Positions 1-64,000 of a stretch of 64,000 nucleotides of DNA are shown one piece after another; within the stretch, counting starts at the first letter, position 1, and the number at the start of each line of letters is the position of its first letter. Source of the stretch: Rhizobium etli 8C-3. Its GTDB lineage: Bacteria > Pseudomonadota > Alphaproteobacteria > Rhizobiales > Rhizobiaceae. The translations under genes and the position numbers were made by a program. The notes beneath the pieces are model-generated. The model made no database searches, was not told the origin of the DNA, and saw only the letters and a list, made by a program, of their open reading frames with translations. The DNA lies in the NCBI RefSeq assembly GCF_001908375.1, contig NZ_CP017244.1:1674001-1738000 (forward strand), in the 5' to 3' direction.

Positions 1-881
1 GAGCTGGTCACGACAGAGAGAAGCGCGATGCCGAGGATGGCGCCGAATATCGTGCCTGAGCCGCCGTTGAGCGAGGCGCCGCCGATCACCGCCGCAGCGA
101 TGATGTTGAGTTCCATGCCAACGCCGAAGGTCGGGGTCGCCGCGCCGAAGCGAGACATGTAGATGACACCTGCGACACCGGCGAGCGTGGAGCACAGCAC
201 CGTCACCCAGAATTTCACCTGATGGGTCTTGATGCCGGAATAGAGCGCGGCCTTCTCGTTGCTGCCTGTATAGAAGACTTTGCGGAAGGCTGTGGCCCGG
301 CGCAGCAGAAAATCGAACAGGATGACGACGGCGACGAAGATCAAGATGACGTAGGGTACGCCGTAAAACGTACCCTGCCCCACCGCCTTGAAGCTTGCAG
401 GCAGCGTGAAGAGCGAGAGCGGTGTGCCCTTTGTGATGATGAGGCAAAGGCCGCGCACGATCACCATTGCCGCAAGCGAGGTGATGAAGTGGTTGAGACC
501 CACGACCGTCACAAAGAAACCCATTATGCCACCGATCGCGCTGCTCGCGAGGATGCCGATGAGCGATGCGGTCCAAGGGTCGAGTCCGGCGAGGAAGAGA
601 GAGCCCGAGAGCACCATCGCGAAGCAGACCACCGAGCCTACCGCCAGGTCGATGCCGCCGACGATGAGCAGGATCGTCATGCCCACGACGACGATGCCTT
701 CAACGGAGAAGCTCATTAACATGGCGCGGAAATTGCCAAACGTCAGGAAGTGCGGCGAAGCAAAACTCATGATCACGCAGAGCGCGAGGATGATCGCGAT
801 CAGCCCTGCCTCGCGCATTGTGCCGATGCGCTTGATGGACGCCGCCTTCGGCGCCCCTGTCGCCAACGTGTCGATTGCCAT
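1..881 (-). CDS. Sugar ABC transporter permease (RbsC family), 3' end outside window
   Basis: The frame is open from an ATG at 881 to the window edge, giving about 293 residues without a stop. The protein is very hydrophobic, with about eight membrane segments. It carries the RbsC/BPD_transp_2 hallmarks: an N-terminal FLTFGNF stretch, IVGGIDLAVGS in the middle, and AAAVIGGASLNGGSGTI towards the visible end. It is the membrane channel of the importer encoded just upstream on the same strand. The gap to the ATPase gene is 22 bp, so the genes are one operon (binding protein, ATPase, permease). Truncation here is only the window boundary. The family is certain; the exact sugar is not. Confidence 0.9.
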   Translation of the reverse strand, partial: MAIDTLATGAPKAASIKRIGTMREAGLIAIILALCVIMSFASPHFLTFGNFRAMLMSFSVEGIVVVGMTILLIVGGIDLAVGSVVCFAMVLSGSLFLAGLDPWTASLIGILASSAIGGIMGFFVTVVGLNHFITSLAAMVIVRGLCLIITKGTPLSLFTLPASFKAVGQGTFYGVPYVILIFVAVVILFDFLLRRATAFRKVFYTGSNEKAALYSGIKTHQVKFWVTVLCSTLAGVAGVIYMSRFGAATPTFGVGMELNIIAAAVIGGASLNGGSGTIFGAILGIALLSVVTS

Positions 882-903
882 TCCCGTCTCTCCCAGATTG
901 TCC

Positions 904-2430
904 TCACGCGGCATGGCTGGCCGCCTTTGCCGTGCCCACACCCGAAGCGAGGCGAATCACGGCCTCCTCCGTCATCTCGTCTCCACCAAGCTCGCCGGCG
1001 ATGCGTCCCTCCCGAACGACAAGCACGCGGTCACATAGCCCGAGGAGCTCCGGCATTTCCGAAGAGATAACGATGATGCCGATGCCCGACCGCGCGAGCT
1101 CGCGTAGCAGGCGGTGGATTTCGGTTTTCGCGCCGACATCGATGCCGCGCGTTGGCTCGTCCATCAGGATGACCTTCGGCTTCACCGCAAGCTGCTTGGC
1201 GAGTGCAACCTTCTGCTGGTTGCCACCTGACAGCGATTTGACCGGCGCCTCAATGTCGCCCATGCGCACCGCAAGCCGTCGCGCGAAATTCTCTGCCAGT
1301 GCGGCTTCCGCACGACGATTCAACAGGCCGATCGGATTGGTCAAAGACGTAAGGTCCAGCACGGATATGTTCTTTGCGATGGACATTTCCAAAAAGACGC
1401 CCGAGCCCTTGCGGTCTTCTGAGAGATACACGATCCCCGCCTTAACGGCATCGCAATAGGCGCGGATCGACTGCGCCTTGCCATGCAGGCGCACCGTGCC
1501 CGCCGTGCGCGACTTGAGCCCGCAGATGCCTTCGGCGATTTCCGTACGGCCGGAGCCGATAAGGCCGCCGATCCCGAGGATCTCGCCTTTGCGCAGCGCG
1601 AAGCTCACATCATGGAACCGCTCGCCGTCACCAATATTGTCGATCTCGAGGATCGCCTCCCCGCACGCGTCGTCCGCACCGAGCTTGTCCGGATAGAGCT
1701 GCGTGATCTCGCGTCCCACCATGCGGCGCACCACGTCGTCCGGGGTGATGTCGGCGATGTGGTCGGTACATACGTAGCGGCCGTCGCGGAACACGGTAAC
1801 CCGGTCGCAAAGGCTGAAAATCTCGGCCATGCGGTGGCTGATATAGATGATCGAAATGCCGTTCTGCTTAAGGTCGCGAATGATTGCAAAGAGCTGCCGC
1901 GCCTCCGTGTCTGTCAGCGCCGCGGTAGGCTCGTCCAGGATCAGCACGCGGCAGTCGAGCGTCAGAGCCTTGGCGATCTCGACGAGTTGCTGGCTGGAAA
2001 TCGGCAGGTCTGCGACCTTGCGGCGGACGTCGATTGCAGCGAGACGATGCATTACGGCCTGTGCATCGCGCTCCAGCGTGCGATAGTTCATGAAGGGTGC
2101 ACGGCGGCGGTTGGTCGCCGCCATAAACATATTTTCGGCCACGGTCGCATCCGGGCAGAGGGCGATTTCCTGATGCACGAGCCCGATGCCGAGCGATTGG
2201 GCGGCGGCAGGCGAGGATATGCGCACGAGCTTGCCGTCCAGGCGGATTTGGCCTTCGGTCGGCTGCAGCACGCCGGCGATAATGTTCATCAGCGTCGATT
2301 TGCCGGCGCCGTTTTCGCCGCAGAGCGCATGGACTTCGCCGCGCTCCAGCGTGAAATCGACCTCGGTCAACGCCTTCACCGCCCCAAAATGCTTGGTCAC
2401 GCCATGAATGGTGAGCACCGGCTCTGCCAT
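904..2430 (-). CDS. Sugar ABC transporter ATP-binding protein (RbsA/MglA-type, duplicated ATPase)
   Basis: A 508-residue protein made of two fused ABC domains. The first has an intact Walker A (GENGAGKS, about residues 38-45) and Walker B (LILDEPT). The second has the degenerate P-loop usual in this family (GLIGSGRTE), an LSGGNQQK signature and [13 protein letters not shown]. Length and architecture are standard for monosaccharide importers. I chose the ATG at 2430 because a GGAGGGGAGG ribosome site lies directly upstream; an in-frame extension to 2463 has no such support. It lies between the binding-protein and permease genes and powers that importer at the inner membrane. Confidence 0.93.
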
Positions 2431-2492
2431 TGTCTTCCTCCCCTCCGCAACGACCATCCGCACTCAAGGGTGCGGATGGCGATCCTCAAAGC

Positions 2493-3521
2493 TTATTCCT
2501 CGATGCCCTTTGTGCCGCGCCGCTTCAGGTACTTGTCCCAGTAGAAATCGTCGGCATTTTTCGCCGTCACAATAGACAGGCCGTTATCGACGACCGGGAT
2601 GCTCATTGGGTTGAACCCGGAGCGCTTGGCGTCGTTCATCGGGTCGATCAGTTCCGGATGCTCGGCAAACCACAGCAGCATGAAGCCCATATAGCCCTGC
2701 ATGCCCTGGTTCGGATTGATCGAGCCGAAGACTTCACCAGCCTTGATCATGTCGAGGATGTTGGCGTTGACGTCTGCGCACATGACGAGGACCTTGCCGC
2801 CGCTTTCCTTGTTAGCTTGCGCCGCGCCGATTGCCGAGTTGGCTTCGGGCATGAAGACCGCGCCGAGGTTCGGATTGGCCTGGATAAGGCTGGAAAGTCC
2901 CTGGTAGGCCTTGGTCGGATCCTGGTTTGAAGCAGCGCGGCCCACGAGCTTCATGTCTGGCCACTTCTCTTCCATGCGGGCTATGAAGGCAGCGATACGC
3001 TTGTCGTGGTTGTCCTGGCCCGGATTTTCGAGAACCGCATATTCACCCTTGCCGCCCATCTTCTCGGCGATCGCGTCGGCGGCATAGGTGCCTTCGCGGG
3101 TATTGTCCGAGGTGATGAAGGAGACGCGTTTGGAAAGCGGCGAGTCGGCCGCAAACGTGACGACCGCCGTACCTTGATCGATCGCGCGATTGATTGGCTC
3201 GATGAAGGGATCTGAGTTCATCGGATGAACGAGAATGCCGGCCGGGTTCTGTGCCAACGCCTGGTCGAAGGTGGCGATTTGCTTGTTGACGTCATATTCG
3301 GGGGTGCCGGTATATTCCGTCTCACAGCCGAGTTGCTGGCCGGCCTGCTTGAACATCTCATAAACAGGGAACCAGTATTCCACGCCCGACACCATGACGT
3401 TCATGACGTATTTTTCGCCAGGCTTGCAGCGGAACGGGTTTTCCGTTTCGGCGGCCGCCGAACCGGCAAAGAGCGTTGACCCAAGGACCGCCATCGCGGT
3501 CGTGCTGAAAAAAGTGCGCAA
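2493..3521 (-). CDS. Periplasmic sugar-binding protein of ABC transporter
   Basis: A 342-residue protein with a signal peptide ending near residue 24 (FAGSAAAE). It has a periplasmic binding protein type-1 fold, shown by phrases such as NPAGILVHPMNSDPF, FITSDNTREGTYAADAI and AVFMPEANSAIGA. It is the first gene of a three-gene importer operon on the minus strand, 62 bp before the ATPase. The substrate cannot be read from sequence; the family takes up pentoses, hexoses or polyols. Overlapping palindromes about 135 bp upstream (3655-3681) are the likely regulator site. Confidence 0.9.
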   Translation of the reverse strand: MRTFFSTTAMAVLGSTLFAGSAAAETENPFRCKPGEKYVMNVMVSGVEYWFPVYEMFKQAGQQLGCETEYTGTPEYDVNKQIATFDQALAQNPAGILVHPMNSDPFIEPINRAIDQGTAVVTFAADSPLSKRVSFITSDNTREGTYAADAIAEKMGGKGEYAVLENPGQDNHDKRIAAFIARMEEKWPDMKLVGRAASNQDPTKAYQGLSSLIQANPNLGAVFMPEANSAIGAAQANKESGGKVLVMCADVNANILDMIKAGEVFGSINPNQGMQGYMGFMLLWFAEHPELIDPMNDAKRSGFNPMSIPVVDNGLSIVTAKNADDFYWDKYLKRRGTKGIEE

Positions 3522-3654
3522 GTTTCCTCCTCGGGGCCAAGGCCCCTCCCAAAAAGCCCGAAATGCGCCAACCGGCGCGGATGGCAGTGGCGACCGGATA
3601 TCCTCCTCGAAATCCGGTAAGTGCAGCTAAACGCAATGCGTCGTGACTGTCAAT

Positions 3655-3681
3655 ATAATTCATCGCATGAATTATAATTCA
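3655..3681. promoter_or_regulatory. Overlapping operator-like palindromes upstream of the sugar ABC operon
   Basis: ATAATTCAT-CGC-ATGAATTAT (3655-3675) is a perfect inverted repeat with 9-bp arms. It overlaps a second perfect palindrome, TGAATTATAATTCA (3668-3681). The element therefore holds three copies of the half-site TGAATTAT/ATAATTCA. It lies upstream of the binding-protein gene starting at 3521, where a repressor such as a GntR, LacI or DeoR protein would bind. No regulator gene is adjacent in the window, so the binding protein is unknown. Confidence 0.6.
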
Positions 3682-3719
3682 CGCGCAGGCCTTACGGATG
3701 CTCAAGCAGATCCCCGAAA

Positions 3720-3860
3720 CGACGAAAACCTGCCGGGAGGTGCGGCAGGCGTTCTTGAAGTAGCCGAACAGCGACTGGGTAGTGGAGTGCCGCCGACGAT
3801 CGTCCGTCGATCCCTCGACGGTGCCCAGGCTTTATGGACTTCAGCCATGCAGGAAACGCA
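3720..3860 (-). ncRNA. Degenerate alpha-r14-like small RNA
   Basis: Read on the minus strand, this ends in a hairpin (3729-3749) with the loop sequence CACCTCCC followed by GGTTTTCG. Its 3' half matches the canonical copy at 40.65 kb: both read CTGTTCGG, then TTC, then GCCTGCCGCACCTCC, then GGCAGG. A second stem (CCGTCGA / TCGACGG, 3804-3821) sits upstream. Only one anti-Shine-Dalgarno loop survives and the T-run is weak, so this may be a decayed or specialised paralogue. The 5' end is a guess. It lies just downstream of a DUF1127 gene, as does the other copy. Confidence 0.45.
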
Positions 3861-3902
3861 TGCATCCAGGGCAAAAGGCGGAGCGAATAGGTAAAGGTCG
3901 AC

Positions 3903-3928
3903 ACGAAAACGCCCGCATGAGCGGGCGT
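3903..3928 (-). terminator. Rho-independent terminator after DUF1127 gene
   Basis: ACGCCCGC (3909-3916) pairs with GCGGGCGT (3921-3928) across a 4-nt loop. On the minus strand the hairpin is followed by TTTTCG. It lies 22 bp past the stop codon of the DUF1127 gene. Confidence 0.75.
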
Positions 3929-3950
3929 CAACGTCAGCGAGTTTGTAGCC

Positions 3951-4097
3951 TTAACGGACGATCGATGCCCGGGCGATGCTTCGGATATCGGCGCGGTTGA
4001 TGCCGAGATCCTGCAATTCTCGGCTGGACATCCGGCCAAGTTCGGAAACCGTCTGACGATACTTGCGCCAGTTGTTGAAAGAGCGTGCGACGTTCAT
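3951..4097 (-). CDS. DUF1127 (YjiS-like) mini-protein
   Basis: A 48-residue basic protein starting MNVARSFNNWRKYRQT and ending with RELQDLGINRADI, the conserved end of the DUF1127 domain. The arrangement (WRKYRQTV-SEL-xRMSSRELQDLGI) is typical of the 40-50-residue rhizobial members. Members of this family have been linked to RNA turnover and stress or phosphate responses in alphaproteobacteria. An AGGTGATTATC ribosome-binding region precedes the ATG at 4097. A terminator follows directly, so it is a single-gene unit. An alpha-r14-like RNA lies immediately downstream on the same strand. Confidence 0.85.
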   Translation of the reverse strand: MNVARSFNNWRKYRQTVSELGRMSSRELQDLGINRADIRSIARASIVR

Positions 4098-4358
4098 GAT
4101 AATCACCTTTCCCGAGGCTTTCTGACGTCAGCAACCGGTCCTCGGCTCTGGCGTCGTTCGATGACCCGGATATAGGCGATTCAATCGTTTCAAAACAGCT
4201 ACAATCCGTCACCGCAGCTATGCGCTTGGCGCATGTGGCCTCGATCCTTGCAACGACATCCGGCGATCACCGCATCGTGCCATCGCCTCATTGGACGATC
4301 AGGAACTTCTTATCCGAATCACCTCGGCCCGATCCGTAGCGCCTGGTAAAAAATACTG
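4098..4358. other. Intergenic spacer, no gene seen
   Basis: This stretch between the DUF1127 gene and the stress-type promoter holds no convincing reading frame or strong repeat. It must contain the promoter of the DUF1127 gene. Confidence 0.5.
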
Positions 4359-4384
4359 AGGAACCGACACCCCTCTCCGCCAGT
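4359..4384 (+). promoter_or_regulatory. EcfG/RpoE2-type general stress promoter
   Basis: GGAAC (4359-4363), 18 nt, then GTT (4382-4384). This agrees with the alphaproteobacterial general-stress sigma (EcfG, RpoE2) consensus of GGAAC, an 18-19 nt spacer, then TT. It lies 27 bp before the ATG at 4411, leaving room for a short leader with GGAAA as ribosome site. The small proteins downstream are of the kind usually found in this regulon. Confidence 0.6.
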
Positions 4385-4410
4385 TTCTCTCTCTACGAAA
4401 GGAAAACTCA

Positions 4411-4653
4411 ATGGCAAAAGAACTCGAAGCCGGCTTCACCGGATCGCCAGTTGAAAAACCGGAGGGCATGCGCAAAGTCGCATCCGACACGGCCTCGGCA
4501 ATCAAGCGAGAGGCCAACGCTGTCGCAATCGGCGTGAGTGACCATCCCCAGGCCGCAGGCTCGCTCGTTCTCGGTATTGGAGCGGCAGCTTTCGGCCTTG
4601 GCTACCTGCTCGGCAGATCGTCCGTCTCCACCAGAAGTCGGTATTGGAGGTAA
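4411..4653 (+). CDS. Small protein with C-terminal glycine-zipper membrane segment (DUF883-like)
   Basis: An 80-residue protein: a charged N-terminal half containing KVASDTASAIKREANAVAIG, then a single glycine-rich membrane segment (LVLGIGAAAFGLGYLLGRSS) and a short basic tail. This organisation resembles the DUF883/ElaB-type membrane-anchored stress proteins, although similarity is weak. It follows a GGAAC-type stress promoter and is probably co-transcribed with the gene 4 bp downstream. The role is unknown; membrane association under stress is an inference from the promoter and topology. Confidence 0.65.
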   Translation: MAKELEAGFTGSPVEKPEGMRKVASDTASAIKREANAVAIGVSDHPQAAGSLVLGIGAAAFGLGYLLGRSSVSTRSRYWR

Positions 4654-4657
4654 TGAC

Positions 4658-4969
4658 ATGGCAGGAGAACAAAAACACGCTCCCTTCCAGACGAATGATC
4701 GCCGTCTCCTGCAGGAAGACGAAGTGCGGAGACGAGCCCATACCATTCGGGAGAGAGAAGGACGACCTGAAGTCCGTCAGGCAGACCACTCAATCCAGGC
4801 GACGGGAGAGATCGAAGAGCAGGCCGGTGAGATCGAAGGCGACGACATTCCAAGGCTGGAAGCCCTGAGAGAAGCCGCACGCGAACATACCGACGCGTTC
4901 GTGGTTGCAACCGACCTCGAAGATGCTGATCAGCGTGAGGCGGCGCCCGGCACCCGCGAGCAACCCTGA
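4658..4969 (+). CDS. Small acidic hydrophilic protein, unknown function
   Basis: A 103-residue charged protein without membrane segments, rich in Glu and Arg (for example RRLLQEDEVRRRAHTIRERE and ATGEIEEQAGEIEGDDIPRLEALREAAREHTDAFV). The start at 4658 is set by a GGAGG site (4646-4650). It begins 4 bp after the stop of the preceding membrane protein, so the two form an operon behind the GGAAC-type promoter. I do not recognise a family. The composition suggests a disordered or helical stress protein. Confidence 0.6.
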   Translation: MAGEQKHAPFQTNDRRLLQEDEVRRRAHTIREREGRPEVRQADHSIQATGEIEEQAGEIEGDDIPRLEALREAAREHTDAFVVATDLEDADQREAAPGTREQP

Positions 4970-5016
4970 ACAAATGACAGAAAAAGTGAGATGTCCCGGC
5001 CGAAATGCCATACGGC

Positions 5017-6015
5017 TCACCTAGGAGCGCCGGGGGCTTGATTGATGAACTCCACCACGACGCCTGGCCTGACCATGCCGGCCAGCTCTTCGGCATCCCA
5101 GTTCGTCAGACGCACGCAACCGTGCGATCCAACCTTGTCGATAAGCGTCGGTTCAGGCGTCCCATGTATTCCATAAGTCGGCTCAGTCAGGTCGATCCAG
5201 ACGCTGCCGACCGGACCGTTCGGCCCCTTTGGTATCGTTAAAACCTTGTTATTCTTCCCCTGCTTGAAGTTGCGTCTTGGGTCATATCTGTACACTGGCA
5301 TCCTCGCTACGCCTTTCACCTTATGCTTGCCCGAGGGGGCCGGATTGTCTTGGCTTCCGATGGTAGCAGGATAGACTGCCAGCAGCGATTTGTTCTCGGC
5401 ATAGGCCAGGATCTGCCCTGTCTTCTTGCTCGCCTCGATCCTTTCGACCTTTCCTTCTTTCGCAGGACCAGGCGTCACGACCCAGACCGTGTCACCAGGA
5501 GCGAACCGCGAAGACGGATTGAGCACTTGCATAAGGCCGACGTCCATGTGGAACCGTTCGGAAAGCTTTTCGGCCACGCTCGTGTATCCAAGGCTTTGCA
5601 TCTTCGCCTTCTCGTCGTAGTCTTCAGGGATCTTGTCGACGAGGCCCGTGGCATCCTCTGCCGAGATGACGTAACTCTCAACGATGGGAGAATTGGCTTC
5701 CAAGCGGGCGATCACCTCGGGATCCAGCTTCCCATCGACAACAAGCCCGTTCATCATCTCGAACCCGGCCACGGCTTTGCTGACATTTTCGCCGTAAAAG
5801 CCGTCGATCACACCTGGAGACGAACCCGCGCGGTCGAGCAGGACCTGAAGACGGATAACCGCTGGATCTCGATCGGCGGGCGCCATGGCCGGTCTTTCTG
5901 CAATGATTGCGGCAATCGAAGCGCCATCGATGGCTTCGCGCCGGAGTTCCTGCGCGCAAACGCCACCAGCGATGAAGACCAGAGCAAGCAGCGACATCGG
6001 CAGGGCTGTTTTCAT
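5017..6015 (-). CDS. L,D-transpeptidase (YkuD/ErfK family) with peptidoglycan-binding region
   Basis: A 332-residue exported protein with a signal peptide ending around VCAQE. Residues about 50-110 form a PG-binding_1-like repeat (IRLQVLLDRAGSSPGVIDG). A short LysM-like stretch (FAPGDTVWVVTP) follows, then the YkuD catalytic domain. The signature is complete: HGTPEP, then SHGCVRLTNWD with the nucleophilic Cys. The enzyme makes or remodels 3-3 cross-links, or attaches proteins to peptidoglycan, in the periplasm. I prefer the ATG at 6015 (MKTALPMS) over one three codons upstream because it gives a cleaner leader. It is transcribed alone. Confidence 0.9.
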   Translation of the reverse strand: MKTALPMSLLALVFIAGGVCAQELRREAIDGASIAAIIAERPAMAPADRDPAVIRLQVLLDRAGSSPGVIDGFYGENVSKAVAGFEMMNGLVVDGKLDPEVIARLEANSPIVESYVISAEDATGLVDKIPEDYDEKAKMQSLGYTSVAEKLSERFHMDVGLMQVLNPSSRFAPGDTVWVVTPGPAKEGKVERIEASKKTGQILAYAENKSLLAVYPATIGSQDNPAPSGKHKVKGVARMPVYRYDPRRNFKQGKNNKVLTIPKGPNGPVGSVWIDLTEPTYGIHGTPEPTLIDKVGSHGCVRLTNWDAEELAGMVRPGVVVEFINQAPGAPR

Positions 6016-6132
6016 GGACAACAAATGGCCGGATCGGGAACTTGTTCCACCGCCCGGTACCTTGTGCCAACAAGGTAAATGCCGAACGGCTTTGAGTTGT
6101 CACTCCTGGCGGTGCGCCGGGTTAGTCGGCGA

Positions 6133-6663
6133 CTATGCAGGAACGTATGTCAACCTGATCACGTCCCCGCCAATTCGATCGCTCGCCACGAGGCGCAGCG
6201 GCGGACGCGGGCCGGCGAAGAACGGCTTGCCATGACCTAGCACGACGGGATGGAGGTACAGTCGATATTCATCAACCAGCCCAAGATCGGTCAGACTTCG
6301 CGCTAGCTCAGGTCCGGAAACTTCAATCTCCCCATCCAGTTTGGCCTTCAGTCCGCGTATCGCCGCCTCGATGTCATCCACGATGAGAGTGGCATTCGGG
6401 CCGACGGACTTCAGCGAGCGCGAGACGACCCATTTCGGTTGACTCCGCCACGCCGCTGCATAGTCGCGTTGCTCCTCGTCCCACTCGGAATGGTCCTCGT
6501 CCCAATAACGCATCACCTCGTACATACAGCGACCGTACACGCTGCCGGCAAGACCTCGCACGTCGTCGATGAAATGACGAAAGAGCGCCGGATCGGGCGC
6601 AAATTCCGTGTGGTCCACATATCCATCCAGGGACTGGTTCAAAGCGAACACAAGCTTCGCCAT
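6133..6663 (-). CDS. RibD C-terminal / dihydrofolate reductase-like family protein
   Basis: A 176-residue protein starting MAKLVFALNQSLDGYVDH, the classic opening of YyaP/YwjB-type RibD_C proteins. Further family marks are YGRCMYEVMRYW, KWVVSRSLKSVG, a GEIEVSGPELARSLTDLGLVDE-type helix and HPVVLGHGKPFF near the end. It is predicted to be a cytosolic NADPH-dependent reductase, but the natural substrate of these stand-alone members is unknown. It appears to be a single-gene unit. Confidence 0.85.
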   Translation of the reverse strand: MAKLVFALNQSLDGYVDHTEFAPDPALFRHFIDDVRGLAGSVYGRCMYEVMRYWDEDHSEWDEEQRDYAAAWRSQPKWVVSRSLKSVGPNATLIVDDIEAAIRGLKAKLDGEIEVSGPELARSLTDLGLVDEYRLYLHPVVLGHGKPFFAGPRPPLRLVASDRIGGDVIRLTYVPA

Positions 6664-6811
6664 TTTCTCCTCTCCCTCCTCAAGAAGGCTTCAGCCGATG
6701 CTGCGCACAAAATGAAGTAGGTTACAATCTCGCCGTTTCGTTGGTGAGACCAATAGCAGAGCTCCGCTCGCCAGCCTCTACGCACACTTCCCACTCTCGG
6801 TAATTTCCGAT

Positions 6812-7987
6812 CTATCGGTTCACGGCCGGATGCGGGGCGTTTTGACGGAAGCGCAGGTTCTGTCTTGTGAGCTGATCAACGGAAGTGCATCCCATGAGTT
6901 TCATATCTCGGGCGATTTCGGCACGCATCAAATCCAGTGCGCGCTCGACGCCCGCTTGCCCTGCGGCCGCGAGCGGAAACAGGTAGTATCGACCTAGACC
7001 GACGGCTTTCGCGCCCAATGACAATGCTTTGAGCACATGGGTGCCACGCTGAACGCCGCCATCCATCATCACATCGATCTTGTGGCCAACCGCATCGACG
7101 ATTTCGGCGAGTTGGTCGAATGCGCTGCGCGAGCCGTCGAGCTGGCGGCCGCCATGGTTGGAGATCACGATGCCGGTACATCCAATCTCTGCTGCTCGCT
7201 GCGCGTCCTGAACCGACATGATGCCTTTCAAGCAGAACTGTCCGTCCCAGTGCTGCACCATTTCGGCGACATCGGCCCATGACATCGCAGGATCGAGCAT
7301 TTCGGTGAAATAGCGGCTGATCGACATGGCGCCGCCACTCATGTCGACGTGGCTGTCGAGTTGCGGCAGGCGGAAGCGTTCATGCATAAGATAGCTGATT
7401 GCCCAAGCCGGTCTGACTGCAAACTGGGTAAGGCCTGCGAGGTTCAGCTTGAACGGAATCGAAAAGCCCGTGCGCTTGTCGCGTTCGCGATTTCCGCCGG
7501 TGATGCTGTCGACAGTCAGCATCATCACGTTTACGCCGGCCTGCTTGGAGCGTGCCATCATTTCCCGGTTCAGGCCACGATCCTTGTGGAAGTAGAACTG
7601 ATAGGCTTGCGGCCCGTCGCTGATTTGACGAGCTTCTTCCAAACTGATGGTTCCCAGTGACGACACCCCGAACATGGTGCCGTATTTGCCTGCTGCTGCA
7701 GCCACCGCCCTCTCGCCTTGATGATGAAACAGCCGCTGCAGCGCCGTGGGCGAGCAATAGACCGGCATTGCTAGTTTTTGGCCCATGATCGTCACCGACA
7801 TGTCTACATCGCTGACGCCGCGCAATACGCTGGGCACCAGATCGCAGTCGCCGAAGGATGTCGTATTGCGACGATAGGTGACTTCGTCGTCAGCCGCGCC
7901 GTCGATATAATTGAAGATCGGACCAGGGAGGCGCCGCTTGGCCAATTGGCGGAAATCATGGAAATTGTGGCAGTTCTTCACATCCAT
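6812..7987 (-). CDS. FMN-dependent alpha-hydroxy-acid dehydrogenase (LldD-like)
   Basis: A 391-residue member of the L-lactate dehydrogenase/glycolate oxidase family. It opens with FRQLAKRRLPGPIFNYIDGAADDE, contains YQFYFHKDRGLN and KGIMSVQDAQRAAEIGCTGI, and carries the catalytic/FMN motif ISNHGGRQLDGSRS. DVMMDGGVQRGTHVLKAL, which binds FMN phosphate, is also present. The family oxidises L-lactate or other 2-hydroxyacids, passing electrons to quinone or oxygen. I take the ATG at 7987; the frame extends to a TTG at 8047, but the extra residues are unlike the family. No lactate permease or regulator is adjacent. Confidence 0.88.
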   Translation of the reverse strand: MDVKNCHNFHDFRQLAKRRLPGPIFNYIDGAADDEVTYRRNTTSFGDCDLVPSVLRGVSDVDMSVTIMGQKLAMPVYCSPTALQRLFHHQGERAVAAAAGKYGTMFGVSSLGTISLEEARQISDGPQAYQFYFHKDRGLNREMMARSKQAGVNVMMLTVDSITGGNRERDKRTGFSIPFKLNLAGLTQFAVRPAWAISYLMHERFRLPQLDSHVDMSGGAMSISRYFTEMLDPAMSWADVAEMVQHWDGQFCLKGIMSVQDAQRAAEIGCTGIVISNHGGRQLDGSRSAFDQLAEIVDAVGHKIDVMMDGGVQRGTHVLKALSLGAKAVGLGRYYLFPLAAAGQAGVERALDLMRAEIARDMKLMGCTSVDQLTRQNLRFRQNAPHPAVNR

Positions 7988-8676
7988 ATTTGGTGCTCTA
8001 ATTTTTGAATTACACAGAAGACCCAGCCTTGATTTTCGCCCATTCAACCGTCTTCGGGAGGTCCCGGTTCAATGCACCGCCAAGCCCGGGACGATCCCAT
8101 TGCCGGGAGCTGGCATACTCGTCTTGATGCAAGGGGTAGAGGGTGACGCGTCAGATGGCAAGTTCCTGCACAGGTCGGATACCGGTATATGACGCGCCGT
8201 TACCTGCGGCGGAAAGATTGGTCGTTCTTATCGGTATCCGACACTCAAAGTTCTCGACAATCGTGGAATCTCCGCCGACTAACTACGGTGCTGCCTGCTG
8301 AATCGTATGAAAGCCTCCTCGTCAGTTCCTTCGTGCAGGTAAAGATGCCCAATTGAAGCCGCTATCGACTGAAGAGTGCGCTTTGCGCGGGGTCTGAAAT
8401 CCTTCAATTGATCACCTTTGCGATTGGGAGACGGTAGCCGCCTTGTCGTGCTTTCGTTATCCGCACATGTCCACGCAATCCCCTTTCGTGGTCGTAACGA
8501 CAAGCTCGGAGTACACGCATGTGGCTATCCAAAGCAAGGGACGGCTTGTCAGGACCGGAAGGGCAACCGGCCCAAGGTCGCTCTCGCGTTCCCCGGCATG
8601 GATACCGGGCCTGCGATGTTCACGATGAAAACTGCCGGGTTCCGGCTCACCAGCAGCTTGGGGTGATCTTGCCGGA
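7988..8676. other. Intergenic region, at most one doubtful small frame
   Basis: The spacer lies between the LldD-like gene and the intron 3' end. The only candidate is 8279-8407 (minus): a TTG start behind AAAGGTGATCAA encodes a 42-residue peptide ending in HEGTDEEAFIRFSRQHRS. I do not recognise it and give it little weight. The right end is the intron's 3' exon. Confidence 0.4.
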
Positions 8677-8717
8677 ATCGGGATAGGGGGGAGCCTTGCG
8701 GTTCCGCCCCTCCCACA

Positions 8718-8749
8718 CCACCCTGCGTACGGGTCCGTACAGGGCGGTT
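8718..8749 (-). other. Group II intron domain V hairpin
   Basis: On the minus strand, ACCGCCCTGTACG pairs with CGTACGCAGGGTGG across a short GACC loop. This is the catalytic domain V, directly followed by the domain VI stem GGGAGGGG / CCCCCCTATCCC, which contains the branch-point A. Confidence 0.75.
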
Positions 8750-8756
8750 CGGCTGG

Positions 8757-10136
8757 TTATGCGGCCTTGGCGGGCACAACGGAAGCGAGGCCTATGCTTG
8801 CGAGGAAAGCGTTCGGCAGGGCAATGGCGAGCGCGGGGCTGTTGCTGATGCGCCATGGGCCGCGTGCACTGCCGGCGGTTTGTGCCGCTAGATCGTGACT
8901 GACACCACGGCGCCGCAATTCCGCAAAGCGGGTGTGCCCGCGCTTCCACTGTTTCCATACGATGGATCGCAGCCTTCGCCTGATCCACTGGTCGAGGCTG
9001 TGCAACACCGACGGGGTTTCGCAAAAGCCGAAGTAACCGCGCCACCCTTTCAGATAGAGCGACAGCTCCTTGGCTATCTGCGCGAGGCTCGCGCCCCGCG
9101 TCCGCATCGTCAGCACACGCACGCGCTCCTTGAACCGGACCACAGCCTGCGGTGCGATCCGACGCCTTGGCATCTTCTCGTTCGTGAAGCTGAAGCCGAG
9201 GAATTTGCGCCGGTGCGGCGGGGCGACTGCGCTCTTCTGCGTGTTGACCTTCAGCTTCAGACGCCTGTCGAGGAAGCGTTCGATACTTGCCATCACCCGT
9301 TCGCCTGCCCGCGCACTGCGCACATAGATGTTGCAGTCGTCGGCGTAGCGCACGAAGCGATGGTTGCGTCGCTCCAGTTCCTTGTCGAGTTCGTCCAGCA
9401 TCAGGTTGGACAGCAGCGGCGAGAGCGGGCCACCCTGCGGCGTTCCTTCGTCGATTGGACCGATCAGCCCGCCTTCGAGCACACCCGCGGTCAGAAAGTC
9501 ACGGATCAGGCGAAGGATACGCGGATCGGACACCCGCTTGACCACCAGCCCCATCAAGATGTCGTGGTTGACCCGGTCGAAGAACTTCTCCAGGTCGATG
9601 TCCACTACAATGCGATGACCCGACGCGATGAACGCTTGCGCCGCGGCAACCGCCTGATGAGCCGAGCGTGCGGGCCTGAACCCGTAGCTCGACGCGCTGA
9701 ATCCGCCGTCCCATGCAGTCTGCAGCACCTGCATCACCGCCTGCTGGATGAAGCGGTCGAGCACCGTGGGGATGCCGAGCGGACGGGTGCCGCCGGACGC
9801 CTTCGGGATGTCGACACGTCGCACCGGCTGTGGTTTGTAGGCGCCTTCGAGCAGTTGGGCGCGAAGTTCGGGCCAGTGGTCTTTCAGATGCAGCGCCAAG
9901 GCATCGACACTCATACCGTCGACCCCCGGCGCTCCCTTGTTGCGCCGGACCTGCGCCAGCGCCTTCCTCAGATTGTCGCGATCGACAATCGCTTCCATGC
10001 ACGGTCCGGCCATTGCCGCCGGACTTTCGGGGGCGGCGTTCGCCGCACAGGCTTCGGTCCCTGCCCCAAGGCGATTGCGGGATTCACCCGCTCCCTCCAC
10101 AGGCAAGGCCAGCTCAAGCTGATTTTTCTGCCGCAT
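8757..10136 (-). CDS. ltrA: Group II intron reverse transcriptase/maturase
   Basis: A 459-residue intron-encoded protein that helps splice and reverse-transcribe its own intron. RT blocks are visible in order: NKGAPGVDGMS, GGTRPLGIPTVLDR, SSYGFRPARSAHQA, VVDIDLEKFFDRVNHD, GTPQGGPLSPLLSN and the catalytic FVRYADDCNIY. A maturase domain X follows (SLYLKGWRGYFGF). There is no HNH endonuclease domain at the C-terminus, as expected for class C introns. The frame is intact. The ATG at 10136 is preferred to a TTG two codons upstream. It is a different lineage from the well-known rhizobial RmInt1. Confidence 0.93.
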   Translation of the reverse strand: MRQKNQLELALPVEGAGESRNRLGAGTEACAANAAPESPAAMAGPCMEAIVDRDNLRKALAQVRRNKGAPGVDGMSVDALALHLKDHWPELRAQLLEGAYKPQPVRRVDIPKASGGTRPLGIPTVLDRFIQQAVMQVLQTAWDGGFSASSYGFRPARSAHQAVAAAQAFIASGHRIVVDIDLEKFFDRVNHDILMGLVVKRVSDPRILRLIRDFLTAGVLEGGLIGPIDEGTPQGGPLSPLLSNLMLDELDKELERRNHRFVRYADDCNIYVRSARAGERVMASIERFLDRRLKLKVNTQKSAVAPPHRRKFLGFSFTNEKMPRRRIAPQAVVRFKERVRVLTMRTRGASLAQIAKELSLYLKGWRGYFGFCETPSVLHSLDQWIRRRLRSIVWKQWKRGHTRFAELRRRGVSHDLAAQTAGSARGPWRISNSPALAIALPNAFLASIGLASVVPAKAA

Positions 10137-10557
10137 GGCCAATGCGAGAACTCCGTCCTACTCGTCCTTCCAACCGTTCGGGCCTTCGTTTGGCAGACAC
10201 CTCCCTACTATGCCCTCTGCTGACCTCTGCACCGCGATCAGCGCGCCTCACGGCGGGCTCAGTCCGGATTTCCGGACACGGCGCAGATCTCCCGAGGTAA
10301 GATCGACCGCCTTCCCCGCACACCCGCCGGATTTACCACCCCGGTCCTTGATGACCATGGACTTCGCGGTCATCTGCCCGCTCGTCCGGCCGGGTAGGCC
10401 TCGTATCCGGTTCTTGTCCATCGGGTCGCGGGTTTGCTCCACGCTTCCTTCAGACCCCGCCTCACGACGACGCCCTTGCGCTTCGCTAACCCTTCGCCGC
10501 CATCAGGCTGGGTAAAGGACTTACACCTCCAAGCTGTCGATCATGCTCGGCACACAG

Positions 10558-10585
10558 AAAAAGGGCGCTCCACGAAGGAGCGCCC
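10558..10585 (-). terminator. Rho-independent terminator used as intron target
   Basis: GGGCGCTCC / GGAGCGCCC arms (10563-10571 and 10577-10585, 9 bp each) are followed on the minus strand by TTTTT. The intron begins 3 bp after the T-run. It would end a minus-strand transcript coming from the 10.6-12 kb side. Confidence 0.8.
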
Positions 10586-10712
10586 GTAGCATGCGGGTCG
10601 ACGACGTTTGCGGCGGAGGTCGACAGCAGGCACCGACAACATGAAGAGATTCGGAACGGATAGGCAACATGGGATTGGATTTGCCGACCATGTCATGCGC
10701 TATCTGACTGCG

Positions 10713-10743
10713 TCATCCACTGCTCATCCACAGCTTGTCCACA
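10713..10743 (+). repeat. Three DnaA-box-like 9-mers at exact 11-bp spacing
   Basis: TCATCCACT (10713), TCATCCACA (10724) and TTGTCCACA (10735) are spaced exactly 11 bp apart. The canonical DnaA box is TTATCCACA; the last two copies each differ by one base. This is a direct tandem array facing one way on one side of the helix. Function is unproven. Confidence 0.45.
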
Positions 10744-10930
10744 GCAACGGCGGCTACGACCGCAGCAACTTCAATGACATTTGCGTAAAGGTCACCACAA
10801 CACATAATTGCTGTGTGATCGTTGGATGACACTCTGCGTTTGTTTGTCGGCATTGATACAATCAGGTGCCGCGGTGAGATAGATTTAGCCTTACTCTTGA
10901 GCGCGTGGCGGCGGACGCTCGGAGGCGGAG

Positions 10931-10968
10931 GGCGGTGGGCAGACACGAGGGCCCGCCGCCTTCTTTTC
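10931..10968 (+). terminator. Possible plus-strand terminator hairpin
   Basis: GGCGGTGGGC (10931-10940) pairs with GCCCGCCGCC (10951-10960), 10 bp with one G-T pair, followed by TTCTTTTC. No upstream plus-strand protein gene explains it, so it could end a small RNA. Confidence 0.4.
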
Positions 10969-11159
10969 AACCGAGTGCGCCCTTGCCTGGATCGGCCTGA
11001 TCACGTGGGGGCTCCTTTGCCTTTCAGCTCTCTCCATCGATCAAACCCATGGGCCACGGCAAACCTCCGACAAAGCGCAGGGCAGAGATCGAACTCTGCC
11101 CCGTCTTCACCTGCGTCAAGCTCGAAAGCGGCGACACCACCGCGACTTTCACGCGTCGC

Positions 11160-12077
11160 TCATACCGCTTCACCGCGCAGGGTTTGCTTAAGGCGATGGA
11201 TATGTCTGGCACCGATGCCGCAGCAGCCACCGATGATTGTTGCACCGGCCTCCGCCCAAGAGCAGGCAAAGCGCGAATAGCTATCATCGTTCAGGTCGTT
11301 GCGGGTCGTATGGAGGCCTTCATTGGCGGCATGATCATCCTGTTCGCCTTCGAAGGCATTGGCATAGACACCTATCTCCAACGTGGAGCCTGTGTTCTTG
11401 AATGCACGAGATGCTGTTTCGACCGCCGCCCGCATGACTTCCGGCTTGCTGCAGTTGAACATGAGCGCCTGCGCGCCAGACGAGGCTGCCCAATTCGCCG
11501 CATCCTCGACCCGCTCGCCAGAACGCAGCTTCGGCTCACCTCCTCTTACCTGTGCCTCGTCATCGGCCAGCGTGAACGAGATCCAGAACGGCTTTCCGTT
11601 TGCAGCAACTGCTGTGCGCACAGCTTCGCCCTCGGCGATGAGGCTGAGAGTTTCCCCGAGCCACACGTCCACAAAGGGACTGAGGTGTTCAACTAGCACC
11701 GTGAGATAGTCCTGGACCCGCAAAGGATCAAAGTTCTGCGGTTCATAGGAGCCGAAGATTGGCGGCAGCGAACCCGCAACCCGAACTTTCCGTCCCTTGA
11801 CAGCATTGGCGGCTTTGCGTGCCAATAGGCCTGAGAGCGCGATCAACGCCGGCCCTTCCTTGTGAAATCGTTCCTCGCCGATGTGGAAAGGCACCAGAGC
11901 ATAGCTGTTGGTGGTGACAACGTCCGAGCCGGCGGCGATGAACTCCTCGTGGACCTTTCGGACAATGTCTGGCGAATTGACGAGCGCAAGTGCCGACCAT
12001 TCCGGCTGCTTGAGTTCGGCACCGAAGCGCAGGAGTTCGCGGCTCATGCCGCCGTCGAGAATGCACAGTCTGCTCAT
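11160..12077 (-). CDS. Homocysteine S-methyltransferase family protein (MmuM-like)
   Basis: A 305-residue cytosolic enzyme of the S-methylmethionine/betaine-homocysteine methyltransferase family. It opens with CILDGGMSRELLRFGA, has the family stretch ITTNSY-like VVTTNSYALVPFHI, and carries the zinc ligands: a Cys in LMFNCSKPE and the pair in IIGGCCGIGARHI. The start at 12077 follows a GGAG ribosome site; an open extension to 12206 is rejected. It should move a methyl group to homocysteine to form methionine. It is followed downstream by gene-free DNA. It lies beside an amino-acid transporter on the same strand, which may bring its methyl donor. Confidence 0.88.
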   Translation of the reverse strand: MSRLCILDGGMSRELLRFGAELKQPEWSALALVNSPDIVRKVHEEFIAAGSDVVTTNSYALVPFHIGEERFHKEGPALIALSGLLARKAANAVKGRKVRVAGSLPPIFGSYEPQNFDPLRVQDYLTVLVEHLSPFVDVWLGETLSLIAEGEAVRTAVAANGKPFWISFTLADDEAQVRGGEPKLRSGERVEDAANWAASSGAQALMFNCSKPEVMRAAVETASRAFKNTGSTLEIGVYANAFEGEQDDHAANEGLHTTRNDLNDDSYSRFACSWAEAGATIIGGCCGIGARHIHRLKQTLRGEAV

Positions 12078-12275
12078 GGATAGGTCTCCGTAAGGGTAAT
12101 GATCCGGTACAAGCCCGCAAGCCTGGCCGCAGTGGGCGATGATGTCGTCTGCGGTTTCGAGCCGATCGAAAACCGGAAGCGTCTGTGGCCGATGGTCTTT
12201 TGGCATTCATTTCCGCCAGCACGGCCAACGGTCCGCAAGGGGTGGAACCATGACCGTTCGTTTTTCCTCTTGACC

Positions 12276-12965
12276 TCAGCGTCGCGATGGCACCTGCGCC
12301 TCGAGAAGGCGGAAGGCGAAAGCGATGATTGCCGTGAGAATGAGATAGAAGATGGTAACGACGATGAGCGGCTCATAAACGAGCAGCGTGTCCTGACGCA
12401 CCTTGCTCGCCACGGCGTAGAGATCCATCACCGTAACGGTGAACGCGAGCGGTGTCGCTTTGAGTTGCATGACGATTTCGCCGGCGATTGTCGGCAATGC
12501 GATGCGGATCGCCCGGGGCAGCCATATGCGCCGGACTAGCGTGAAGGGTCGCATGCCGAAGGCTCGGCCCGCTTCCAACTCTCCCTTCGGCACCGCGAGC
12601 AGCGCACCGCGCAGCACTTCTGCCTCGTAGGCAGCATAGTTTAGCGTAAAGCTCACGGCTGCGAAGAAGAAGCCCTCACGCAGGATGGGCCAGAACAGGC
12701 TCTGCCGCAGACCGGGGATCAACGGCAGCAGGGAACCGATGCCGTAATAGAAGAGCCAGAGCTGGATGAGCAGCGGCGTGCCGCGGAAGAAGGTGCAGTA
12801 GCCGCGAGCGAGACATCGTGCCATCGTGCCGCCGCTCACCTGCGCGAAGGCAAGGCCGATTGCGAGGACGAACCCGAAGATGACCGAGATCACCAAAAGC
12901 AGCAACGTCTGCACGGCGCCTGCCGATAGCAGAGACCAGTAAGAGGCTATCCACGAAAACGTCAT
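12276..12965 (-). CDS. Polar amino-acid ABC transporter permease (HisM/GlnP family)
   Basis: A 229-residue inner-membrane protein with about five membrane segments. It has the HisMQ-type cytoplasmic loop that contacts the ATPase (EVLRGALLAVPKGELEAGRAFGM). GYCTFFRGTPLLIQLWLFYYG is the standard family opening. It is the second permease of the transporter, 12 bp downstream of its partner permease on the same strand. The two permeases are homologous and expected to form a heterodimer. Confidence 0.92.
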   Translation of the reverse strand: MTFSWIASYWSLLSAGAVQTLLLLVISVIFGFVLAIGLAFAQVSGGTMARCLARGYCTFFRGTPLLIQLWLFYYGIGSLLPLIPGLRQSLFWPILREGFFFAAVSFTLNYAAYEAEVLRGALLAVPKGELEAGRAFGMRPFTLVRRIWLPRAIRIALPTIAGEIVMQLKATPLAFTVTVMDLYAVASKVRQDTLLVYEPLIVVTIFYLILTAIIAFAFRLLEAQVPSRR

Positions 12966-12977
12966 GCCGTGTGCTTC

Positions 12978-13703
12978 CTAGCCAAGCTTCGGCTGTCCGC
13001 GCCGCACATGGCGCTCGATCAGGTCGAAGACGATATTGGAGACGAGCGTGAGGGCGAGATAGAGAAGGGCAGATGCGAGGAAGAAGATGAAATAATGTTT
13101 GGTGCTTGCGCCGGCCAGGCGAGTGGCGAGCGCCAGTTCCTGATAGCCGACGACGGCAACCAGCGCGCTGTCCTTGGTGACCGACATCCACAGATTGGCA
13201 AGGCCCGGCAGGGCATTTGGTAATAATGCCGGCAGAATGACTCGGCGCAAACGCAGCATCGGTCCCATGCCGAAGGCTTTCGCGGCGTCGATCTGCCCAA
13301 CGGGGATGGCAAGAATTGCGCCTCGAAGCACTTCCGTCATGTAGGCACCCTGCACGAAGCCGAGCACGGCGACGGCGACGACGAAGCCGTTCACTTCGAT
13401 CGCGGGCAGATTGAGCCCGGCCAAAAGCGCGTTAAGGCCGTCCATTCCCGCATAATAGAGCCCGACGATCAAAATCAGTTCCGGAATGGCGCGGATAGCT
13501 GTCGTATAGACATTGAGCAGCAGACCAAGCAGCCTGTTGCCGGAGAGCTTGCCAAGGGCGCCTGCCGTCCCAAGCAGGATGCCGATAAGAAAGGCGCCGG
13601 CGGAGATGGCAATCGTGGAGGCGGCACCGACAAGCAGGGTTCCACCCCATCCGGGCGGATAGGGGGATAGCAGGTCCAAAATGCCAAGTGGTTCAGTTGC
13701 CAT
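12978..13703 (-). CDS. Polar amino-acid ABC transporter permease (HisQ family)
   Basis: A 241-residue protein with about five membrane segments and the coupling loop EVLRGAILAIPVGQIDAAKAFGM. TTAIRAIPELILIVGLYYAG identifies the HisQ/ArtQ side of a heterodimeric permease. The gene follows the binding-protein gene by 23 bp and precedes the second permease by 12 bp. The four genes from 15328 down to 12276 run on one strand in the order ATPase, binding protein, permease, permease. Confidence 0.92.
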   Translation of the reverse strand: MATEPLGILDLLSPYPPGWGGTLLVGAASTIAISAGAFLIGILLGTAGALGKLSGNRLLGLLLNVYTTAIRAIPELILIVGLYYAGMDGLNALLAGLNLPAIEVNGFVVAVAVLGFVQGAYMTEVLRGAILAIPVGQIDAAKAFGMGPMLRLRRVILPALLPNALPGLANLWMSVTKDSALVAVVGYQELALATRLAGASTKHYFIFFLASALLYLALTLVSNIVFDLIERHVRRGQPKLG

Positions 13704-13726
13704 CGTCCGGGTGGTCGGCGATCCGG

Positions 13727-14500
13727 TCAGTTCGTACCGTAGATATCCAGCGCGAAATATTCCTTGGTTATCTCACCGTACTTGCCACTGGCGCGCACGG
13801 CTGCGATCGCCGCGTTCAGCTTTGCCTTGAGCTGAAGATCTTCCTTTCGCAGACCGCCGGCAACGCCGGCTCCGAGAATTTTTTGGTCGTTCGCGACGTC
13901 ACCCATCTTGGCGCAGCAATCCTTGCCCGCATCGCTCTTCAGGAATGCATCGAGAGCAAGCGAATCTCCGAACACATACTCGATGCGGCCGGCTGCAAGG
14001 TCCTGGAATGCCTCGTCCAGGGTCTGATAGGTCTTCTCGTCAGCGACATCGGCGAAATACTTCTTGTAATATTCCGATTGGATGGTCGAGACCTGAATGC
14101 CGATTGTCTTGTCCTTCACGTCGCCGGCCGCAGCGCCCGGCTTCTGGTCCTTTGGCCCGATCAAGGTGCTCGGCGTGTTGTAATATTTGTCGGTGAAGTC
14201 GATGACCTTCGAGCGCTCTTCAGTGTTTGACATCGACGACCAGATGACGTCGAACTTCTTGCTCTGCAGCGCCGGAATGAGCCCATCCCAGGAGACCTCG
14301 ACAACTGAGCATTTCTCCTTCATCTGCTCACACACGGCGTTCATCAGGTCGATTTCCCAGCCCTGCCACTCACCGGAGGCATCCTTGGCGAAAAAAGGGG
14401 GATACGATTCGTTCATGACGCCGAAACGGACTTCAGCCTGAGCCGTGATGGCAGAAACGGCAAACGCGGCGCCGGCAAGAAGCAGAGGGAGCAGTTTCAT
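13727..14500 (-). CDS. Periplasmic amino-acid-binding protein (SBP_bac_3)
   Basis: A 257-residue exported protein with a signal peptide ending at ITAQAE. The family 3 binding-protein fold is shown by VRFGVMNESYPPFF, WEIDLMNAVCEQM, FDVIWSSMSNTEERSKVIDFT and a C-terminal LNAAIAAVRASGKYGEI. The Arg in the SNTEER region and the Asp in FGDSLAL are usual ligand contacts for an amino acid. The size and permease partners suit lysine/arginine/ornithine or histidine, but specificity is not decidable. RBS AGGAG precedes the ATG at 14500. Confidence 0.92.
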   Translation of the reverse strand: MKLLPLLLAGAAFAVSAITAQAEVRFGVMNESYPPFFAKDASGEWQGWEIDLMNAVCEQMKEKCSVVEVSWDGLIPALQSKKFDVIWSSMSNTEERSKVIDFTDKYYNTPSTLIGPKDQKPGAAAGDVKDKTIGIQVSTIQSEYYKKYFADVADEKTYQTLDEAFQDLAAGRIEYVFGDSLALDAFLKSDAGKDCCAKMGDVANDQKILGAGVAGGLRKEDLQLKAKLNAAIAAVRASGKYGEITKEYFALDIYGTN

Positions 14501-14545
14501 TCGTTGAATTCTCCTGTTTGGGGATATCTTTGGCCGATCGGCGGA

Positions 14546-15328
14546 TCAATGATGGGCGAGCATTCCGGTGAATTCCCGGCAACGGGCACTGAGTGGGGCG
14601 TCGAAGATCTGTCTAGGCGGTCCCTCCTCCTCGATCAGGCCCTGATGCAGGAAGAGAACGTGGCTCGAGACATCGCGGGCAAAGCGCATCTCATGGGTGA
14701 CAATCAGCATGGTACGGCCCTCCTCCGCGAGCTCGCGGATCACCTTGAGCACTTCTCCCACCAGCTCGGGGTCGAGTGCCGAGGTCGGCTCATCGAACAG
14801 CAAGACGGCCGGATCGACACAAAGCGCCCGAGCAATGGCGGCCCGTTGCTGCTGGCCGCCAGAAAGAAAGGCGGGATAAGCATCGCGCTTTTCAAAGAGG
14901 CCAACCTTGTTGAGGAGGGCGTCCGCCTTCTCGATGGCCTCGTGGCGATTAAGTCCCATCACCTGGACCGGTGCTTCGATGACGTTCTCGAGCACTGTTC
15001 GATGTGCCCAGAGATTGAAGTTCTGGAAAACCATGCCAAGACCGGTGCGCAACCGCTCGATCTGCCGCCAGTTTACCGGCTGCATCCGCCCGCTGCGGCT
15101 GCGTTTCAAGGCGATTTCCTCGCCGTTCAGGACAATGCGGCCCCGATCGGGCATCTCGAGAAAATTGATGCAGCGCAGAAATGTGCTCTTGCCAGAGCCA
15201 GACGAACCTATGATCGAAATCACGTCGCCTTTAGAGGCCGTTGTCGAGATGCCCTTGAGGACTTCATGCAGGCCAAAGCTCTTGTGGAGGTCAACCACAC
15301 GAAGTGCCTGAAAGGACGGTTTTGTCAT
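14546..15328 (-). CDS. Polar amino-acid ABC transporter ATP-binding protein (HisP/GlnQ family)
   Basis: A 260-residue single ABC ATPase. Walker A is GSSGSGKST (about residues 41-49), the signature is LSGGQQQRAAIARAL and Walker B is VLLFDEPTSALDPELVGEV, which is typical of the amino-acid group. The start at ATG 15328 gives the normal family length; the frame is open to a TTG at 15391. It is the first gene of the transporter operon and lies back to back with an Lrp/AsnC regulator that probably controls it. Confidence 0.92.
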   Translation of the reverse strand: MTKPSFQALRVVDLHKSFGLHEVLKGISTTASKGDVISIIGSSGSGKSTFLRCINFLEMPDRGRIVLNGEEIALKRSRSGRMQPVNWRQIERLRTGLGMVFQNFNLWAHRTVLENVIEAPVQVMGLNRHEAIEKADALLNKVGLFEKRDAYPAFLSGGQQQRAAIARALCVDPAVLLFDEPTSALDPELVGEVLKVIRELAEEGRTMLIVTHEMRFARDVSSHVLFLHQGLIEEEGPPRQIFDAPLSARCREFTGMLAHH

Positions 15329-15498
15329 GCGCTGTACCGGTTCAGATAATGTTCGCAGAATATCGCGGACAGCTGCGGTTTTTGCGCGCAAATAATGATT
15401 GTTTTGCCTATAATATGCAGAAATTCATTTCTTCCGCTTTAAATAAGACAGAACGCCGGTGTCGCCGGGTAATTTTGCCGAAGTGGCGGAGGAGCAGC
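15329..15498. promoter_or_regulatory. Divergent promoter region, amino-acid transporter / Lrp regulator
   Basis: A 170-bp AT-rich spacer (for example ATAATGATTGTTTTGCC and ATAATATGCAGAAATTCATTTC) separates the divergent ATPase and Lrp/AsnC genes. It must hold both promoters and probably the regulator's own site. No clear palindrome was singled out. Confidence 0.5.
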
Positions 15499-15984
15499 AT
15501 GGAAAGATTGGACGGCTTTGACCGCGACATTCTCTACATCATTCAGCGCAATTGTCAGCTGACAGCGGAAACTATCGCTGAAAAGGTGGGGCTTTCGACT
15601 TCTGCGGTGCAGCGGCGCCTGAAACGCCTGCGAGAGGACGGCATCATCAAGGCAGAAGTAGCCGTCGTCGATCGCAAGGCGACAGGCACACCGATGGTGT
15701 TCATCGCCGGATTGGAGATCGAGCGTGACAACTACGATGCGCTAGCGAAGTTCCGCCTTTGGGCGGAAAAGCAGGATCATATCCAACAAATCTACTATGT
15801 TACCGGAGCGGTGGACTTGATCACCATAGTCACGGCCCGCGACGTCGAACATTATGACGACATCGCGGCGCTGATCATGAAAGAAAACCCGCAGATCCGG
15901 CGCATGCACACCAATGTCGTGCTGAGGGACATCAAGTTGGGCCTGCTGGTTCCGCTGAGCGCTTGCGATGATCCCGGCAGATGA
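15499..15984 (+). CDS. Lrp/AsnC family transcriptional regulator
   Basis: A 161-residue regulator. The N-terminal winged helix-turn-helix (ILYIIQRNCQLTAETIAEKVGLSTSAVQRRLKRL) is followed by the AsnC-type ligand-binding (RAM) domain with IYYVTGAVDLITIVTARDVEHYDDI. The start is fixed by the GGAGG at 15488-15492. It is transcribed away from the polar amino-acid transporter and most likely regulates it in response to the transported amino acid. Confidence 0.92.
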   Translation: MERLDGFDRDILYIIQRNCQLTAETIAEKVGLSTSAVQRRLKRLREDGIIKAEVAVVDRKATGTPMVFIAGLEIERDNYDALAKFRLWAEKQDHIQQIYYVTGAVDLITIVTARDVEHYDDIAALIMKENPQIRRMHTNVVLRDIKLGLLVPLSACDDPGR

Positions 15985-16037
15985 ATCGTGCCTTGGAAAG
16001 TCTTCGCAGGCCTTTCAGGCGGCGCGAAAGCAGCCGC

Positions 16038-16448
16038 TCATTTCGCCCGCCCCTTGCGCATCTTTCTCTCGGCACGCGTTTTGTCCAGCATGGCTTGTGA
16101 CTGCTTTGCCGCTCTTTCGCATTTGGCATGCAGGGCTTCGAGCTCCTTGTCAGTCAGCTTCTCGATGCCCATGAATTCATCACCGGCATCCGATGAGCGG
16201 ATGATTTCGTCGAGCTTCGTCTGAAGCGCAGCACCATCTCTATTTTGAGTGTTCTGAATCACGAACACCATCAGGAAGGTGACGATGGTTGTGCCGGTAT
16301 TGATCACCAATTGCCACGTCTCGGAAAACTGGAAGAACGGCCCTGACACAGCCCACACAAGCACGACAGTCACACAGAGGATAAAGGCTATTGGACTTCC
16401 AGCCGCCCTTGCGGTCGCATTGGCGAACCTAGCAAAAAGTCGATCCAT
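16038..16448 (-). CDS. Low-affinity iron permease family small membrane protein
   Basis: A 136-residue protein with two membrane segments (about residues 20-38 and 50-68: AFILCVTVVLVWAVSGP and GTTIVTFLMVFVIQNTQNRD) and a long charged cytoplasmic tail (TKLDEIIRSSDAGDEFMGIEKLTDKELEALHAKCE). The QNTQNRD-AALQTKLDEII sequence is characteristic of bacterial proteins named after the yeast Fet4 iron permease. True iron transport by the bacterial members is not established. It is a monocistronic gene convergent with the Lrp regulator. Confidence 0.85.
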   Translation of the reverse strand: MDRLFARFANATARAAGSPIAFILCVTVVLVWAVSGPFFQFSETWQLVINTGTTIVTFLMVFVIQNTQNRDGAALQTKLDEIIRSSDAGDEFMGIEKLTDKELEALHAKCERAAKQSQAMLDKTRAERKMRKGRAK

Positions 16449-16728
16449 CGTAGAGCTTTCGATAAGAGCATCTTATGTGGAAGATGATGCAGTGACGAAA
16501 ATTTTCCATAGGAAGCCAACGAAATCAACCCACTACGCATTGATGCGGCAGCTCCAGGTCACCTATTGTTACAAGCACCAAGCCGCCAGCACATCGACGT
16601 CGAGACGATTGCACAAACCGTCCAGCCCCAGGCTGCGTCAGGCAATCCAGCCATGCGGGGCCAGCCGATAGATGTCGTCACCGATGCAGCGCCACGTGCC
16701 CGCATCCGCCGTTATGCAGCAGAAAACC

Positions 16729-17505
16729 CTACTGCATTGCCGCGTCGAGCTTGTCTTTCCAGCCACCGCTTTCCAGTTGGTTGCGAATGAATGCGTCCAC
16801 CGCCGCCTTCAAGGCGGGATCTTCGCGCAGCAGATAGGCATTCTGGAAATGCGTGAACGGCTCTTTGACGGCGACCGGGCACAAGACGCTGGCATGCAGC
16901 TTGGACTGCAGGTCGACCTCCACGCCGTCGGTGACCATGACATCGGCCCTGCCCGACGCAATCTGGTCAAAAATTGTCTTGTTGTCGGGAAACACCTCGA
17001 TCGTCGCCTCGTCAAAATGCTCGTGGGCGAATTTGTCGTTGGTCCCGCCCGGGTTGACGATCACCCGTACGGAAGGCCGGTCGATCGCATCAAGCGTGGT
17101 GTATTTCTCCTTGTCCTCGCAGCGGGCAATCGGTCGCTTGCCGTCGGTCACGTTGGGCACCGAAAAGTCGCCCACTTCGTCACGCGCGGCGTTTACGGTA
17201 ATGCCGCCGAGTGCCATGTCGAACTTGCCGGCCTTGAAATCGTCCAGCATGGTTTTCCAGGTAGTGATAACGAAGCTCGGCTTGACGCCGAGATCGGCGG
17301 CAAGATCCTTGGCCATGGCGATGTCGGCACCAGTGAGGGTGCCGTCAGCAGCCTTGTAGCTGAAGGGCTTGTAGTCACCCGTCGTGCCGATCTTGATCAC
17401 GCCAGACTTTTTGATTTCCGATAGAGCCTCATCTGCCGCGAAGGTCATCGCCGATGTCAGGCTCCACGCCACCACCAAGGTAGCCGCAAGACAGGTTCGC
17501 TTCAT
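16729..17505 (-). CDS. Orphan polar amino-acid-binding periplasmic protein
   Basis: A 258-residue exported protein with a signal peptide ending in TFAADE. SBP_bac_3 marks include IKIGTTGDYKPFSY, LTGADIAMAKDLAADLGV, FDMALGGITVNAARDEVGDFS and VIVNPGGTNDKFAHEHF. The VNPGGTN motif is typical of members close to cyclohexadienyl dehydratase (PheC) and related proteins, so an enzymatic role in place of transport is possible. No permease or ATPase gene is adjacent. Confidence 0.82.
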   Translation of the reverse strand: MKRTCLAATLVVAWSLTSAMTFAADEALSEIKKSGVIKIGTTGDYKPFSYKAADGTLTGADIAMAKDLAADLGVKPSFVITTWKTMLDDFKAGKFDMALGGITVNAARDEVGDFSVPNVTDGKRPIARCEDKEKYTTLDAIDRPSVRVIVNPGGTNDKFAHEHFDEATIEVFPDNKTIFDQIASGRADVMVTDGVEVDLQSKLHASVLCPVAVKEPFTHFQNAYLLREDPALKAAVDAFIRNQLESGGWKDKLDAAMQ

Positions 17506-17791
17506 GGTTCCTCGTTATCGGGTTGTGTCTGTTGTTGCGGCGGGATTCCCAACTACTTTGGCGTGAGATTACTGGCGCAGCCAGGATTTGTCACTCCCTC
17601 GCCTGCACGCGTTGGCTCGACGACCAACGGCTGCAGTTTCAGTGAGAGAGCGCGGCCGTCTTTCTGCCCGCCAATTCTTCGCTGGACGAAGAACCGGGCA
17701 AGCACTTTTAGGACGACCGCCTGCTGGTCACTGCTGCTGACATTCGAGCGCATGCAAATGTGCCCCAAATATCATACTGTCTGTGATATTG

Positions 17792-17808
17792 TTGTTACCG
17801 CTTGTTAC
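17792..17808 (+). repeat. TTGTTAC direct repeat in aldolase promoter region
   Basis: TTGTTAC occurs at 17792-17798 and 17802-17808, a 10-bp period matching one helical turn. It lies about 120 bp before the aldolase start codon, where an activator or repressor would bind. Confidence 0.4.
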
Positions 17809-17843
17809 ATTCCTCCTCCTATGTCATTCTGCCCTTAACCGAT

Positions 17844-17870
17844 CGGGCGCGCCAACAGCCGGCGCGCCCG
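17844..17870. other. Perfect GC-rich inverted repeat in the aldolase leader
   Basis: CGGGCGCGCC (17844-17853) is perfectly complementary to GGCGCGCCCG (17861-17870) across a 7-nt loop. No T-run follows on either strand, so it is more likely an RNA structure in the 5' leader or a protein site than a terminator. Confidence 0.5.
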
Positions 17871-17926
17871 GGTCTACTTTCGACAGATGGCGTTCCGTAC
17901 GACCATCGATATGGGGAAAATCTTAG

Positions 17927-18991
17927 ATGGCACGCATCACGCTGAGGCAGCTGCTCGATCATGCTGCGGAGGAGGGCTACGGCGTTCCCGCTTTCAACAT
18001 CAACAACATGGAGCAGGCACTCGCCATCATGGAGGCGGCGGACGCGTCTCATGCACCGGTTATCATGCAGGCGTCGCGCGGAGCGCGCGCCTACGCCAAC
18101 GACATCATGCTGAAGCACATGATGGATGCCGTCGTCGAGATCTATCCGCATATTCCGGTCTGCGTACATCTCGATCACGGCAACGATCCGTCGAGCTGCA
18201 TGACGGCGATCCAGGCAGGCTTTACCTCGGTGATGATGGACGGTTCGCTGAAAGCGGATGCCAAGACGCCCGCTGACTGGGCATACAATGTCGGCGTCAC
18301 CAGGACGGTGACGGACATGGCGCATCTCGGCGGCATCTCGGTCGAGGGCGAACTCGGCGTGCTCGGCTCGCTGGAAACCGGCATGGGCGAGGCCGAGGAC
18401 GGCCATGGCGCTGAAGGCAAGCTGTCGCATGACCAGCTGCTGACAAACCCCGACGAGGCCGTCAACTTCGTGCGAGAAACCAAGGTCGACGCACTGGCGA
18501 TCGCCATGGGAACATCGCATGGTGCCTACAAATTTACCCGCCAGCCGGACGGATCCGTGCTGGCGATGAGCGTCATCGAAGAGATCCACCGCAAACTGCC
18601 GAATACGCATCTCGTCATGCACGGCTCGTCGTCAGTTCCGATCGAGCTGCAGGAGATCATCAACAAGTACGGCGGCCAGATGAAGCCGACATGGGGCGTG
18701 CCGGTCGAGGAAATCCAGCGCGGCATCAAGAATGGCGTGCGCAAGGTGAACATCGATACCGATGGCAGGATGGCGATGACCGGCCAGATCCGACGAGTGC
18801 TGCATGAGGATCCAAGCGAATTCGACCCGCGCAAGTATCTTAAGCCGGCGATGGCTGCGCTCAGCAAGCTCTGCAAGGAGCGCTTCGAACAGTTCGGCGC
18901 GGCCGGAATGGCAAGCCGGATTTCGCCACTTCCTGTGTCGGAAATGGCCAAGCGCTACAAATCCGGTTCGCTCGATCCGGTCTTTTCTTGA
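17927..18991 (+). CDS. fba: Class II fructose-bisphosphate aldolase (Calvin-cycle subtype)
   Basis: A 354-residue zinc-dependent aldolase. Key features are [13 protein letters not shown] with zinc-ligand His, the [16 protein letters not shown] region, [17 protein letters not shown] with a second His, [11 protein letters not shown] with a third, and [13 protein letters not shown] for phosphate binding. Length and motifs fit the CbbA/FbaA subtype. It reversibly cleaves fructose-1,6-bisphosphate, or related sugar phosphates, to dihydroxyacetone phosphate and an aldehyde. It ends 8 bp from the convergent end of a polyol operon, so it may supply that pathway or simply be central metabolism. Confidence 0.92.
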
Positions 18992-18998
18992 GCTGAGC

Positions 18999-20744
18999 CT
19001 ATATTGACGCGGGGCGCTGTGCCTGCTTGGGCCCGGCGGCAGGCATCCTGCTTGCCAGCCTCTGGCCGTGAAATCTTTCAAGCTGGTCGACGACGTCGTC
19101 GATTTCACTTGCAATGCGTTCGCCGTTCCAGCCGAGCGCAGCCCCGGCGATGCCGGCGATTTCCCGCAATCCTTCGAGCTGCAATCGGCCTTCGATAGCA
19201 AGCGTCGTGCGCCGAAGGACGATATCTGAAAGGTGTACAACGAGTTCGTTTCGAGCAATCCAGTCGACTTCCTTGACGCTGTAGTGCTCCGCGCCCGTCA
19301 GCCGCTGTTCATCCGAATATGCCGACGAGAAAAAAAGAACGGCCGCAGCCGTCGTTCCGTAGCGGCCAAGCAGTTCCTCCACGCGCTCAAAAGATGCGCC
19401 TGTCCGCGCCGCGATATCCCTGATCCAGACGCTTCGTTGCTGCACATCCGTTGGGAAGGCCTTTCCACCTCCGATCGGCATGTAGCGGGTCGATTGCTTG
19501 CGACCATGCTGCAGGCGCGCGAGAAGCGCGTCGGCGACTTCCTCGGCAAAGCCGCGGAACGTGGTCCACTTTCCGCCGACCAGCGAGATGATCGGAAAAG
19601 GTCTACCTTCTTCCGGCTCCTTCGCCGGGGCGGAATGATCGCGACTGATCAGCCCCGGGGCGGTCGCGTTCGAGGCCGGCAGCGGGCGGATGCCGCTATA
19701 ACTGTAGACGATCTGATCACGATCGAAGCGAAGCGTCGGCAGCAGCGAGCGGAGGCTATCGAGGAAGTATTCGGTCTCCGGTTCCTCACAACGGACATTG
19801 TCCGGGTCGTCGGCAGGGATATCGGTGGAACCGACGAGCGCCATCCCGAGATAGCTGTAGACGAGGCAGATGCGCCCATCGTCAGCCTCGAAATAGATCA
19901 TGTGGCCGTTCAGGCTGCGAACCAGCTCGGGATGATCCATGAGAATGTGGGAACCCTTGGTACCGCCGATCAAGCGAGAGGGAGCGCCGAGTGCTCCATT
20001 GACCTGATCGATCCAGGGACCGGCGGCGTTCACAACCAGTTTGGGAGAGATTGCAAACTCGCCGCCATCCGGCCGCCTGAATGTCAAGCGCCCGCCGGAG
20101 ACTGCCGTAAGCGTCGTGAAATTGGCGGCAAGGCACCTCGCATTTGCCTCCAGCCCATCCATGACCAATTCGCACACGAGCCGCTCGGGCCTGCTGATCT
20201 TGGCGTCGTAATAAATTCCGCCGGCCACGATTGCCGGAGTGAGATGCGGCATTTCCTTGCGCGCCTTCTTTTTCAGGATCAGCCGATGGCGCGGCATGAC
20301 CTGGTCGCGTGACCCAAAGAAATCATAGAGCCTAAGCCCGATCTTGACGAGAATAGCCCCCCGGCTGCGCGGCGCGGTCTTGGAGCCAAACAGCGTGCGC
20401 AGCGCCGCCCAAATACCCCGTGTCCAGGAAAAGACAGGTATGAAAGTAGGCACCGGCTCGACACAATGGGGAGCGTTCTTCAGCAGCAAATTGCGCTCCA
20501 ACGTCGACTGGGCGACCAAGCCGAACTCGCCCGTCTCGAGATATTTGAGCCCGCCGTGAATAAGCCGCGATGGCGCAGCACTCGTCCCGGAGCCGAAATC
20601 GGCCTTGTCGACGATCATGCAATTGACGCCCTGGGCCGAAAGGTCGCGAAACAGTCCGGCACCGTTGATGCCCGCTCCGATGATCAAAACGTCAATATCG
20701 CCCTCTCCAAGGTTCGAGAAGCGCTGCTGCATGTCGGGTGTCAT
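18999..20744 (-). CDS. FAD-dependent polyol-phosphate (glycerol-3-phosphate-like) dehydrogenase
   Basis: A 581-residue GlpD-family flavoprotein. An N-terminal FAD site (DVLIIGAGINGAGLFRDLSAQG) is followed by GSGTSAAPSRLIHGGLKYLE, VVNAAGPWIDQV and FPIISLVGGKWTTFRGFAEEVADALL. The C-terminal GlpD helical domain is present. It is the last gene of the minus-strand operon, 22 bp after the FGGY kinase. It is a distinct paralogue of eryB elsewhere in the locus. It likely oxidises the phosphorylated polyol made by the neighbouring kinase, passing electrons to quinone. RBS AGGA precedes the ATG at 20744. Confidence 0.85.
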   Translation of the reverse strand: MTPDMQQRFSNLGEGDIDVLIIGAGINGAGLFRDLSAQGVNCMIVDKADFGSGTSAAPSRLIHGGLKYLETGEFGLVAQSTLERNLLLKNAPHCVEPVPTFIPVFSWTRGIWAALRTLFGSKTAPRSRGAILVKIGLRLYDFFGSRDQVMPRHRLILKKKARKEMPHLTPAIVAGGIYYDAKISRPERLVCELVMDGLEANARCLAANFTTLTAVSGGRLTFRRPDGGEFAISPKLVVNAAGPWIDQVNGALGAPSRLIGGTKGSHILMDHPELVRSLNGHMIYFEADDGRICLVYSYLGMALVGSTDIPADDPDNVRCEEPETEYFLDSLRSLLPTLRFDRDQIVYSYSGIRPLPASNATAPGLISRDHSAPAKEPEEGRPFPIISLVGGKWTTFRGFAEEVADALLARLQHGRKQSTRYMPIGGGKAFPTDVQQRSVWIRDIAARTGASFERVEELLGRYGTTAAAVLFFSSAYSDEQRLTGAEHYSVKEVDWIARNELVVHLSDIVLRRTTLAIEGRLQLEGLREIAGIAGAALGWNGERIASEIDDVVDQLERFHGQRLASRMPAAGPKQAQRPASI

Positions 20745-20766
20745 GATCTTGTCGTCCTAAATGGCA

Positions 20767-22317
20767 CTACATCTGTGCCGGAGGTCTGTCTCGTACCGAT
20801 TGCTCCGCCGCAAGGCCGGCAATTTTCGGCCAAAGGGGCATCATGGCCTCGGCGATCTGGCGGAAGACCCGGTAGCGTTTGTCGTAGTCCGCGCTGCGTG
20901 CCGCATCGGGCCGGCAGGTCTTCGCCAAGCGGGTAAAATCGCTGGGATCGCTTTGCGGATCAGCATAAACGCCGGCGCCCGATCCGGCGCAAAGAGCAGC
21001 ACCCCAGGCGGCAGCCTCATCCGTTTCGGTCACGGTCACCGGTAAACCGAGCACATCGGCAAACATCTGGACGACCAGCGGGTTGCGCGAGACACCACCG
21101 GCAAGCCTTGCCTCTTTCAATGCAAAGCCGTCGCCGAGTGCGTCGACATGAATGCGATGATTGAAAGCGATACCTTCAAGCACGGCCCGCAGCATGTCGC
21201 CTCGATCGTGCCAGCCGCCGAGACCGAAGAAGCCGGCACTTGCCGAAGCACCATAAGGCGAACCGAACAGGTAAGGATGGAAGAGCGCCGTCGATGGCCG
21301 ATCAAAAGCCGCGTCGATTTCCGACGCGAGCAAAGCGTGAATGGACCTGCCTTGCGCCTCGCCCTTCGTCCGCTCGCCGGCGCACAGCTTGTCGAGAAAC
21401 CAGTCGTAGTTCGCCGTCGATGCCGGCGAGATCGACATGTTGTTCCAGATGCCGGGCGCAATGCCATTGCGGCAGAACCAACGCCGGTCGACCCGCGGCA
21501 CCGACGATAGCGTCTCATTGATCGAATAGGTTCCGGCAATGACGGCGACGACGCCCTTGGCATAGCCGCCCGCTCCGAGCGCCGAGGCCGTGACGTCATG
21601 CAGCCCGGCAACGACCGGCGTTCCCTTTGCAAGGCCGGTCAAATGCGCCGCCTCACGTGTCACCCGCCCGACGATCTGATCAGAACGAGCGGCCGGCGGC
21701 AGAGCATGGACAAGCCCCTGCAGCCCAAAAAGCCTCAGCGCCTCGTGGCTGTATTCCTGCGTCTTTACATCGGTAAAGGAGGTACTTGCCTCGGTGCGGT
21801 CCGTACCGAGGATGCCGGTCAGGCAATATCGCAGCCAGTCCTTGCAGCTCAGGAAATGACCCATGCGTTTGAACCGGTCGGGTTCCATATCGCGGATCCA
21901 GGCAAGAAGTGTCGATGGTGCGGAGACATGCGGGATCTGCCCGGTGAGCTCGATGGCTTGGTCGGCGACATTGGCTTCCATCCATTGATCGACGATGGTG
22001 CCTGCCCGGCTATCCAGAGACAGGATGGCCCGGCCCAAAGGCATCCGATCATGGTCGAGCAGATAGATGCCATCCCCATGGGCCGTTGCGGCGATGCCCT
22101 GGATGTCGCTTGCCGGCCGATTGCTGAGGGTGATCGCCTCCCGAACCGCGTCTGCCGTCGCGCTCCACAATTCGTCCATGTCCCGCTCGATATGGCGGGC
22201 CTTTGGGATAAACTGCGTGACGCGGCGCCGGGCGACTGCGAGCGGCGTTCCGTCGATATCGAAGATGACAGCCTTGGTGACCGTCAGGCCACTATCGATC
22301 CCGAGCAGACTCGGCAT
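20767..22317 (-). CDS. FGGY-family carbohydrate kinase
   Basis: A 516-residue two-domain sugar kinase. FGGY_N starts SLLGIDSGLTVTKAVIFD (ATP-phosphate binding) and includes the substrate region ILSLDSRAG. FGGY_C contains GVVAVIAGTYSINE and the signature region EARLAGGVSRNPLVVQMFADVLGLPV. It most resembles the xylulose/L-xylulose (LyxK-like) subgroup, but the substrate is not certain. It lies between a DeoR regulator and a GlpD-like dehydrogenase in one operon with the erythritol importer genes, so its substrate is probably a polyol or ketose brought in by that system. Confidence 0.85.
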   Translation of the reverse strand: MPSLLGIDSGLTVTKAVIFDIDGTPLAVARRRVTQFIPKARHIERDMDELWSATADAVREAITLSNRPASDIQGIAATAHGDGIYLLDHDRMPLGRAILSLDSRAGTIVDQWMEANVADQAIELTGQIPHVSAPSTLLAWIRDMEPDRFKRMGHFLSCKDWLRYCLTGILGTDRTEASTSFTDVKTQEYSHEALRLFGLQGLVHALPPAARSDQIVGRVTREAAHLTGLAKGTPVVAGLHDVTASALGAGGYAKGVVAVIAGTYSINETLSSVPRVDRRWFCRNGIAPGIWNNMSISPASTANYDWFLDKLCAGERTKGEAQGRSIHALLASEIDAAFDRPSTALFHPYLFGSPYGASASAGFFGLGGWHDRGDMLRAVLEGIAFNHRIHVDALGDGFALKEARLAGGVSRNPLVVQMFADVLGLPVTVTETDEAAAWGAALCAGSGAGVYADPQSDPSDFTRLAKTCRPDAARSADYDKRYRVFRQIAEAMMPLWPKIAGLAAEQSVRDRPPAQM

Positions 22318-22354
22318 TCGCTTTTACCTCGCTACCAGCAACGGGCTTGTCCGC

Positions 22355-23197
22355 TCACGAGCGCCCTCCGGCGCCCTTGGCGATGACGACGTTGATATCT
22401 CGCGACCGCATGCGGTCGATGTGCACCGGCTGCGTCTTCTCGTCGACGATGACGACGTCGAACTCGTCCAGTGCCGCGAAACTGTGAAGCGCCCGCTGCT
22501 CGAACTTCGTGTGATCGGCAAGCAGGATGCGCTTGACGGAACAGTCGAACATCGCACGCTTGGTGTCGACCGTCTCCGGCGATTGGTGCAGCACGGTGCC
22601 GTCGCTGATCGCCGACATGGAGATGAACGCGACATCGGCCCTGAGACCCCTGATCTCGTTGATGGTCATGCGACCCATGAAGGCGTTACACCAGTTGTAA
22701 TACTGTCCGCCGAGCGCAAGCAGCGTCACGTCGCGCATGCCCTTCAGCGCATTCATGAGCGTCAGCGAATTGGTGATCGCCGTGACCGGCACTTTCGACG
22801 GCAGATGCGCCGCCATCTGTAGGACCGTGGTCGAATCATCGAAAAAAATGGCCTGGCCCGGCTCAACGAACTGCATCGCCGCTTCGGCGATCAGCTTCTT
22901 CTCCGCCGATTGGCGGTTCGCGCGATAGACCTCGCTTGATTCGATGAGATTGGTGGCAGCCGCAGTGACGATGCCCCGTGTCTTCCTGAAGAGACCACGG
23001 CTGACAAGTTCGTCCACGTCACGATGAGCAGTCATCAGGCTGATCCCGAAACGGTCGGTGAGGTCTTCTATCCGCATGGAACCTTCATTCATTACGGCCT
23101 CGGCAATCATGCGCCGGCGAGCGATCTGGCGCGTCTGGCGGCTGTCGCTCGTAAGCTGGTCCAACAGATCGTCGCCCTGGCTCGTCTTTTGTGTCAC
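22355..23197 (-). CDS. DeoR family transcriptional regulator
   Basis: A 280-residue regulator. The N-terminal helix-turn-helix (EDLTDRFGISLMTAHRDVDELVSRGLFRKTRG) is followed by a DeoRC sugar-phosphate-sensing domain (FFDDSTTVLQMAAHLP, VTAITNSLTLMNAL, LLALGGQYYNW). A GTG start at 23197 follows AAGGGTGACTT. It lies between the binding-protein gene (184 bp upstream, across a hairpin) and the kinase. It is a plausible repressor of this kinase/dehydrogenase module, sensing its phosphorylated sugar. It differs from eryR at 33.7 kb. Confidence 0.87.
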   Translation of the reverse strand: MTQKTSQGDDLLDQLTSDSRQTRQIARRRMIAEAVMNEGSMRIEDLTDRFGISLMTAHRDVDELVSRGLFRKTRGIVTAAATNLIESSEVYRANRQSAEKKLIAEAAMQFVEPGQAIFFDDSTTVLQMAAHLPSKVPVTAITNSLTLMNALKGMRDVTLLALGGQYYNWCNAFMGRMTINEIRGLRADVAFISMSAISDGTVLHQSPETVDTKRAMFDCSVKRILLADHTKFEQRALHSFAALDEFDVVIVDEKTQPVHIDRMRSRDINVVIAKGAGGRS

Positions 23198-23351
23198 AAG
23201 TCACCCTTGTCGCTGAACTTTGGATTCCAGCTTCGTACAGTGATTGCCGCCCCAAGGCAAAAGAGGCGACATGGCGGTTGCGGCCCGGCGGTTCCGGCCC
23301 CGAGTTCCGGGCATGAGAACGCCGAGCGGCCTGTGCCGCCGGCGCTGAATA

Positions 23352-23373
23352 GGGGCGCCTTTTCGAGCGCCCC
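23352..23373 (-). other. Intercistronic hairpin between eryG and the DeoR gene
   Basis: GGGGCGC (23352-23358) pairs with GCGCCCC (23367-23373) just past the binding-protein stop codon. There is no T-run on the minus strand, so it is more likely an mRNA-stabilising or partial-stop structure that keeps binding-protein mRNA high relative to the genes downstream. Confidence 0.5.
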
Positions 23374-23381
23374 TTCGACGA

Positions 23382-24329
23382 TTACTGCGACAAGACGAAC
23401 GGACCCGTGTACTTGTCCACATTGTCCTTGGTGATCAGCAGGCAATCGAAGAGCTGTTTTTCGCTCTTGGCACCGGTGTTGCCGGTCTTGATGATGCTGT
23501 CTGCCTGCTTCACCGCTTCTTCGGAGAATACAGCAACCGGCTGCAGGACGGTGTATTGGAGTTCACCCGCCTTGATGGCTGCAACAGCATCCGGAGAGCC
23601 GTCAAAGCCGCCGACCTTGATGTTGGCGAGCTTGCCGGCTTCCTTGAGAGCGGCGATTGCGCCCAGCGCCATTTCGTCGTTGCCAGAGATGACGCCGACG
23701 ATGTCAGGGTTTGCCTGCAGCATGGACTGCATCTTGTTATGGCCCTGAGTACGATCCCAGTTGGCGACTTCCTTGGCAGCCTTCTTCAGGTCCGGATATT
23801 GCGAAAGCACAGTCTCGTAGCCGTTTGAGCGGGTCGCGGCATTGTTGTCGGACGGTGCGCCGAACAGTTCGGCATAGTTGCCCTTGTCGCCGATAGCTTC
23901 GACCCATTGCTGGGCACCAAGTGCAGCACCTTGGGCGTTGTTGGAAACGAGCTGGGCCTTCGCAAGGCCTTCCTGGTTGATTTCCGCATTGACGAGAATG
24001 ACCGGAATGCCTGCGGCAACGGCCTTCTTCACCGCACCGACGGAACCGTCAGCATTCGCCGGATCGAGGATAATCGCAACGGACTTGTTGGTAATGGCCG
24101 TATCGATCAGGTTGCTTTCGGTGTTGGTATCTCCCTTGTGTGCGCTGACGGAGGCGGTATAGCCAAGCTTTTCGGCGGCGGCTTTGGCAACGTTGCCTTC
24201 GGTCAACCAGTAAGGGTTCGACGGGTCGTTGACGATGATCGTCATCATCCCAGCCGCCCAAGCCGAGCTTGCAAGAAGCGGTGCCACAGTGGCGGCGGCG
24301 AGAAGAATGCGCATGCCTTTTTTAAACAT
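23382..24329 (-). CDS. eryG: Erythritol-type sugar-binding periplasmic protein
   Basis: A 315-residue exported protein with a signal peptide ending SSAWAAG. The periplasmic binding protein type-1 fold is clear (MTIIVNDPSNPYWLTEGNVAKAAAEKLG, AIILDPANADGSVGAVKKAVAAG, VGVISGNDEMALGAIAALKEAG, GFDGSPDAVAAIKAGEL). The start at 24329 follows GGGAGAGAG. It comes after the ATPase and permease genes, the same order as rhizobial eryEFG, and the operon is divergent from eryABCD. The substrate assignment to erythritol rests on that context. Confidence 0.82.
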   Translation of the reverse strand: MFKKGMRILLAAATVAPLLASSAWAAGMMTIIVNDPSNPYWLTEGNVAKAAAEKLGYTASVSAHKGDTNTESNLIDTAITNKSVAIILDPANADGSVGAVKKAVAAGIPVILVNAEINQEGLAKAQLVSNNAQGAALGAQQWVEAIGDKGNYAELFGAPSDNNAATRSNGYETVLSQYPDLKKAAKEVANWDRTQGHNKMQSMLQANPDIVGVISGNDEMALGAIAALKEAGKLANIKVGGFDGSPDAVAAIKAGELQYTVLQPVAVFSEEAVKQADSIIKTGNTGAKSEKQLFDCLLITKDNVDKYTGPFVLSQ

Positions 24330-24439
24330 AGTCTCTCTCCCATTAGTGAGCTCAGTTATTGCCGGAGACCGGCGGTGCTTTCCCCAATCGGCCTTCATGG
24401 AATTCAGCCTGCCGTCGCGGATAAGTTCAGTCGCGGCCA

Positions 24440-25492
24440 TCAAGACGATTTGACCCGGCGGCCGTATTGGATGCTGTTCATGAGGACGGCAAGAACGATC
24501 ACCGCCCCGGTGAAGACGGTCTGCCAGTAGGCCGAGACGCCGATGATGACGAGGCCGTCCGAAAGGAAGCCTATGACGAAGGCCCCGAGCATGGTGCCGC
24601 GAACCGTACCGCGGCCGCCCGTCAGCGCCGCACCACCGATGACGACGGCTGCGATAGCCGTCAGTTCGTACGTGGTGCCGGCAGTTGGACCGGCGGAGGT
24701 CAGTTGCGACGACAGCACCAGGCCGGCGATCGCGGCACAGGCACCTGACAGCACATAGACGACGATCTTGACGCGCTTGACCGGAACACCCGAAAGGTCG
24801 GCCGCACGTTCGTTACCACCCGAGGCATAGAGCCAACGGCCGAAGGCCGTGCGGCTCAGCACGATGCCGCAGATGATTGCCAGAACCGCAAGCACGATCA
24901 CGCCGATCGGAATACCTCCGAGCCGGTTGAAGCCGAGCCAATCGAACCCGGTATTGCCGAGCTCCGGCCGGCCGCCGAGATTGTTGTAGGTCAGTCCATT
25001 GGTCATCAGAAGCGCAATACCGCGCGCGACATAGAGCACACCCAGCGAAGCGACGAAGGCCGGCACCTTGAGGTAAGCGATCAGCACGCCGTTGACGGCA
25101 CCCACCAACGCACCAAGCGCACATGTGATGACGACGACGGCCCAGACCGGCGGATAGAGGATGACACCAAAATAGCTGAGGGTGACGCCTTGCATCATGA
25201 AGCCGGCGATGCAGCCTGCAAGCCCCAGCGTCGAGCCCACCGACAGGTCGATGCCGCCGTTCAGGATCACCAGCAGCATGCCGATTGCCAAAATGCCAAA
25301 GATCGCCACGTGCGAGGCCATGATCAGGAAGTTGTTCAGCGTGAAATAATAGGGCGACAGGAACGAGAAGACTGTGATGATGACGATCAGCGCAAAGAAT
25401 GCCCGGCCTTCCAGGATGAGACGCACCACGTTGGTATTGCGCGACGGCCCGGAGGATACTGACTTTTTCTCGGCGATGTTTGTGACTGACAT
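24440..25492 (-). CDS. eryF: Erythritol-type sugar ABC transporter permease
   Basis: A 350-residue RbsC-family permease with about nine or ten membrane segments. Marks include NGGIDLSVGSTLGLAGCIAGF, SLGVLYVARGIALLMTNG, GGNERAADLSGVPVKRVK and AIAAVVIGGAALTGGRGTVRG. I use the ATG at 25492 (MSVTNIAEKKS); the longer open frame reaches into the ATPase gene and is not credible. It is 23 bp downstream of the ATPase gene and forms the channel for the EryG-bound polyol. Confidence 0.85.
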   Translation of the reverse strand: MSVTNIAEKKSVSSGPSRNTNVVRLILEGRAFFALIVIITVFSFLSPYYFTLNNFLIMASHVAIFGILAIGMLLVILNGGIDLSVGSTLGLAGCIAGFMMQGVTLSYFGVILYPPVWAVVVITCALGALVGAVNGVLIAYLKVPAFVASLGVLYVARGIALLMTNGLTYNNLGGRPELGNTGFDWLGFNRLGGIPIGVIVLAVLAIICGIVLSRTAFGRWLYASGGNERAADLSGVPVKRVKIVVYVLSGACAAIAGLVLSSQLTSAGPTAGTTYELTAIAAVVIGGAALTGGRGTVRGTMLGAFVIGFLSDGLVIIGVSAYWQTVFTGAVIVLAVLMNSIQYGRRVKSS

Positions 25493-25515
25493 ACTCAGTG
25501 CTCCATAGTTCCAGG

Positions 25516-27060
25516 CTAGTGCGCGACCACAGCTTCGCCGGAGGCGGCCATGATCTTTTCCTTGGTGACCTCCGAGCCAAACTCGGCCGATATCCTGCCG
25601 CGGTGCATGACGATGATGCGGTGGGCGATGCTCAGGCACTCATTGACTTCGGACGTCGAATAGATGACCGCCAGTCCCTGCCTGGCGCGCTCCGCGAGCA
25701 GCTTGAACACTTCGGCCTTGGCGCCGATATCGATCCCGCGGCTTGGCTCGTCGAGCAGGATCACCTTCGGTTGGGTTGCCAGCATCTTGCCGATCACAAC
25801 CTTCTGCTGATTGCCGCCGGACAGCGAGCCGATCGCCGCCGCGCCGCCATCGGTCTTTACATGCACCCGGCGGATAGCATCGTCGACGAGATCGCGTTCC
25901 CGTTGGCGGGAGGTGAACACCCCCTTCGTAAAGGCGCCGATGCTTGCAAGCGACAGATTGGATCCGACCGTCATCGTCTGGACCAGGCCATCGCGCTGAC
26001 GATCTTCGGGTACAAGGACGAGACCGCTGGCGATGCGCCCGGCGATGCTGAGCCCGCCGACGTCCTGGCCCTCGAGCAGGATCTTGCCGCCGCTCGAACG
26101 CAGCCGACCGGCGATGCATTCAAGCAGTTCCGTCCGCCCGGCCCCCATCAGCCCGTATATGCAGACGACCTCGCCAGTGCGCACCTGCATCGATAGACGG
26201 TCAACCGCATTGTAGACAGCGCCGGAAGGACCGGGAACGCTCAGGGTTTCAATGGAAAGTGCGACTGCGCCGAACTGATGGCCTTGCGGTGGATTGCCGA
26301 GGTCGAAGTTCTCGCCGACCATGTTGCGGACGATCCATTCGAGGTCGATATCCTTGCGCTCAGCATAGGCCGTCATGGTCCCGTCGCGAAGGACAACGGC
26401 GTGGTGGGTAATCTGCAGCGCCTCTTCCAGGTGATGCGAGATGTAGACGATCGAAACGCCCCGGCTGGTCAGGTCGTGGATGACTTTGAAAAGCACTTCG
26501 ACTTCGGTGGCGCTTAGCGCCGAGGTCGGTTCATCCATGATGAGGATACGCGAATTGACCGAAAGGGCGCGCGCGATCTCGACGATCTGCTGCTGGCCGA
26601 GGCGCAGATCCTCGATGGGCGTCAGCGGATCGATGTCTTCCTCGAGTTCTTCCATCAGCGCACGTGTCTGGCGCTCTTCCTCGGCGAAGTCGACAACGCC
26701 ACCATTGATGATCTCTCGACCCATGAAGATGTTGTCACGGACGCTGAGATTGGGTGCCAGGCTAAGCTCCTGATGAATGATAGAAATCCCGCACCCGCGC
26801 GCATGGGTCGACGATGCAAAGCTGATAGGCGAGCCGTCGAGGATGATCTCGCCGGAGCTAGGCTGCACGACCCCCGAAAGGATTTTCATCAACGTCGACT
26901 TGCCCGCGCCGTTCTCTCCGAACAAGGTCGTGACCTGGCCGCGATGGATGTCGAAGTTCACGCCTTTCAGGGCGTGAACATTTCCATAGGACTTGGCGAT
27001 ATTGCGAGCGGCAAGGACAACCTGGCCCCGGCTTGCGGAGTTGCATGGCGGCTGGCTCAT
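25516..27060 (-). CDS. eryE: Erythritol-type sugar ABC transporter ATP-binding protein
   Basis: A 514-residue double ABC ATPase of the RbsA type. The first half has Walker [10 protein letters not shown] and LILMDEPTSAL-type Walker B. The second has [27 protein letters not shown] and ILLDEPSRGIDIGAK. The start ATG overlaps the stop of the upstream DUF2291 gene by 4 bp (ATGA), showing translational coupling. It energises the importer in this operon. Confidence 0.87.
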   Translation of the reverse strand: MSQPPCNSASRGQVVLAARNIAKSYGNVHALKGVNFDIHRGQVTTLFGENGAGKSTLMKILSGVVQPSSGEIILDGSPISFASSTHARGCGISIIHQELSLAPNLSVRDNIFMGREIINGGVVDFAEEERQTRALMEELEEDIDPLTPIEDLRLGQQQIVEIARALSVNSRILIMDEPTSALSATEVEVLFKVIHDLTSRGVSIVYISHHLEEALQITHHAVVLRDGTMTAYAERKDIDLEWIVRNMVGENFDLGNPPQGHQFGAVALSIETLSVPGPSGAVYNAVDRLSMQVRTGEVVCIYGLMGAGRTELLECIAGRLRSSGGKILLEGQDVGGLSIAGRIASGLVLVPEDRQRDGLVQTMTVGSNLSLASIGAFTKGVFTSRQRERDLVDDAIRRVHVKTDGGAAAIGSLSGGNQQKVVIGKMLATQPKVILLDEPSRGIDIGAKAEVFKLLAERARQGLAVIYSTSEVNECLSIAHRIIVMHRGRISAEFGSEVTKEKIMAASGEAVVAH

Positions 27061-27713
27061 TTGACCTCGACCTTCACCGGCGTGACGAGCCAGTTCTTCG
27101 GGTTGATCAGCTTGAAGACGCCCACCACGGTCGCCGCCTTTCCGTTCAGCAATTCAGGAGCAAGGCCTGCAAAGACCGCCTTCTTCATCTCGTTGTTGAT
27201 GGCCGAACCGGCATCCTGATATTGTATCTGGTTGGTAAACTGCCCGAATTCGATGGTGCCGGTGGCGTCACGGAGGTCCGTGCCGTTGACCGCAGGACCG
27301 GTCTGGACACGGACCACCGTCTCGGGAGGCAACCCGTCGACTTTCATTTCGCTCGTGTTCGCCTTGCGGGCGCCGAACACACCTGTCAGTGCAACAGGGA
27401 TCACCGGTCCAGTGCTCGTCGCAGTCCCGTATTTTTCGGCGGCTGCCTTCTTGTCGGCGGCGATTGCGACGGCAAGCTCGGCGGCGGCAACAGCCCGATC
27501 CTCGACATTCGCCTTAATCTTCGGGAACTGCTCTGCGCCAAAAGTCTCCGCAGAAAATGCCCGTTGGCGGACATCGTCGGCGGAGCCGATCTTGACGACC
27601 GTGGTATCGAGCCCAATCGCCCCGACAACGACGACGGCAAGCACGCTGCTTGCAATCAGCTTGAAATTACCACTGCTCGACCTTGGTGCTGAATGATCAG
27701 GCTGTGTGCTCAT
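27057..27713 (-). CDS. DUF2291 family single-span periplasmic lipoprotein-like protein
   Basis: A 218-residue protein with one N-terminal membrane segment (FKLIASSVLAVVVVGAIGLDTTVVKI) and a soluble periplasmic domain with ALTGVFGARKANTSEMKVDG, VRVQTGPAVNGTDLRDATG and a VNPKNW-like end. This fits DUF2291. Rhizobial erythritol loci often carry this gene beside the importer, but its role is not known. It is the first gene of the importer operon and overlaps eryE by 4 bp. The ATG at 27713 is chosen because upstream codons are unlike a leader. It may help assemble or tune the transporter. Confidence 0.78.
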   Translation of the reverse strand: MSTQPDHSAPRSSSGNFKLIASSVLAVVVVGAIGLDTTVVKIGSADDVRQRAFSAETFGAEQFPKIKANVEDRAVAAAELAVAIAADKKAAAEKYGTATSTGPVIPVALTGVFGARKANTSEMKVDGLPPETVVRVQTGPAVNGTDLRDATGTIEFGQFTNQIQYQDAGSAINNEMKKAVFAGLAPELLNGKAATVVGVFKLINPKNWLVTPVKVEVK

Positions 27714-27911
27714 GTCCGGACGGCCTTTGACTTGAACGGCGAAGCAAGAAGGGCGAGCGCGGCAGCAAGCGCAGACCGGTCCGATTGTGCCGCACCAGGG
27801 CAAATCGGCCGATCACCGGCAGGACCGCAAACGGCAGAAATCTCATTTGGAAGCCTCCTCAACAAGACCGGCGACTGTCTCCTCCAACCGCCTGACCTGC
27901 AACTATCGATC

Positions 27912-27927
27912 CGGAAGCGCGCTTCCG
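27912..27927. repeat. Perfect 16-bp palindrome in the ery control region
   Basis: CGGAAGCGCGCTTCCG reads the same on both strands. It lies about 200 bp before the DUF2291/eryE operon start and could be a regulator site or an RNA hairpin. Confidence 0.45.
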
Positions 27928-27936
27928 TGATAGAAA

Positions 27937-27957
27937 TATGTTATTTACGTCGCAAAG
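27937..27957 (+). promoter_or_regulatory. Candidate EryD/EryR box, importer side
   Basis: TATGTTATTTACGTCGCAAAG resembles a second sequence at 28279-28299 on the eryA side, sharing the TATGTTAT start and a CGCAAAG/GCGAAG end. A motif repeated near both ends of a divergent control region suggests a shared regulator site. Which regulator binds is inferred only from the locus. Confidence 0.4.
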
Positions 27958-28278
27958 AGTGTTATATTTTTAAACTCATGTCAACGACAACTTGATCTCA
28001 ACTTTAGCAAAAGCGGGTGATTTTACGGTGAATTTCTCACGCTGCAGTGCAAACTGACTGGACGCAACCGCACAAACTCTGCCCTCCGCTTCCTCCCCTG
28101 CAGAGATTCATAAGTTACTGTATGGATTGTGACTTTGTGACATTCACCGCAGCGGGAACTGGCGACGACAGGCGTTGCGGCCGATCATTTCGCAAGCAGT
28201 CTCCTACATTGTCATGCAATTTATTCTATCTGAAAAAATTTTCATTGCCAGCAAAATCTTACTATCTTATGGTATCTT

Positions 28279-28299
28279 TATGTTATATTCGCAGCGAAG
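28279..28299 (+). promoter_or_regulatory. Candidate EryD/EryR box, eryA side
   Basis: TATGTTATATTCGCAGCGAAG is the partner of the site at 27937. It lies about 125 bp before the short coupled frame that leads into eryA. Confidence 0.4.
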
Positions 28300-28424
28300 C
28301 CTGTGGGACGTTCGGCTCCTTTCATCCAGGAATTGCAAAAGGCAGAGCACTTGCCGCAGGCCACAGAAGGAGCGAACTAGTCGGCAGCCGGATCCCAACG
28401 GACCGGGGATTGGGAGGACCTCAG

Positions 28425-28490
28425 ATGAATTTGGATGCGCGAAGTACCCGGCGAGCGGTTCACAATGGTGGCGAGATGGCCCTGCGATGA
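28425..28490 (+). CDS. Short upstream frame translationally coupled to eryA
   Basis: A 21-codon frame (starting MNLDARSTRR) begins at an ATG preceded by a strong GGGAGGA site and ends in an ATGA overlap with the eryA start. The eryA start itself has only a poor ribosome site (GATGGCC), so ribosomes ending here would naturally reinitiate at eryA. It may be a leader peptide or a coupling device; alternatively this ATG belongs to no stable product. No homologue is known to me. Confidence 0.5.
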   Translation: MNLDARSTRRAVHNGGEMALR

Positions 28491-30061
28491 CATCGACTGA
28501 GAAGATCATCATCGGGATAGATGCAGGTACCTCCGTCATCAAGGCGGTTGCCTTTGCTCTGTCGGGACGGCAAATCGCCACGGCCTCCGTGCGCAACAAG
28601 TACACGACCGGAGACGACGGCTCCGCAACGCAGTCGCTCACTCAGACCTGGCTCGATTGCGTCAGCGCGCTACGGGGCCTCGGAGAAAAAGTCCCCGATC
28701 TCGCGTTACGCACCGCAGCCGTCGCAGTCACCGGCCAGGGCGACGGCACCTGGCTTGTCGGCCGCGGCAATACGCCGGTCGCTGATGCCTGGCTATGGCT
28801 GGATGCGCGCGCCGCACCGACCGTCACGTCGCTTGCCGGTAAAACTGAGGATCGTGCCCGCTTCGAGGCAACAGGCACCGGCCTCAACACTTGCCAGCAG
28901 GGCGCGCAACTGGCGCATATGGATCGCATCACACCGGACCTTCTCGATAAAGCGGAGACGGCGCTGCACTGCAAGGACTGGCTGTATCTCAACCTGACAA
29001 CCGTGAGGGCGACCGATCCGTCGGAAGCGAGCTTTACCTTTGGCAACTTCAGGACGCGGCAATATGATGCGGTGGTGATCGATGCGCTCGGCCTGAACCA
29101 CAGACGGGCGCTTCTGCCGGAAATCATCGACGGCACCGAGATCAGTCACCCGCTGACGTGCGAGGCGGCGAGGTCCTGCGGACTTCTTGCCGGTACGCCG
29201 GTGTGCCTTGGATATGTCGACATGGCGATGACGGCGCTCGGTGCAGGCGTGCGCAGCGACGCCCGCAACGCCGCCTGCTCGACGATCGGTTCGACGGGCG
29301 TGCACATGCGTGCCAAGGCTGTTGCTGACGTTCAGCTCAATCCTGAGGGAACGGGCTATGTGATTGCCCTGCCCGTCCCCGGCATCGTCACACAGGTCCA
29401 GACCAATATGGGCGCTACGATCAACATCGACTGGATCCTCAAGCTCGCCGCCTATCTGATGGCAGAGGCGGGCCAACCTGCTTCGCATGCAGACCTGATT
29501 GCACGCATCGACGGCTGGTTTGCCGAAAGCCGGCCGGGTTCGGTGCTTTACCATCCCTATATCTCCGAAGCTGGGGAACGTGGACCCTTCGTCAATGCCG
29601 ATGCGCGCGCAGGCTTCACCGGCCTTTCCACGCGCCACGGCTTTCCCGACCTCTTGCGCGGCGTGGTCGAAGGGTTGGCGCTTGCCACCCGCGATTGCTA
29701 CGCGGCAATGGGCGCTATGCCAGAAGAGCTGCGCGTCACGGGCGGCGCAACGCGCTCGCTCGCCCTTCGCCGTTCACTCTCGGCCGCCATTAACGCGCCG
29801 ATCCGCCAGTCGCGCCGCGATGAGACCGGGGCCGCCGGCGCGGCGATGATGGCCGCCGTGGCCGTCGGCGTCTATTCCGGCATGGACGAATGCATTGCCG
29901 ACTGGGTGACGCCGCTTCTCGGCGAGGAGGAGGCTCCGGATGCGAAGGAGGCTGCCAGGCTCGACCGGCTATTTTGCGCCTACACCGATGTGCGCCAGGC
30001 AATGGCACCGGCCTGGGGCAAGCTCGCCCGAGCCGAAACGACGTCGCCGATTGGCACGTAA
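28487..30061 (+). CDS. eryA: Erythritol kinase
   Basis: A 524-residue FGGY kinase opening IIIGIDAGTSVIKAVAF (ATP site). It has DAWLWLDARAAP in the substrate domain, LHCKDWLYLNL, ACSTIGSTGVHM in the C-domain and ELRVTGGATRSLALRRSLSAAI near the end. The length matches Brucella/rhizobial EryA (about 520). It phosphorylates erythritol to erythritol-4-phosphate in the cytosol. The downstream order eryB-eryC-eryD confirms identity. I use the ATG at 28487, in the ATGA overlap of a short upstream frame; the longer open frame upstream is non-coding promoter DNA. Confidence 0.92.
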   Translation: MTSTEKIIIGIDAGTSVIKAVAFALSGRQIATASVRNKYTTGDDGSATQSLTQTWLDCVSALRGLGEKVPDLALRTAAVAVTGQGDGTWLVGRGNTPVADAWLWLDARAAPTVTSLAGKTEDRARFEATGTGLNTCQQGAQLAHMDRITPDLLDKAETALHCKDWLYLNLTTVRATDPSEASFTFGNFRTRQYDAVVIDALGLNHRRALLPEIIDGTEISHPLTCEAARSCGLLAGTPVCLGYVDMAMTALGAGVRSDARNAACSTIGSTGVHMRAKAVADVQLNPEGTGYVIALPVPGIVTQVQTNMGATINIDWILKLAAYLMAEAGQPASHADLIARIDGWFAESRPGSVLYHPYISEAGERGPFVNADARAGFTGLSTRHGFPDLLRGVVEGLALATRDCYAAMGAMPEELRVTGGATRSLALRRSLSAAINAPIRQSRRDETGAAGAAMMAAVAVGVYSGMDECIADWVTPLLGEEEAPDAKEAARLDRLFCAYTDVRQAMAPAWGKLARAETTSPIGT

Positions 30062-30099
30062 ATCAAGTTCTGATGCAGCAGGCATCGAAGGAGCATGAC

Positions 30100-31611
30100 A
30101 TGACTGAACCCGAACTCCTGGATCTCTTCGTCATCGGCGGAGGCATCAATGGCGCGGGTATCGCACGCGATGCTGCGGGCCGCGGCTTGAAAGTCGCGCT
30201 GTGCGATAAGGATGATTTGGCACAGGGAACCTCGTCTCGCTCGGGCAAACTGGTGCATGGCGGTCTGCGGTATCTCGAATATTACGAATTCCGCCTGGTG
30301 CGCGAGGCGCTGATCGAGCGTGAAGTCTTGCTCAATGCCGCCCCGCATATCATATGGCCGATGCGCTTCGTCCTGCCACACAGCCCGCAGGATCGTCCGG
30401 CATGGCTCGTGCGGCTCGGCCTGTTCCTTTACGATCACCTTGGCGGCCGCAAGAAGCTGCCGGGGACACGTACGCTCGATCTGCTGCGCGATCCGGAAGG
30501 AACCGCGATCCTCGACCAGTACACACGCGGCTTCGAGTATTCCGATTGCTGGGTCGACGACGCCCGCCTGGTAGTCCTGAACGCGGTCAGCGCGGCCGAA
30601 AAAGGCGCGACGATTCTCACTCGATCGGCAGCAGTCTCGGCGCGTCGTGAGAGCGGCAGCTGGATCGTTACGACGAAAAGCAGCCTCACGGGAGAGACAC
30701 GAACCTTCCGCGCAAAATGTCTCGTCAACTGCGCCGGCCCCTGGGTGATGGATATCATCAATCGCGTCACCGGCTCGAATTCCAGCCGCAACGTGCGCCT
30801 CGTGAAGGGTAGCCACATCATCGTGCCGAAGTTCTGGGCCGGCTCCAATGCCTATTTGATCCAGAACCACGACAAGCGCGTCATTTTCATCAACCCCTAT
30901 GAGGGCGACAAGGCGCTGATTGGGACGACCGATATCGCCTATGAGGGCCGCGCCGAGGATGTGTCCGCCGACGAGGCGGAAATCGATTATCTGCTGAAGG
31001 CCGTCAATCGCTACTTCAAGGAAAAGCTGCGCCGGGAGGATGTGCTGTACAGCTTCTCAGGCGTTCGTCCACTTTTCGACGACGGCAAGGGCAATCCGTC
31101 CGCCGTTACCCGCGACTATGTCTTCGACCTTGACGAGACGGGGGGTGCTCCCCTTCTCAACGTCTTCGGTGGTAAGATCACCACATTCCGTGAGCTTGCC
31201 GAGCGGGGCATGCAACGTCTCAAGCATGTTTTTCCGCACATGGGCGCAGACTGGACTGAGAAGGCGCCGCTGCCCGGTGGCGAGATTCCGAATACCGACT
31301 ACGAGACCTTCGCCAACAGCCTGCGCGATGCCTATCCATGGATGCCGCGCAAGCTCGTGCATCACTACGGCCGTCTCTATGGCGCTCGCACGAGGAACGT
31401 GATTGCGGGTGCCACTTGCATCCAAGGGCTCGGGCGGCATTTCGGCGGGCAGCTTTATGAGGCCGAGGCCCGTTATCTCGTTGCGACGGAATGGGCCGCC
31501 ACGGCCGAGGACATCCTCTACCGCCGCACCAAGCATTATCTGCATCTGAGCGAAGCGGAAATTGCAGCCTTTGGCGAGTGGTTTGCTTCAATTCGCCTTG
31601 CCGCAGCTTGA
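30100..31611 (+). CDS. eryB: Erythritol-4-phosphate dehydrogenase
   Basis: A 503-residue GlpD-family FAD enzyme with LFVIGGGINGAGIARDAAGRG at the N-terminus, QGTSSRSGKLVHGGLRYLEYYEFRL, VNCAGPWVMDII, VLYSFSGVRPLFDD and LLNVFGGKITTFRELAERG. It oxidises the EryA product to a 3-tetrulose-4-phosphate at the membrane. The start at 30100 follows AAGGAGC and lies 38 bp after eryA. It is the first of two GlpD-like enzymes in this locus to act on erythritol; the other is at 19-20.7 kb. Confidence 0.92.
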   Translation: MTEPELLDLFVIGGGINGAGIARDAAGRGLKVALCDKDDLAQGTSSRSGKLVHGGLRYLEYYEFRLVREALIEREVLLNAAPHIIWPMRFVLPHSPQDRPAWLVRLGLFLYDHLGGRKKLPGTRTLDLLRDPEGTAILDQYTRGFEYSDCWVDDARLVVLNAVSAAEKGATILTRSAAVSARRESGSWIVTTKSSLTGETRTFRAKCLVNCAGPWVMDIINRVTGSNSSRNVRLVKGSHIIVPKFWAGSNAYLIQNHDKRVIFINPYEGDKALIGTTDIAYEGRAEDVSADEAEIDYLLKAVNRYFKEKLRREDVLYSFSGVRPLFDDGKGNPSAVTRDYVFDLDETGGAPLLNVFGGKITTFRELAERGMQRLKHVFPHMGADWTEKAPLPGGEIPNTDYETFANSLRDAYPWMPRKLVHHYGRLYGARTRNVIAGATCIQGLGRHFGGQLYEAEARYLVATEWAATAEDILYRRTKHYLHLSEAEIAAFGEWFASIRLAAA

Positions 31612-31621
31612 GGATATTGCC

Positions 31622-32554
31622 ATGCCGCTGACCCTTTCGCTCAATACCAATCCACTTGTAAATCGCTTCGCCGACCCCGACGACCTCATCGACACGGTTG
31701 CGCGAGACCTGAGGATCCGCGATCTCCAGCTGACCCACGAATTCATCAATCCGAGCTGGCAAGCGCCCGTGATCCGCCGCCTGGCGCGCACGATGAACGC
31801 CGCGCTGAAGCGCACGGGTGTGCGGATCACGTCAGCAATGACGGGGCCATATGGCCGCCTGAACCACTTCGGACACCCAGATGCGGATGTGCGCCGCTAT
31901 TACATCGACTGGTTCAAGACTTTTGCCGACATCACCGCTGATCTCGGCGGTCACTCCGTGGGAACACAGTTTGCAATCTTTACCTACAAGGACTTCGACG
32001 ATCCGGCCAGACGCGAGGAACTGGTCAAGATCGCGATCGACTGCTGGGCCGAGATCGCCGACCACGCACGCGCCGCAGGCCTTTCCTACATCTTCTGGGA
32101 GCCGATGAGCATCGGTCGCGAATTCGGCGAGACGATCGCCGCATCCCTGTCACTGCACAAGCGGCTGACAGTCGCCGGATTGGCCATCCCAATGTGGATG
32201 ATGGCCGATATCGATCATGGCGACATCACCTCCGCCAACCCCGACGACTACGATCCCTATGCCTGGGCACGCGCCATCCCGCCGGTATCGCCGATCATCC
32301 ACATCAAGCAGAGCCTGATGGACAAGGGCGGGCACAGGCCCTTTACTGCAGAATTCAACGCCAAGGGCCGCGTGCAGCCCGCGCCTCTACTCCAGGCACT
32401 GGCCGAAGGTGGGGCGAAGGACAATGAAATCTGCCTGGAGCTCTCCTTCAAGGAACGCGAGCCCAACGATCGCCAGGTCATCCCCCAGATCGCCGAAAGC
32501 GTCGCCTTCTGGGCACCACATATCGACACTGGAGTAGCCGACTTGAACATCTAA
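31622..32554 (+). CDS. eryC: Tetrulose-4-phosphate racemase/isomerase
   Basis: A 310-residue sugar-phosphate isomerase/epimerase (TIM-barrel, AP-endonuclease 2-like). Metal-binding and family stretches include LQLTHEFINPSW, TSAMTGPYGRLNHFGHPD, SYIFWEPMSIGREFGET and MMADIDHGDI. In Brucella, EryC interconverts L- and D-3-tetrulose-4-phosphate. It starts 10 bp after eryB, in the canonical eryABCD order, with GAGGATATTGCC as ribosome region. Identity is secure through synteny and sequence type. Confidence 0.9.
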   Translation: MPLTLSLNTNPLVNRFADPDDLIDTVARDLRIRDLQLTHEFINPSWQAPVIRRLARTMNAALKRTGVRITSAMTGPYGRLNHFGHPDADVRRYYIDWFKTFADITADLGGHSVGTQFAIFTYKDFDDPARREELVKIAIDCWAEIADHARAAGLSYIFWEPMSIGREFGETIAASLSLHKRLTVAGLAIPMWMMADIDHGDITSANPDDYDPYAWARAIPPVSPIIHIKQSLMDKGGHRPFTAEFNAKGRVQPAPLLQALAEGGAKDNEICLELSFKEREPNDRQVIPQIAESVAFWAPHIDTGVADLNI

Positions 32555-32623
32555 GGCGGGCGTCCTTAAAAGGCAGCACCGGAATGGCGGAATGCCGCCC
32601 GTGACATTCGAAAGGAAACCGTG

Positions 32624-33559
32624 ATGACGGACGCCGATGAAACGCTGGCTGTGCGTGCAGCCTGGCTTCACTATGCGGGTGGACTGACGCAGTCCGACGT
32701 CGCCCGGCGCCTCGGCGTGCCGTCGGTAAAGGCGCATCGCCTGATTGCGAGAGCGGTTGCAGATGGCGTAGTCAAAGTCACCATCGATGGGGATATCGTC
32801 GAATGCGTCGAGCTGGAGATGCGGCTTTCGGAACGCTTCCGGCTTCAGTATTGCGAGGTCGCACCCGATCTCGGCGAGGAAGGCCTGCCGCTTCGCGCAC
32901 TCGGCCATGCGGGCGCCGGCTATCTCAAGCGCGAGATCGAGCGCGGCGACAATAGGGTCATCGGCCTTGGTCACGGCCGCACGCTTTCGGCCGCCGTCCA
33001 GTATATGCCGAGGGTGAGCGCAAAGGGCCTGCGCTTCGTTTCGTTGCTTGGCGGCCTGACACGAAACTACGGGGCCAATCCCTATGACGTGATGCACCGC
33101 ATCGCCGAAAAGACCGGCACCCATGCCTATGTCATGCCTGTTCCCTTCTTTGCCAATACCGGCGAGGACCGCGAAGTGCTGAAGGCGCAGCGCGCCGTCA
33201 AGGAGGTTTTCGATCTGGCCAACAATGCCGATCTGAAGCTCGTTGGTCTGGGAACTGTCGATGCAGAGGCGCAGCTTGTTTTGTCCGGTGTGGTTGAGCC
33301 CGGTGAAATGGAGGAGATTGCCGCCGCAGGCGGTGTCGGCGAAATCCTCGGGCACTTTTTTGACGCCGATGGCCACATCCTTGAGACGACGCTAACAGCG
33401 CGCACGCTCTCTGCATCTTTCCCCAAGAGTTCGAACGAACGGCTCGTCGCGCTGGCGGGTGGACAGTCGAAATTGCCAGCCATCCGGGCAATTTTGAACA
33501 GCCGTCGTCTCTTCGGGCTTATAACGGACGAGCGAACCGCGCAGGCATTGCTAAGTTAG
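32624..33559 (+). CDS. eryD: Erythritol operon regulator, SorC/DeoR-sugar-binding family
   Basis: A 311-residue SorC-type regulator. The N-terminal helix-turn-helix (GGLTQSDVARRLGVPSVKAHRLIARAVADG) precedes a large sugar-binding domain (VIGLGHGRTLSAAVQYMP, FVSLLGGLTRNYGANPYDVMHRIAEKTG, LVGLGTVDAEAQLVLSG and KLPAIRAIL). In Brucella EryD represses eryABCD and is relieved by erythritol. The ATG at 32624 follows a GTG by one codon; both are possible. It is the fourth gene of the operon. Confidence 0.9.
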   Translation: MTDADETLAVRAAWLHYAGGLTQSDVARRLGVPSVKAHRLIARAVADGVVKVTIDGDIVECVELEMRLSERFRLQYCEVAPDLGEEGLPLRALGHAGAGYLKREIERGDNRVIGLGHGRTLSAAVQYMPRVSAKGLRFVSLLGGLTRNYGANPYDVMHRIAEKTGTHAYVMPVPFFANTGEDREVLKAQRAVKEVFDLANNADLKLVGLGTVDAEAQLVLSGVVEPGEMEEIAAAGGVGEILGHFFDADGHILETTLTARTLSASFPKSSNERLVALAGGQSKLPAIRAILNSRRLFGLITDERTAQALLS

Positions 33560-33585
33560 CCTCTCAAAACAACAGGATTTTATCT

Positions 33586-33634
33586 CAAAATAACAACAAT
33601 AAAGGTTGATTATCACGGCGAGATCGTTATTTTG
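33586..33634. promoter_or_regulatory. Inverted repeat upstream of eryR
   Basis: CAAAATAAC (33586-33594) and GTTATTTTG (33626-33634) are perfect 9-bp inverted copies, centred about 50 bp before the eryR start. The half-sites are 31 bp apart, so a tetramer or looped dimer could bind both. Autoregulation by the DeoR-type EryR is the simplest reading. Confidence 0.5.
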
Positions 33635-33659
33635 TTTTCAGACAACGGTGGAGACCGGG

Positions 33660-34436
33660 ATGAGGCGGGAAGAGCGGCAGCAGTTGATCGTGAACCTGCT
33701 CGTCGAAAACAAGACCGTCGATCTTGATGAGCTTGCCGATCGCTTCGCGGTTTCGAAGATGACGATCCATCGCGATCTCGACGATCTCGAGCAGGCGGGT
33801 GTCCTGCGCAAGGTTCGGGGGGGCGCGACCATTGATGCAGGAATGCAGTTCGAAAGCGACTTCCGCATTCGCGCGCGCCAGGGCAGCAAGGCCAAGCTTG
33901 CAATGGCACGGACTGCGCTCGATCTGGTCGAGCCGGGAATGACCGTGATGGTAAACGATGGCTCGATGGCGGCCGTGCTTGGGGAAATGTTGCTGCAGAA
34001 GCGTCCGCTGACCTTGATTACCAACAACGCAGCGATCATGGAGCGGCTGAAAGGCGAAAGCGGCATCACGCTGATCGCGCTCGGCGGCAGCTATTCGGCG
34101 AAGTTCAACGCCTATCTCGGCGTCGTCACCGAAGAGGCTCTGGCGCGACTGAGGGCCGACATCGCCTTCATCTCGACGCCGGCCGTCAGCGGCAGGCTTG
34201 CCTATCACATGGACGACAACGTCGTGCGCGCCAAGCGGGCGATGATCGCTTCCTCGGCCAGGGCGTGCCTCCTAGTCAATCACCAGCGCATTGGCCATAC
34301 CGCGCTGCATGTCATGGCGGATCTCACCGATTTCGACGCTGTTATAACCGACATCGCACCGGATGCTGCCTTCCTGGAGGAATTCGAGCAGGCGGGCATT
34401 ACGCTCACCATCGCATCAACGCAGGATCCGGCATGA
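33660..34436 (+). CDS. eryR: DeoR family regulator of the tpiB-rpiB operon
   Basis: A 258-residue DeoR regulator opening MRREERQQLIVNLLVEN. The helix-turn-helix is LADRFAVSKMTIHRDLDDLEQAGVLRKVRGG. The effector domain has VNDGSMAAVLGEMLLQKRP, TLITNNAAIMERLKGE and IALGGSYSAKFNAYLG. The start follows GTGGAGACC. It overlaps tpiB by 4 bp, the eryR-tpiB-rpiB order known from Sinorhizobium. An inverted repeat just upstream is a candidate operator. Confidence 0.88.
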   Translation: MRREERQQLIVNLLVENKTVDLDELADRFAVSKMTIHRDLDDLEQAGVLRKVRGGATIDAGMQFESDFRIRARQGSKAKLAMARTALDLVEPGMTVMVNDGSMAAVLGEMLLQKRPLTLITNNAAIMERLKGESGITLIALGGSYSAKFNAYLGVVTEEALARLRADIAFISTPAVSGRLAYHMDDNVVRAKRAMIASSARACLLVNHQRIGHTALHVMADLTDFDAVITDIAPDAAFLEEFEQAGITLTIASTQDPA

Positions 34437-35203
34437 CCGAAAAACCGCGCTTCTGGATTGGCACCAGCTGGAAGATGAACAAGACGCTTGCGCAAGCCCA
34501 GCATTTCGCGCGCGCACTCGAAGCCGCCGATGGCGCGCGCGACCCGCGCATCCAGCGCTTCGTGATTCCGTCCTTCACGGCGGTACGCGAGGTCAAGGCA
34601 ATGCTTGCCAAGACGTCCGTGAAGGTCGGCGCGCAGAACATGCATTGGGCTGACCACGGAGCGTGGACGGGCGAAGTCTCGCCGGTGATGCTGAAAGACT
34701 GCGATCTCGATCTCGTCGAACTCGGTCATTCCGAGCGGCGCGAGCACTTTGGAGAGACCGACGAGACAGTTGGCCTGAAGGCCGAAGCGGCCGTTCGCCA
34801 CGGCCTCATTCCGTTGATCTGCATTGGCGAGACGCTCTTCGACCGTGAAAGCGGCAAGGCTGTCGACATCCTGGCAGCCCAGGTGCGCGGCGCACTTTCG
34901 AAACTTTCGAACGGCCAGAAAGACGCCGAGATCCTGCTGGCCTACGAGCCCGTCTGGGCGATCGGCGAGAAGGGTATTCCGGCGACTGCGGATTACGCAG
35001 ATGCCCGCCAGTCTGAAATAATCGCCGTTGCCGAAGCGGTGCTCGGCCGCAAGATCCCCTGCCTTTATGGCGGGTCAGTCAACCCACAAAACTGCGAAGA
35101 ACTGATCGCGCGCCCCCATATCGACGGGCTCTTCATCGGCCGCTCCGCCTGGGATGTCGAAGGTTACCTCGACATCCTGGCAAAATGCGCCGCCAAACCC
35201 TAA
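34433..35203 (+). CDS. tpiB: Triose-phosphate-isomerase-like D-3-tetrulose-4-phosphate isomerase
   Basis: A 256-residue TPI-fold enzyme. Catalytic parts are visible: [12 protein letters not shown] (Lys), [15 protein letters not shown] (His) and [14 protein letters not shown] (Glu), plus phosphate-binding [16 protein letters not shown]. In Brucella the orthologue (EryH, TpiA2) converts L-3-tetrulose-4-phosphate to D-erythrulose-type product on the way to erythrose-4-phosphate. It starts in an ATGA overlap with eryR and is followed 10 bp later by rpiB. Confidence 0.9.
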
Positions 35204-35213
35204 GGAGAAAAAT

Positions 35214-35669
35214 ATGAAGCTTGCCATTGCAGGAGACAGCGTCGGCGAAGGCCTCGCCAAAATTCTGGCTGAGCATCTAAAAGACCGCTTCGAAGTGCAC
35301 GAAGTCTCGCGCACGAGCGCCGGCGCCGACCCTTTCTACGCCAACATCTCGGACCGCGTCGCCTCGGCTGTCATTGATGGCACCTACAACAAAGCGATCC
35401 TCGTTTGCGGTACCGGCATCGGCGTCTGCATCTCGGCCAACAAGGTTCCGGGCATCCGCGCTGCCCTGACCCACGACACCTATTCTGCCGAGCGCGCAGC
35501 GCTTTCTAATAATGCGCAGATCATCACCATGGGAGCGCGCGTCATCGGAACCGAGCTTGCAAAGTCGATCGCTGATGCATTTCTTTCCCATACCTTTGAT
35601 GAAAACGGTCGGTCTGCCGGTAATGTCAAAGCCATGGATGATCTCGACGCAAAGTACAAATCCCGGTAA
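35214..35669 (+). CDS. rpiB: RpiB/LacAB-family D-erythrose-4-phosphate isomerase
   Basis: A 151-residue RpiB-type aldose-ketose isomerase. It has [21 protein letters not shown] at the start, [56 protein letters not shown] core and a short C-terminus. CGTGIG carries the catalytic Cys. Brucella EryI does the last erythritol step, giving D-erythrose-4-phosphate for the pentose phosphate pathway. An AAGGAG site (35202-35207) overlaps the tpiB stop, so it is co-translated. I follow the rhizobial name rpiB. Confidence 0.9.
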
Positions 35670-35921
35670 CCCATGCTGGCGATGAAGGCAGGTACCGACA
35701 TTGCCCAATGTCTTAAACGCCAGAGCGGAAGGGCTGTGGCCGTGGGTATGGATGCGATCGCAATGTCGTGACTTCCACTTTAACACCCGCCTGATCGACG
35801 ATCGTTGCTGTCAGCTCCAGAAGAAGCTCAACGACCCCGCGCGACCGACGATGAGGTCGTTGGCTCGTTTGTGCCCCGACTGCTCACGTCAGCGCTGGCT
35901 GAAAAATGCCAGCAGCTGTTG

Positions 35922-36197
35922 TCATGCCCGATCATATGTAAACGAGGTCAGCAGGGTCGTGACGAAATTACTCGCCCTTTCCTTGACCAGGACTTCCGTC
36001 CACTCATCTGTCCCACGCAGCCTCAGATCCGTATAAATGCTGTCCACGGCTGCCGCTTCGATACGCTTGAGATGTGTCTTGAATGAAGCCTCGCCGCTAC
36101 CGTGATACATGTCCCTGATCACCATGCGCAGAATTTCCTGGATGGCAATTTGCCAGGCCGTATTGATCGACTGAAGTTCCTTCGTATCCGGTGCCAT
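35922..36197 (-). CDS. Small conserved-type hypothetical protein
   Basis: A 91-residue protein starting MAPDTKELQSINTAWQIAIQEIL, followed by MYHGSGEASFKTHLKRIEAAAVDSIYTDLRLRGTDEWTEVLVKERASNFV. It is soluble, mostly helical and without recognisable catalytic motifs. The start is supported by AAGGAAG just upstream. It is not clearly in an operon with its neighbours. I do not recognise a named family; the regular composition suggests a genuine small gene. Confidence 0.65.
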   Translation of the reverse strand: MAPDTKELQSINTAWQIAIQEILRMVIRDMYHGSGEASFKTHLKRIEAAAVDSIYTDLRLRGTDEWTEVLVKERASNFVTTLLTSFTYDRA

Positions 36198-36330
36198 TGA
36201 GGCTTCCTTTGGTGTGAGTGAACTGTCAGCACGCCCCCGTCTGTTGCGCCCGCAGTCGCGGCGCGCCACTTTGAACGCTCATTATTTCTGGCGTTGTGAA
36301 TATCTTCATCCAGAGCGGGTGAGATCGCGG

Positions 36331-36555
36331 TCAGCTGGCCTTGGCGCGTTTTACCAGCAGGGCGGACGTTGACGACGCGCGGTCATCGAGCTCCCTTGCA
36401 AGGCGCGCCTCCCGAAGCCGTAAGGTCTTCGCCTCCCGGGACTGGGCAACCGATTCGAGCTCTTCGGCCGCCTTGTTCTTTGCGAAGAACTGCGTCTGAA
36501 TATTACCGAAGGCGATCTCCGCCTGTTGGCGAGATTTGCTGTAGGTCTCTGTCAT
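36331..36555 (-). CDS. Small helical hypothetical protein
   Basis: A 74-residue, highly charged protein (MTETYSKSRQQAEIAFGNIQ, then FFAKNKAAEELESVAQSREAKTLRLREARLAREL) predicted to be one long helix or coiled coil. It lies just past the terminator of the cold-shock gene on the same strand, so it needs its own promoter in the 36556-36595 area or read-through. The function is unknown. I believe similar short proteins are common in Rhizobiaceae. Confidence 0.65.
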   Translation of the reverse strand: MTETYSKSRQQAEIAFGNIQTQFFAKNKAAEELESVAQSREAKTLRLREARLARELDDRASSTSALLVKRAKAS

Positions 36556-36595
36556 CTTGGCTCCGATAGGCAGGCTCGAGGAACGAGCGAAAGCA

Positions 36596-36622
36596 AAAAG
36601 GGCCAGGCAGATCGCCTGGCCC
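36596..36622 (-). terminator. Rho-independent terminator after cold-shock gene
   Basis: GGCCAGGC (36601-36608) pairs with GCCTGGCC (36614-36621), 8 bp, followed on the minus strand by TTTTTGC (36596-36600). It lies 65 bp past the csp stop codon. Confidence 0.85.
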
Positions 36623-36686
36623 CGAATTGATGATCTGCATCCGACAGTGCCAGTACATCCGTGGTCAAAGGAAAGCAGATATCGAT

Positions 36687-36896
36687 TTAAGCGTTCTGCA
36701 GGTTGCAGGCCGACATCTTGCCCGACTTGTTGTCGCGCTCGAGATCAAAGCCAATCTTCTGGCCCTCGACGAGATCGCGCATTCCGGCACGCTCGACGGC
36801 AGAGATGTGAACGAAGGCGTCAGCGCCGCCGTTGTCCGGCTGAATGAAGCCGAAGCCCTTGGTGGAATTGAACCATTTAACTGTGCCAGTGGTCAT
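36687..36896 (-). CDS. cspA: Cold-shock domain protein
   Basis: A 69-residue single-domain cold-shock protein. It carries both RNA-binding motifs: RNP1-like KGFGFIQPD and RNP2-like [10 protein letters not shown], with the family opening [15 protein letters not shown]. It binds single-stranded RNA/DNA and melts secondary structure. The ATG at 36896 follows AAAGGG; the longer open frame upstream is the usual untranslated leader of csp genes. A clear terminator follows. Confidence 0.95.
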
Positions 36897-37092
36897 GATG
36901 AACCCTTTCATAGCAATATTGAAAAACCGCAGCGCCAACGCGATGCGGACGAGATAGCGATTTTTGAAAGGAAGTTCGTTCAGGCGCGGTGCCAATCGCG
37001 CGATAACCAAGCTAGCAAGCAAAATTCGACAATCAGTCATATAGCTGACCTACGCCGGGTCGTCAACTATTAGTTTTCCGTTGATATGCCCG

Positions 37093-37359
37093 TCATCTTT
37101 TGGTTGTTCTCGTTCCCCTTACACGCAATTGCGCGCCCATCTCAACGAACGGCGTGCCGTGAACTGCTGAAGGGACTTCAGGAACAAAGCCAGGGCTTAA
37201 GCAATCGTCGCAGATTCCGCAGCCATCAGGGTCCATAAGCTGGCTTCGGCGGCTGCGCTGGCAACACACACAGACAAAGGAGCTTTGAGACGGACCACGG
37301 TGTAGCGGCGGCAATATCTCGATGTCAAAACAGGACGGTTTAACCGATGACGGGGCCAT
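37093..37359 (-). CDS. Small cysteine-rich (zinc-ribbon-like) protein
   Basis: An 88-residue protein with FVCVCCQRSRRSQLMDPDGCGICDDCLSP in the middle. It has two Cys-X-X-Cys-like clusters 13-16 residues apart, a probable zinc site. The ATG at 37359 is set by an AGAGGAG site; a TTG nine codons upstream is less likely. No family name is secure. The ribbon suggests a regulatory or nucleic-acid contact protein. It is monocistronic. Confidence 0.6.
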   Translation of the reverse strand: MAPSSVKPSCFDIEILPPLHRGPSQSSFVCVCCQRSRRSQLMDPDGCGICDDCLSPGFVPEVPSAVHGTPFVEMGAQLRVRGTRTTKR

Positions 37360-37807
37360 TCTTTCGCTCCTCTTGTGCTCCCGCAATTGAGATAGGAGCG
37401 GCAGTCCCCTGCTTCAAGCTCCCGATGAAGCAGCACGAGCGGATGCGGGCGAGGAAATTTGCCGGCGAGTGATGTCTGGATCGAGGTCGTCGCAAGGCGA
37501 GGGTGACGATCGGCGGATCGATCGGCAGGGCGATCGATCCTGACAACAACTTGGTCATTGCTTCGGTATCCTCTACACTAGACGAACCACCGAAAGAGCC
37601 TTCGATCGCCAGCGATTGCCGATTGGCGAAGTGACCGGCACCTGCACATGGGACCAGGGGGCATGTTGACACTGCCGATGTCAATCCCGGCCGGCCGGTC
37701 CGCACGCCCGTCGATATCGTTGACGCGGTTCACAGCCTCAGCGCATGCGCGTCGGCCGCCTGATCCGAGCAAACCAGAGCCCCAAGCAGACAAGAATCGA
37801 GAACAGA
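37360..37807. other. Intergenic region, nothing recognised
   Basis: About 450 bp between the zinc-ribbon gene and the cupin gene. Open frames exist on the minus strand but have no ribosome sites or recognisable content. Both flanking promoters must lie here. Confidence 0.45.
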
Positions 37808-38311
37808 GTGACCCACGACCACAATCGAGACGACCACGACGAACATCACCATCCTGTGCAGGATCATTGGCGCGAGAATGGCGTCAAGGTCATTGCCGGC
37901 AATTCGCTCGACCCGAACACGGCTCAAACACCTGGAATGAACCGCGCCACCGCCATCAGCAAGGCGCGTGCCGGAGCGGAAAAGATCTGGGCCGGCACGG
38001 TAACGATCCACGCCAATGCCAAGACCGGCGCCCACCATCATGGCGATCTCGAAAGCATCATCTACGTGGTCAAGGGCAAGGCCCGCATGCGTTGGGGCGA
38101 AAAGCTTCAATACACGGCCGAAGCTGGTCCTGGCGATTTCATCTACGTGCCGCCATTCGTTCCCCATCGAGAAATCAACGCCAGTCGCGACGAGACCTTG
38201 GAATGCGTCGTCGTCCGTTCTGGTCAGGAACCGGTGGTCGTCAACCTTGATATCGAACCGGTCGAAAAGCCTGAAGAGATCCGCTGGATTGATCCAATCC
38301 ACCGCGAGTAA
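37808..38311 (+). CDS. Cupin-domain protein with His-rich N-terminus
   Basis: A 167-residue single-cupin protein. The metal site is visible as GAHHHGDLESIIYVVKGKARMRWG (cupin motif 1) and AGPGDFIYVPPFVPHREIN (motif 2). The N-terminus is His-rich (HDHNRDDHDEHHH), perhaps for metal capture. I prefer the GTG at 37808 (THDHNRDD), because the family starts there. An ATG at 37745 would add 21 residues and is possible. Substrate and reaction are unknown. Confidence 0.78.
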   Translation: MTHDHNRDDHDEHHHPVQDHWRENGVKVIAGNSLDPNTAQTPGMNRATAISKARAGAEKIWAGTVTIHANAKTGAHHHGDLESIIYVVKGKARMRWGEKLQYTAEAGPGDFIYVPPFVPHREINASRDETLECVVVRSGQEPVVVNLDIEPVEKPEEIRWIDPIHRE

Positions 38312-38599
38312 TTGAGCGGTAACGCGAAGGACGGAACAGATGGATAGATCTGGTCAGAAAATCTGATTCCATCACGATTTATCTTCAACATCTCGCGCCC
38401 GGTGCTCAGTGTTGAACGCCACCAGGGGATCGGCCCGGATCCTTGTCCTGCGGCTGACAATGAGATGTCGGATCAGCCAGGCTGGGTCGATGGCAGTCAA
38501 ATCGTCGCTTGACGCAAGAGACCTGAGGAATAGTTAGCTCCTCATGCAATAGCCCGTCATCGCCGCCCCCCTCACCGCCCCTTTTCTGAAGAGCCATCT

Positions 38600-40066
38600 A
38601 TGTCTGAAAAAACTTCCCATCGCGGGCTCGTTGTGGTCGCGATCATGGCAAGCATGGCGATGATTGCCATTGAAGCGACGATCGTTTCGACGGCGATGCC
38701 GCAAATTGCCGCCCAACTGGGACAGATCAACCTCTATTCCTGGGTTTTCTCGTCATTCCTGCTGACGCAGACGGCGACAACCGTCGTCTTCGGAAAGCTC
38801 GCGGATATTTATGGCCGCAAGCCGATGATCCTCCTGGGTATCGGATTGTTCCTGTTCGCATCCGTGCTTGCCGGCTTTGCATGGTCAATGCCGTCGATGA
38901 TTGCCTTTCGGCTGCTCCAGGGTATCGGTGCAGGATCGATTCAGCCTGTCGCCATGACCATCGTTGCCGATCTTTTCCCCGGAAACCAACGCGGCAAGGT
39001 CCAAGGCTACCTCGCAAGCGTTTGGGCTCTGTCGGCCGTCGTCGGTCCACTCCTCGGCAGCCTGATCATCCACAATCTTCCATGGGCCTGGGTATTCTGG
39101 ATCAATGTGCCGGTCGGACTGCTCGCCGCATTGGGTTTCATGCTGTTTTTGCACGAGGAGAAGCCAAGCCGAATAGTCTCTGTCGATGTGCTCGGCGCTG
39201 TACTGTTCGCCATTTCGATTTCCTCGCTGATGATTGCCTTGACCGAAATGGAAGATGCCGTTTCCGGTCAGGCCGTCGCTGCCCTCATCGTCTTTATCGT
39301 CACTTTGGCTGTTTTCATCTGGCAGGAACGCCGTGCCGAAGCGCCCATGGTCGCTCCTGACCTCTGGCTGAAACGGCCGATAGCGTTCGCAAACCTGGCT
39401 GTGTTTTTTGCAAGTATGTCAATCATGGGCCTGACGACCTTTCTTCCGATGTATGTGCAGACGGTTCTCGACCGCTCGCCCCTTGTGGCGGGTTTCGCAT
39501 TGACCATGTTGCTCCTGGGTTGGCCCTGCGGTGCAACGATCGCATCCCGCCAATTTGCCCGTTTCGGATTGCGACCGATCATGATCGCCGGCAGCCTCTG
39601 CATTCCGGCGGGCACGTGCCTGCTGGTTATGCTGACGCCCTCGAGTTCGGCTGTCCTGGCTGGCGCCGGATCGTTAGTGATGGGTTTCGGTATGGGATTG
39701 CTCAACATCTGTGCCTTGATCCTTACGCAGGAAAGCGTGAACTGGTCTGAACGCGGCAGTGCGACCGCCTCGAACGTCTTTTCGCGCAATCTTGGCAGCA
39801 CGCTTGGTGCAGCCGTACTCGGTGCAGTATTGACATATGGACTGGCGCACAGCGCCAGCGGCCAGGCTATCACGCCGGAGCAGCTGCGGGCTCTCTTGAA
39901 TGGCACGGGGGCGGCCGTCACTGGTGCAGAAGAACTCCGGCTCGTCCTTCAGCATGCCCTGCATTCCACCTTCTTGGTCATGCTGGTGGCTGCAGTCATG
40001 ATCGTTCCCGCCTGTCTGTTTGTTCCGCGACCCTTGGCACATCGGGAGGTGCAGCAAGAGACCTGA
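38600..40066 (+). CDS. MFS drug-type exporter (DHA2/EmrB family)
   Basis: A 488-residue transporter with about 14 membrane segments, the number expected for DHA2. It has the antiporter motif region IEATIVSTAMPQIAAQL, the loop 2-3 motif GKLADIYGRKPMIL and motif C-like VWALSAVVGPLLGSLI. It likely exports toxic organic compounds using proton motive force. It is followed by remains of an HxlR regulator, which may once have controlled it. Confidence 0.9.
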   Translation: MSEKTSHRGLVVVAIMASMAMIAIEATIVSTAMPQIAAQLGQINLYSWVFSSFLLTQTATTVVFGKLADIYGRKPMILLGIGLFLFASVLAGFAWSMPSMIAFRLLQGIGAGSIQPVAMTIVADLFPGNQRGKVQGYLASVWALSAVVGPLLGSLIIHNLPWAWVFWINVPVGLLAALGFMLFLHEEKPSRIVSVDVLGAVLFAISISSLMIALTEMEDAVSGQAVAALIVFIVTLAVFIWQERRAEAPMVAPDLWLKRPIAFANLAVFFASMSIMGLTTFLPMYVQTVLDRSPLVAGFALTMLLLGWPCGATIASRQFARFGLRPIMIAGSLCIPAGTCLLVMLTPSSSAVLAGAGSLVMGFGMGLLNICALILTQESVNWSERGSATASNVFSRNLGSTLGAAVLGAVLTYGLAHSASGQAITPEQLRALLNGTGAAVTGAEELRLVLQHALHSTFLVMLVAAVMIVPACLFVPRPLAHREVQQET

Positions 40067-40099
40067 GGCAGCATTGTGCGTCGTCAGCCCCGTTGGAGT

Positions 40100-40463
40100 G
40101 CGGAGGTGCCGCGCTTGGTGACCGGTGCGTTCGAATCCAGCGGAATGGCGACCAACCTGCAAGAGCCTCGGTATCGCGCCGACGATGCTGACGGGCGGCT
40201 CACATCACTGACCGAGGAGGGGTTGCTGGAAAAACGCCGCCATTTTGATCATCCGCCACGGGACGAGTATGTGCTGACGAAATCCGGACGCGACTTTCTG
40301 CCGGTTCTGTTTGCGATCGCCGTGTGGGGCGCAATGATCGCGGCGGAGGCGAGGTGACCCGTTCTTCGACGCGAAGACCGGGACGAAGATCGATCCCGCC
40401 ACCGTCGACCGCGCGACCGGCGCTCCGCTCGGACCACGTCCTATCCGTATCGCCGCACCCCAA
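40100..40463 (+). pseudogene. HxlR family regulator remnant (truncated and frameshifted)
   Basis: One frame gives RLTSLTEEGLLEKRRHFDHPPRDEYVLTKSGRDFLPVLFAIAVWGA, the second half of an HxlR winged helix. A stop follows at about 40357. The C-terminal part continues in another frame: VTRFFDAKTGTKIDPATVDR and ATGAPLGPRPIRIAAP. The N-terminal part of the helix-turn-helix is only faintly visible (FESSGMATNL) and lacks a proper start. So the gene has lost its start and taken at least one frameshift after the WGA region. It lies directly behind an MFS exporter gene. Confidence 0.75.
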
Positions 40464-40645
40464 TGAGCTGCCTAACGGCCGATGGAGCGGTTCCTGGCGA
40501 CTTCTGTTGAAAGCGCGCTTCCAGCGCATAGTTGCCGGTGCCGGTGGTAGTCCGTTCGTCGGGCAAAGCCTGATGGACATCGCTTTATCTCGAGGCATAT
40601 CACCAGCCGCCGCGGCTTGTCCTTCCTCAATGAGCCCCTCCAAAA
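40464..40645. other. Spacer after HxlR remnant
   Basis: No gene recognised between the regulator remnant and the 3' end of the alpha-r14 RNA. Confidence 0.4.
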
Positions 40646-40812
40646 CAAAAAAACCTGCCGCGGGAGGAGGTGCGGCAGGCTTTCTAAGAATAACCGAACA
40701 GCAGCTTGAACGGGAGGAGTGCCGCTGTTCTCATGACACGCCCTCGGGAGGAGGATAAGGGCGCCTTTTCCTCGAAGCGACATGGGAGGAGGTACATCGC
40801 TTCGACAAGGGG
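40646..40812 (-). ncRNA. Alpha-r14 (NfeR1-like) anti-Shine-Dalgarno small RNA
   Basis: On the minus strand four hairpins follow each other: 40772-40805, 40739-40763, 40696-40730 and a terminator hairpin 40654-40679 followed by TTTTTTTG. Three loops contain CCTCCTCCC and the third hairpin has CTCCTCCC; all match the anti-Shine-Dalgarno sequence. This repeated design is the hallmark of the alpha-r14 family, whose Sinorhizobium member NfeR1 is about 123 nt with three such loops. A 123-nt form would start near 40770. The outermost hairpin would then be a 5' extension or a separate RNA. These RNAs repress ABC-transporter and other mRNAs by pairing at ribosome sites. Confidence 0.78.
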
Positions 40813-41024
40813 AGAAATACCTCAGGCGCTGATTAGTTCCTAGGCATTTCCTTGCAGACCAGCCATGCGCCATGCGAAAAGCGGGAGGCTCTTAATCGCC
40901 CGTGCCTTGCCCGAACCGCAAGACAAAGCGCCCGCTCTTGAAGAGACAGGCGCTTCAGACATCAATGATTGGAGCGACAAGCGGCCGTTAGCGGGACCAC
41001 AGCAGCCCGGGCGACGGAGCAAAT

Positions 41025-41129
41025 TTAGCTGCGGTCGATACCGAGGTCGTGAAGCTCGCGGTCGTCATACGGCCAATTCCGCAACGGTTTGACGCCCGAG
41101 GATTGTCTGGTGTTGTTGGAGATGTTCAC
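41025..41129 (-). CDS. Short DUF1127-like protein, probably decaying
   Basis: A GTG-started 34-residue frame ends in RNWPYDDRELHDLGIDRS, the conserved end of DUF1127. The front (MNISNNTRQSSG) resembles the usual start only loosely and the WRxYRxTV core is missing, so an internal deletion is likely. The ribosome site is weak (CCAAG). A stem AAGCGCC / GGCGCTT (40925-40955) downstream may be a terminator. As at 3.9 kb, an alpha-r14 RNA lies downstream on the same strand. Confidence 0.5.
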   Translation of the reverse strand: MNISNNTRQSSGVKPLRNWPYDDRELHDLGIDRS

Positions 41130-41199
41130 CTTGGACTTCGCCGACGACGACGCCCGGCCGGCGTTCAACAAGGCCGATGGAGACGGTACACTGTCATTT

Positions 41200-42699
41200 C
41201 TATCCTGCCACTGGCGTTGACAGCAGCCATAAGCCGAAGACGGTATAAATGACCATCCCTGCTGCGAGAAGAAGTTGGCTGCAGACGGCGCGCTTGGTCG
41301 TGCCGAAATGCTCGATTGCGACCATGTGGGCGAGCATGATGCCGGCGATATGTCCCGCCACCACGATGACGGTTTGGACGGTCCAGAGGATCGAAACCCT
41401 TTCCAGATAGGTGAGAAAGGATGTCGTCGGATGCAGATGCGCCGTCCCGAACAAATTCCATCCGAGCGAAAAGGGATCGGATATCGCGGCGGCAAAATAC
41501 TGGCCATTAACAAGCAGCACCGTCAGGTAATGGGCAGCGTGAAAGGCGATCGAGATTGGAATGATGGAGACGACGAACAGCCCGGCCGAAGCCGCAAGCG
41601 CCGCCGGACGGGCCTCAGCTGCAGCGCGGTTTCCCAGATAGACGGTGAGATAGAAGACGAAGGCAAGCGCGGCAAATGCGGCCAGAAGCCCGAAGGTATT
41701 GACCGTCATCACCGCGCTGCGGCCGGGAAATTCGAGCGGGTTGACGCCAATCAATCCGAGCCATGTGAAGGTCTTCGAAAATCCGTCGAAAGAGACAGTG
41801 GCAAGCGTCAGAAGCACGAATAGCGTGGCGCTGACGGAGAGCGGACGCCCGGTGACAGAGCGCCGGCCAGGACATGTGAGCACGAGCCAACGGCGGCCTT
41901 GTCTTCGTCGCCCCGAGAACGGAGCGACCCTACCGACAAAGTGGAAGAAGACCGACAGCGCCTCTCCTCGCCGCATCCATTCGCCTTGCCCGAAAACGAT
42001 GATCGCAACGAGATTGAAAAGGAAATAGATTGCAGCCGCGACCGCCAGTTCCGGCGGATTGTCAGGCGCCAGGGAAACGAGTTCGTACCAGGCAATCAAT
42101 AGGAACATCAGAGATGCCGGCAGGTAGCCTGCGGTCTTGGGCAAGGTGACGAGCGCCGTTCGTGCCAGATGGCTGCCCGTCATGCTCCTCAGCACCGCAA
42201 GCAGCCCCGTCCAGGGATTGAGCCATGGCCACAGATTGCCGAAAAACGCCTGCAGAAGCGTGAACCCGACCCACAGGACTGTCCAGACCGTCAGCGGCAG
42301 GAGGTTTTCCAGCGGATCCGGCGTGGCGAAAAGGCCAGCGGCAATAAGGATCGCGAACAGCAAGAAACTGAAGAGACTGGCGGCATTGCGAGGTATGCGA
42401 GGCAGCCGCGCGCAGGTCAGTTCAGCGCGCATGAGCGCTTTGGCCCAGGCCGCGGGCAGGATGGCGAGCGTCACGAAGGAGGCAGTGACCGCCAGCGCCC
42501 CGCCCGTTCGGTAATAGCCGGTCGGCAGCAGCATGACGAAACCGCGTTCGCTGCCATGGGCAAAAGCGGGGCAAGCAATTGAGACAGCCATGGCCACACT
42601 GCCGGCGGCAAGAGCCGCGCTTTTTTGCAAGACCGCAAGGATGGACGCATTGCCCCCGCGCGCGGCAGATCCAGTGTACCAACGAACGCTGATCGTCAT
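41200..42699 (-). CDS. Polytopic membrane protein of unknown function, in the MarR regulon
   Basis: A 499-residue integral membrane protein with about 11-12 hydrophobic segments and a leader-like N-terminus (residues 35-47, around CPAFAHGSERG). Stretches such as FAHGSERGFVMLLPTGYYR, NPWTGLLAVLRSM, AAHYLTVLLVNGQYF and GTAHLHPTTSFL resemble proteins labelled fenitrothion hydrolase in some databases; this similarity is from memory and unproven. The ATG at 42699 has AGGGCAGGG upstream. An operator of the shared 18-bp type lies 18 bp before the start, linking it with the heterocycle cluster to the right. It could be a channel, transporter or membrane enzyme. Confidence 0.7.
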   Translation of the reverse strand: MTISVRWYTGSAARGGNASILAVLQKSAALAAGSVAMAVSIACPAFAHGSERGFVMLLPTGYYRTGGALAVTASFVTLAILPAAWAKALMRAELTCARLPRIPRNAASLFSFLLFAILIAAGLFATPDPLENLLPLTVWTVLWVGFTLLQAFFGNLWPWLNPWTGLLAVLRSMTGSHLARTALVTLPKTAGYLPASLMFLLIAWYELVSLAPDNPPELAVAAAIYFLFNLVAIIVFGQGEWMRRGEALSVFFHFVGRVAPFSGRRRQGRRWLVLTCPGRRSVTGRPLSVSATLFVLLTLATVSFDGFSKTFTWLGLIGVNPLEFPGRSAVMTVNTFGLLAAFAALAFVFYLTVYLGNRAAAEARPAALAASAGLFVVSIIPISIAFHAAHYLTVLLVNGQYFAAAISDPFSLGWNLFGTAHLHPTTSFLTYLERVSILWTVQTVIVVAGHIAGIMLAHMVAIEHFGTTKRAVCSQLLLAAGMVIYTVFGLWLLSTPVAG

Positions 42700-42717
42700 C
42701 CCTGCCCTCGCAGATTA

Positions 42718-42735
42718 TCGTTTGCATACGAACAC
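42718..42735 (-). promoter_or_regulatory. MarR-type operator D, membrane protein promoter
   Basis: GTGTTCGTATGCAAACGA (minus strand) matches the cluster consensus TNATTCGTATRCAAAYRA in its core. It lies 18 bp upstream of the membrane protein start at 42699, close enough for a bound repressor to block transcription or the leader. Confidence 0.65.
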
Positions 42736-42848
42736 AAATTAAAGGCGAATGTCCATGCCGAACCTCGTCATCGACTTTAAGATGGTATCTGCCTCGGCGG
42801 CAATCTTGCCGTAGCGGTGGCGATGAGGTCGTTTCCAAGCTCGAAGAG

Positions 42849-43354
42849 CTAGCGGCGCCACGCCAAAGCGTGGTTCTCGCCGAGCAACTGCAGCCTGCGC
42901 GTCATTCGTCCTTTGCCAGCAACCACGACGGTGGCGCCTGCCATGAGCAGCGCTTTATGGCGAGCAGGGCCCCTGGCCGGATCATTGCCGCCCTTGACTG
43001 CGCGACAATCCACGCGGGCACGCATGACAGGAGGAGCAAATCGTGATCCGCAAGAGCTTGCGCGCAGGTGATCGGCAACCATTTCGCCTTCTTCCAGGAC
43101 GACTGCGAGACACGGCGCGGGCATGGCGGTTTTCTTTGCCGAACGCGGCATCCCGCAAGGCCGTGTTGTCCAAGCTTGCGACTGATTCCCGCTTGCTCGA
43201 TACCGCCTGTAGGGCTGGCAAGCCCAGCGTCATGTTGTCGGCTTGCGGGGTATTGGCATTTGCGGCTCGGGCGAGCGCCAAGTTGCAGCCATGCGCGAGG
43301 CGGGCATAACGATCGTCGAGAGCTCGAAGTCAGCGATGCGAACGGGCTGTTCAA
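42849..43354 (-). pseudogene. Degraded coding remnant, possibly ComEC C-terminus
   Basis: Three minus-strand frames each carry part of what looks like one protein: AALRDAAFGKENRHARAV, then VLEEGEMVADHLRA, then ADHDLLLLSCVPAWI, then GPARHKALLMAGATVVV. Joined with two or more frameshifts, the order of features (C, ADxDLLLLS, C, R, AL, GA) resembles the end of ComEC/Rec2 competence proteins. There is no intact frame and no start. The identification is tentative; it may also be an unrelated dead gene. Confidence 0.28.
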
Positions 43355-43404
43355 CCTCCACGAGGGATCGCAGATGCCTGACCCTTGTCAATTACATTTT
43401 CTCG

Positions 43405-43422
43405 TGATTTGTTGGCAAACGA
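43405..43422 (+). promoter_or_regulatory. MarR-type operator F, ABC importer promoter
   Basis: TGATTTGTTGGCAAACGA shares ATTTGT and CAAACGA with the other five sites and differs in the central three bases. It lies 60 bp upstream of the binding-protein gene at 43483. Confidence 0.55.
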
Positions 43423-43482
43423 ACGATCTGACACGGTATAAACAGACGGCAGACGTCCGCTTTCAGCACAGGGGAACCAACA

Positions 43483-44796
43483 ATGTCCAACAGCATTATA
43501 AAGCCCCAAAAGGGCATTTCCAGACGTTCGGTCTTGCAGGGAATGGGTGCTGCCGCCGGTACGGGCCTGGCCCTGCAGGCGATGCCCGGCTTCGTCCGCT
43601 ACAGTCAGGCGGCCACGTCGGAGCCGGTGAAGATCGGCCTCCAGCTCCACCGTACCGGCATCGGCGCCTCCTACGGGCGCTGGTACGAGCGCGTGACGGC
43701 TGCCGCCGTGAAGGTCATCAATGACGGCGGCGGCATCAACGGTCGGCCGGTCGAGGTCATCGTCGAGGATGACGGCACCGATCCCAAGCGCGGCGCCGAA
43801 GTCGTTGAGAAATTCGCGACGCAGCACAAGGTCGACGTGGCCTACGGCACGCTCTTTTCGCATGTGGTCATCGGATCTGCGCCGCGCGCCGGCGAACTGA
43901 AGCTGCCCTACGTCGTCGTCTCGGAGGGCCATCACGTGGCCTCCGGCAAGCTCAATCGCTATGTCTTCCAGCCGGGCATTACCGATGTACGTTCGCAGGT
44001 CATCGCAATGGCGCCGTGGATTTCCAAGAATCTCGGCAAGAAGGTCACAATGATCTTCCCTGACTTTGCCTTCGGCCACGATCACCGCGATTATTTCTCC
44101 GAGGCGATCAAGGCGCAGGGCGGCCAGGTCGCGGGGCTCATCGCCATCCCTCCGACTGAATCCTCCTTCACCCGCTATCTGCCGCAGATCTCCTCCGATA
44201 CCGAAGTGCTCTACCACGTCATGGTCGGCCCGGCTGTGCTCACCTTCGTCAAGGAGCTCGGTCAATTCTTCGGCTCCAGCCGGCCGCAGATCTTCGGCTT
44301 CATCGACAGCCTTGAGGCGGTTGACCTTGCGACGCCGCAGCTCGAATTCCTGGAAGACACTTATTTCTGGGAAGGCAACCCGCGCTACGCCCAGAAGGAC
44401 CAGACAGAGTACGACAAATTCTACCGCGAGATGGTTGGCGTGGATGCCAATGGCGCCAGCACCTCGGATCAAAAGGACATCTCGACCTATTCCCACATGT
44501 TCGGCTGCTGGGAGTCGCTCTTTGCCATCAAGCAGGCGATGGAAGCCAGCGGCTATGAGGGCCAGACGCCTAAGGACAAGCAGGGCTTCATCGAGGCTAT
44601 GGAGGCGATCCAGAAGTTCGATGAGGGCCGCGAACATCCGCAGGGTGACAAGATCTTCAACGGCAAGAACCACCAGTGCTACGGTCACCAGAACATTTCC
44701 AAGGTGACCGGCGGGCGCCTTGAAGTCGTCCACAGGACGGCGATCGAGGACGGTCTTTACGAGGTTAGTGCCGACTACACGACAATGTCCCTCTAG
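43483..44796 (+). CDS. Branched-chain-type periplasmic binding protein (Tat-like leader)
   Basis: A 437-residue binding protein (Peripla_BP_6, LivK/UrtA-like). The leader has a twin-arginine motif (SRRSVLQGMGAAAG), so it may be exported folded by Tat. The domain includes VKIGLQLHRTGIGASYGRWYERVTAAAVKVIND, GGINGRPVEVIVEDDGTDPKRGAEVVEKF, and SEGHHVASGKLNRYVFQPG. It captures the substrate of the importer encoded downstream. Operator F lies 60 bp upstream. The substrate is probably an aromatic or heterocyclic acid, judged from the neighbours. Confidence 0.88.
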   Translation: MSNSIIKPQKGISRRSVLQGMGAAAGTGLALQAMPGFVRYSQAATSEPVKIGLQLHRTGIGASYGRWYERVTAAAVKVINDGGGINGRPVEVIVEDDGTDPKRGAEVVEKFATQHKVDVAYGTLFSHVVIGSAPRAGELKLPYVVVSEGHHVASGKLNRYVFQPGITDVRSQVIAMAPWISKNLGKKVTMIFPDFAFGHDHRDYFSEAIKAQGGQVAGLIAIPPTESSFTRYLPQISSDTEVLYHVMVGPAVLTFVKELGQFFGSSRPQIFGFIDSLEAVDLATPQLEFLEDTYFWEGNPRYAQKDQTEYDKFYREMVGVDANGASTSDQKDISTYSHMFGCWESLFAIKQAMEASGYEGQTPKDKQGFIEAMEAIQKFDEGREHPQGDKIFNGKNHQCYGHQNISKVTGGRLEVVHRTAIEDGLYEVSADYTTMSL

Positions 44797-44973
44797 CCTC
44801 CAAAGGCTGAAGCGCCGCGGCAGCTTGAAAGCAATCCCGTCGCGGCCGATTGTGCTCGGTCCGGTCCGGCCGCAACGCGACCGGGAGGGCCATACGTGCG
44901 GCGTTGCGCGGGGTGCGGGATTTGTGCACTCCTGAGCGAGGCTCTGGCATAACCCCTTTCAGAGGATATTGTC

Positions 44974-45855
44974 GTGGATCTCGGCCCTTTTTTGCTGCTG
45001 GCAACACTCGAAGGCCTGCTACAGGCGGCGGTGCTGACGCTGACGGCTCTCGGCTTGAGCCTGGTTTTCGGCGTCATGCGCATCGTCAACGTCGCGCATG
45101 GCGAATTCTACATGCTGGGCGCAGTCATTGCCTGGTGGACTGCATCGCTGTTGTCGTCCAATCCGGCTGCGGGTTTCTTTCTGGCGCTGGTTATCAGTCC
45201 GCTTTTGGTGGGCGCAATCGCCTATGCCTGCGAGCGGCTGATCCTGAAGCGCCTGGAATATGATCCGGAAGCGACCATCGTGGCCACCATCGGCATGCTC
45301 TATGTCATTCAGCAGACAGTGCTGATCGCCTACGGCCCGGATGCCCACCCGGTCGAGGCGCCCTTCTTCTTCCGCGTCCAGTTTCCGTGGTTCGGCTATT
45401 CCGGCTACAATCTCTTTGTCATAGCCGCCGCGATCGCGCTGCTCGGCCTCTGCTGGTACATCCTTACGAAAACGCGGCTTGGCCTCATCATGCGGGCGAC
45501 CCAGTTCGATCGCGAAACGGCGCAAGCCTTCGGGATCCCGATCGGCAAGGTCTACGGCTATGTCTTCGCCGCCGGCGCCATGCTCGCGGCGATCGCGGCG
45601 GTGCTGATCGTGCCGATCCGGCAGGCGCATTACCTGATGGGACTCGATCCTTTGCTGCTTTCCTTCATCGTCGTCATCATCGGCGGCCTCGGGAGCCTGC
45701 GCGGTACGGTCATCGCCGCGCTGATCATCGGCCTCAGTGACGGCATCATCTCCGTCTTCTTCTCACCGACGCTCGCCAAGATGATCTCGACGCTGCTGGT
45801 CGCGCTCGTTCTCGTCTTCAAACCCCAGGGCCTTTTCGGAGCGAGGGCACGATGA
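44974..45855 (+). CDS. Branched-chain-type ABC transporter permease (LivH)
   Basis: A 293-residue permease with about eight membrane segments. Family marks include GLSLVFGVMRIVNVAHGEFYMLGA, MRATQFDRETAQAFGIPIGKVYGYVFAAGAMLAAIA and FIVVIIGGLGSLRGTVIAALIIG. GTG start at 44974 with AGAGGAT upstream. A 177-bp structured gap after the binding-protein gene probably holds mRNA hairpins that favour binding-protein expression. It overlaps LivM by 4 bp. Confidence 0.92.
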   Translation: MDLGPFLLLATLEGLLQAAVLTLTALGLSLVFGVMRIVNVAHGEFYMLGAVIAWWTASLLSSNPAAGFFLALVISPLLVGAIAYACERLILKRLEYDPEATIVATIGMLYVIQQTVLIAYGPDAHPVEAPFFFRVQFPWFGYSGYNLFVIAAAIALLGLCWYILTKTRLGLIMRATQFDRETAQAFGIPIGKVYGYVFAAGAMLAAIAAVLIVPIRQAHYLMGLDPLLLSFIVVIIGGLGSLRGTVIAALIIGLSDGIISVFFSPTLAKMISTLLVALVLVFKPQGLFGARAR

Positions 45856-46814
45856 CCGCACCGAGCTTCACCAAGGCCGCCGGGCTCCACCTCCTCGTCA
45901 TCATGTCGCTGTTCGTTCTGCAGTTCGTCCTGCCGGCTTACCACCACCTGGCAATCACCCGCATAATGGTGCTCGCAGTCTTTGCCATGGGCTATAACCT
46001 GCTCTTCGGCTATGCTGGGCTGCTCAGCCTCGGTCATGCGCTGTTCTTCGCTGCCGGGCTCTACGGTGCGGGGCTCACGGCCTATCACCTGGGATGGAGC
46101 GTACCGGCGGCATTTGTTGCCGGCACTGGCTCGGGCTTCCTCGCATCGCTGCTGATCGGGCTGATCTCGTTGAGAACAAGCGGCGTCGCCTTCATGATCG
46201 TAACCATGATGTTTGCGCAGGTCTCCTATCTCGCAAGCCTTTATTTTACCACCTACACCCGCGGCGACGAGGGTCTGGTGATGCCGCAAGCAGCCCGCCG
46301 CTTCGAGCTTTTCGGCGCAAACTTCGATCTCACCGATCCGACCGTCCGTTACAATATCGCGCTGGCGCTGCTGACGCTGACGACCGTCGTCATCTTCGCC
46401 ATTGTTCGCGGAACGACCGGCCGCACACTGGTCGCGATCCGCGAAAACGAGCCGCGCACGCTGATGCTCGGCTACGACACCTTCCGGATCAAGCTGAAGG
46501 CGCTGGTGATCTCCGGCACGCTCTCTGCGATGGCAGGCTCGGCCTATGCACTACTGTTTGCCTATGTCGGCTCGTCCTTCGCCTCGATCCAATATTCGAT
46601 CGACGCGCTGCTCTTCACCCTGCTCGGCGGCGCAGGCACGGTTCTCGGACCGCTGCTCGGCACCTTCGCCATGTTCTACATGATCGATATCGCCAGCGAA
46701 TACACCGCCGCCTACCTGCTGATAACCGGTCTGGCGCTCATCGCACTCGTGCTGTTCTTCCCGAAGGGCATTGTCGGGACCATCCGCGAAAGGTGGGTAT
46801 CATGGCTGCCGTGA
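45852..46814 (+). CDS. Branched-chain-type ABC transporter permease (LivM)
   Basis: A 320-residue permease with nine to ten membrane segments. YNLLFGYAGLLSLGHALFFAAGLYGAG, RTSGVAFMIVTMMFAQVSYLASL and SGTLSAMAGSAYALLFAYVG are family features. The EENEPRTLMLGYDTFRIKLKAL-type coupling loop contacts the ATPases. It starts in an ATGA overlap with LivH and overlaps LivG by 13 bp, so the operon is tightly coupled. Confidence 0.92.
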   Translation: MTAPSFTKAAGLHLLVIMSLFVLQFVLPAYHHLAITRIMVLAVFAMGYNLLFGYAGLLSLGHALFFAAGLYGAGLTAYHLGWSVPAAFVAGTGSGFLASLLIGLISLRTSGVAFMIVTMMFAQVSYLASLYFTTYTRGDEGLVMPQAARRFELFGANFDLTDPTVRYNIALALLTLTTVVIFAIVRGTTGRTLVAIRENEPRTLMLGYDTFRIKLKALVISGTLSAMAGSAYALLFAYVGSSFASIQYSIDALLFTLLGGAGTVLGPLLGTFAMFYMIDIASEYTAAYLLITGLALIALVLFFPKGIVGTIRERWVSWLP

Positions 46815-47545
46815 CGCTACTCAGTACCAGGGGCCTGTGTCGCAATTTCGGTGGGCTGAAAGCGGTCCAGAATGTCGATTTCGAGCTGGAAGCCGGCGAG
46901 ATCCGCGCGATCATCGGTCCGAACGGCGCCGGCAAGACGACCTTCGTCTCGCTGCTCTCCGGCCGCATTGCCCCGAGCAAAGGCAGTGTTGAATTCCTCG
47001 GCCGCGACATCACGCGCGAGCCTGCCTTCAAGCGCGTGCGCCAGGGTATTGCCTATACGTTTCAGATCACCAGCGTCTACTCGAAACTCAGTGCTTACGA
47101 AAACGTCGCGCTCTCCGCCCAGAGCGCACTCAGCCGCGCGAAAGAGCCGTTCGGGCGGCTACACAGCGAACAGATTGCCGAGCGGGTCGATTTCGCGCTG
47201 CGGCGCGTCGGACTGCAGGATCGTGCAGCCGCCAGGGCCGGCGAACTTTCCTACGGCCATCAACGGCTCCTGGAGGTCGCCATGGGCCTTGCCCTCGAGC
47301 CGAAACTGCTGATACTCGACGAGCCTACCCAAGGACTCTCCGACGGCGAGATCGAAAATTTCTGCGCCCTCGTCCGCGAGATCGCCGAAACTGCGACGAT
47401 CCTCCTGATCGAGCACAACATGCCCGTCGTCATGCAGCTTGCCGATACGATCACCGTGTTCAACGCCGGCGAGATCCTCGCCAGCGGCACCCCGGAAGTC
47501 ATCCGTGCCAATCCCGCCGTGCAGGCGGCCTATCTGGGATCCTGA
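46802..47545 (+). CDS. Branched-chain-type ABC transporter ATPase (LivG)
   Basis: A 247-residue ABC ATPase. Walker A is GPNGAGKTT (about residue 40), Walker B is LLILDEPTQGLS, and the signature is LSYGHQRLLEVAMGL, the LSYG variant typical of LivG. It ends YLGS, as LivG proteins do. It works with LivF and the two permeases. The start at 46802 lies inside the LivM end. Confidence 0.93.
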   Translation: MAAVTLLSTRGLCRNFGGLKAVQNVDFELEAGEIRAIIGPNGAGKTTFVSLLSGRIAPSKGSVEFLGRDITREPAFKRVRQGIAYTFQITSVYSKLSAYENVALSAQSALSRAKEPFGRLHSEQIAERVDFALRRVGLQDRAAARAGELSYGHQRLLEVAMGLALEPKLLILDEPTQGLSDGEIENFCALVREIAETATILLIEHNMPVVMQLADTITVFNAGEILASGTPEVIRANPAVQAAYLGS

Positions 47546-47548
47546 CCC

Positions 47549-48247
47549 ATGCTGACTGTTACCGGGCTGAACGTCTATCACGGCACCAGCCAGACGCTGA
47601 AGGATTTCTCGATATCGGTCGGTGCCGGCGAGGTGCTCTGCCTGCTCGGCCGCAATGGCGCTGGCAAGACGACCGCTCTGAAGGCGATCATGGGCCTCCT
47701 GCCGGCGCGTTCCGGCAGCATCAGCCTTGCCGGAACGGAACTGACCGCCCTTCCCGCGCATGAAGTGCCAAGGCACGGCATCGGTTACGTGCCGCAGGGC
47801 CGGCGGCTGTTTTCGGAGCTTACCGTGCGGGATAATCTGGAGATCGGGCTGATGACGCGTAACACCTCGCGCGATATTCTCGAACAGGCACTGACCCTTT
47901 TTCCCCGCTTGCGCGAGCGGCTCAACCAGGTCTCCGGAACGCTTTCTGGTGGCGAGCAGCAGATGCTGGCCACCGCACGCGCCCTTTGCATCGATCCGTC
48001 TGTGATCATGCTTGACGAGCCGACCGAGGGGTTGATGCCCTCGATGATCGCCGCCATCCGCGATGTGGTCCTCAGACTGCGCGACCAGGGCAAGGCGATC
48101 CTGCTGGTCGAGCAGCGCGTCGATGCCGTGCTGTCGGTCGCCGATCGCGTGTCCTTCGTGGAAAACGGCCGTGTTCAGGCGACGGTTCCGGTCGATGAAC
48201 TTCGCGGTAACCCGCATCTGCTCGACAGATATGTCGGGATCGCATGA
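47549..48247 (+). CDS. Branched-chain-type ABC transporter ATPase (LivF)
   Basis: A 232-residue ABC ATPase opening MLTVTGLNVYHGTSQTLKDF. Walker A is GRNGAGKTT, signature LSGGEQQMLATARAL, Walker B VIMLDEPTEGLMP, all LivF style. RRLFSELTVRDNLEIGL is the Q-loop region. It is the last gene of the five-gene importer operon and faces the marR gene tail to tail, 2 bp apart. Confidence 0.93.
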   Translation: MLTVTGLNVYHGTSQTLKDFSISVGAGEVLCLLGRNGAGKTTALKAIMGLLPARSGSISLAGTELTALPAHEVPRHGIGYVPQGRRLFSELTVRDNLEIGLMTRNTSRDILEQALTLFPRLRERLNQVSGTLSGGEQQMLATARALCIDPSVIMLDEPTEGLMPSMIAAIRDVVLRLRDQGKAILLVEQRVDAVLSVADRVSFVENGRVQATVPVDELRGNPHLLDRYVGIA

Positions 48248-48249
48248 CC

Positions 48250-48729
48250 TCAGCAGATCTTGCGCAACAGCTCGAGCAGCATCAGCCGCTCGCCCGCCGT
48301 AAGCGGGCTCAGCGTCTTTTCCGAAACCGTAAGTGCTGCGACGACATTGTGCGAGATCGCTTCGAGCCCGTCTCCGGTCAGCGACAGGACGAGCCGGCGC
48401 GCGTCGTTGCTGTCCGGCAGGGTGCTGACGAAGCCACGCTTGACCAGCCTGTCGACAACTCCCTTGATGGTCGCCGCGTCCATCGCCGTTTCCCGGCCAA
48501 GCCTGTTTTGCGAGCAAGGCTGGATTTCCTTGAGCTTGGTCAGCGCCGCCCATTGCGTCGTCGTCAGCTTGTCGTTGATAAGGCTCGCGAAGATCGCCAC
48601 GTGGCGCTGGTTCGCCTGGCGGAGAAAAAAACCGATCTGTTCGTGCAGCACGTAGTCGCGCGGCGCCTCTTGTGCAATCGACGCTGCTTTCTTCTCGCTC
48701 TTCTCCGCCACGGCTCGGTCTTCTCGCAT
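48250..48729 (-). CDS. MarR family regulator of the heterocycle cluster
   Basis: A 159-residue winged-helix MarR protein. Features are the N-terminal dimerisation helix (HEQIGFFLRQANQRHVAIFASLIND), the recognition region (LTTTQWAALTKLKEIQPCSQNRLGRETAMDAATIKGVVDRLVKRGFVSTLPDSNDARRLVLSLT-type) with the wing DSNDARRLVLSL, and a C-terminal helix. The ATG at 48729 is used; the frame opens at a TTG inside its own operator. Operator B lies 14 bp before the start, so it autoregulates. It sits between the importer and catabolic operons. It is probably a repressor released by a pathway substrate. Confidence 0.9.
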   Translation of the reverse strand: MREDRAVAEKSEKKAASIAQEAPRDYVLHEQIGFFLRQANQRHVAIFASLINDKLTTTQWAALTKLKEIQPCSQNRLGRETAMDAATIKGVVDRLVKRGFVSTLPDSNDARRLVLSLTGDGLEAISHNVVAALTVSEKTLSPLTAGERLMLLELLRKIC

Positions 48730-48742
48730 TTTCTCTTGAATT

Positions 48743-48760
48743 TTGCCTGTATACAAATGA
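48743..48760 (+). promoter_or_regulatory. MarR-type operator B, marR promoter
   Basis: TTGCCTGTATACAAATGA has the core GTATACAAAT seen at operator A. It ends 14 bp upstream of the marR start codon, in position for autorepression. Confidence 0.7.
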
Positions 48761-48994
48761 ACTACGGACAAGGTTCGATGCGATTGACCGCCTCGTCGGC
48801 ACCTGATCTTCCGCGCTTCGCCGAATTGCCCGTTTAGACTTTATGCGACAACGTGGTGACAAAGGAAAGCCCCATCGGAAAGTCCGCTGCAACTGAGGGC
48901 GTAAATCATTGTAGTAACGCCCATATTCGTCCCGCCAAGCTCGCGGGCACCACCTCAAAAGCGCGCTTGACAGCGTGGGGATGTCATCCGATAC

Positions 48995-49012
48995 TTATTC
49001 GTATACAAATAA
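48995..49012 (+). promoter_or_regulatory. MarR-type operator A, catabolic operon promoter
   Basis: TTATTCGTATACAAATAA is an almost perfect palindrome (16 of 18 positions symmetric) and the best of the six sites. It lies 15 bp upstream of the FAD-subunit gene at 49028. Confidence 0.75.
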
Positions 49013-49027
49013 AAATTGGGAACAGAG

Positions 49028-49879
49028 ATGCGCTATTACACTCCGCGGAGCTGCGAGGAGGCCGTCGCGATTCTCGCATCCGGCCCGCATGACGTACTGG
49101 CCGGCGGCACCGATTATTACCCTGCCCTTCGCGATCGCCCGGCGACGCGCGACCTGATCGATATTTCCCGTATTGACGAGCTTCGCACGATCCGAAGGCA
49201 AGGCGACGGCTGGCGCCTCGGTGCGGCCACCACCTGGAGCGATGTGGCACGCACAAACCTTCCCCCGCTCTTCCATGGCCTGCAGGCTGCTGCGCGCGAA
49301 GTGGGTGCGCTGCAGGTTCAAAACGCTGGTACGATCGCCGGCAATATCTGCAACGCTTCGCCGGCCGCCGACGGCGTGCCACCGCTTTTGACACTCGACG
49401 CCGAGGTCGAAATTGCCTCATGCGAGGGGCGCCGCACTGTTCCATTGTCTGCCTTCATAACGGGCGTTCGCAGGACTGTTTTGCGCCCTGGCGAACTGGT
49501 GACTGCGATCCTCGTGCCGCACCGGGATGCCGCTTCCGCCTTCCTGAAGCTCGGTGCCCGCAGATATTTGGTGATCTCCATCGCCATGGTTGCCGTTCTG
49601 CTCGAAGCCGACGGCTCGGGCCGCGTCGCGCAGGCGAGAATCGCTGTCGGTGCCTGCTCTGCGGTCGCCCGCCGCATAGAGGCATTGGAGAGCGAGCTTG
49701 CGGGCCAGCCGATGAACGGCGAGATCCTGGCGTCTGTCGTGGAACTTCGCCACCTTTGCCTCCTTTCGCCGATCGACGACGTGCGCGCCGATCGCGCCTA
49801 TCGGCTCGAAGCCGCAGCAGAGCTGATCCGCCGCGCCTTGCGCGCAGCGCTTGCGACAGCCGGGGAGCGTGCGGCATGA
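49028..49879 (+). CDS. Molybdenum hydroxylase FAD-binding subunit (CoxM/XdhB-like)
   Basis: A 283-residue flavoprotein of the CO dehydrogenase flavoprotein family. The FAD contacts are DVLAGGTDYYPAL (usually GGTDLLPLMK-like) near residue 23 and VQNAGTIAGNICNASPAADGVPPLL around residue 98. It passes electrons from the Mo/Fe-S subunit. The start at 49028 follows GGGAACAG and lies 15 bp after operator A. It overlaps the large-subunit gene by 4 bp (ATGA), so both parts are made together. Confidence 0.9.
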   Translation: MRYYTPRSCEEAVAILASGPHDVLAGGTDYYPALRDRPATRDLIDISRIDELRTIRRQGDGWRLGAATTWSDVARTNLPPLFHGLQAAAREVGALQVQNAGTIAGNICNASPAADGVPPLLTLDAEVEIASCEGRRTVPLSAFITGVRRTVLRPGELVTAILVPHRDAASAFLKLGARRYLVISIAMVAVLLEADGSGRVAQARIAVGACSAVARRIEALESELAGQPMNGEILASVVELRHLCLLSPIDDVRADRAYRLEAAAELIRRALRAALATAGERAA

Positions 49880-52665
49880 ACCAGATCGCTGAAGCCAAGA
49901 TCGCAGCGGATGCCTTTGCCGTTAATTTCACCCTCGACGGCGAAGCTGTCGCTGCCCATGTGCATCCCGCGCGCCGGCTTTGCGAAACGCTGCGCGAGGA
50001 ATTCGGCTGCAAGGACGTCAAGGTCGGCTGCAACGCCGGCGACTGCGGCGCCTGCACCATACTCCTCGACGGCGAGCCCGTCTGCTCATGCACCACAGCA
50101 TCAGCGCAGGCCAATGGCCGCGCGGTCGAGACGCTGCGCGGGCTTGTGGACACCGACGCGGTTGCAAAAGGTCTCGCCGAAGCCTTCCAGCGGCACGGCG
50201 CCGCCCAGTGCGGCATCTGCACGCCGGGCGTGATCGTTACGGCAACCGCGCTGCTGCGTTCCCGTACGCCGCTGGACGAGACCGTCGTTCAAGATGCGCT
50301 TGGCGGCGTGCTGTGCCGATGCACAGGTTACCGCAAGATCATCGACGCGATCCTCGATGCCGGCGGCGCGCTCGAAAAACCCAAGACGCTAACCGAGGGC
50401 GGCGTCGGCGCGGCCATTGCCCGCATCGACGGGCTTGCAAAGGTCACGGGTCGCGAGGCCTTCGGCGATGACGTTGCGCCCGATGATGCGCTGGCACTTC
50501 GCGTCATCCGCTCGCCTTATGCGCATGCGGCTTTCGCCTTCGGCGATCTTAAGGCCTGGCGCGCGGCCCATCCCGGCGTCGAGCTGGTGCTGACGGCCAA
50601 GGACATTCCCGGCAAGAACTGCTTCGGCGTCATCCCGCCCTTTGCCGACCAGCCAGTCTTTGCCGAGAGTGTCGCGCGCTTCCGGGGCGAGGCGGTCGCG
50701 GCCGTCGTCGGTGAGGCGAATGCGATTGCCGCACTCGACCTCGATCGTTTCCCGATTGCCTGGGAAGAGCGCAAGCCGGCAATGACTGTCGCAGAAGCGC
50801 TTTTACCCGACGCAGCCGTCCTCCACGGGAACCGCGCGGGTAACGTGATGTGCGGCGGTTTCGTCCAGCGCGGAGATGTCGAAGCCGGATTCGCCGCCGC
50901 CGACATCGTCGTCGAGGGTGATTTTTCAACCGGTTTCGTCGAGCACGCCTATATCGAGCCAGAAGCCGGCTATGCTATGCGCACCGGCAATCGGCTGGAA
51001 ATCTATGGCTGCACGCAGGCACCGTTCATGGACCGCGACAGCATGGCCGAGATCATGGGGCTGTCGCCCGAGGACGTGCGCGTGGTGCCTTCAGCCTGCG
51101 GCGGTGGCTTCGGCTCCAAGCTTGATCTTTCCATACAGCCCTATATCGGTCTTGCCGCCTGGCTCACCAACCGGCCGGCGCGCATGGCCTATTCGCGCAC
51201 CGAATCCATGCAGTCCACCACAAAGCGCCACCCCAGCGAGATCACGATCCGCATCGGTGCGACGCAAGACGGAAAGATCACTGCCCTTGAGTTCAACGGC
51301 GATTTCAACACCGGCGCCTATGCCTCCTGGGGGCCGACGGTCGCCAATCGCGTGCCGGTACACGCCTCCGGCCCCTACTTCATCGAGAACTATCGCGCGC
51401 GGAGCAGAGCGATTCACACGCACTGTCCGCCATCCGGCGCCTTCCGCGGATTCGGCGTGCCGCAGGCGGCAGTGGCACAGGAGTCCATGCTCGACGAACT
51501 GGCGCTGAAGCTTGGCATGGACCGCCTGGAACTGCGTCAGCTAAACGCGCTCGACAACGGGCAGCCGACGGTAACGGGCCAGATCTTCGACAAGGGCGTG
51601 GGCATCAGCGCCTGTCTGGAGGCGCTACGACCGGCCTGGGATCGCGCCTGCGCGCAAGCAAAGGCTCTCAACGCCGAAGCCGCGCGCTCCGGCAGCCCGC
51701 TGCGCTGGGGCACCGGCATCGCGTCCGGCTGGTACGGCTGCGGCAACACCTCGCTGCCCAACCCCTCGATCATCAAGGCCGGCATTCGCGCCGATGGCAC
51801 CGTCGTCCTGCACCAGGGCGCAACCGATATCGGCCAGGGTTCGAACACCGTCATCGCCCAGATTTTCGCAACCGCGCTCGGCGTGCCCGTCTCTGCGTGC
51901 AGGCTCGTCGGCCCGGATACCGACCTGACGCCCGATGCCGGCAAAACCTCCGCCTCCCGCCAGACCTATGTTTCCGGCAATGCCGCCAGGCTTTGTGGCG
52001 AAGCGCTGAGAAAGCAGATCCTGCGGCTCGGCAATGTCTCCGACGATGCCGAGATTAAGATCGGCGACGGCGTCGTGCGCCTCGTCGACGGCGAGGTGCG
52101 CCGCACGGTTCATCTTGGAGAAGCCCTGCCTGCCAACACGGACGGCTATGTCCTCATGGCCGAGGAAAGTTACGATCCGCCGACAAGACCGCTCGACGAG
52201 AACGGCCAGGGCCATCCCTACGCGGTCTTCGGCTATGCCGCCCAACTCGTCGAACTCAGTGTCGACATGGCGCTCGGCACCGTCAAGCTGCGGAAGTTCA
52301 CCGCAGCCCATGACGTCGGCAAGGCGATCAACCCGCTGCTGATCGAGGGGCAGATCCAGGGCGGCATCGCTCAGGGTGTAGGGTTTGCGCTGATGGAGGA
52401 ATTCGTTCCCGGACGTACCGAGAACCTGCACGATTACCTCATCCCGACCTTCGGCGACATTCCGCCCGTCGAGACCCTGATCGTAGAGGTCGAGGACGGC
52501 CATGGGCCCTATGGCGCCAAGGGGCTCGGGGAGCATGTGCTGATCCCGACCGCGCCGGCGATCCTCAACGCAATCCGCGATGCTGCGGGCGTGCGCCTCC
52601 ACCACCTGCCAGCGACGCCGGCGAAGGTGATGGCGGCGATCCGCGCCGTGATGATGAAGAACTGA
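49876..52665 (+). CDS. Molybdenum hydroxylase, fused 2Fe-2S and molybdopterin subunits
   Basis: A 929-residue protein in which the small Fe-S subunit (about residues 1-165) is fused to the large Mo subunit (about 175-929). The plant-type cluster is GCNAGDCGACTILLDGEPVCSC and the second is QCGICTPG with LCRCTGYRKI. The Mo part has GGGFGSK, SGAFRGFGVPQ, TDIGQGSNTVIAQIFA and near the end GAKGLGEHVLIPTAPAILNAI, containing the active-site Glu of GLGE. It hydroxylates an aromatic N-heterocycle or aldehyde next to nitrogen using water. Nicotinate to 6-hydroxynicotinate is the reaction best fitting the context. Substrate specificity is inferred. Confidence 0.88.
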   Translation: MNQIAEAKIAADAFAVNFTLDGEAVAAHVHPARRLCETLREEFGCKDVKVGCNAGDCGACTILLDGEPVCSCTTASAQANGRAVETLRGLVDTDAVAKGLAEAFQRHGAAQCGICTPGVIVTATALLRSRTPLDETVVQDALGGVLCRCTGYRKIIDAILDAGGALEKPKTLTEGGVGAAIARIDGLAKVTGREAFGDDVAPDDALALRVIRSPYAHAAFAFGDLKAWRAAHPGVELVLTAKDIPGKNCFGVIPPFADQPVFAESVARFRGEAVAAVVGEANAIAALDLDRFPIAWEERKPAMTVAEALLPDAAVLHGNRAGNVMCGGFVQRGDVEAGFAAADIVVEGDFSTGFVEHAYIEPEAGYAMRTGNRLEIYGCTQAPFMDRDSMAEIMGLSPEDVRVVPSACGGGFGSKLDLSIQPYIGLAAWLTNRPARMAYSRTESMQSTTKRHPSEITIRIGATQDGKITALEFNGDFNTGAYASWGPTVANRVPVHASGPYFIENYRARSRAIHTHCPPSGAFRGFGVPQAAVAQESMLDELALKLGMDRLELRQLNALDNGQPTVTGQIFDKGVGISACLEALRPAWDRACAQAKALNAEAARSGSPLRWGTGIASGWYGCGNTSLPNPSIIKAGIRADGTVVLHQGATDIGQGSNTVIAQIFATALGVPVSACRLVGPDTDLTPDAGKTSASRQTYVSGNAARLCGEALRKQILRLGNVSDDAEIKIGDGVVRLVDGEVRRTVHLGEALPANTDGYVLMAEESYDPPTRPLDENGQGHPYAVFGYAAQLVELSVDMALGTVKLRKFTAAHDVGKAINPLLIEGQIQGGIAQGVGFALMEEFVPGRTENLHDYLIPTFGDIPPVETLIVEVEDGHGPYGAKGLGEHVLIPTAPAILNAIRDAAGVRLHHLPATPAKVMAAIRAVMMKN

Positions 52666-52677
52666 CGGGAAGCCCCA

Positions 52678-54171
52678 ATGGTCAAACAAACGATCGAAAG
52701 CACCATAGACGGCAAGATCCGCTGCGATGCCTGCCCCGTGATGTGCTACATCTCAGAGGGCAGATCCGGCGCCTGCGACCGCTACGCCAATGTCGGCGGC
52801 GACCTCGTTCGCGTCGATCCCCTGACGATCATCGAGAGCCGGAAGGACAATGGCGGCCAGCTCGTTTCCTTCCTGCCGGGCGCCGAAGACAAGGAGTGGG
52901 ACGGCGATCTCGTTCAGGCGAAGCGCTCCTTCGTCACCGCCGTCGGCGCCGGCACCACCTACCCGGACTACAAGCCCGCCCCTTTCATCGTCTCGCAGCA
53001 GGAACGCGGCGTCGACATGGTGACGGTCGTGACCGAGGGCATCTTCAGCTATTGCGGCGCCAAGGTGAAGATCGACACCGACCGCTATCTCGGCCCTGAA
53101 ACCTCTGCCGTGCGCGTTGAAGGCGAGCCGGTTGGCCATGTCACGACCGGCGAATATGGCTCGCAGATGCTCTCCCTCGGCGGCGTCCATCATCTGACCG
53201 GCGGGACAAAGAAGGAGGGCCGCCTCACCTGCGACGCACTGATGCGGCTCTGCAATGGCGAGGCCGTGGAAATGACGATCGACGGCGGCGCGGAAATCGT
53301 CGTCAAGGCGGGTACGGCACCGATCATCAACGGTGTCGAGGAACAGCGAATGCGTGTCGGCTGCGGCTCGGCGACCATCGGCATGTTTGCCAAGCAATGG
53401 GCCCAGCACGTGGACGAGGTCGTGGTGGTCGACGACCACATCACAGGAGTTCTTTCCGAACACCAGGCGGGCCGCGTGCTGAACGTCCCGGCAACCGGCA
53501 TCAGGATCAAGGGCCGCCGTTCAACCCCGGGTCGCTATTTCCAGGTGGCAGAGCCGGGCACCGGCTGGGGCGGCACCAACATATCCGATCCGCTATCAAT
53601 CCTCGGCGCGTTCGACCCCAAGACCGCCTATCCCGGCCTGCGCCTTCTGATGGTCTCGACCACAGGCGAGCAATACGGCTATTACATTCTCGATGAAAAC
53701 CTCGTGCCCGCGCTCCAGACGAGCCTGCCGGAGGATATCCGCTTGTCGGTCGAGCAGATCGCCGAAAATTGCGAGCCGGCCGTCTGCTCGGTGCTGTTCA
53801 TGGGCGGCGCCGGAGGCAGCCTGCGCGCAGGGGTCACGCGCAATCCGGTGCAACTCACCCGCTCGGTCAAGGAGGCGCTGACCTACGTATCGTGCGGCGG
53901 CGCGCCGGCTTATGTCTGGCCCGGGGGCGGCATTACCGTAATGGCAGACGTGACGCAGATGCCGGCCAATTCCTTCGGCTACGTGCCGACCCCCGCACTC
54001 GTTGCGCCGATCGAATTCACCATGCGGCTTGACGACTACCGTAGGCTCGGCGGCCACATGGAAGCGGTCGTACCGATTGAGGAGGCGCTGAAGGTGGCAG
54101 AACGCAAGGTCGCGAAGCGCCAGGACGCTCCCTGGCCAACCGAAAGCCAGAACTTCAAGTGGCAGGCATGA
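52678..54171 (+). CDS. 6-hydroxynicotinate reductase-like Fe-S flavoenzyme
   Basis: A 497-residue protein of the family annotated as 6-hydroxynicotinate reductase, described first in the clostridial nicotinate fermentation. The N-terminus has a ferredoxin-like cluster site, C16-X2-C19-X3-C23-X9-C33 (IRCDACPVMCYISEGRSGAC). Later parts include GVDMVTVVTEGIFSYCGAKVKID, GGVHHLTGG, RVGCGSATIGMFA and SVLFMGGAGGSLRAGVTRNP. It should reduce the pyridine-type ring to the tetrahydro stage with reduced ferredoxin. It starts 12 bp after the Mo hydroxylase. The real substrate in this host is not proven. Confidence 0.82.
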   Translation: MVKQTIESTIDGKIRCDACPVMCYISEGRSGACDRYANVGGDLVRVDPLTIIESRKDNGGQLVSFLPGAEDKEWDGDLVQAKRSFVTAVGAGTTYPDYKPAPFIVSQQERGVDMVTVVTEGIFSYCGAKVKIDTDRYLGPETSAVRVEGEPVGHVTTGEYGSQMLSLGGVHHLTGGTKKEGRLTCDALMRLCNGEAVEMTIDGGAEIVVKAGTAPIINGVEEQRMRVGCGSATIGMFAKQWAQHVDEVVVVDDHITGVLSEHQAGRVLNVPATGIRIKGRRSTPGRYFQVAEPGTGWGGTNISDPLSILGAFDPKTAYPGLRLLMVSTTGEQYGYYILDENLVPALQTSLPEDIRLSVEQIAENCEPAVCSVLFMGGAGGSLRAGVTRNPVQLTRSVKEALTYVSCGGAPAYVWPGGGITVMADVTQMPANSFGYVPTPALVAPIEFTMRLDDYRRLGGHMEAVVPIEEALKVAERKVAKRQDAPWPTESQNFKWQA

Positions 54172-54187
54172 CACGGATAGCGACGGA

Positions 54188-55177
54188 GTGACGAGGTTGG
54201 GTCCTCAGGCGAGTTACTTGCCGGATCAGGACGGATCGGGTGGCAGGCTGCATCTGCAGCACGGCCCGATCGACCTCGTCATCGGCGCCGATGACGGTCC
54301 TCGCCTGCGCTGCGACGCGGCAGAAATGCGCGCCCGTGCCTTCGACGTCGCAAGGGCGAGGTTCGAAACGGTGCTCGAGGAGCTGATGTCGGAACTGCCG
54401 CTGCTTCGCGCCGAAGCGGATCCGGACATGTCCGATCCGCGCGGAAGCGTCGCCAGACGGATGGTCGCGGCAGTGAAGCCGCTTTCGCGATACCGCTTCA
54501 TCACCCCGATGGCAGCCGTTGCCGGCGCCGTCGCGGAGGAGACTCTCGAGTCAATGGTTGCCGCTTTTTCACCGGTCGAAAGACCGGCCCGGATCTACGT
54601 CAACAATGGCGGCGACATCGCGGTGCATCTCCACGGCGACGCCTCCTTCCGCGTCCGCATCGCGCGACTAGACAATGTTTCGCTTGGCCATTTCGAGCTG
54701 AAGGCGGCCTCGCAGAGCCGCGGTATCGCCACCAGCGGCAGGGGGGGCCGCAGCCTTTCGCTCGGCATTGCCGAATCCGTCACTGTCATCGCCCGCACCG
54801 CGGCAGAGGCCGATGCCGCCGCGACGCTCATCGCCAATGCCGTCGATCTCCCCGGCCATCCGGCAATCGAACGCGTCCGCGCCGTCGATGTCCGCGACGA
54901 CAGCGACCTCGGAACAAGGCTCGTAGTGCGCAATTGCGGCAGGCTGGCATCCAACGAGGTCGAGGAAGCCCTGTCACGCGGGGTCGCGGAAGCTGAACGT
55001 TTCATAGCGCTCGGTTTCATCGAAAGAGCCGCGCTTTTTCTTCAGGATCAGGGGCGCCTGGCAATGGCGTGCGATCAGGACTCCACCCGAACCACAATCA
55101 ACGCAACGGAGCACGTCAACCATGGCCGAACCAAAGATCAGGAAAATCCTTACAGCGGTGGAGGAAATTCGCCATGA
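54188..55177 (+). CDS. UPF0280 family protein (ApbE-like fold)
   Basis: A 329-residue protein of the UPF0280 family, related to ApbE FMN transferases. Family features are LHLQHGPIDLVIGADDGPR at the start, PMAAVAGAVAEETL and YVNNGGDIAVHLHG in the middle, and SRGIATSGRGGRSLSLGIAESVTVIARTAAEADAAATLIANAVD, which resembles the ApbE active region. GTG start at 54188, 16 bp after the reductase. A possible role is attaching flavin to the neighbouring reductase. The C-terminal 18 codons overlap the next gene. Confidence 0.83.
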   Translation: MTRLGPQASYLPDQDGSGGRLHLQHGPIDLVIGADDGPRLRCDAAEMRARAFDVARARFETVLEELMSELPLLRAEADPDMSDPRGSVARRMVAAVKPLSRYRFITPMAAVAGAVAEETLESMVAAFSPVERPARIYVNNGGDIAVHLHGDASFRVRIARLDNVSLGHFELKAASQSRGIATSGRGGRSLSLGIAESVTVIARTAAEADAAATLIANAVDLPGHPAIERVRAVDVRDDSDLGTRLVVRNCGRLASNEVEEALSRGVAEAERFIALGFIERAALFLQDQGRLAMACDQDSTRTTINATEHVNHGRTKDQENPYSGGGNSP

Positions 55178-55706
55178 AGGCGGCACGCCACCTGCAAAGC
55201 CGCTGAAGCGCGGCGCCGTTCTTGCGGTTATCGAAAATCCGTTCGCGGGCGCCTATCACGAGGATATTCAGGGCTTCATGAAGGATCTGGAGCCTCTCGG
55301 CCTCGACATGGCGAGGCGGCTGATAGAAGCGCTCGGTGGCGAAGCGGGTGCCATCGAGGGCTATGGCAAGGGCGCGATTGTCGGTCAGGCCGGCGAACTG
55401 GAGCATGGCGCCCTGTGGCATGTGCCGGGCGGCTATGCCATGCGCGAGGCATTGGGCAACGCCAAGGCGATCGTGCCGTCGACGAAGAAAGTCGGCGCCG
55501 CCGGCGCGCGCCTGGACGTTCCGGTAACCCATATCAACGCGTCCTATGTGCGCAGTCATTTCGACGCGATGGAGGTCGGCCTTGCCGACGCACCGCGCGC
55601 TAACGAGATCGTGCTCGCGCTGGTCATGACCACCGGCGGACGCATTCACGCCCGCCTCGGCGGACTGAAAGCAGAAGATGTCAAGGGAGAGGATGGACTG
55701 AGATGA
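55122..55706 (+). CDS. DUF1185 (AA_synth) protein, copy 1
   Basis: A 194-residue protein of the 'amino acid synthesis' family (Pfam AA_synth/DUF1185), whose reaction is unknown. Typical parts are RGAVLAVIENPFAGAYHEDIQGFM, EGYGKGAIVGQAGELEHGALWHVPGGYAMR, VPSTKKVGAAGARLDVPVTHINASYVRSHFDAMEVGLAD and GGRIHARLGGL. Starts inside the end of the UPF0280 gene with GGAG upstream and overlaps the second copy by 4 bp. It is about 45 % similar by eye to copy 2, so the two may form a heteromer. Confidence 0.87.
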   Translation: MAEPKIRKILTAVEEIRHEGGTPPAKPLKRGAVLAVIENPFAGAYHEDIQGFMKDLEPLGLDMARRLIEALGGEAGAIEGYGKGAIVGQAGELEHGALWHVPGGYAMREALGNAKAIVPSTKKVGAAGARLDVPVTHINASYVRSHFDAMEVGLADAPRANEIVLALVMTTGGRIHARLGGLKAEDVKGEDGLR

Positions 55707-56287
55707 AAGCCGAAATCCGCAAACTCGCCGTTTTTCTCGAGGAAACCCATTCTGAAATGGGCCGGACGGTTTCGCCGCCGACCCGCAAGGCGGCCGCGGT
55801 CGCGGTTATCCGCAACCCCTTTGCCGGACGCTATGTCGAAGACCTGACGCCGCTGATCGATATCGGCGCCGAACTCGGCGGCCTGCTGGGGGAAAAATGC
55901 GTTGCGGCACTGGGCATTGAGCCCTCCGAGGCGCAGAGCTACGGCAAGGCAGCCATGGTCGGCGAGAACGGCGAGCTGGAACATGCCGCCGCCTTGCTGC
56001 ATCCTGCCATGGGCAAGCCGCTTCGCGCCGCCGTGGAGAAAGGCGCCGCCCTGGTCCCGTCTTCGAAGAAGCGTGGAGGGCCCGGCCAGGCTCTCGACAT
56101 ACCCCTCGGCCACAAGGATGCAGCCTTCGTCCGCTCACACTTCGACGGCATGGAGGTAAGCCTCAATGATTCTCCGCGCGCCGACGAGATCATGGTCGCC
56201 GTTGCCGTAACAGACAGCGGAAGGCCTTTTGCCCGCATCGGCGGCCTGAAGGTGGACGAGATCGAAGGCAAGGACGGACTGCGCTAG
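55703..56287 (+). CDS. DUF1185 (AA_synth) protein, copy 2
   Basis: A 194-residue paralogue of the preceding gene and exactly the same length. It keeps the same blocks: AAVAVIRNPFAGRYVEDLTPLID, SYGKAAMVGENGELEHAAALLHPAMGKPLR, VPSSKKRGGPGQALDIPLGHKDAAFVRSHFDGMEVSLND and GGLKVDEIEGKDGLR. It starts in an ATGA overlap with copy 1. It is the last gene of the operon beginning at 49028. Because both copies sit with ring-cleavage genes, a role in hydrolysis or later steps of the ring-opened acid is more likely than amino-acid synthesis; this is inference. Confidence 0.87.
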   Translation: MKAEIRKLAVFLEETHSEMGRTVSPPTRKAAAVAVIRNPFAGRYVEDLTPLIDIGAELGGLLGEKCVAALGIEPSEAQSYGKAAMVGENGELEHAAALLHPAMGKPLRAAVEKGAALVPSSKKRGGPGQALDIPLGHKDAAFVRSHFDGMEVSLNDSPRADEIMVAVAVTDSGRPFARIGGLKVDEIEGKDGLR

Positions 56288-56587
56288 ATCACGATGGTTT
56301 TGGTTCAATCATGTGAACGATTCTAAAAGGTTAAGGTGTGGTGCGGGCGGACGTGCGCCCCCACGTTTCCTCCCCAAGGCCTCGACGCCGTGCGAAGCCT
56401 GGTCTGATCGCAACGTGCGGAGAAGCTGGTATGGGAGAGCGCCCGGGCTCAAGCGCCGGTTATGGACAAGATGCACGCATGCCTGACGACGCGACAATAT
56501 CGATGTCTTGTCACTTTTCATGATCCAGTCGGCAGGTCAAATCGCTACGGCAAGCTTAGCGCGCCTCAAAGCCGGACGGGTGCTGCG
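56288..56587. other. Spacer between convergent operons
   Basis: Three hundred bases between the convergent DUF1185 copy 2 and the amidohydrolase. No gene or strong terminator hairpin was seen. The left end (ATCACGATGGTTTTGG) looks like an intergenic repeat common in rhizobia, but I cannot confirm that here. Confidence 0.4.
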
Positions 56588-57805
56588 TCAGCCCCCATAC
56601 TGGGCATAGCGGCCGAAGACGATCTCCGGTACCGCCGTGGCCGGCGGCGTGTTGCGGCTTCGTTGCGTCCGGATCACGCCGTCGATGACTGTCATGCCGA
56701 TCCCGGGCAGGTTGCCGAGCTTCACGGACTCTAGGAGGGTCGCGCCTGGCGCATGCTGGGCCCGGTCCATAATGACGAAGTCGGCCGTCCTGCCGGGCTC
56801 GATGATGCCGCAGTCGAGATTGCGCTGGCGGGCCGTATTGCCGGTGGCAAAACAGAAGGCCACCTCCGCCGGCGTGTCGGAAAGGCTAGCGACCAGCGAC
56901 ACCATGCGCAGGATGCCGAGCGGCTGAACGCCAGAACCTGCTGGTCCATCGGTGCCGAGGATGACCTGATCGAGCTTCTTGAGTTCACGCGCCGTGTTGA
57001 CCGTCAGCAGCGCTGCACGCTCGTTGCCGTTGTGGACGATCTCAAGACCCCGCATGCAGCGCTCGCAGATGCAGACGATCTGGTCATCCGGCAGCGCCGT
57101 ATGCCCGCCGTTCAGATGGCCGACCACATCGGTGTCCGCCTCCAGCACCACATCCTTGTCGATCAGGCCCGAGCCGGGAATCGAAGGGCCACCGGTGTGG
57201 ATTGTGCTCTGGATGCCGTATTTGCGCGCCCAGGCCACCATCTGCTTGGCATTGGCCGCGTCCTTGACGCCGCCAAGACCGACCTCGCCAAGCAGCTTGA
57301 CGCCGGCCTCCGCCAGATCCTTGAAATCCTGCTCGACCATGCCCGTCTCGATGACTGGCGCACCGGCATGGACCTTGACCCCCGAGGGGCGGAAATTTTC
57401 GTAGAACCGCTGCGAGGCAATCGCATGCGCTTTGAGGCCGACGATGTCGCGCGGACGGCCGGGTGCATGCACTTCGCCAGCCGAGATCATCGTCGTCACG
57501 CCGCCGTTGAGCGTCGAGTCGATCCAGTTCAGCTGCTGCTGGCGCGGTGTATAGTCGCCGATTACCGGATGCACGTGGCTGTCGATGAGCCCCGGGGCGA
57601 CCGTCGTCGCCCTGGCGTCGACGACCGTCTTGGCGCCTTCCGTGTCGATGTCCTTCTCATAACCTACGGCGGTGATAATTCCGTCGTCGCAAACGATGCA
57701 GTCGCCGTCGAGGATCGGCTGCTCGATTTTACCGGAAAGAATCAGGCCGATATTCTTGATGACCAGCCTGCCAGCCTTTTCGTTTCCGCCCGCTACATCA
57801 GCCAT
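56588..57805 (-). CDS. Enamidase-like amidohydrolase
   Basis: A 405-residue metal-dependent amidohydrolase. The metal-binding HxH is DSHVHPVIGDY, with further ligands in QSTIHTGG, VVGHLNGGHTA and the Asp of LGTDGPAGSG. The C-terminal half ends with RTADFVIMDRAQ. Closest in overall layout to enamidase of nicotinate fermentation, which opens 1,4,5,6-tetrahydro-6-oxonicotinate to 2-formylglutarate and ammonia. The start at 57805 follows AGGGGAAGGGG; a longer open frame to 57967 runs through operators and is rejected. It has operator E 71 bp upstream and is divergent from the reductase. Confidence 0.82.
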   Translation of the reverse strand: MADVAGGNEKAGRLVIKNIGLILSGKIEQPILDGDCIVCDDGIITAVGYEKDIDTEGAKTVVDARATTVAPGLIDSHVHPVIGDYTPRQQQLNWIDSTLNGGVTTMISAGEVHAPGRPRDIVGLKAHAIASQRFYENFRPSGVKVHAGAPVIETGMVEQDFKDLAEAGVKLLGEVGLGGVKDAANAKQMVAWARKYGIQSTIHTGGPSIPGSGLIDKDVVLEADTDVVGHLNGGHTALPDDQIVCICERCMRGLEIVHNGNERAALLTVNTARELKKLDQVILGTDGPAGSGVQPLGILRMVSLVASLSDTPAEVAFCFATGNTARQRNLDCGIIEPGRTADFVIMDRAQHAPGATLLESVKLGNLPGIGMTVIDGVIRTQRSRNTPPATAVPEIVFGRYAQYGG

Positions 57806-57876
57806 ATTCGTCCCCTTCCCCTGTTTGTTGCACGCCGGATCCGGGCGAAATTTATCTGCGGCACGGTTCGGCGATC

Positions 57877-57894
57877 CAATTTGCACACGAATGC
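57877..57894 (-). promoter_or_regulatory. MarR-type operator E, amidohydrolase promoter
   Basis: GCATTCGTGTGCAAATTG (minus strand) shares ATTCGT and GCAAAT with the consensus. It lies 71 bp upstream of the amidohydrolase start. Confidence 0.6.
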
Positions 57895-57963
57895 TAACTT
57901 TGCCGGAAATTTCTGTCGAGCCCAAATCCTTTATTGACAAAAGCGCGGTTTGGGATTTCCATT

Positions 57964-57981
57964 TCATTCGTACACAAACAA
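57964..57981 (+). promoter_or_regulatory. MarR-type operator C, ferredoxin reductase promoter
   Basis: TCATTCGTACACAAACAA differs from operator A at only a few positions. It ends 29 bp upstream of the ferredoxin reductase start at 58011. With operator E it frames the divergent promoter region. Confidence 0.65.
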
Positions 57982-58010
57982 ATTATCGCCGATGGAACGG
58001 GAAAACGGGG

Positions 58011-58853
58011 ATGACCACGCAATCGAGCGGCAAAACCGGTGCAGGAGAGACGCACGACGCCGATTGGCCGAAGTCTCCAGCCCCGGCAGACGTCTTTGCG
58101 CAGACCGTGACGGCAGTAAAGCACTACACCGACCGGCTGTTCCATTTCCGCATCACCAGGCCCGCAAGCTTTCGCTTCCGCTCCGGCGAATTCGTCATGA
58201 TCGGCCTGCCGAATGCGCCAAAGCCGGTGTTTCGCGCATATTCGATGGCCAGCCCCTCGTGGGACGAGGAGATCGAATTCCTTTCGATCAAGGTGCGGGG
58301 CGGGCCGTTCACCGAACACCTGCAGAAGATCGTTCCCGGGGACACGGTGCTGATGCGCAAGAAACCGACCGGCACGCTGGTGCTCGATGCCCTGCTGCCG
58401 GGCAAGCGGCTCTACCTCTTTTCGACCGGAACCGGCGTGGCGCCATTCGCGAGCCTTATCCGCGATCCGGAAATCTATGAGAAATTCGAGGAAGTGATCC
58501 TCGTGCAGACCTGCCGAGAAGTCGCCGAGCTCACCTACATCACCGAACTGGTAGACGGACTTAAGCACGATCCGCTGGTTGGCGAAACAGCAAGCGAAAA
58601 ACTACGCCTCCACACGACGACGACACGCGAAGCCTTCCCGCGTATGGGCCGCGTCACCGATCTCATCCGCAGCGGAGCCTTCTTTAGCGAAACCGGGTTG
58701 CCGCTCTTCGATCCGACGCAGGACCGCGCCATGATCTGCGGCTCGATGCAGATGCTGAAGGACAGCAAGACGGTTCTTGAATCCTTCGGCCTCGTCGAAG
58801 GTAGCAACCACGCGCCGGCCACTTATGTCGTCGAACGGGCATTCGTCGGTTGA
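58011..58853 (+). CDS. Ferredoxin--NADP+ reductase
   Basis: A 280-residue FNR of the bacterial Fpr type with an N-terminal extension of about 25 residues. The FAD site is VFRAYSMASPSWDEEIEFLSIKV, the NADP site is LYLFSTGTGVAPFASLIRDPEIYE and VILVQTCREVAELTY, and the end is YVVERAFVG. It interconverts NADPH and reduced ferredoxin. Divergent from the amidohydrolase and carrying operator C, it probably supplies reduced ferredoxin for the 6-hydroxynicotinate-reductase-like enzyme. No ferredoxin gene was found in the cluster. Confidence 0.92.
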   Translation: MTTQSSGKTGAGETHDADWPKSPAPADVFAQTVTAVKHYTDRLFHFRITRPASFRFRSGEFVMIGLPNAPKPVFRAYSMASPSWDEEIEFLSIKVRGGPFTEHLQKIVPGDTVLMRKKPTGTLVLDALLPGKRLYLFSTGTGVAPFASLIRDPEIYEKFEEVILVQTCREVAELTYITELVDGLKHDPLVGETASEKLRLHTTTTREAFPRMGRVTDLIRSGAFFSETGLPLFDPTQDRAMICGSMQMLKDSKTVLESFGLVEGSNHAPATYVVERAFVG

Positions 58854-59026
58854 CTTCAAAGCGCTACCTGGCCGCGGTCATCGTCGCCTGCAGGCCGAAA
58901 CTGGACGGCCCCGGTGGCCCATCCGGAGGAGGCAGGACGATCTTGGAACACTTTCGATATCAGCTCGCGCGGCACCGAAAGGTCCCCAAAATGTGTCGGC
59001 CCGCAGCCTTTCAACGCCGCCACGGC

Positions 59027-59944
59027 CTATGGTTCAGCTGGTCGCGCGGCGTGCGTCACGACTGCTCCGTCCATGACATAGGTCGCATAGCGATGGTCGC
59101 GGATCATGATGATCCGGCCATCCCGCCATTCGAGCAGCATGAAGTACGCAGGAACGCTCGCCGGTTCGTCCGACACCAGCAGTATCTCCCGACCCTCCAG
59201 CCGAGCCGGTTCGACCCCGACGCGCGGATATTCTGCATAGTAAGTGAAAAACCGGCCGACTTGCGCGGCGCCAGAGATCTCCGGCCGTCGCGCCTGGCGA
59301 AGCCGGACGTCCTCGGCCAGCAGTCGGCGCAGCGCGGCCCAGTCTTGGGCGTTGAACAATGCCGCGAAGTTCAAGGCCTCAGCACTCGCCGGGCGAGGAA
59401 CCTCGGACTGTGTTTCAGACATGGACCGCAGCCTCGCGCGGCCGCGTGCCAGATGGGCCTTGACGGCATCGACGCTCAGCTCCAGCAGCGCCGCGATATC
59501 TGCAAGCGACTCGTCCAGTACATCCTTGAGGATCACGGTGCTGCGCTGCGGCACGGGCAATTCGGCAAAGCGCGCCACTGCAAACCGCACCGCTTCCTGA
59601 CGCATCACGGCGTCTTCCGGATCGACCGTGCCGGCGTCGGCCAGGGCGAAGGCCGTTTCCAGCGGTTCTCGGCGGGTGCGGCGTTGGCGCAGCGCGTCGA
59701 TGGCGCGATTGTGGACGATGCGGAACAGCCAGGGTCGCAGCGGCGTTCCCGGCGAAACCGCGCCGATCCGCGTGAAGGCGCGGGCAAAGGCGTCCTGAAC
59801 CACATCCTCGCCGTCGATCACCGAACCCACCAGACGGGCGGCATAGCGGTGCAGTTCGGGGCGAAGCGCATCCGCCTCGGCTGCCAGAGCCGCGCGCCGG
59901 GCGTCGTCTCCCGCCTCGGCCCCGATGGTCACTTCATCCGTCAT
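59027..59944 (-). CDS. ECF sigma factor with SnoaL-like C-terminal domain
   Basis: A 305-residue sigma-70 family member. Region 2 includes YAARLVGSVIDGEDVVQDAFARAFTRI and WLFRIVHNRAIDALR. Region 4 is LPVPQRSTVILKDVLDESLADIAALLELSVDAVKAHLARGRARLR. The C-terminal ~110 residues (LNFAALFNAQDWAALRRLLAEDVRL to IMIRDHRYATYVMDG) resemble a SnoaL fold, an extension found in ECF groups such as ECF41 that lack a separate anti-sigma factor. It overlaps the SDR gene by 4 bp, suggesting the SDR is part of the same response. Confidence 0.88.
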   Translation of the reverse strand: MTDEVTIGAEAGDDARRAALAAEADALRPELHRYAARLVGSVIDGEDVVQDAFARAFTRIGAVSPGTPLRPWLFRIVHNRAIDALRQRRTRREPLETAFALADAGTVDPEDAVMRQEAVRFAVARFAELPVPQRSTVILKDVLDESLADIAALLELSVDAVKAHLARGRARLRSMSETQSEVPRPASAEALNFAALFNAQDWAALRRLLAEDVRLRQARRPEISGAAQVGRFFTYYAEYPRVGVEPARLEGREILLVSDEPASVPAYFMLLEWRDGRIIMIRDHRYATYVMDGAVVTHAARPAEP

Positions 59945-60684
59945 TCGATGACCGTCACGCCGGTATCCCCACGCACAGCATAGAACATGGCCTCGGCCAG
60001 CCCCGTCTTGCCGATCAGGTCGGCAACCATATCGCCAAAGGCCCGCTGTGTCATGTCCGGCCAGGTGGCGGCCTGTTCAGCGAATGTCCGCCCCGACGCC
60101 GCGGCGTAGGCGGCAATGCCGGTGTCGCCGACGCCGGTTCCGGCGAACATCTGCCGGGGAATGATGACCCGGAACCGCAGATCCATTTCGAGCTGCGTGG
60201 ATAGTGCCTCGGCATATTTGGCGATGAACCACTGGGCCCTCTTCGCTCCGGCATAGCCACCCGACAGCGGTGAACCCTGCACGGCAGCTCCACTGGAGAC
60301 GAAGATGACCAGTCCGCCCGGCGCCATTGGCAACGTCAGGGCGGCCTGGGCCCAGTGCAGCGCGGCCTTGACGTCCACGTTCCAGTTGGTTGCGAAGGCC
60401 TCCCAGCCGATCCGGTCGATCCGATCCATGGGCGGTTTCGCCCCGACATTCACGATCGCAATGTCGGGCCGGGTGTCGGCCATGATCTGCTTCGCCACGC
60501 CGGCGTCGGTCGCGTCGGCCGATATCGTGGCGACGGCCAGCCGCTCGCCCACCTCCTGCAAAGCCGTTGCGTTGCGGGCCACCACGGTAACCCCCGCCGC
60601 GCGTGCCACGAAGGCCTCGACCAGCCCCAACCCCAGGCCGCGACTTCCGCCGACGACCACGATTCGCTTTCCGTTCACATCCAT
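59941..60684 (-). CDS. Short-chain dehydrogenase/reductase
   Basis: A 247-residue SDR. It has the NAD(P) motif VVVGGSRGLGLGLVEAF, IVNVGAKPPMD in place of NNAG, a catalytic Ser in VIFVSSGAAVQG and the YxxxK motif YAGAKRAQWFI. The substrate is unknown. ECF sigma genes with SnoaL-like tails are commonly next to oxidoreductase genes. This gene comes first and the sigma gene starts in its stop codon (ATGA). Confidence 0.87.
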   Translation of the reverse strand: MDVNGKRIVVVGGSRGLGLGLVEAFVARAAGVTVVARNATALQEVGERLAVATISADATDAGVAKQIMADTRPDIAIVNVGAKPPMDRIDRIGWEAFATNWNVDVKAALHWAQAALTLPMAPGGLVIFVSSGAAVQGSPLSGGYAGAKRAQWFIAKYAEALSTQLEMDLRFRVIIPRQMFAGTGVGDTGIAAYAAASGRTFAEQAATWPDMTQRAFGDMVADLIGKTGLAEAMFYAVRGDTGVTVIE

Positions 60685-61069
60685 GATCCAGTCCTAGCAA
60701 TGTTCTGATCCGGCCGCTCGAAGACGGCCGCAGCAAGGACGTTCCAACGAGGCAAAAGGAGTCACTGCCGGCCCCAGTCCGGTGGAGACCATGTCCGGGC
60801 CGTTTGAACAGCTGAAGGTGGACGGCCTTCACTTGCGGTCCGAAGCGCCGCCAGGCGCAGGCAAAATCCGCTTTGTCCGCAATCTGGCCGAGAACCGTCT
60901 TCAGTCGACCCATGGACGAAGCCGCTCGCGCGGCACTGGCGCCCGTGGTGAAGGTGCAGCAATGATTTGAACGACGTGAATTTGCAGATGTGCGGTCCTG
61001 GCTGGCGATCGGGGTGTTTAACCTCAGACAGGAGGCTGCCTTGAGGCAGGAGAGGACGACCCCGAGCGG
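60685..61069. other. Intergenic region, possible debris
   Basis: No intact gene. Minus-strand frames such as TVLGQIADKADFACAWRRFGPQ look protein-like but match nothing I recognise. Together with the recombinase fragment on its right this looks like accessory-element debris. Confidence 0.35.
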
Positions 61070-61190
61070 ATGATCGAAGACATGCGTATCCGTGGGCTCG
61101 GCGACAGGCGCGGCAGGCCCATATTCGGACAATCAAGGATTTCGCCGGATTTTTCAAGCGATCACCAGATACGGCGACACCCGATGACCT
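61070..61190 (+). pseudogene. Tyrosine recombinase N-terminal fragment
   Basis: MIEDMRIRGLGD is followed, after a one-base frameshift, by HIRTIKDFAGFFKRSPDTATPDDLRA. Together this is the N-terminal SAM-like DNA-binding domain of integrases of the rhizobial accessory-element type (usual pattern: MIEDMxxRxLxxxTQxxYIRxVKxFAxFLxRSPDTAT). The sequence then diverges and there is no catalytic domain with R-H-R-Y. It is a dead piece of a mobile element. Confidence 0.65.
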
Positions 61191-61412
61191 GCGCGCCTGC
61201 CTTCCACGAAGGGGCCAGTTCGGCGAACCTTCGGCCCATGCCCGGCAATGCGACCCCGGCTGAAGCCTTGCCCAGCTCTCGGTGCCGGCGGCTGCGGCCG
61301 ACGCTTTGCAGACCCTCGGCAACGTTCTAAAATCCCGGTGGAAGCCCGAGACGATCGTGATCGGCCATCGCCTCATGGGTTCGCCAGTTGCCACCGATAT
61401 CACGGAGAGCGG
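61191..61412. other. Leader region of aldo/keto reductase gene
   Basis: About 220 bp between the recombinase fragment and the aldo/keto reductase gene. No gene was recognised; it contains the promoter of the two-gene unit downstream. Confidence 0.4.
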
Positions 61413-62336
61413 ATGCTGACGACACGTCGAATGCTGGTGCAGGCCTCCTTGGGTGTGATGGCCGCACTGAAGAATGTGCCGCCGCTCTTGGCACATGCCC
61501 AGGACCAGCGGCCGGTCACCCGCCGTATTCCTTCGACGGGCGAGGCGATTCCGGCCGTCGGACTTGGGACCTGGATCACCTTCAATGTCGGAGACGATCC
61601 GACGCTCAGGGACGAATGCGCGCAGGTCATGGCAGCCTTCTTCGAGGCCGGCGGGCGCATGATCGACTCCTCGCCCATGTACGGATCATCGCAGCCCGTC
61701 GTCGGCTATGGCCTGCAAAAGCTCGGTCAGCCGCCGGGGCTGTTTTCGGCGGAGAAGGTCTGGACGTCCTCGGGGGCCGACGGTCCAAACCAGATCGAGC
61801 GATCCCGCCGTTTCTGGAATGTGCCGCGCTTCGACCTCATTCAGGTTCACAACCTGCTTGCCTGGGAGGCGCATCTGCAAACGCTGTTCGCAATGAAGGC
61901 AGCTGGCTTGGTGCGCTATGTCGGGATTACGACCTCCGAAGGGCGCCGTCATGATCTTCTTGAACAGATCATGCGGCATGAGGCCGTCGATTTTGTACAA
62001 CTTACCTATAATATCATCGATCGCGAGGCGGAAGAGCGGATCCTGCCGCTGGCGGCCGAACGTGGAATTGCTGTGATCATCAACCGGCCCTTCCGGCAAG
62101 GCGCGCTGACGAGCCGGCTCGACGGCGAACCGATGCCCGCATGGGCAGCCGAAATTGGTGCATCGAGTTGGGCTCAGTTCCTGCTGAAGTTCATTCTCTC
62201 CCACCCGGCCGTCACCGTCGCGATCCCAGCCACGACACGTGTTGACCATGTGCGTGAGAACGTCGCGGCAGCGGCGGGCTTGTTGCCCGACGCTGTCACT
62301 CGCGAGCGCATGGCGGCCCATGTGCAGGAACTTTGA
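61413..62336 (+). CDS. Aldo/keto reductase with Tat-like leader
   Basis: A 307-residue aldo/keto reductase. The N-terminus has a twin-arginine-like leader (TTRRMLVQASLGVMAAL, then AHAQ), suggesting export. The barrel has PAVGLGTWITF, GGRMIDSSPMYGSSQPVVGYGL (catalytic Asp/Tyr), FSAEKVWTSSGA (Lys), FDLIQVHNLL (His), and late parts RGIAVIINRPFRQGAL and FILSHPAVTVAIPATTRVDHVRENV. It should reduce aldehydes or ketones, with the cofactor question open for an exported enzyme. It shares one base with the next gene. Confidence 0.85.
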   Translation: MLTTRRMLVQASLGVMAALKNVPPLLAHAQDQRPVTRRIPSTGEAIPAVGLGTWITFNVGDDPTLRDECAQVMAAFFEAGGRMIDSSPMYGSSQPVVGYGLQKLGQPPGLFSAEKVWTSSGADGPNQIERSRRFWNVPRFDLIQVHNLLAWEAHLQTLFAMKAAGLVRYVGITTSEGRRHDLLEQIMRHEAVDFVQLTYNIIDREAEERILPLAAERGIAVIINRPFRQGALTSRLDGEPMPAWAAEIGASSWAQFLLKFILSHPAVTVAIPATTRVDHVRENVAAAAGLLPDAVTRERMAAHVQEL

Positions 62337-63019
62337 TGTCGGAATGGTGGACCTACAGCCTTGAGGATTTTCTGCTCTTTTCGCCACGCGTCTACTGGCG
62401 GATGTTCGAGTTGCACAATGCGATGGTCTGTCCACTACAGGCGCTCACACTGGTTTGCGGCCTTGTCATGCTTGCCCTTATCGTGCGACGGTCTCCTGCC
62501 TCTAGACGCTTCGTCGCGCTCGTACTTGCTATCCTTTGGGCCTTTGTCGGATGGTCTTTTCTATGGAACCGCTACGCGACAATAAACTGGGCCGCCGCTT
62601 ACCTTGCACCCGCATTTGCCGGTGAGGCACTGCTGCTCTTCGTCATCGGCACGCTGATTGACGGCCTTGTCTTTTGCCGGCGCGGACCCGCCGCGTGGAC
62701 GGGATATGCGCTTCTCGCCCTCGCGCTCGCCGGGCAGCCGCTGCTTGCGCCGCTGCAGGGACGGGCCTGGACCTCGTCCGAAATCTTTGGCGTCGCGCCC
62801 GATCCGACATCGATCGGAACGTTGGGCTTCCTGCTTCTTGCCCGCAGCAAGTTCTTGCCGCTGCTCCTTCCTATCCCCCTTCTCTGGTGTTCCTTGAGCG
62901 GCCTGACACTTATGAGCATGGGAGCGCCGGAGGCATGGGCATCTTTTGCGGCCGTAGCGCTCGCCCTCGCAGCCTGCATTGGAGCGATCATCAACGAGCG
63001 ACGACCGACCGCGAGATGA
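62336..63019 (+). CDS. DUF6064-type membrane protein
   Basis: A 227-residue protein with about six membrane segments, opening MSEWWTYSLEDFLLFSPRVYWRMFELHN. It contains ATINWAAAYLAPAFAGEALLLF, APDPTSIGTLGFLLLA and LPLLLPIPLLWCSLSGLTLMSMGAPEAW, the regular pattern of DUF6064. The function is unknown. The ATG lies in a TGATG overlap with the aldo/keto reductase stop, so the pair is an operon. Confidence 0.82.
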   Translation: MSEWWTYSLEDFLLFSPRVYWRMFELHNAMVCPLQALTLVCGLVMLALIVRRSPASRRFVALVLAILWAFVGWSFLWNRYATINWAAAYLAPAFAGEALLLFVIGTLIDGLVFCRRGPAAWTGYALLALALAGQPLLAPLQGRAWTSSEIFGVAPDPTSIGTLGFLLLARSKFLPLLLPIPLLWCSLSGLTLMSMGAPEAWASFAAVALALAACIGAIINERRPTAR

Positions 63020-63141
63020 TTGCGATGCCGTTGCGTGAAGGATGGCACTCTCCAGCGCCGCCCGCCAGTGGAGAGCGCCGTGAGTAGGCCATCGCGACAG
63101 CGTATCAATTTTGTCCGGGCAACCGACCGAGATTTGCAGGC

Positions 63142-63744
63142 TCACGATCCATCGAATCGTTCAAGCATTTTCTCAAGCTGAACATTCTGTAAACGCAGCT
63201 TGTGCGCCAACTGGCTTCTCAGTTGCCTGATCTCCTCGTCCAGGCTTGCCACCTCATCGAAGAAACCATCTCGACGGGAGGAGGATTGCGCGCCCTGGTC
63301 GCTCCTTGCGACAGCAGTGCTCTTCGAAACCAAGTCGGCGCGGGGCGTCTTCGTGCGGCCCAGCCGCTTTGTCCGCGGTGTTCGTGGAGACTTTCCACTT
63401 GGCCGGCCTTCCTGCATCAACGTGTCGCCAAGGGATCGGCTAGTTTCATGACGAGCAGGGCTCTGGACCCCTTCACCATCCCTTGGCCGCGAGACTGACG
63501 GAGGGCCATTAAGATCGCTGTCGGGTTCAGCTGAAGTCGGCCTTGCCAGTGGATCAACGGCGGGATTGTCATCGTGGTCAGCACCACCGGATACTTCCGT
63601 TGAGTTTGACGAAAGAGCCGAGGTCTGTCGTATGCCGCTTTCGCCTGCCACCCTATCGGCATCATCTCCAACGGAGCTCTCTGGTGTTTCTATCGGCCGC
63701 CTTCGCGAAGCCAACTGAGCAAGGAATTTCCATGGTGTTTTCAT
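63142..63744 (-). CDS. SyrB-like hypothetical protein with C-terminal coiled coil
   Basis: A 200-residue hydrophilic protein: a low-complexity, probably disordered front (Ser/Asp/Arg-rich, containing GKSPRTPRTKRLGRTKTPRADL) and a C-terminal helical block VASLDEEIRQLRSQLAHKLRLQNVQLEKMLERF. That block matches the one at the end of the next protein (63863-64000), so the two are paralogues. The AT-hook-like basic tract is similar to SyrB-type rhizobial regulators. The role is uncertain. Confidence 0.65.
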   Translation of the reverse strand: MKTPWKFLAQLASRRRPIETPESSVGDDADRVAGESGIRQTSALSSNSTEVSGGADHDDNPAVDPLARPTSAEPDSDLNGPPSVSRPRDGEGVQSPARHETSRSLGDTLMQEGRPSGKSPRTPRTKRLGRTKTPRADLVSKSTAVARSDQGAQSSSRRDGFFDEVASLDEEIRQLRSQLAHKLRLQNVQLEKMLERFDGS

Positions 63745-63862
63745 AGTGCTTCAACCTCGAGCAATCCGCAGCAGGGCGTTGCCGCAGCTTTAGATCCGGC
63801 CCCCGACTGAGGCTGGCCGGATCTCTACTGTCGATCTCCCGGCCGAGCCCCATGCTTGTCGA

Positions 63863-64000
63863 TCAGACGAGCCCGAGCCGCTTGCGCAGATCGGTATTTT
63901 CCGCGCGAAGCTTATCTGCGAGGGTTTTTCGAAGCCTTTTATTCTCTTCTTCAAGCTGAGTAAGCTCTGCAACCTCATCAAGAGCCGCTAACGGCGCCTT
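63863..64000 (-). CDS. SyrB-like protein, C-terminal part only (window edge)
   Basis: The last 45 codons of a minus-strand gene entering the window from the right. The sequence includes ALDEVAELTQLEEENKRLRK and TLADKLRAENTDLRKRLGLV before the stop. The QLEEENKRLRKTLADKLRAEN coiled coil is the common C-terminus of rhizobial SyrB-like proteins. The start is outside the window. It lies 118 bp upstream of its paralogue. Confidence 0.7.
   Translation of the reverse strand, partial: KAPLAALDEVAELTQLEEENKRLRKTLADKLRAENTDLRKRLGLV

Follow-up and report, generated by a model that had tools for sequence, protein, structure and literature searches.

A predicted gene cluster for reductive nicotinate catabolism in Rhizobium etli 8C-3 and its UPF0280 and DUF1185 companions

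Gene content of the locus and predicted route

The window (the whole stretch of DNA analysed, 64,000 nucleotides of contig NZ_CP017244.1 of Rhizobium etli 8C-3) was found to carry the genes of a branched-chain type importer on the plus strand. These encode a substrate-binding protein (Peripla_BP_6; 43483..44796; PF13458, 1.3e-49), two permeases (44974..45855 and 45852..46814; PF02653, 1.7e-38 and 4.1e-37, respectively) and two ATPases (46802..47545, PF00005, 8.9e-32, with PF12399; and 47549..48247, PF00005, 4.2e-32). The start of the first ATPase was taken from the translation, the gene sitting within a longer ORF (46094-47545). Divergent from the importer lies a gene for a hydrophobic protein of 499 amino acids (41200..42699, minus strand), the product of which had no match in Pfam or NCBIfam. 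It is associated with this importer type, with homologues near the same type in loci L004, L005, L009, L017, L018, L040, L065, L082, L084, L087, L160, and L199. On the other side of the importer a MarR-family regulator is encoded on the minus strand (48250..48771; PF01047, 4.3e-11), and a homologue also occurs upstream of the reductase gene described below in loci L003-L009, L011, L084, and L086.

The genes which follow on the plus strand encode the FAD subunit of a Mo hydroxylase (49028..49879; PF00941, 1.7e-45), a fused 2Fe-2S and molybdopterin subunit (49876..52665; PF02738, PF20256, and PF01799, with MoCoBD_1 at 8.5e-76) and a 497-residue protein of the 6-hydroxynicotinate reductase (Hnr) family (52678..54171). 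The last was identified by the names of its relatives. Among the best 120 matches listed, those with a specific name (72–87% identity) are 6-hydroxynicotinate reductases, many others being unnamed or termed "hypothetical protein". No profile in Pfam or NCBIfam matched Hnr, and a 59-sequence profile found no solved relative in the PDB at E ≤ 10. Downstream lie a UPF0280/COG2122 gene (54188..55177, plus strand; 359.7 bits to NF003322, whose cut-off is 290) and two copies of DUF1185 on the same strand, copy a (55122..55706; PF06684, 2e-72, 242.7 bits) and copy b (55703..56287; PF06684, 9.4e-74, 247.1 bits), the gathering cut-off being 27. An enamidase of the amidohydrolase family (56588..57805, minus strand; 4.1e-106 to the E. 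barkeri enamidase 2VUN) is convergent with this operon and divergent from the gene of an Fpr-type ferredoxin-NADP reductase (58011..58853, plus strand; NF008178, 1.6e-34), whose 119 bits are far under the equivalog cut-off of 390.

An earlier note on this DNA had named the Mo hydroxylase, the Hnr-like, enamidase-like and ferredoxin-NADP reductase genes, UPF0280 and DUF1185, and family matches bear out all of them; the branched-chain importer which it mentioned is also present, although at 43483-48247 (plus strand), outside the region which that note covered. Orthology and gene company lend good support to the route it put forward, from nicotinate via 6-hydroxynicotinate and tetrahydro-oxonicotinate to 2-formylglutarate, and to the assignment of the cluster to nicotinate catabolism by the reductive (Eubacterium barkeri/Azorhizobium) route. 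On these grounds the importer of R. etli would take up nicotinate, which the FAD/FeS/Mo hydroxylase would convert to 6-hydroxynicotinate. Hnr would reduce this to 1,4,5,6-tetrahydro-6-oxonicotinate with electrons passing from NADPH through the Fpr-type reductase and ferredoxin, and the enamidase would release ammonia and 2-formylglutarate. Family searches among the ORFs at ~41–63 kb of the window recognized no genes for conversion of 2-formylglutarate to propionate and pyruvate. The reading as a whole, in which UPF0280 is an accessory of Hnr and DUF1185 acts on 2-formylglutarate, is considered probable.

The nicotinate fermentation cluster of Eubacterium barkeri, reportedly described by Alhapel in 2006, resembles that of the window in its enamidase (near full length to 2VUN), in its hydroxylase (matches to all four 3HRD chains) and in the Hnr family, but differs in its later fermentation genes, none of which were recognized next to that of the window. 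A similar cluster, shared by A. caulinodans, B. japonicum, R. palustris, and strain SG-6C, combines a 6-hydroxynicotinate reductase (42% identical to that of E. barkeri in SG-6C), the genes of the first three steps, an ABC importer and conserved proteins of no known function (PMC3511419). The suggestion of the earlier note that the locus may be an undescribed variant is therefore not upheld, this cluster type having already been described in Azorhizobium, Bradyrhizobium, and Rhodopseudomonas (PMC3511419). The pathway is known, and the cluster is a further example of a described type.

Association of UPF0280 with Hnr

The surroundings of Hnr were surveyed in the best 80 of 465 relatives (an Hnr-centered scan of genome contigs), with gene types called at 45% identity for the hydroxylases and enamidase, 50% for HyuA and 35% for UPF0280. 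UPF0280 was present in 77 of these 80 loci and DUF1185 in 75, from which it follows that the gene grouping is not due to chance, and that the two genes are not additions particular to this locus, as the earlier note had it. The relatives differ from one another in their importers, in the enzyme which opens the ring and in Mo hydroxylase type.

Within a sample of 398 Pseudomonadota genomes, UPF0280 over the cut-off and Hnr were found in exactly the same 32 genomes, belonging to 16 genera, and in all 32 the two genes are separated by a gap of 12–552 nt. An order sample, which overlaps the former in part, had UPF0280 in 35 of 36 genomes with Hnr, and over the cut-off in none of 114 genomes free of it; in the single Hnr genome lacking UPF0280 the contig stops ~140 nt past the Hnr match. 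Two genomes (G456 and G517) retain both genes in unlinked positions, UPF0280 adjoining the Mo hydroxylase and DUF1185 instead of Hnr. Fisher tests of the co-occurrence ignore kinship and were given no weight. UPF0280 depends on Hnr in its genomic occurrence and is a dedicated accessory of this enzyme or of its pathway; a matching biochemical role is inferred. This partnership was not found in the literature searched.

The most likely role of UPF0280 is that it would mature Hnr. Comparison with 12 ApbE proteins indicated homology to the ApbE superfamily (hhalign probability 91.6%, E 8e-7), while a lone sequence (L089) reached 0.002 against PF02424, which is under the curated cut-off. The best-kept motifs of UPF0280 (NNGGD, GIATSG, and ADAAAT) align with those of ApbE (GG, ATSG, and ADxxxT), the UPF0280 alignment holding 71 sequences (a diverse 63 of 95 from the loci, the window's own and seven from a protein search). 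Of the catalytic Ser-His-Asp set the Ser and Asp motifs are kept and the His-bearing segment is missing, the spacer between the two motifs being 23 residues long in the UPF0280 sequences which fit the pattern (54 of 71) vs. 39–43 in fitting ApbE proteins; some His lies between the motifs in 26 of those 54. Hnr itself is rich in cysteine, Cys 16, 19, 23, 33, 185, 229, and 365 being invariant in all 59 aligned sequences (a diverse 57 of 101 recovered from the loci, the window's own and one from a protein search) and Cys 126 being present in 58. None of the 59 has the canonical flavinylation target motif D-x-x-[S/T]-G-A-[S/T]. The Hnr of E. barkeri is said to contain a covalent flavin.

Covalent attachment of flavin to Hnr is the leading candidate for the reaction of UPF0280. 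A canonical ApbE was rejected as the flavinator of all Hnr proteins, since one over the cut-off was present in 20 of the 32 Hnr genomes and not found in the other 12. ApbE is typically membrane-anchored and periplasmic, with cytosolic ApbEs also reported (PMC12052999), and the homology of COG2122 to ApbE seemingly stops short of the flavin-binding region (PMC5764234). It can be proposed, tentatively and as a rather unlikely case, that UPF0280/COG2122 forms a second line of flavin transferases, cytosolic and devoid of the His, which would place flavin on Hnr at a non-canonical site. Were this true, the same chemistry might mature the COG1900/DUF39 sulfurtransferases which are the partners of COG2122 in Desulfovibrio and methanogens.

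A possible, if somewhat unlikely, alternative is that UPF0280 serves Hnr as an iron-sulfur or persulfide maturation factor instead of a flavin transferase, as has been proposed for COG2122 where it accompanies the DUF39/COG1900 homocysteine synthase in methanogens and Desulfovibrio. Persulfide chemistry has been suggested for COG2122 (PMC5764234) and MA1715 has been termed a sulfur trafficking protein (PMC12068725), and both the missing His segment of UPF0280 and the cysteines of Hnr are in keeping with such a role; the alignment of the three UPF0280 motifs with those of ApbE is not, nor is the lack of any invariant cysteine in two UPF0280 alignments. Homology of Hnr to the DUF39/COG1900 proteins was also considered, but hmmscan at E ≤ 1 gave no sign of it, and PF01837 (COG1900/DUF39) was found in none of the 398 Pseudomonadota genomes. 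A candidate Hnr-UPF0280 fusion, a relative of 654 residues (P0011), turned out to be an Hnr with an internal repeat and is probably an assembly artefact.

UPF0280/COG2122 gains a genetic partner from these observations and DUF1185 a chemical context, both being families with no assigned reaction. The functions of both are thereby open to direct tests, the proteobacterial UPF0280 being tied to one enzyme which can be made and assayed.

Ring opening and the fate of 2-formylglutarate

The enamidase of the window aligns almost end to end with 2VUN (residues 13–394 on 3–384, 382 residues). Either an enamidase or HyuA at ≥60% identity was found in all 32 Hnr genomes, and both in only two (G123 and G194), in each of which Hnr and the enamidase are on different contigs. 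The 60% limit was chosen after a gap had been seen in the HyuA matches of the 32 genomes (18 at E ≤ 1e-150, 16 at ≥60%, the rest at ≤44%), many of which are flagged with one internal stop. It is proposed from this distribution that the ring may be opened by the enamidase or by HyuAB, interchangeably, an alternation among Hnr genomes which was not found in the literature searched. Such an exchange predicts an ATP-dependent opening of the partly reduced pyridine ring, and would help to annotate the breakdown of N-heterocycles, among them the insecticide-derived 6-chloronicotinate.

It is unlikely that HyuAB serves an unrelated step in the relatives without enamidase, the ring there being opened by some other, unrecognized hydrolase. 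This reading would be favored by the breadth of the HyuAB family, whose ATP-dependent lactam hydrolases are reported to resemble carboxylases only slightly (PMC8453981), by the annotation of the L085 copies as acetophenone carboxylase, and by the position of HyuAB elsewhere in the genome, outside the Hnr stretch, in L150, L152, L154, L155, L161, and L162. Against it stand the coverage of all 32 Hnr genomes by one enzyme or the other with so little overlap, the position of hyuAB directly 3′ of DUF1185 in L084 and L085, and the ATP-dependent hydrolysis of valerolactams which is on record (PMC11033972).

After ring opening, DUF1185 most likely acts on 2-formylglutarate, which it would convert as a decarboxylase or tautomerase, leading to glutarate semialdehyde and then glutarate. 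In E. barkeri the carboxyl group is retained. Copy a matches the solved relative 3BYQ at 1.1e-58. DUF1185 is present in 31 of the 32 Hnr genomes of the 398-genome sample (missing from G139), and five of the 80 loci surveyed (the best of 465) yielded no copy, although long flanks were available for two of the five, L019 and L020. Among 18 DUF1185 loci from Hnr-free genomes, 11 were found to have genes for a luciferase-like monooxygenase and an aldehyde dehydrogenase together with a hydrolase and/or a flavin reductase, a make-up which is taken here to be like that of the trigonelline (tgn) pathway. These clusters differ from the window in these genes and in having neither Hnr nor UPF0280 (none in the fetched stretches L180-L197), but share a PF06684 protein with the same residues: Lys83, Glu92, Glu94, His95, Arg174, and Arg178 are identical in all 150 Hnr-linked DUF1185 sequences and in all 15 others counted, a count from which 7 of 22 rows (from L178, L179, L182, L183, and L190) were excluded. 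Action on 2-formyl-dicarboxylates would unite the nicotinate and the trigonelline-like clusters. DUF1185 as a mark of trigonelline-like clusters was not found in the literature searched. Less in keeping with a role on 2-formyl-dicarboxylates, DUF1185 is also reported in a 7-hydroxycoumarin cluster, where according to that account no effect could be observed (PMC7913881).

Substrate and relation to other clusters

The FAD subunit of the Mo hydroxylase matches that of the E. barkeri nicotinate dehydrogenase (3HRD_C, 1.6e-29), and the fused subunit matches 3HRD_A (9.6e-83), 3HRD_B (7.9e-66), and 3HRD_D (6e-34). The best score of the latter is to an aldehyde oxidoreductase (1DGJ, 5e-124), such enzymes ranking above all 3HRD chains. 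This ranking, together with the differing importers and hydroxylase types of the relatives, would suit a cluster for another pyridine carboxylic acid or azaarene, with Hnr acting on a different hydroxy-N-heterocycle. Such a substrate is nonetheless quite improbable, since the same Hnr is accompanied by two hydroxylase types, that of L084 being annotated as NicAB nicotinate dehydrogenase, and since the enamidase matches the E. barkeri enzyme over nearly its full length. No clear sign was found of the altered substrate which the earlier note had allowed for, a point which the hydroxylase sequence by itself leaves unsettled.

That UPF0280 and DUF1185 merely hitch-hike in the operon of one recently spread cluster is highly improbable, for although the cluster is already known (PMC3511419) and the genomes are akin, so that the counts are not independent, UPF0280 stayed while hydroxylase, ring-opening enzyme and importer were swapped, was retained in the two genomes in which Hnr lies apart from it, and in neither sample scored over the cut-off in a genome lacking Hnr.

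The Bradyrhizobium loci surveyed have a NicAB-type hydroxylase, whereas the window has the FAD subunit and the fused FeS-Mo hydroxylase, and importer and gene order differ too; A. caulinodans was compared by its published description. The clusters of Rhizobium, Neorhizobium, and Pleomorphomonas (L084, L085, and L086) share the Hnr-UPF0280-DUF1185 block, with 78–81% identity in Hnr, but have HyuAB in place of the enamidase; L084 and L086 carry NicAB instead of the FAD-type enzyme, and no hydroxylase was found in L085. The Hnr proteins of these three loci fall in the sister clade of the window Hnr. The cluster type of the window also occurs in a strain for which degradation of 6-chloronicotinate via the nicotinic acid pathway is reported (PMC3511419).

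The cluster and its probable nicotinate pathway

The plus-strand operon at 49028-56287 is compact, with neighbouring genes overlapping or at most 20 nt apart, and encodes the FAD subunit of a Mo hydroxylase (49028-49879), a fused 2Fe-2S/Mo subunit (49876-52665), a 6-hydroxynicotinate reductase family protein (Hnr; 52678-54171), a UPF0280 protein (54188-55177) and two copies of DUF1185 (55122-55706 and 55703-56287). An enamidase gene on the minus strand (56588-57805) faces this operon; it runs divergently to the gene for an Fpr-type reductase (58011-58853, plus strand). Upstream, beyond the stretch assigned to the cluster by the earlier note, five genes for an importer of the branched-chain type span 43483-48247, followed by the gene of a MarR regulator on the minus strand (48250-48771). 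The same arrangement was found in a close relative, Rhizobium sp. 007 (L087; L numbers denote fetched loci of relatives, G numbers genomes and C numbers their contigs), at 90-99% protein identity with window-derived queries and at 72% for the regulator, which was probed with a Neorhizobium query only. The genome containing the window is 7.3 Mb in size.

The window enamidase aligns nearly end to end with that of E. barkeri (2VUN; 4e-106), and each of the four chains of the E. barkeri nicotinate dehydrogenase has its match in the hydroxylase subunits, with fused aldehyde oxidoreductases scoring higher. For Hnr neither a Pfam family nor a solved relative was found; among the matches listed, relatives that have been given a specific name go by 6-hydroxynicotinate reductase. 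PMC3511419 describes this cluster type, with the importer and two unknown conserved proteins, from several Bradyrhizobiaceae and Azorhizobium, the latter converting tetrahydro-oxonicotinate via glutarate; PMC9304392 likewise gives this route and names 2-formylglutarate as what the enamidase releases. The reductive nicotinate pathway proposed in the earlier note is thus well supported, and its suggestion of an undescribed variant finds no support, the cluster type being already known.

Divergent to the importer is a gene for a hydrophobic 499-aa protein (41200-42699, minus strand), which had no match in family searches; homologues are close to importers of this type in eleven further loci, at 37-55% identity, and in L087, at 90%. 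After the cluster, a sigma-70-like factor whose tail is of the SnoaL type (59027-59944) and a short-chain dehydrogenase (59941-60684), both on the minus strand, look ordinary and unrelated to it.

UPF0280 as a companion of the reductase

UPF0280 is very probably an accessory specific to Hnr or its pathway. In 398 Pseudomonadota genomes, searched for Hnr at E up to 1e-5 and for profile NF003322 above its cut-off, each was found in 32; these were the identical 32 genomes, spread over 16 genera, and in every one the two genes lay 12-552 nt apart. Weak sub-cut-off matches to the profile occurred in two further genomes. When 150 genomes of the order were sampled in turn, Hnr was found in 36 (seven shared with the first sample) and UPF0280 above cut-off in 35; because the genomes are related, neither these counts nor those from the loci below are independent trials. 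The exception, G502, has a contig end about 140 nt past the Hnr match, and a weak sub-cut-off match was seen in G459. Among the best 80 of 465 loci, UPF0280 was present in 77, directly downstream of Hnr in 73 and 4-9 kb upstream in the other four; its absence from L023, L024 and L039 may reflect upstream sequence that is missing or a contig of 3 kb.

Hnr and UPF0280 were found unlinked in G456 and G517, where UPF0280 stands beside the hydroxylase and the DUF1185 pair. These cases show that UPF0280 depends on the pathway and alone do not single out Hnr; what points to Hnr as the partner are loci that carry the other type of hydroxylase and in which UPF0280 adjoins Hnr. In the two genomes (L199-L202) Hnr has been relocated away from UPF0280, hydroxylase and DUF1185, and in G456 its neighbourhood now holds the importer together with a more distant pair resembling Mo hydroxylases. 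A literature search, with most subscription journals outside its scope, gave no paper linking UPF0280 to Hnr among the matches listed, and no mention of UPF0280 was found in papers matched on nicotinate or flavinylation.

It is plausible, if short of probable, that UPF0280 attaches flavin to Hnr. The E. barkeri Hnr reportedly contains covalently bound flavin together with FeS clusters. A profile of 71 UPF0280 sequences aligned with 12 ApbE proteins from the surveyed genomes (hhalign probability 91.6%, E 8e-7), and the ATSG serine and ADxxxT aspartate coincide. Vibrio ApbE has Ser241, His257 and Asp285 as its conserved active-site residues (PMC12052999), and UPF0280 is without the His-bearing stretch of ApbE. 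The spacing between the Ser and Asp motifs is 23 residues in all 54 UPF0280 sequences fitting the search pattern (17 of the 71 did not), 26 of which have some His between the motifs, and 39-43 in the 8 of the 12 ApbE proteins covered. The ApbE target motif was present in none of 59 Hnr sequences, which counts against flavin attachment, as does the link of COG2122, the UPF0280 family, to the handling of sulfur alongside DUF39 proteins (PMC5764234; PMC12068725); a role as FeS or sulfur maturation factor is held somewhat less likely than flavin attachment. Canonical ApbE was above cut-off in just 20 of the 32 Hnr genomes, and is therefore ruled out as the general Hnr flavinator.

Exchangeable hydroxylases and ring openers

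The two ends of the pathway, hydroxylase and ring opener, are exchangeable. Within the best 80 of 465 loci, the FAD-type hydroxylase of the window was found with enamidase in 27, NicAB with enamidase in 24, NicAB with HyuAB in eight, the FAD-type with neither ring opener nearby in 13, NicAB with neither in four, enamidase without hydroxylase in one, and neither hydroxylase nor ring opener in three; both hydroxylase types or both ring openers shared a locus in none. Sixteen further Hnr loci, from 14 genomes without enamidase plus G123 and G194, included six in which the FAD-type and HyuA share one stretch (L151, L153, L156, L158, L159 and L160), so that each of the four possible pairings is represented.

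Across their whole genomes, 18 of the 32 with Hnr have enamidase (E up to 1e-20) and 16 have HyuA (at least 60% identity, next-best matches at most 44%), with one or the other in all 32 and both in G123 and G194 only. The enamidase-like copy of these two (61-63%) is on a different contig from Hnr, beside a DUF1185 pair (L178 and L179; G123:C11 and G194:C11), and pair and amidohydrolase perhaps constitute a second enamide-hydrolysing pathway there.

A quickly built tree of 101 Hnr sequences gives the window a sister group of 11 Hyphomicrobiales loci with HyuAB, ten of which have NicAB, with no hydroxylase found in the remaining one (L085). To account for the ring-opener label, available for 82 rows, this tree requires 5 changes, of which starred branches force 3, the exact number being unsure because of long branches, that of L158 above all. 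The Hnr of L158 (G016:C1:2969811-2971258) spans two reading frames that overlap, and so reflects either a frameshift in the gene or an error in sequencing. ATP-dependent lactam hydrolysis is on record for the HyuAB enzyme family (PMC8453981; PMC11033972), and no paper with both enamidase and hydantoinase was among the literature matches listed.

DUF1185 and a Rieske oxygenase

DUF1185 was found in 59 of the 398 genomes, comprising 31 of the 32 with Hnr (absent from G139) and 28 without. Neighbourhoods were fetched for 18 of these Hnr-free genomes and for the two enamidase-linked pairs. With neighbour families assigned via representatives per group, an aldehyde dehydrogenase was near DUF1185 in 15 of the 18 Hnr-free loci, and 11 had a luciferase-like monooxygenase, an aldehyde dehydrogenase and an alpha/beta-hydrolase and/or flavin-reductase gene. 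This make-up is that of the trigonelline (tgn) cluster, which is said to consist of luciferase-like monooxygenase, aldehyde dehydrogenase, hydrolase and flavin reductase. On established chemical grounds, enamide hydrolysis in either pathway would yield a 2-formyl-dicarboxylate (2-formylsuccinate or 2-formylglutarate), and DUF1185 is tentatively proposed as a decarboxylase or tautomerase on such compounds.

TgnF, which is homologous to HcdD, a member of DUF1185, boosts succinate-semialdehyde oxidation by TgnE, and no comparable effect was seen for HcdD (PMC7913881); the proposed activity would explain both the TgnE stimulation and the glutarate route. Every one of the 150 Hnr-linked DUF1185 sequences, among them both from the window, has the same Lys83, His95 and Glu/Arg pairs, as do all 15 other sequences counted. 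Glu92, His95 and Arg178 of the window correspond to Glu90, His93 and Arg176, which PMC2954203 locates at a conserved dimer-interface cavity.

A VanA-like Rieske oxygenase was observed within or beside the Hnr cluster in twelve relatives (L088:18058-19125, and L010, L019, L024, L034, L035, L037, L041, L043, L045, L056 and L078), and may remove the methyl group of a precursor such as trigonelline ahead of the reductive route.
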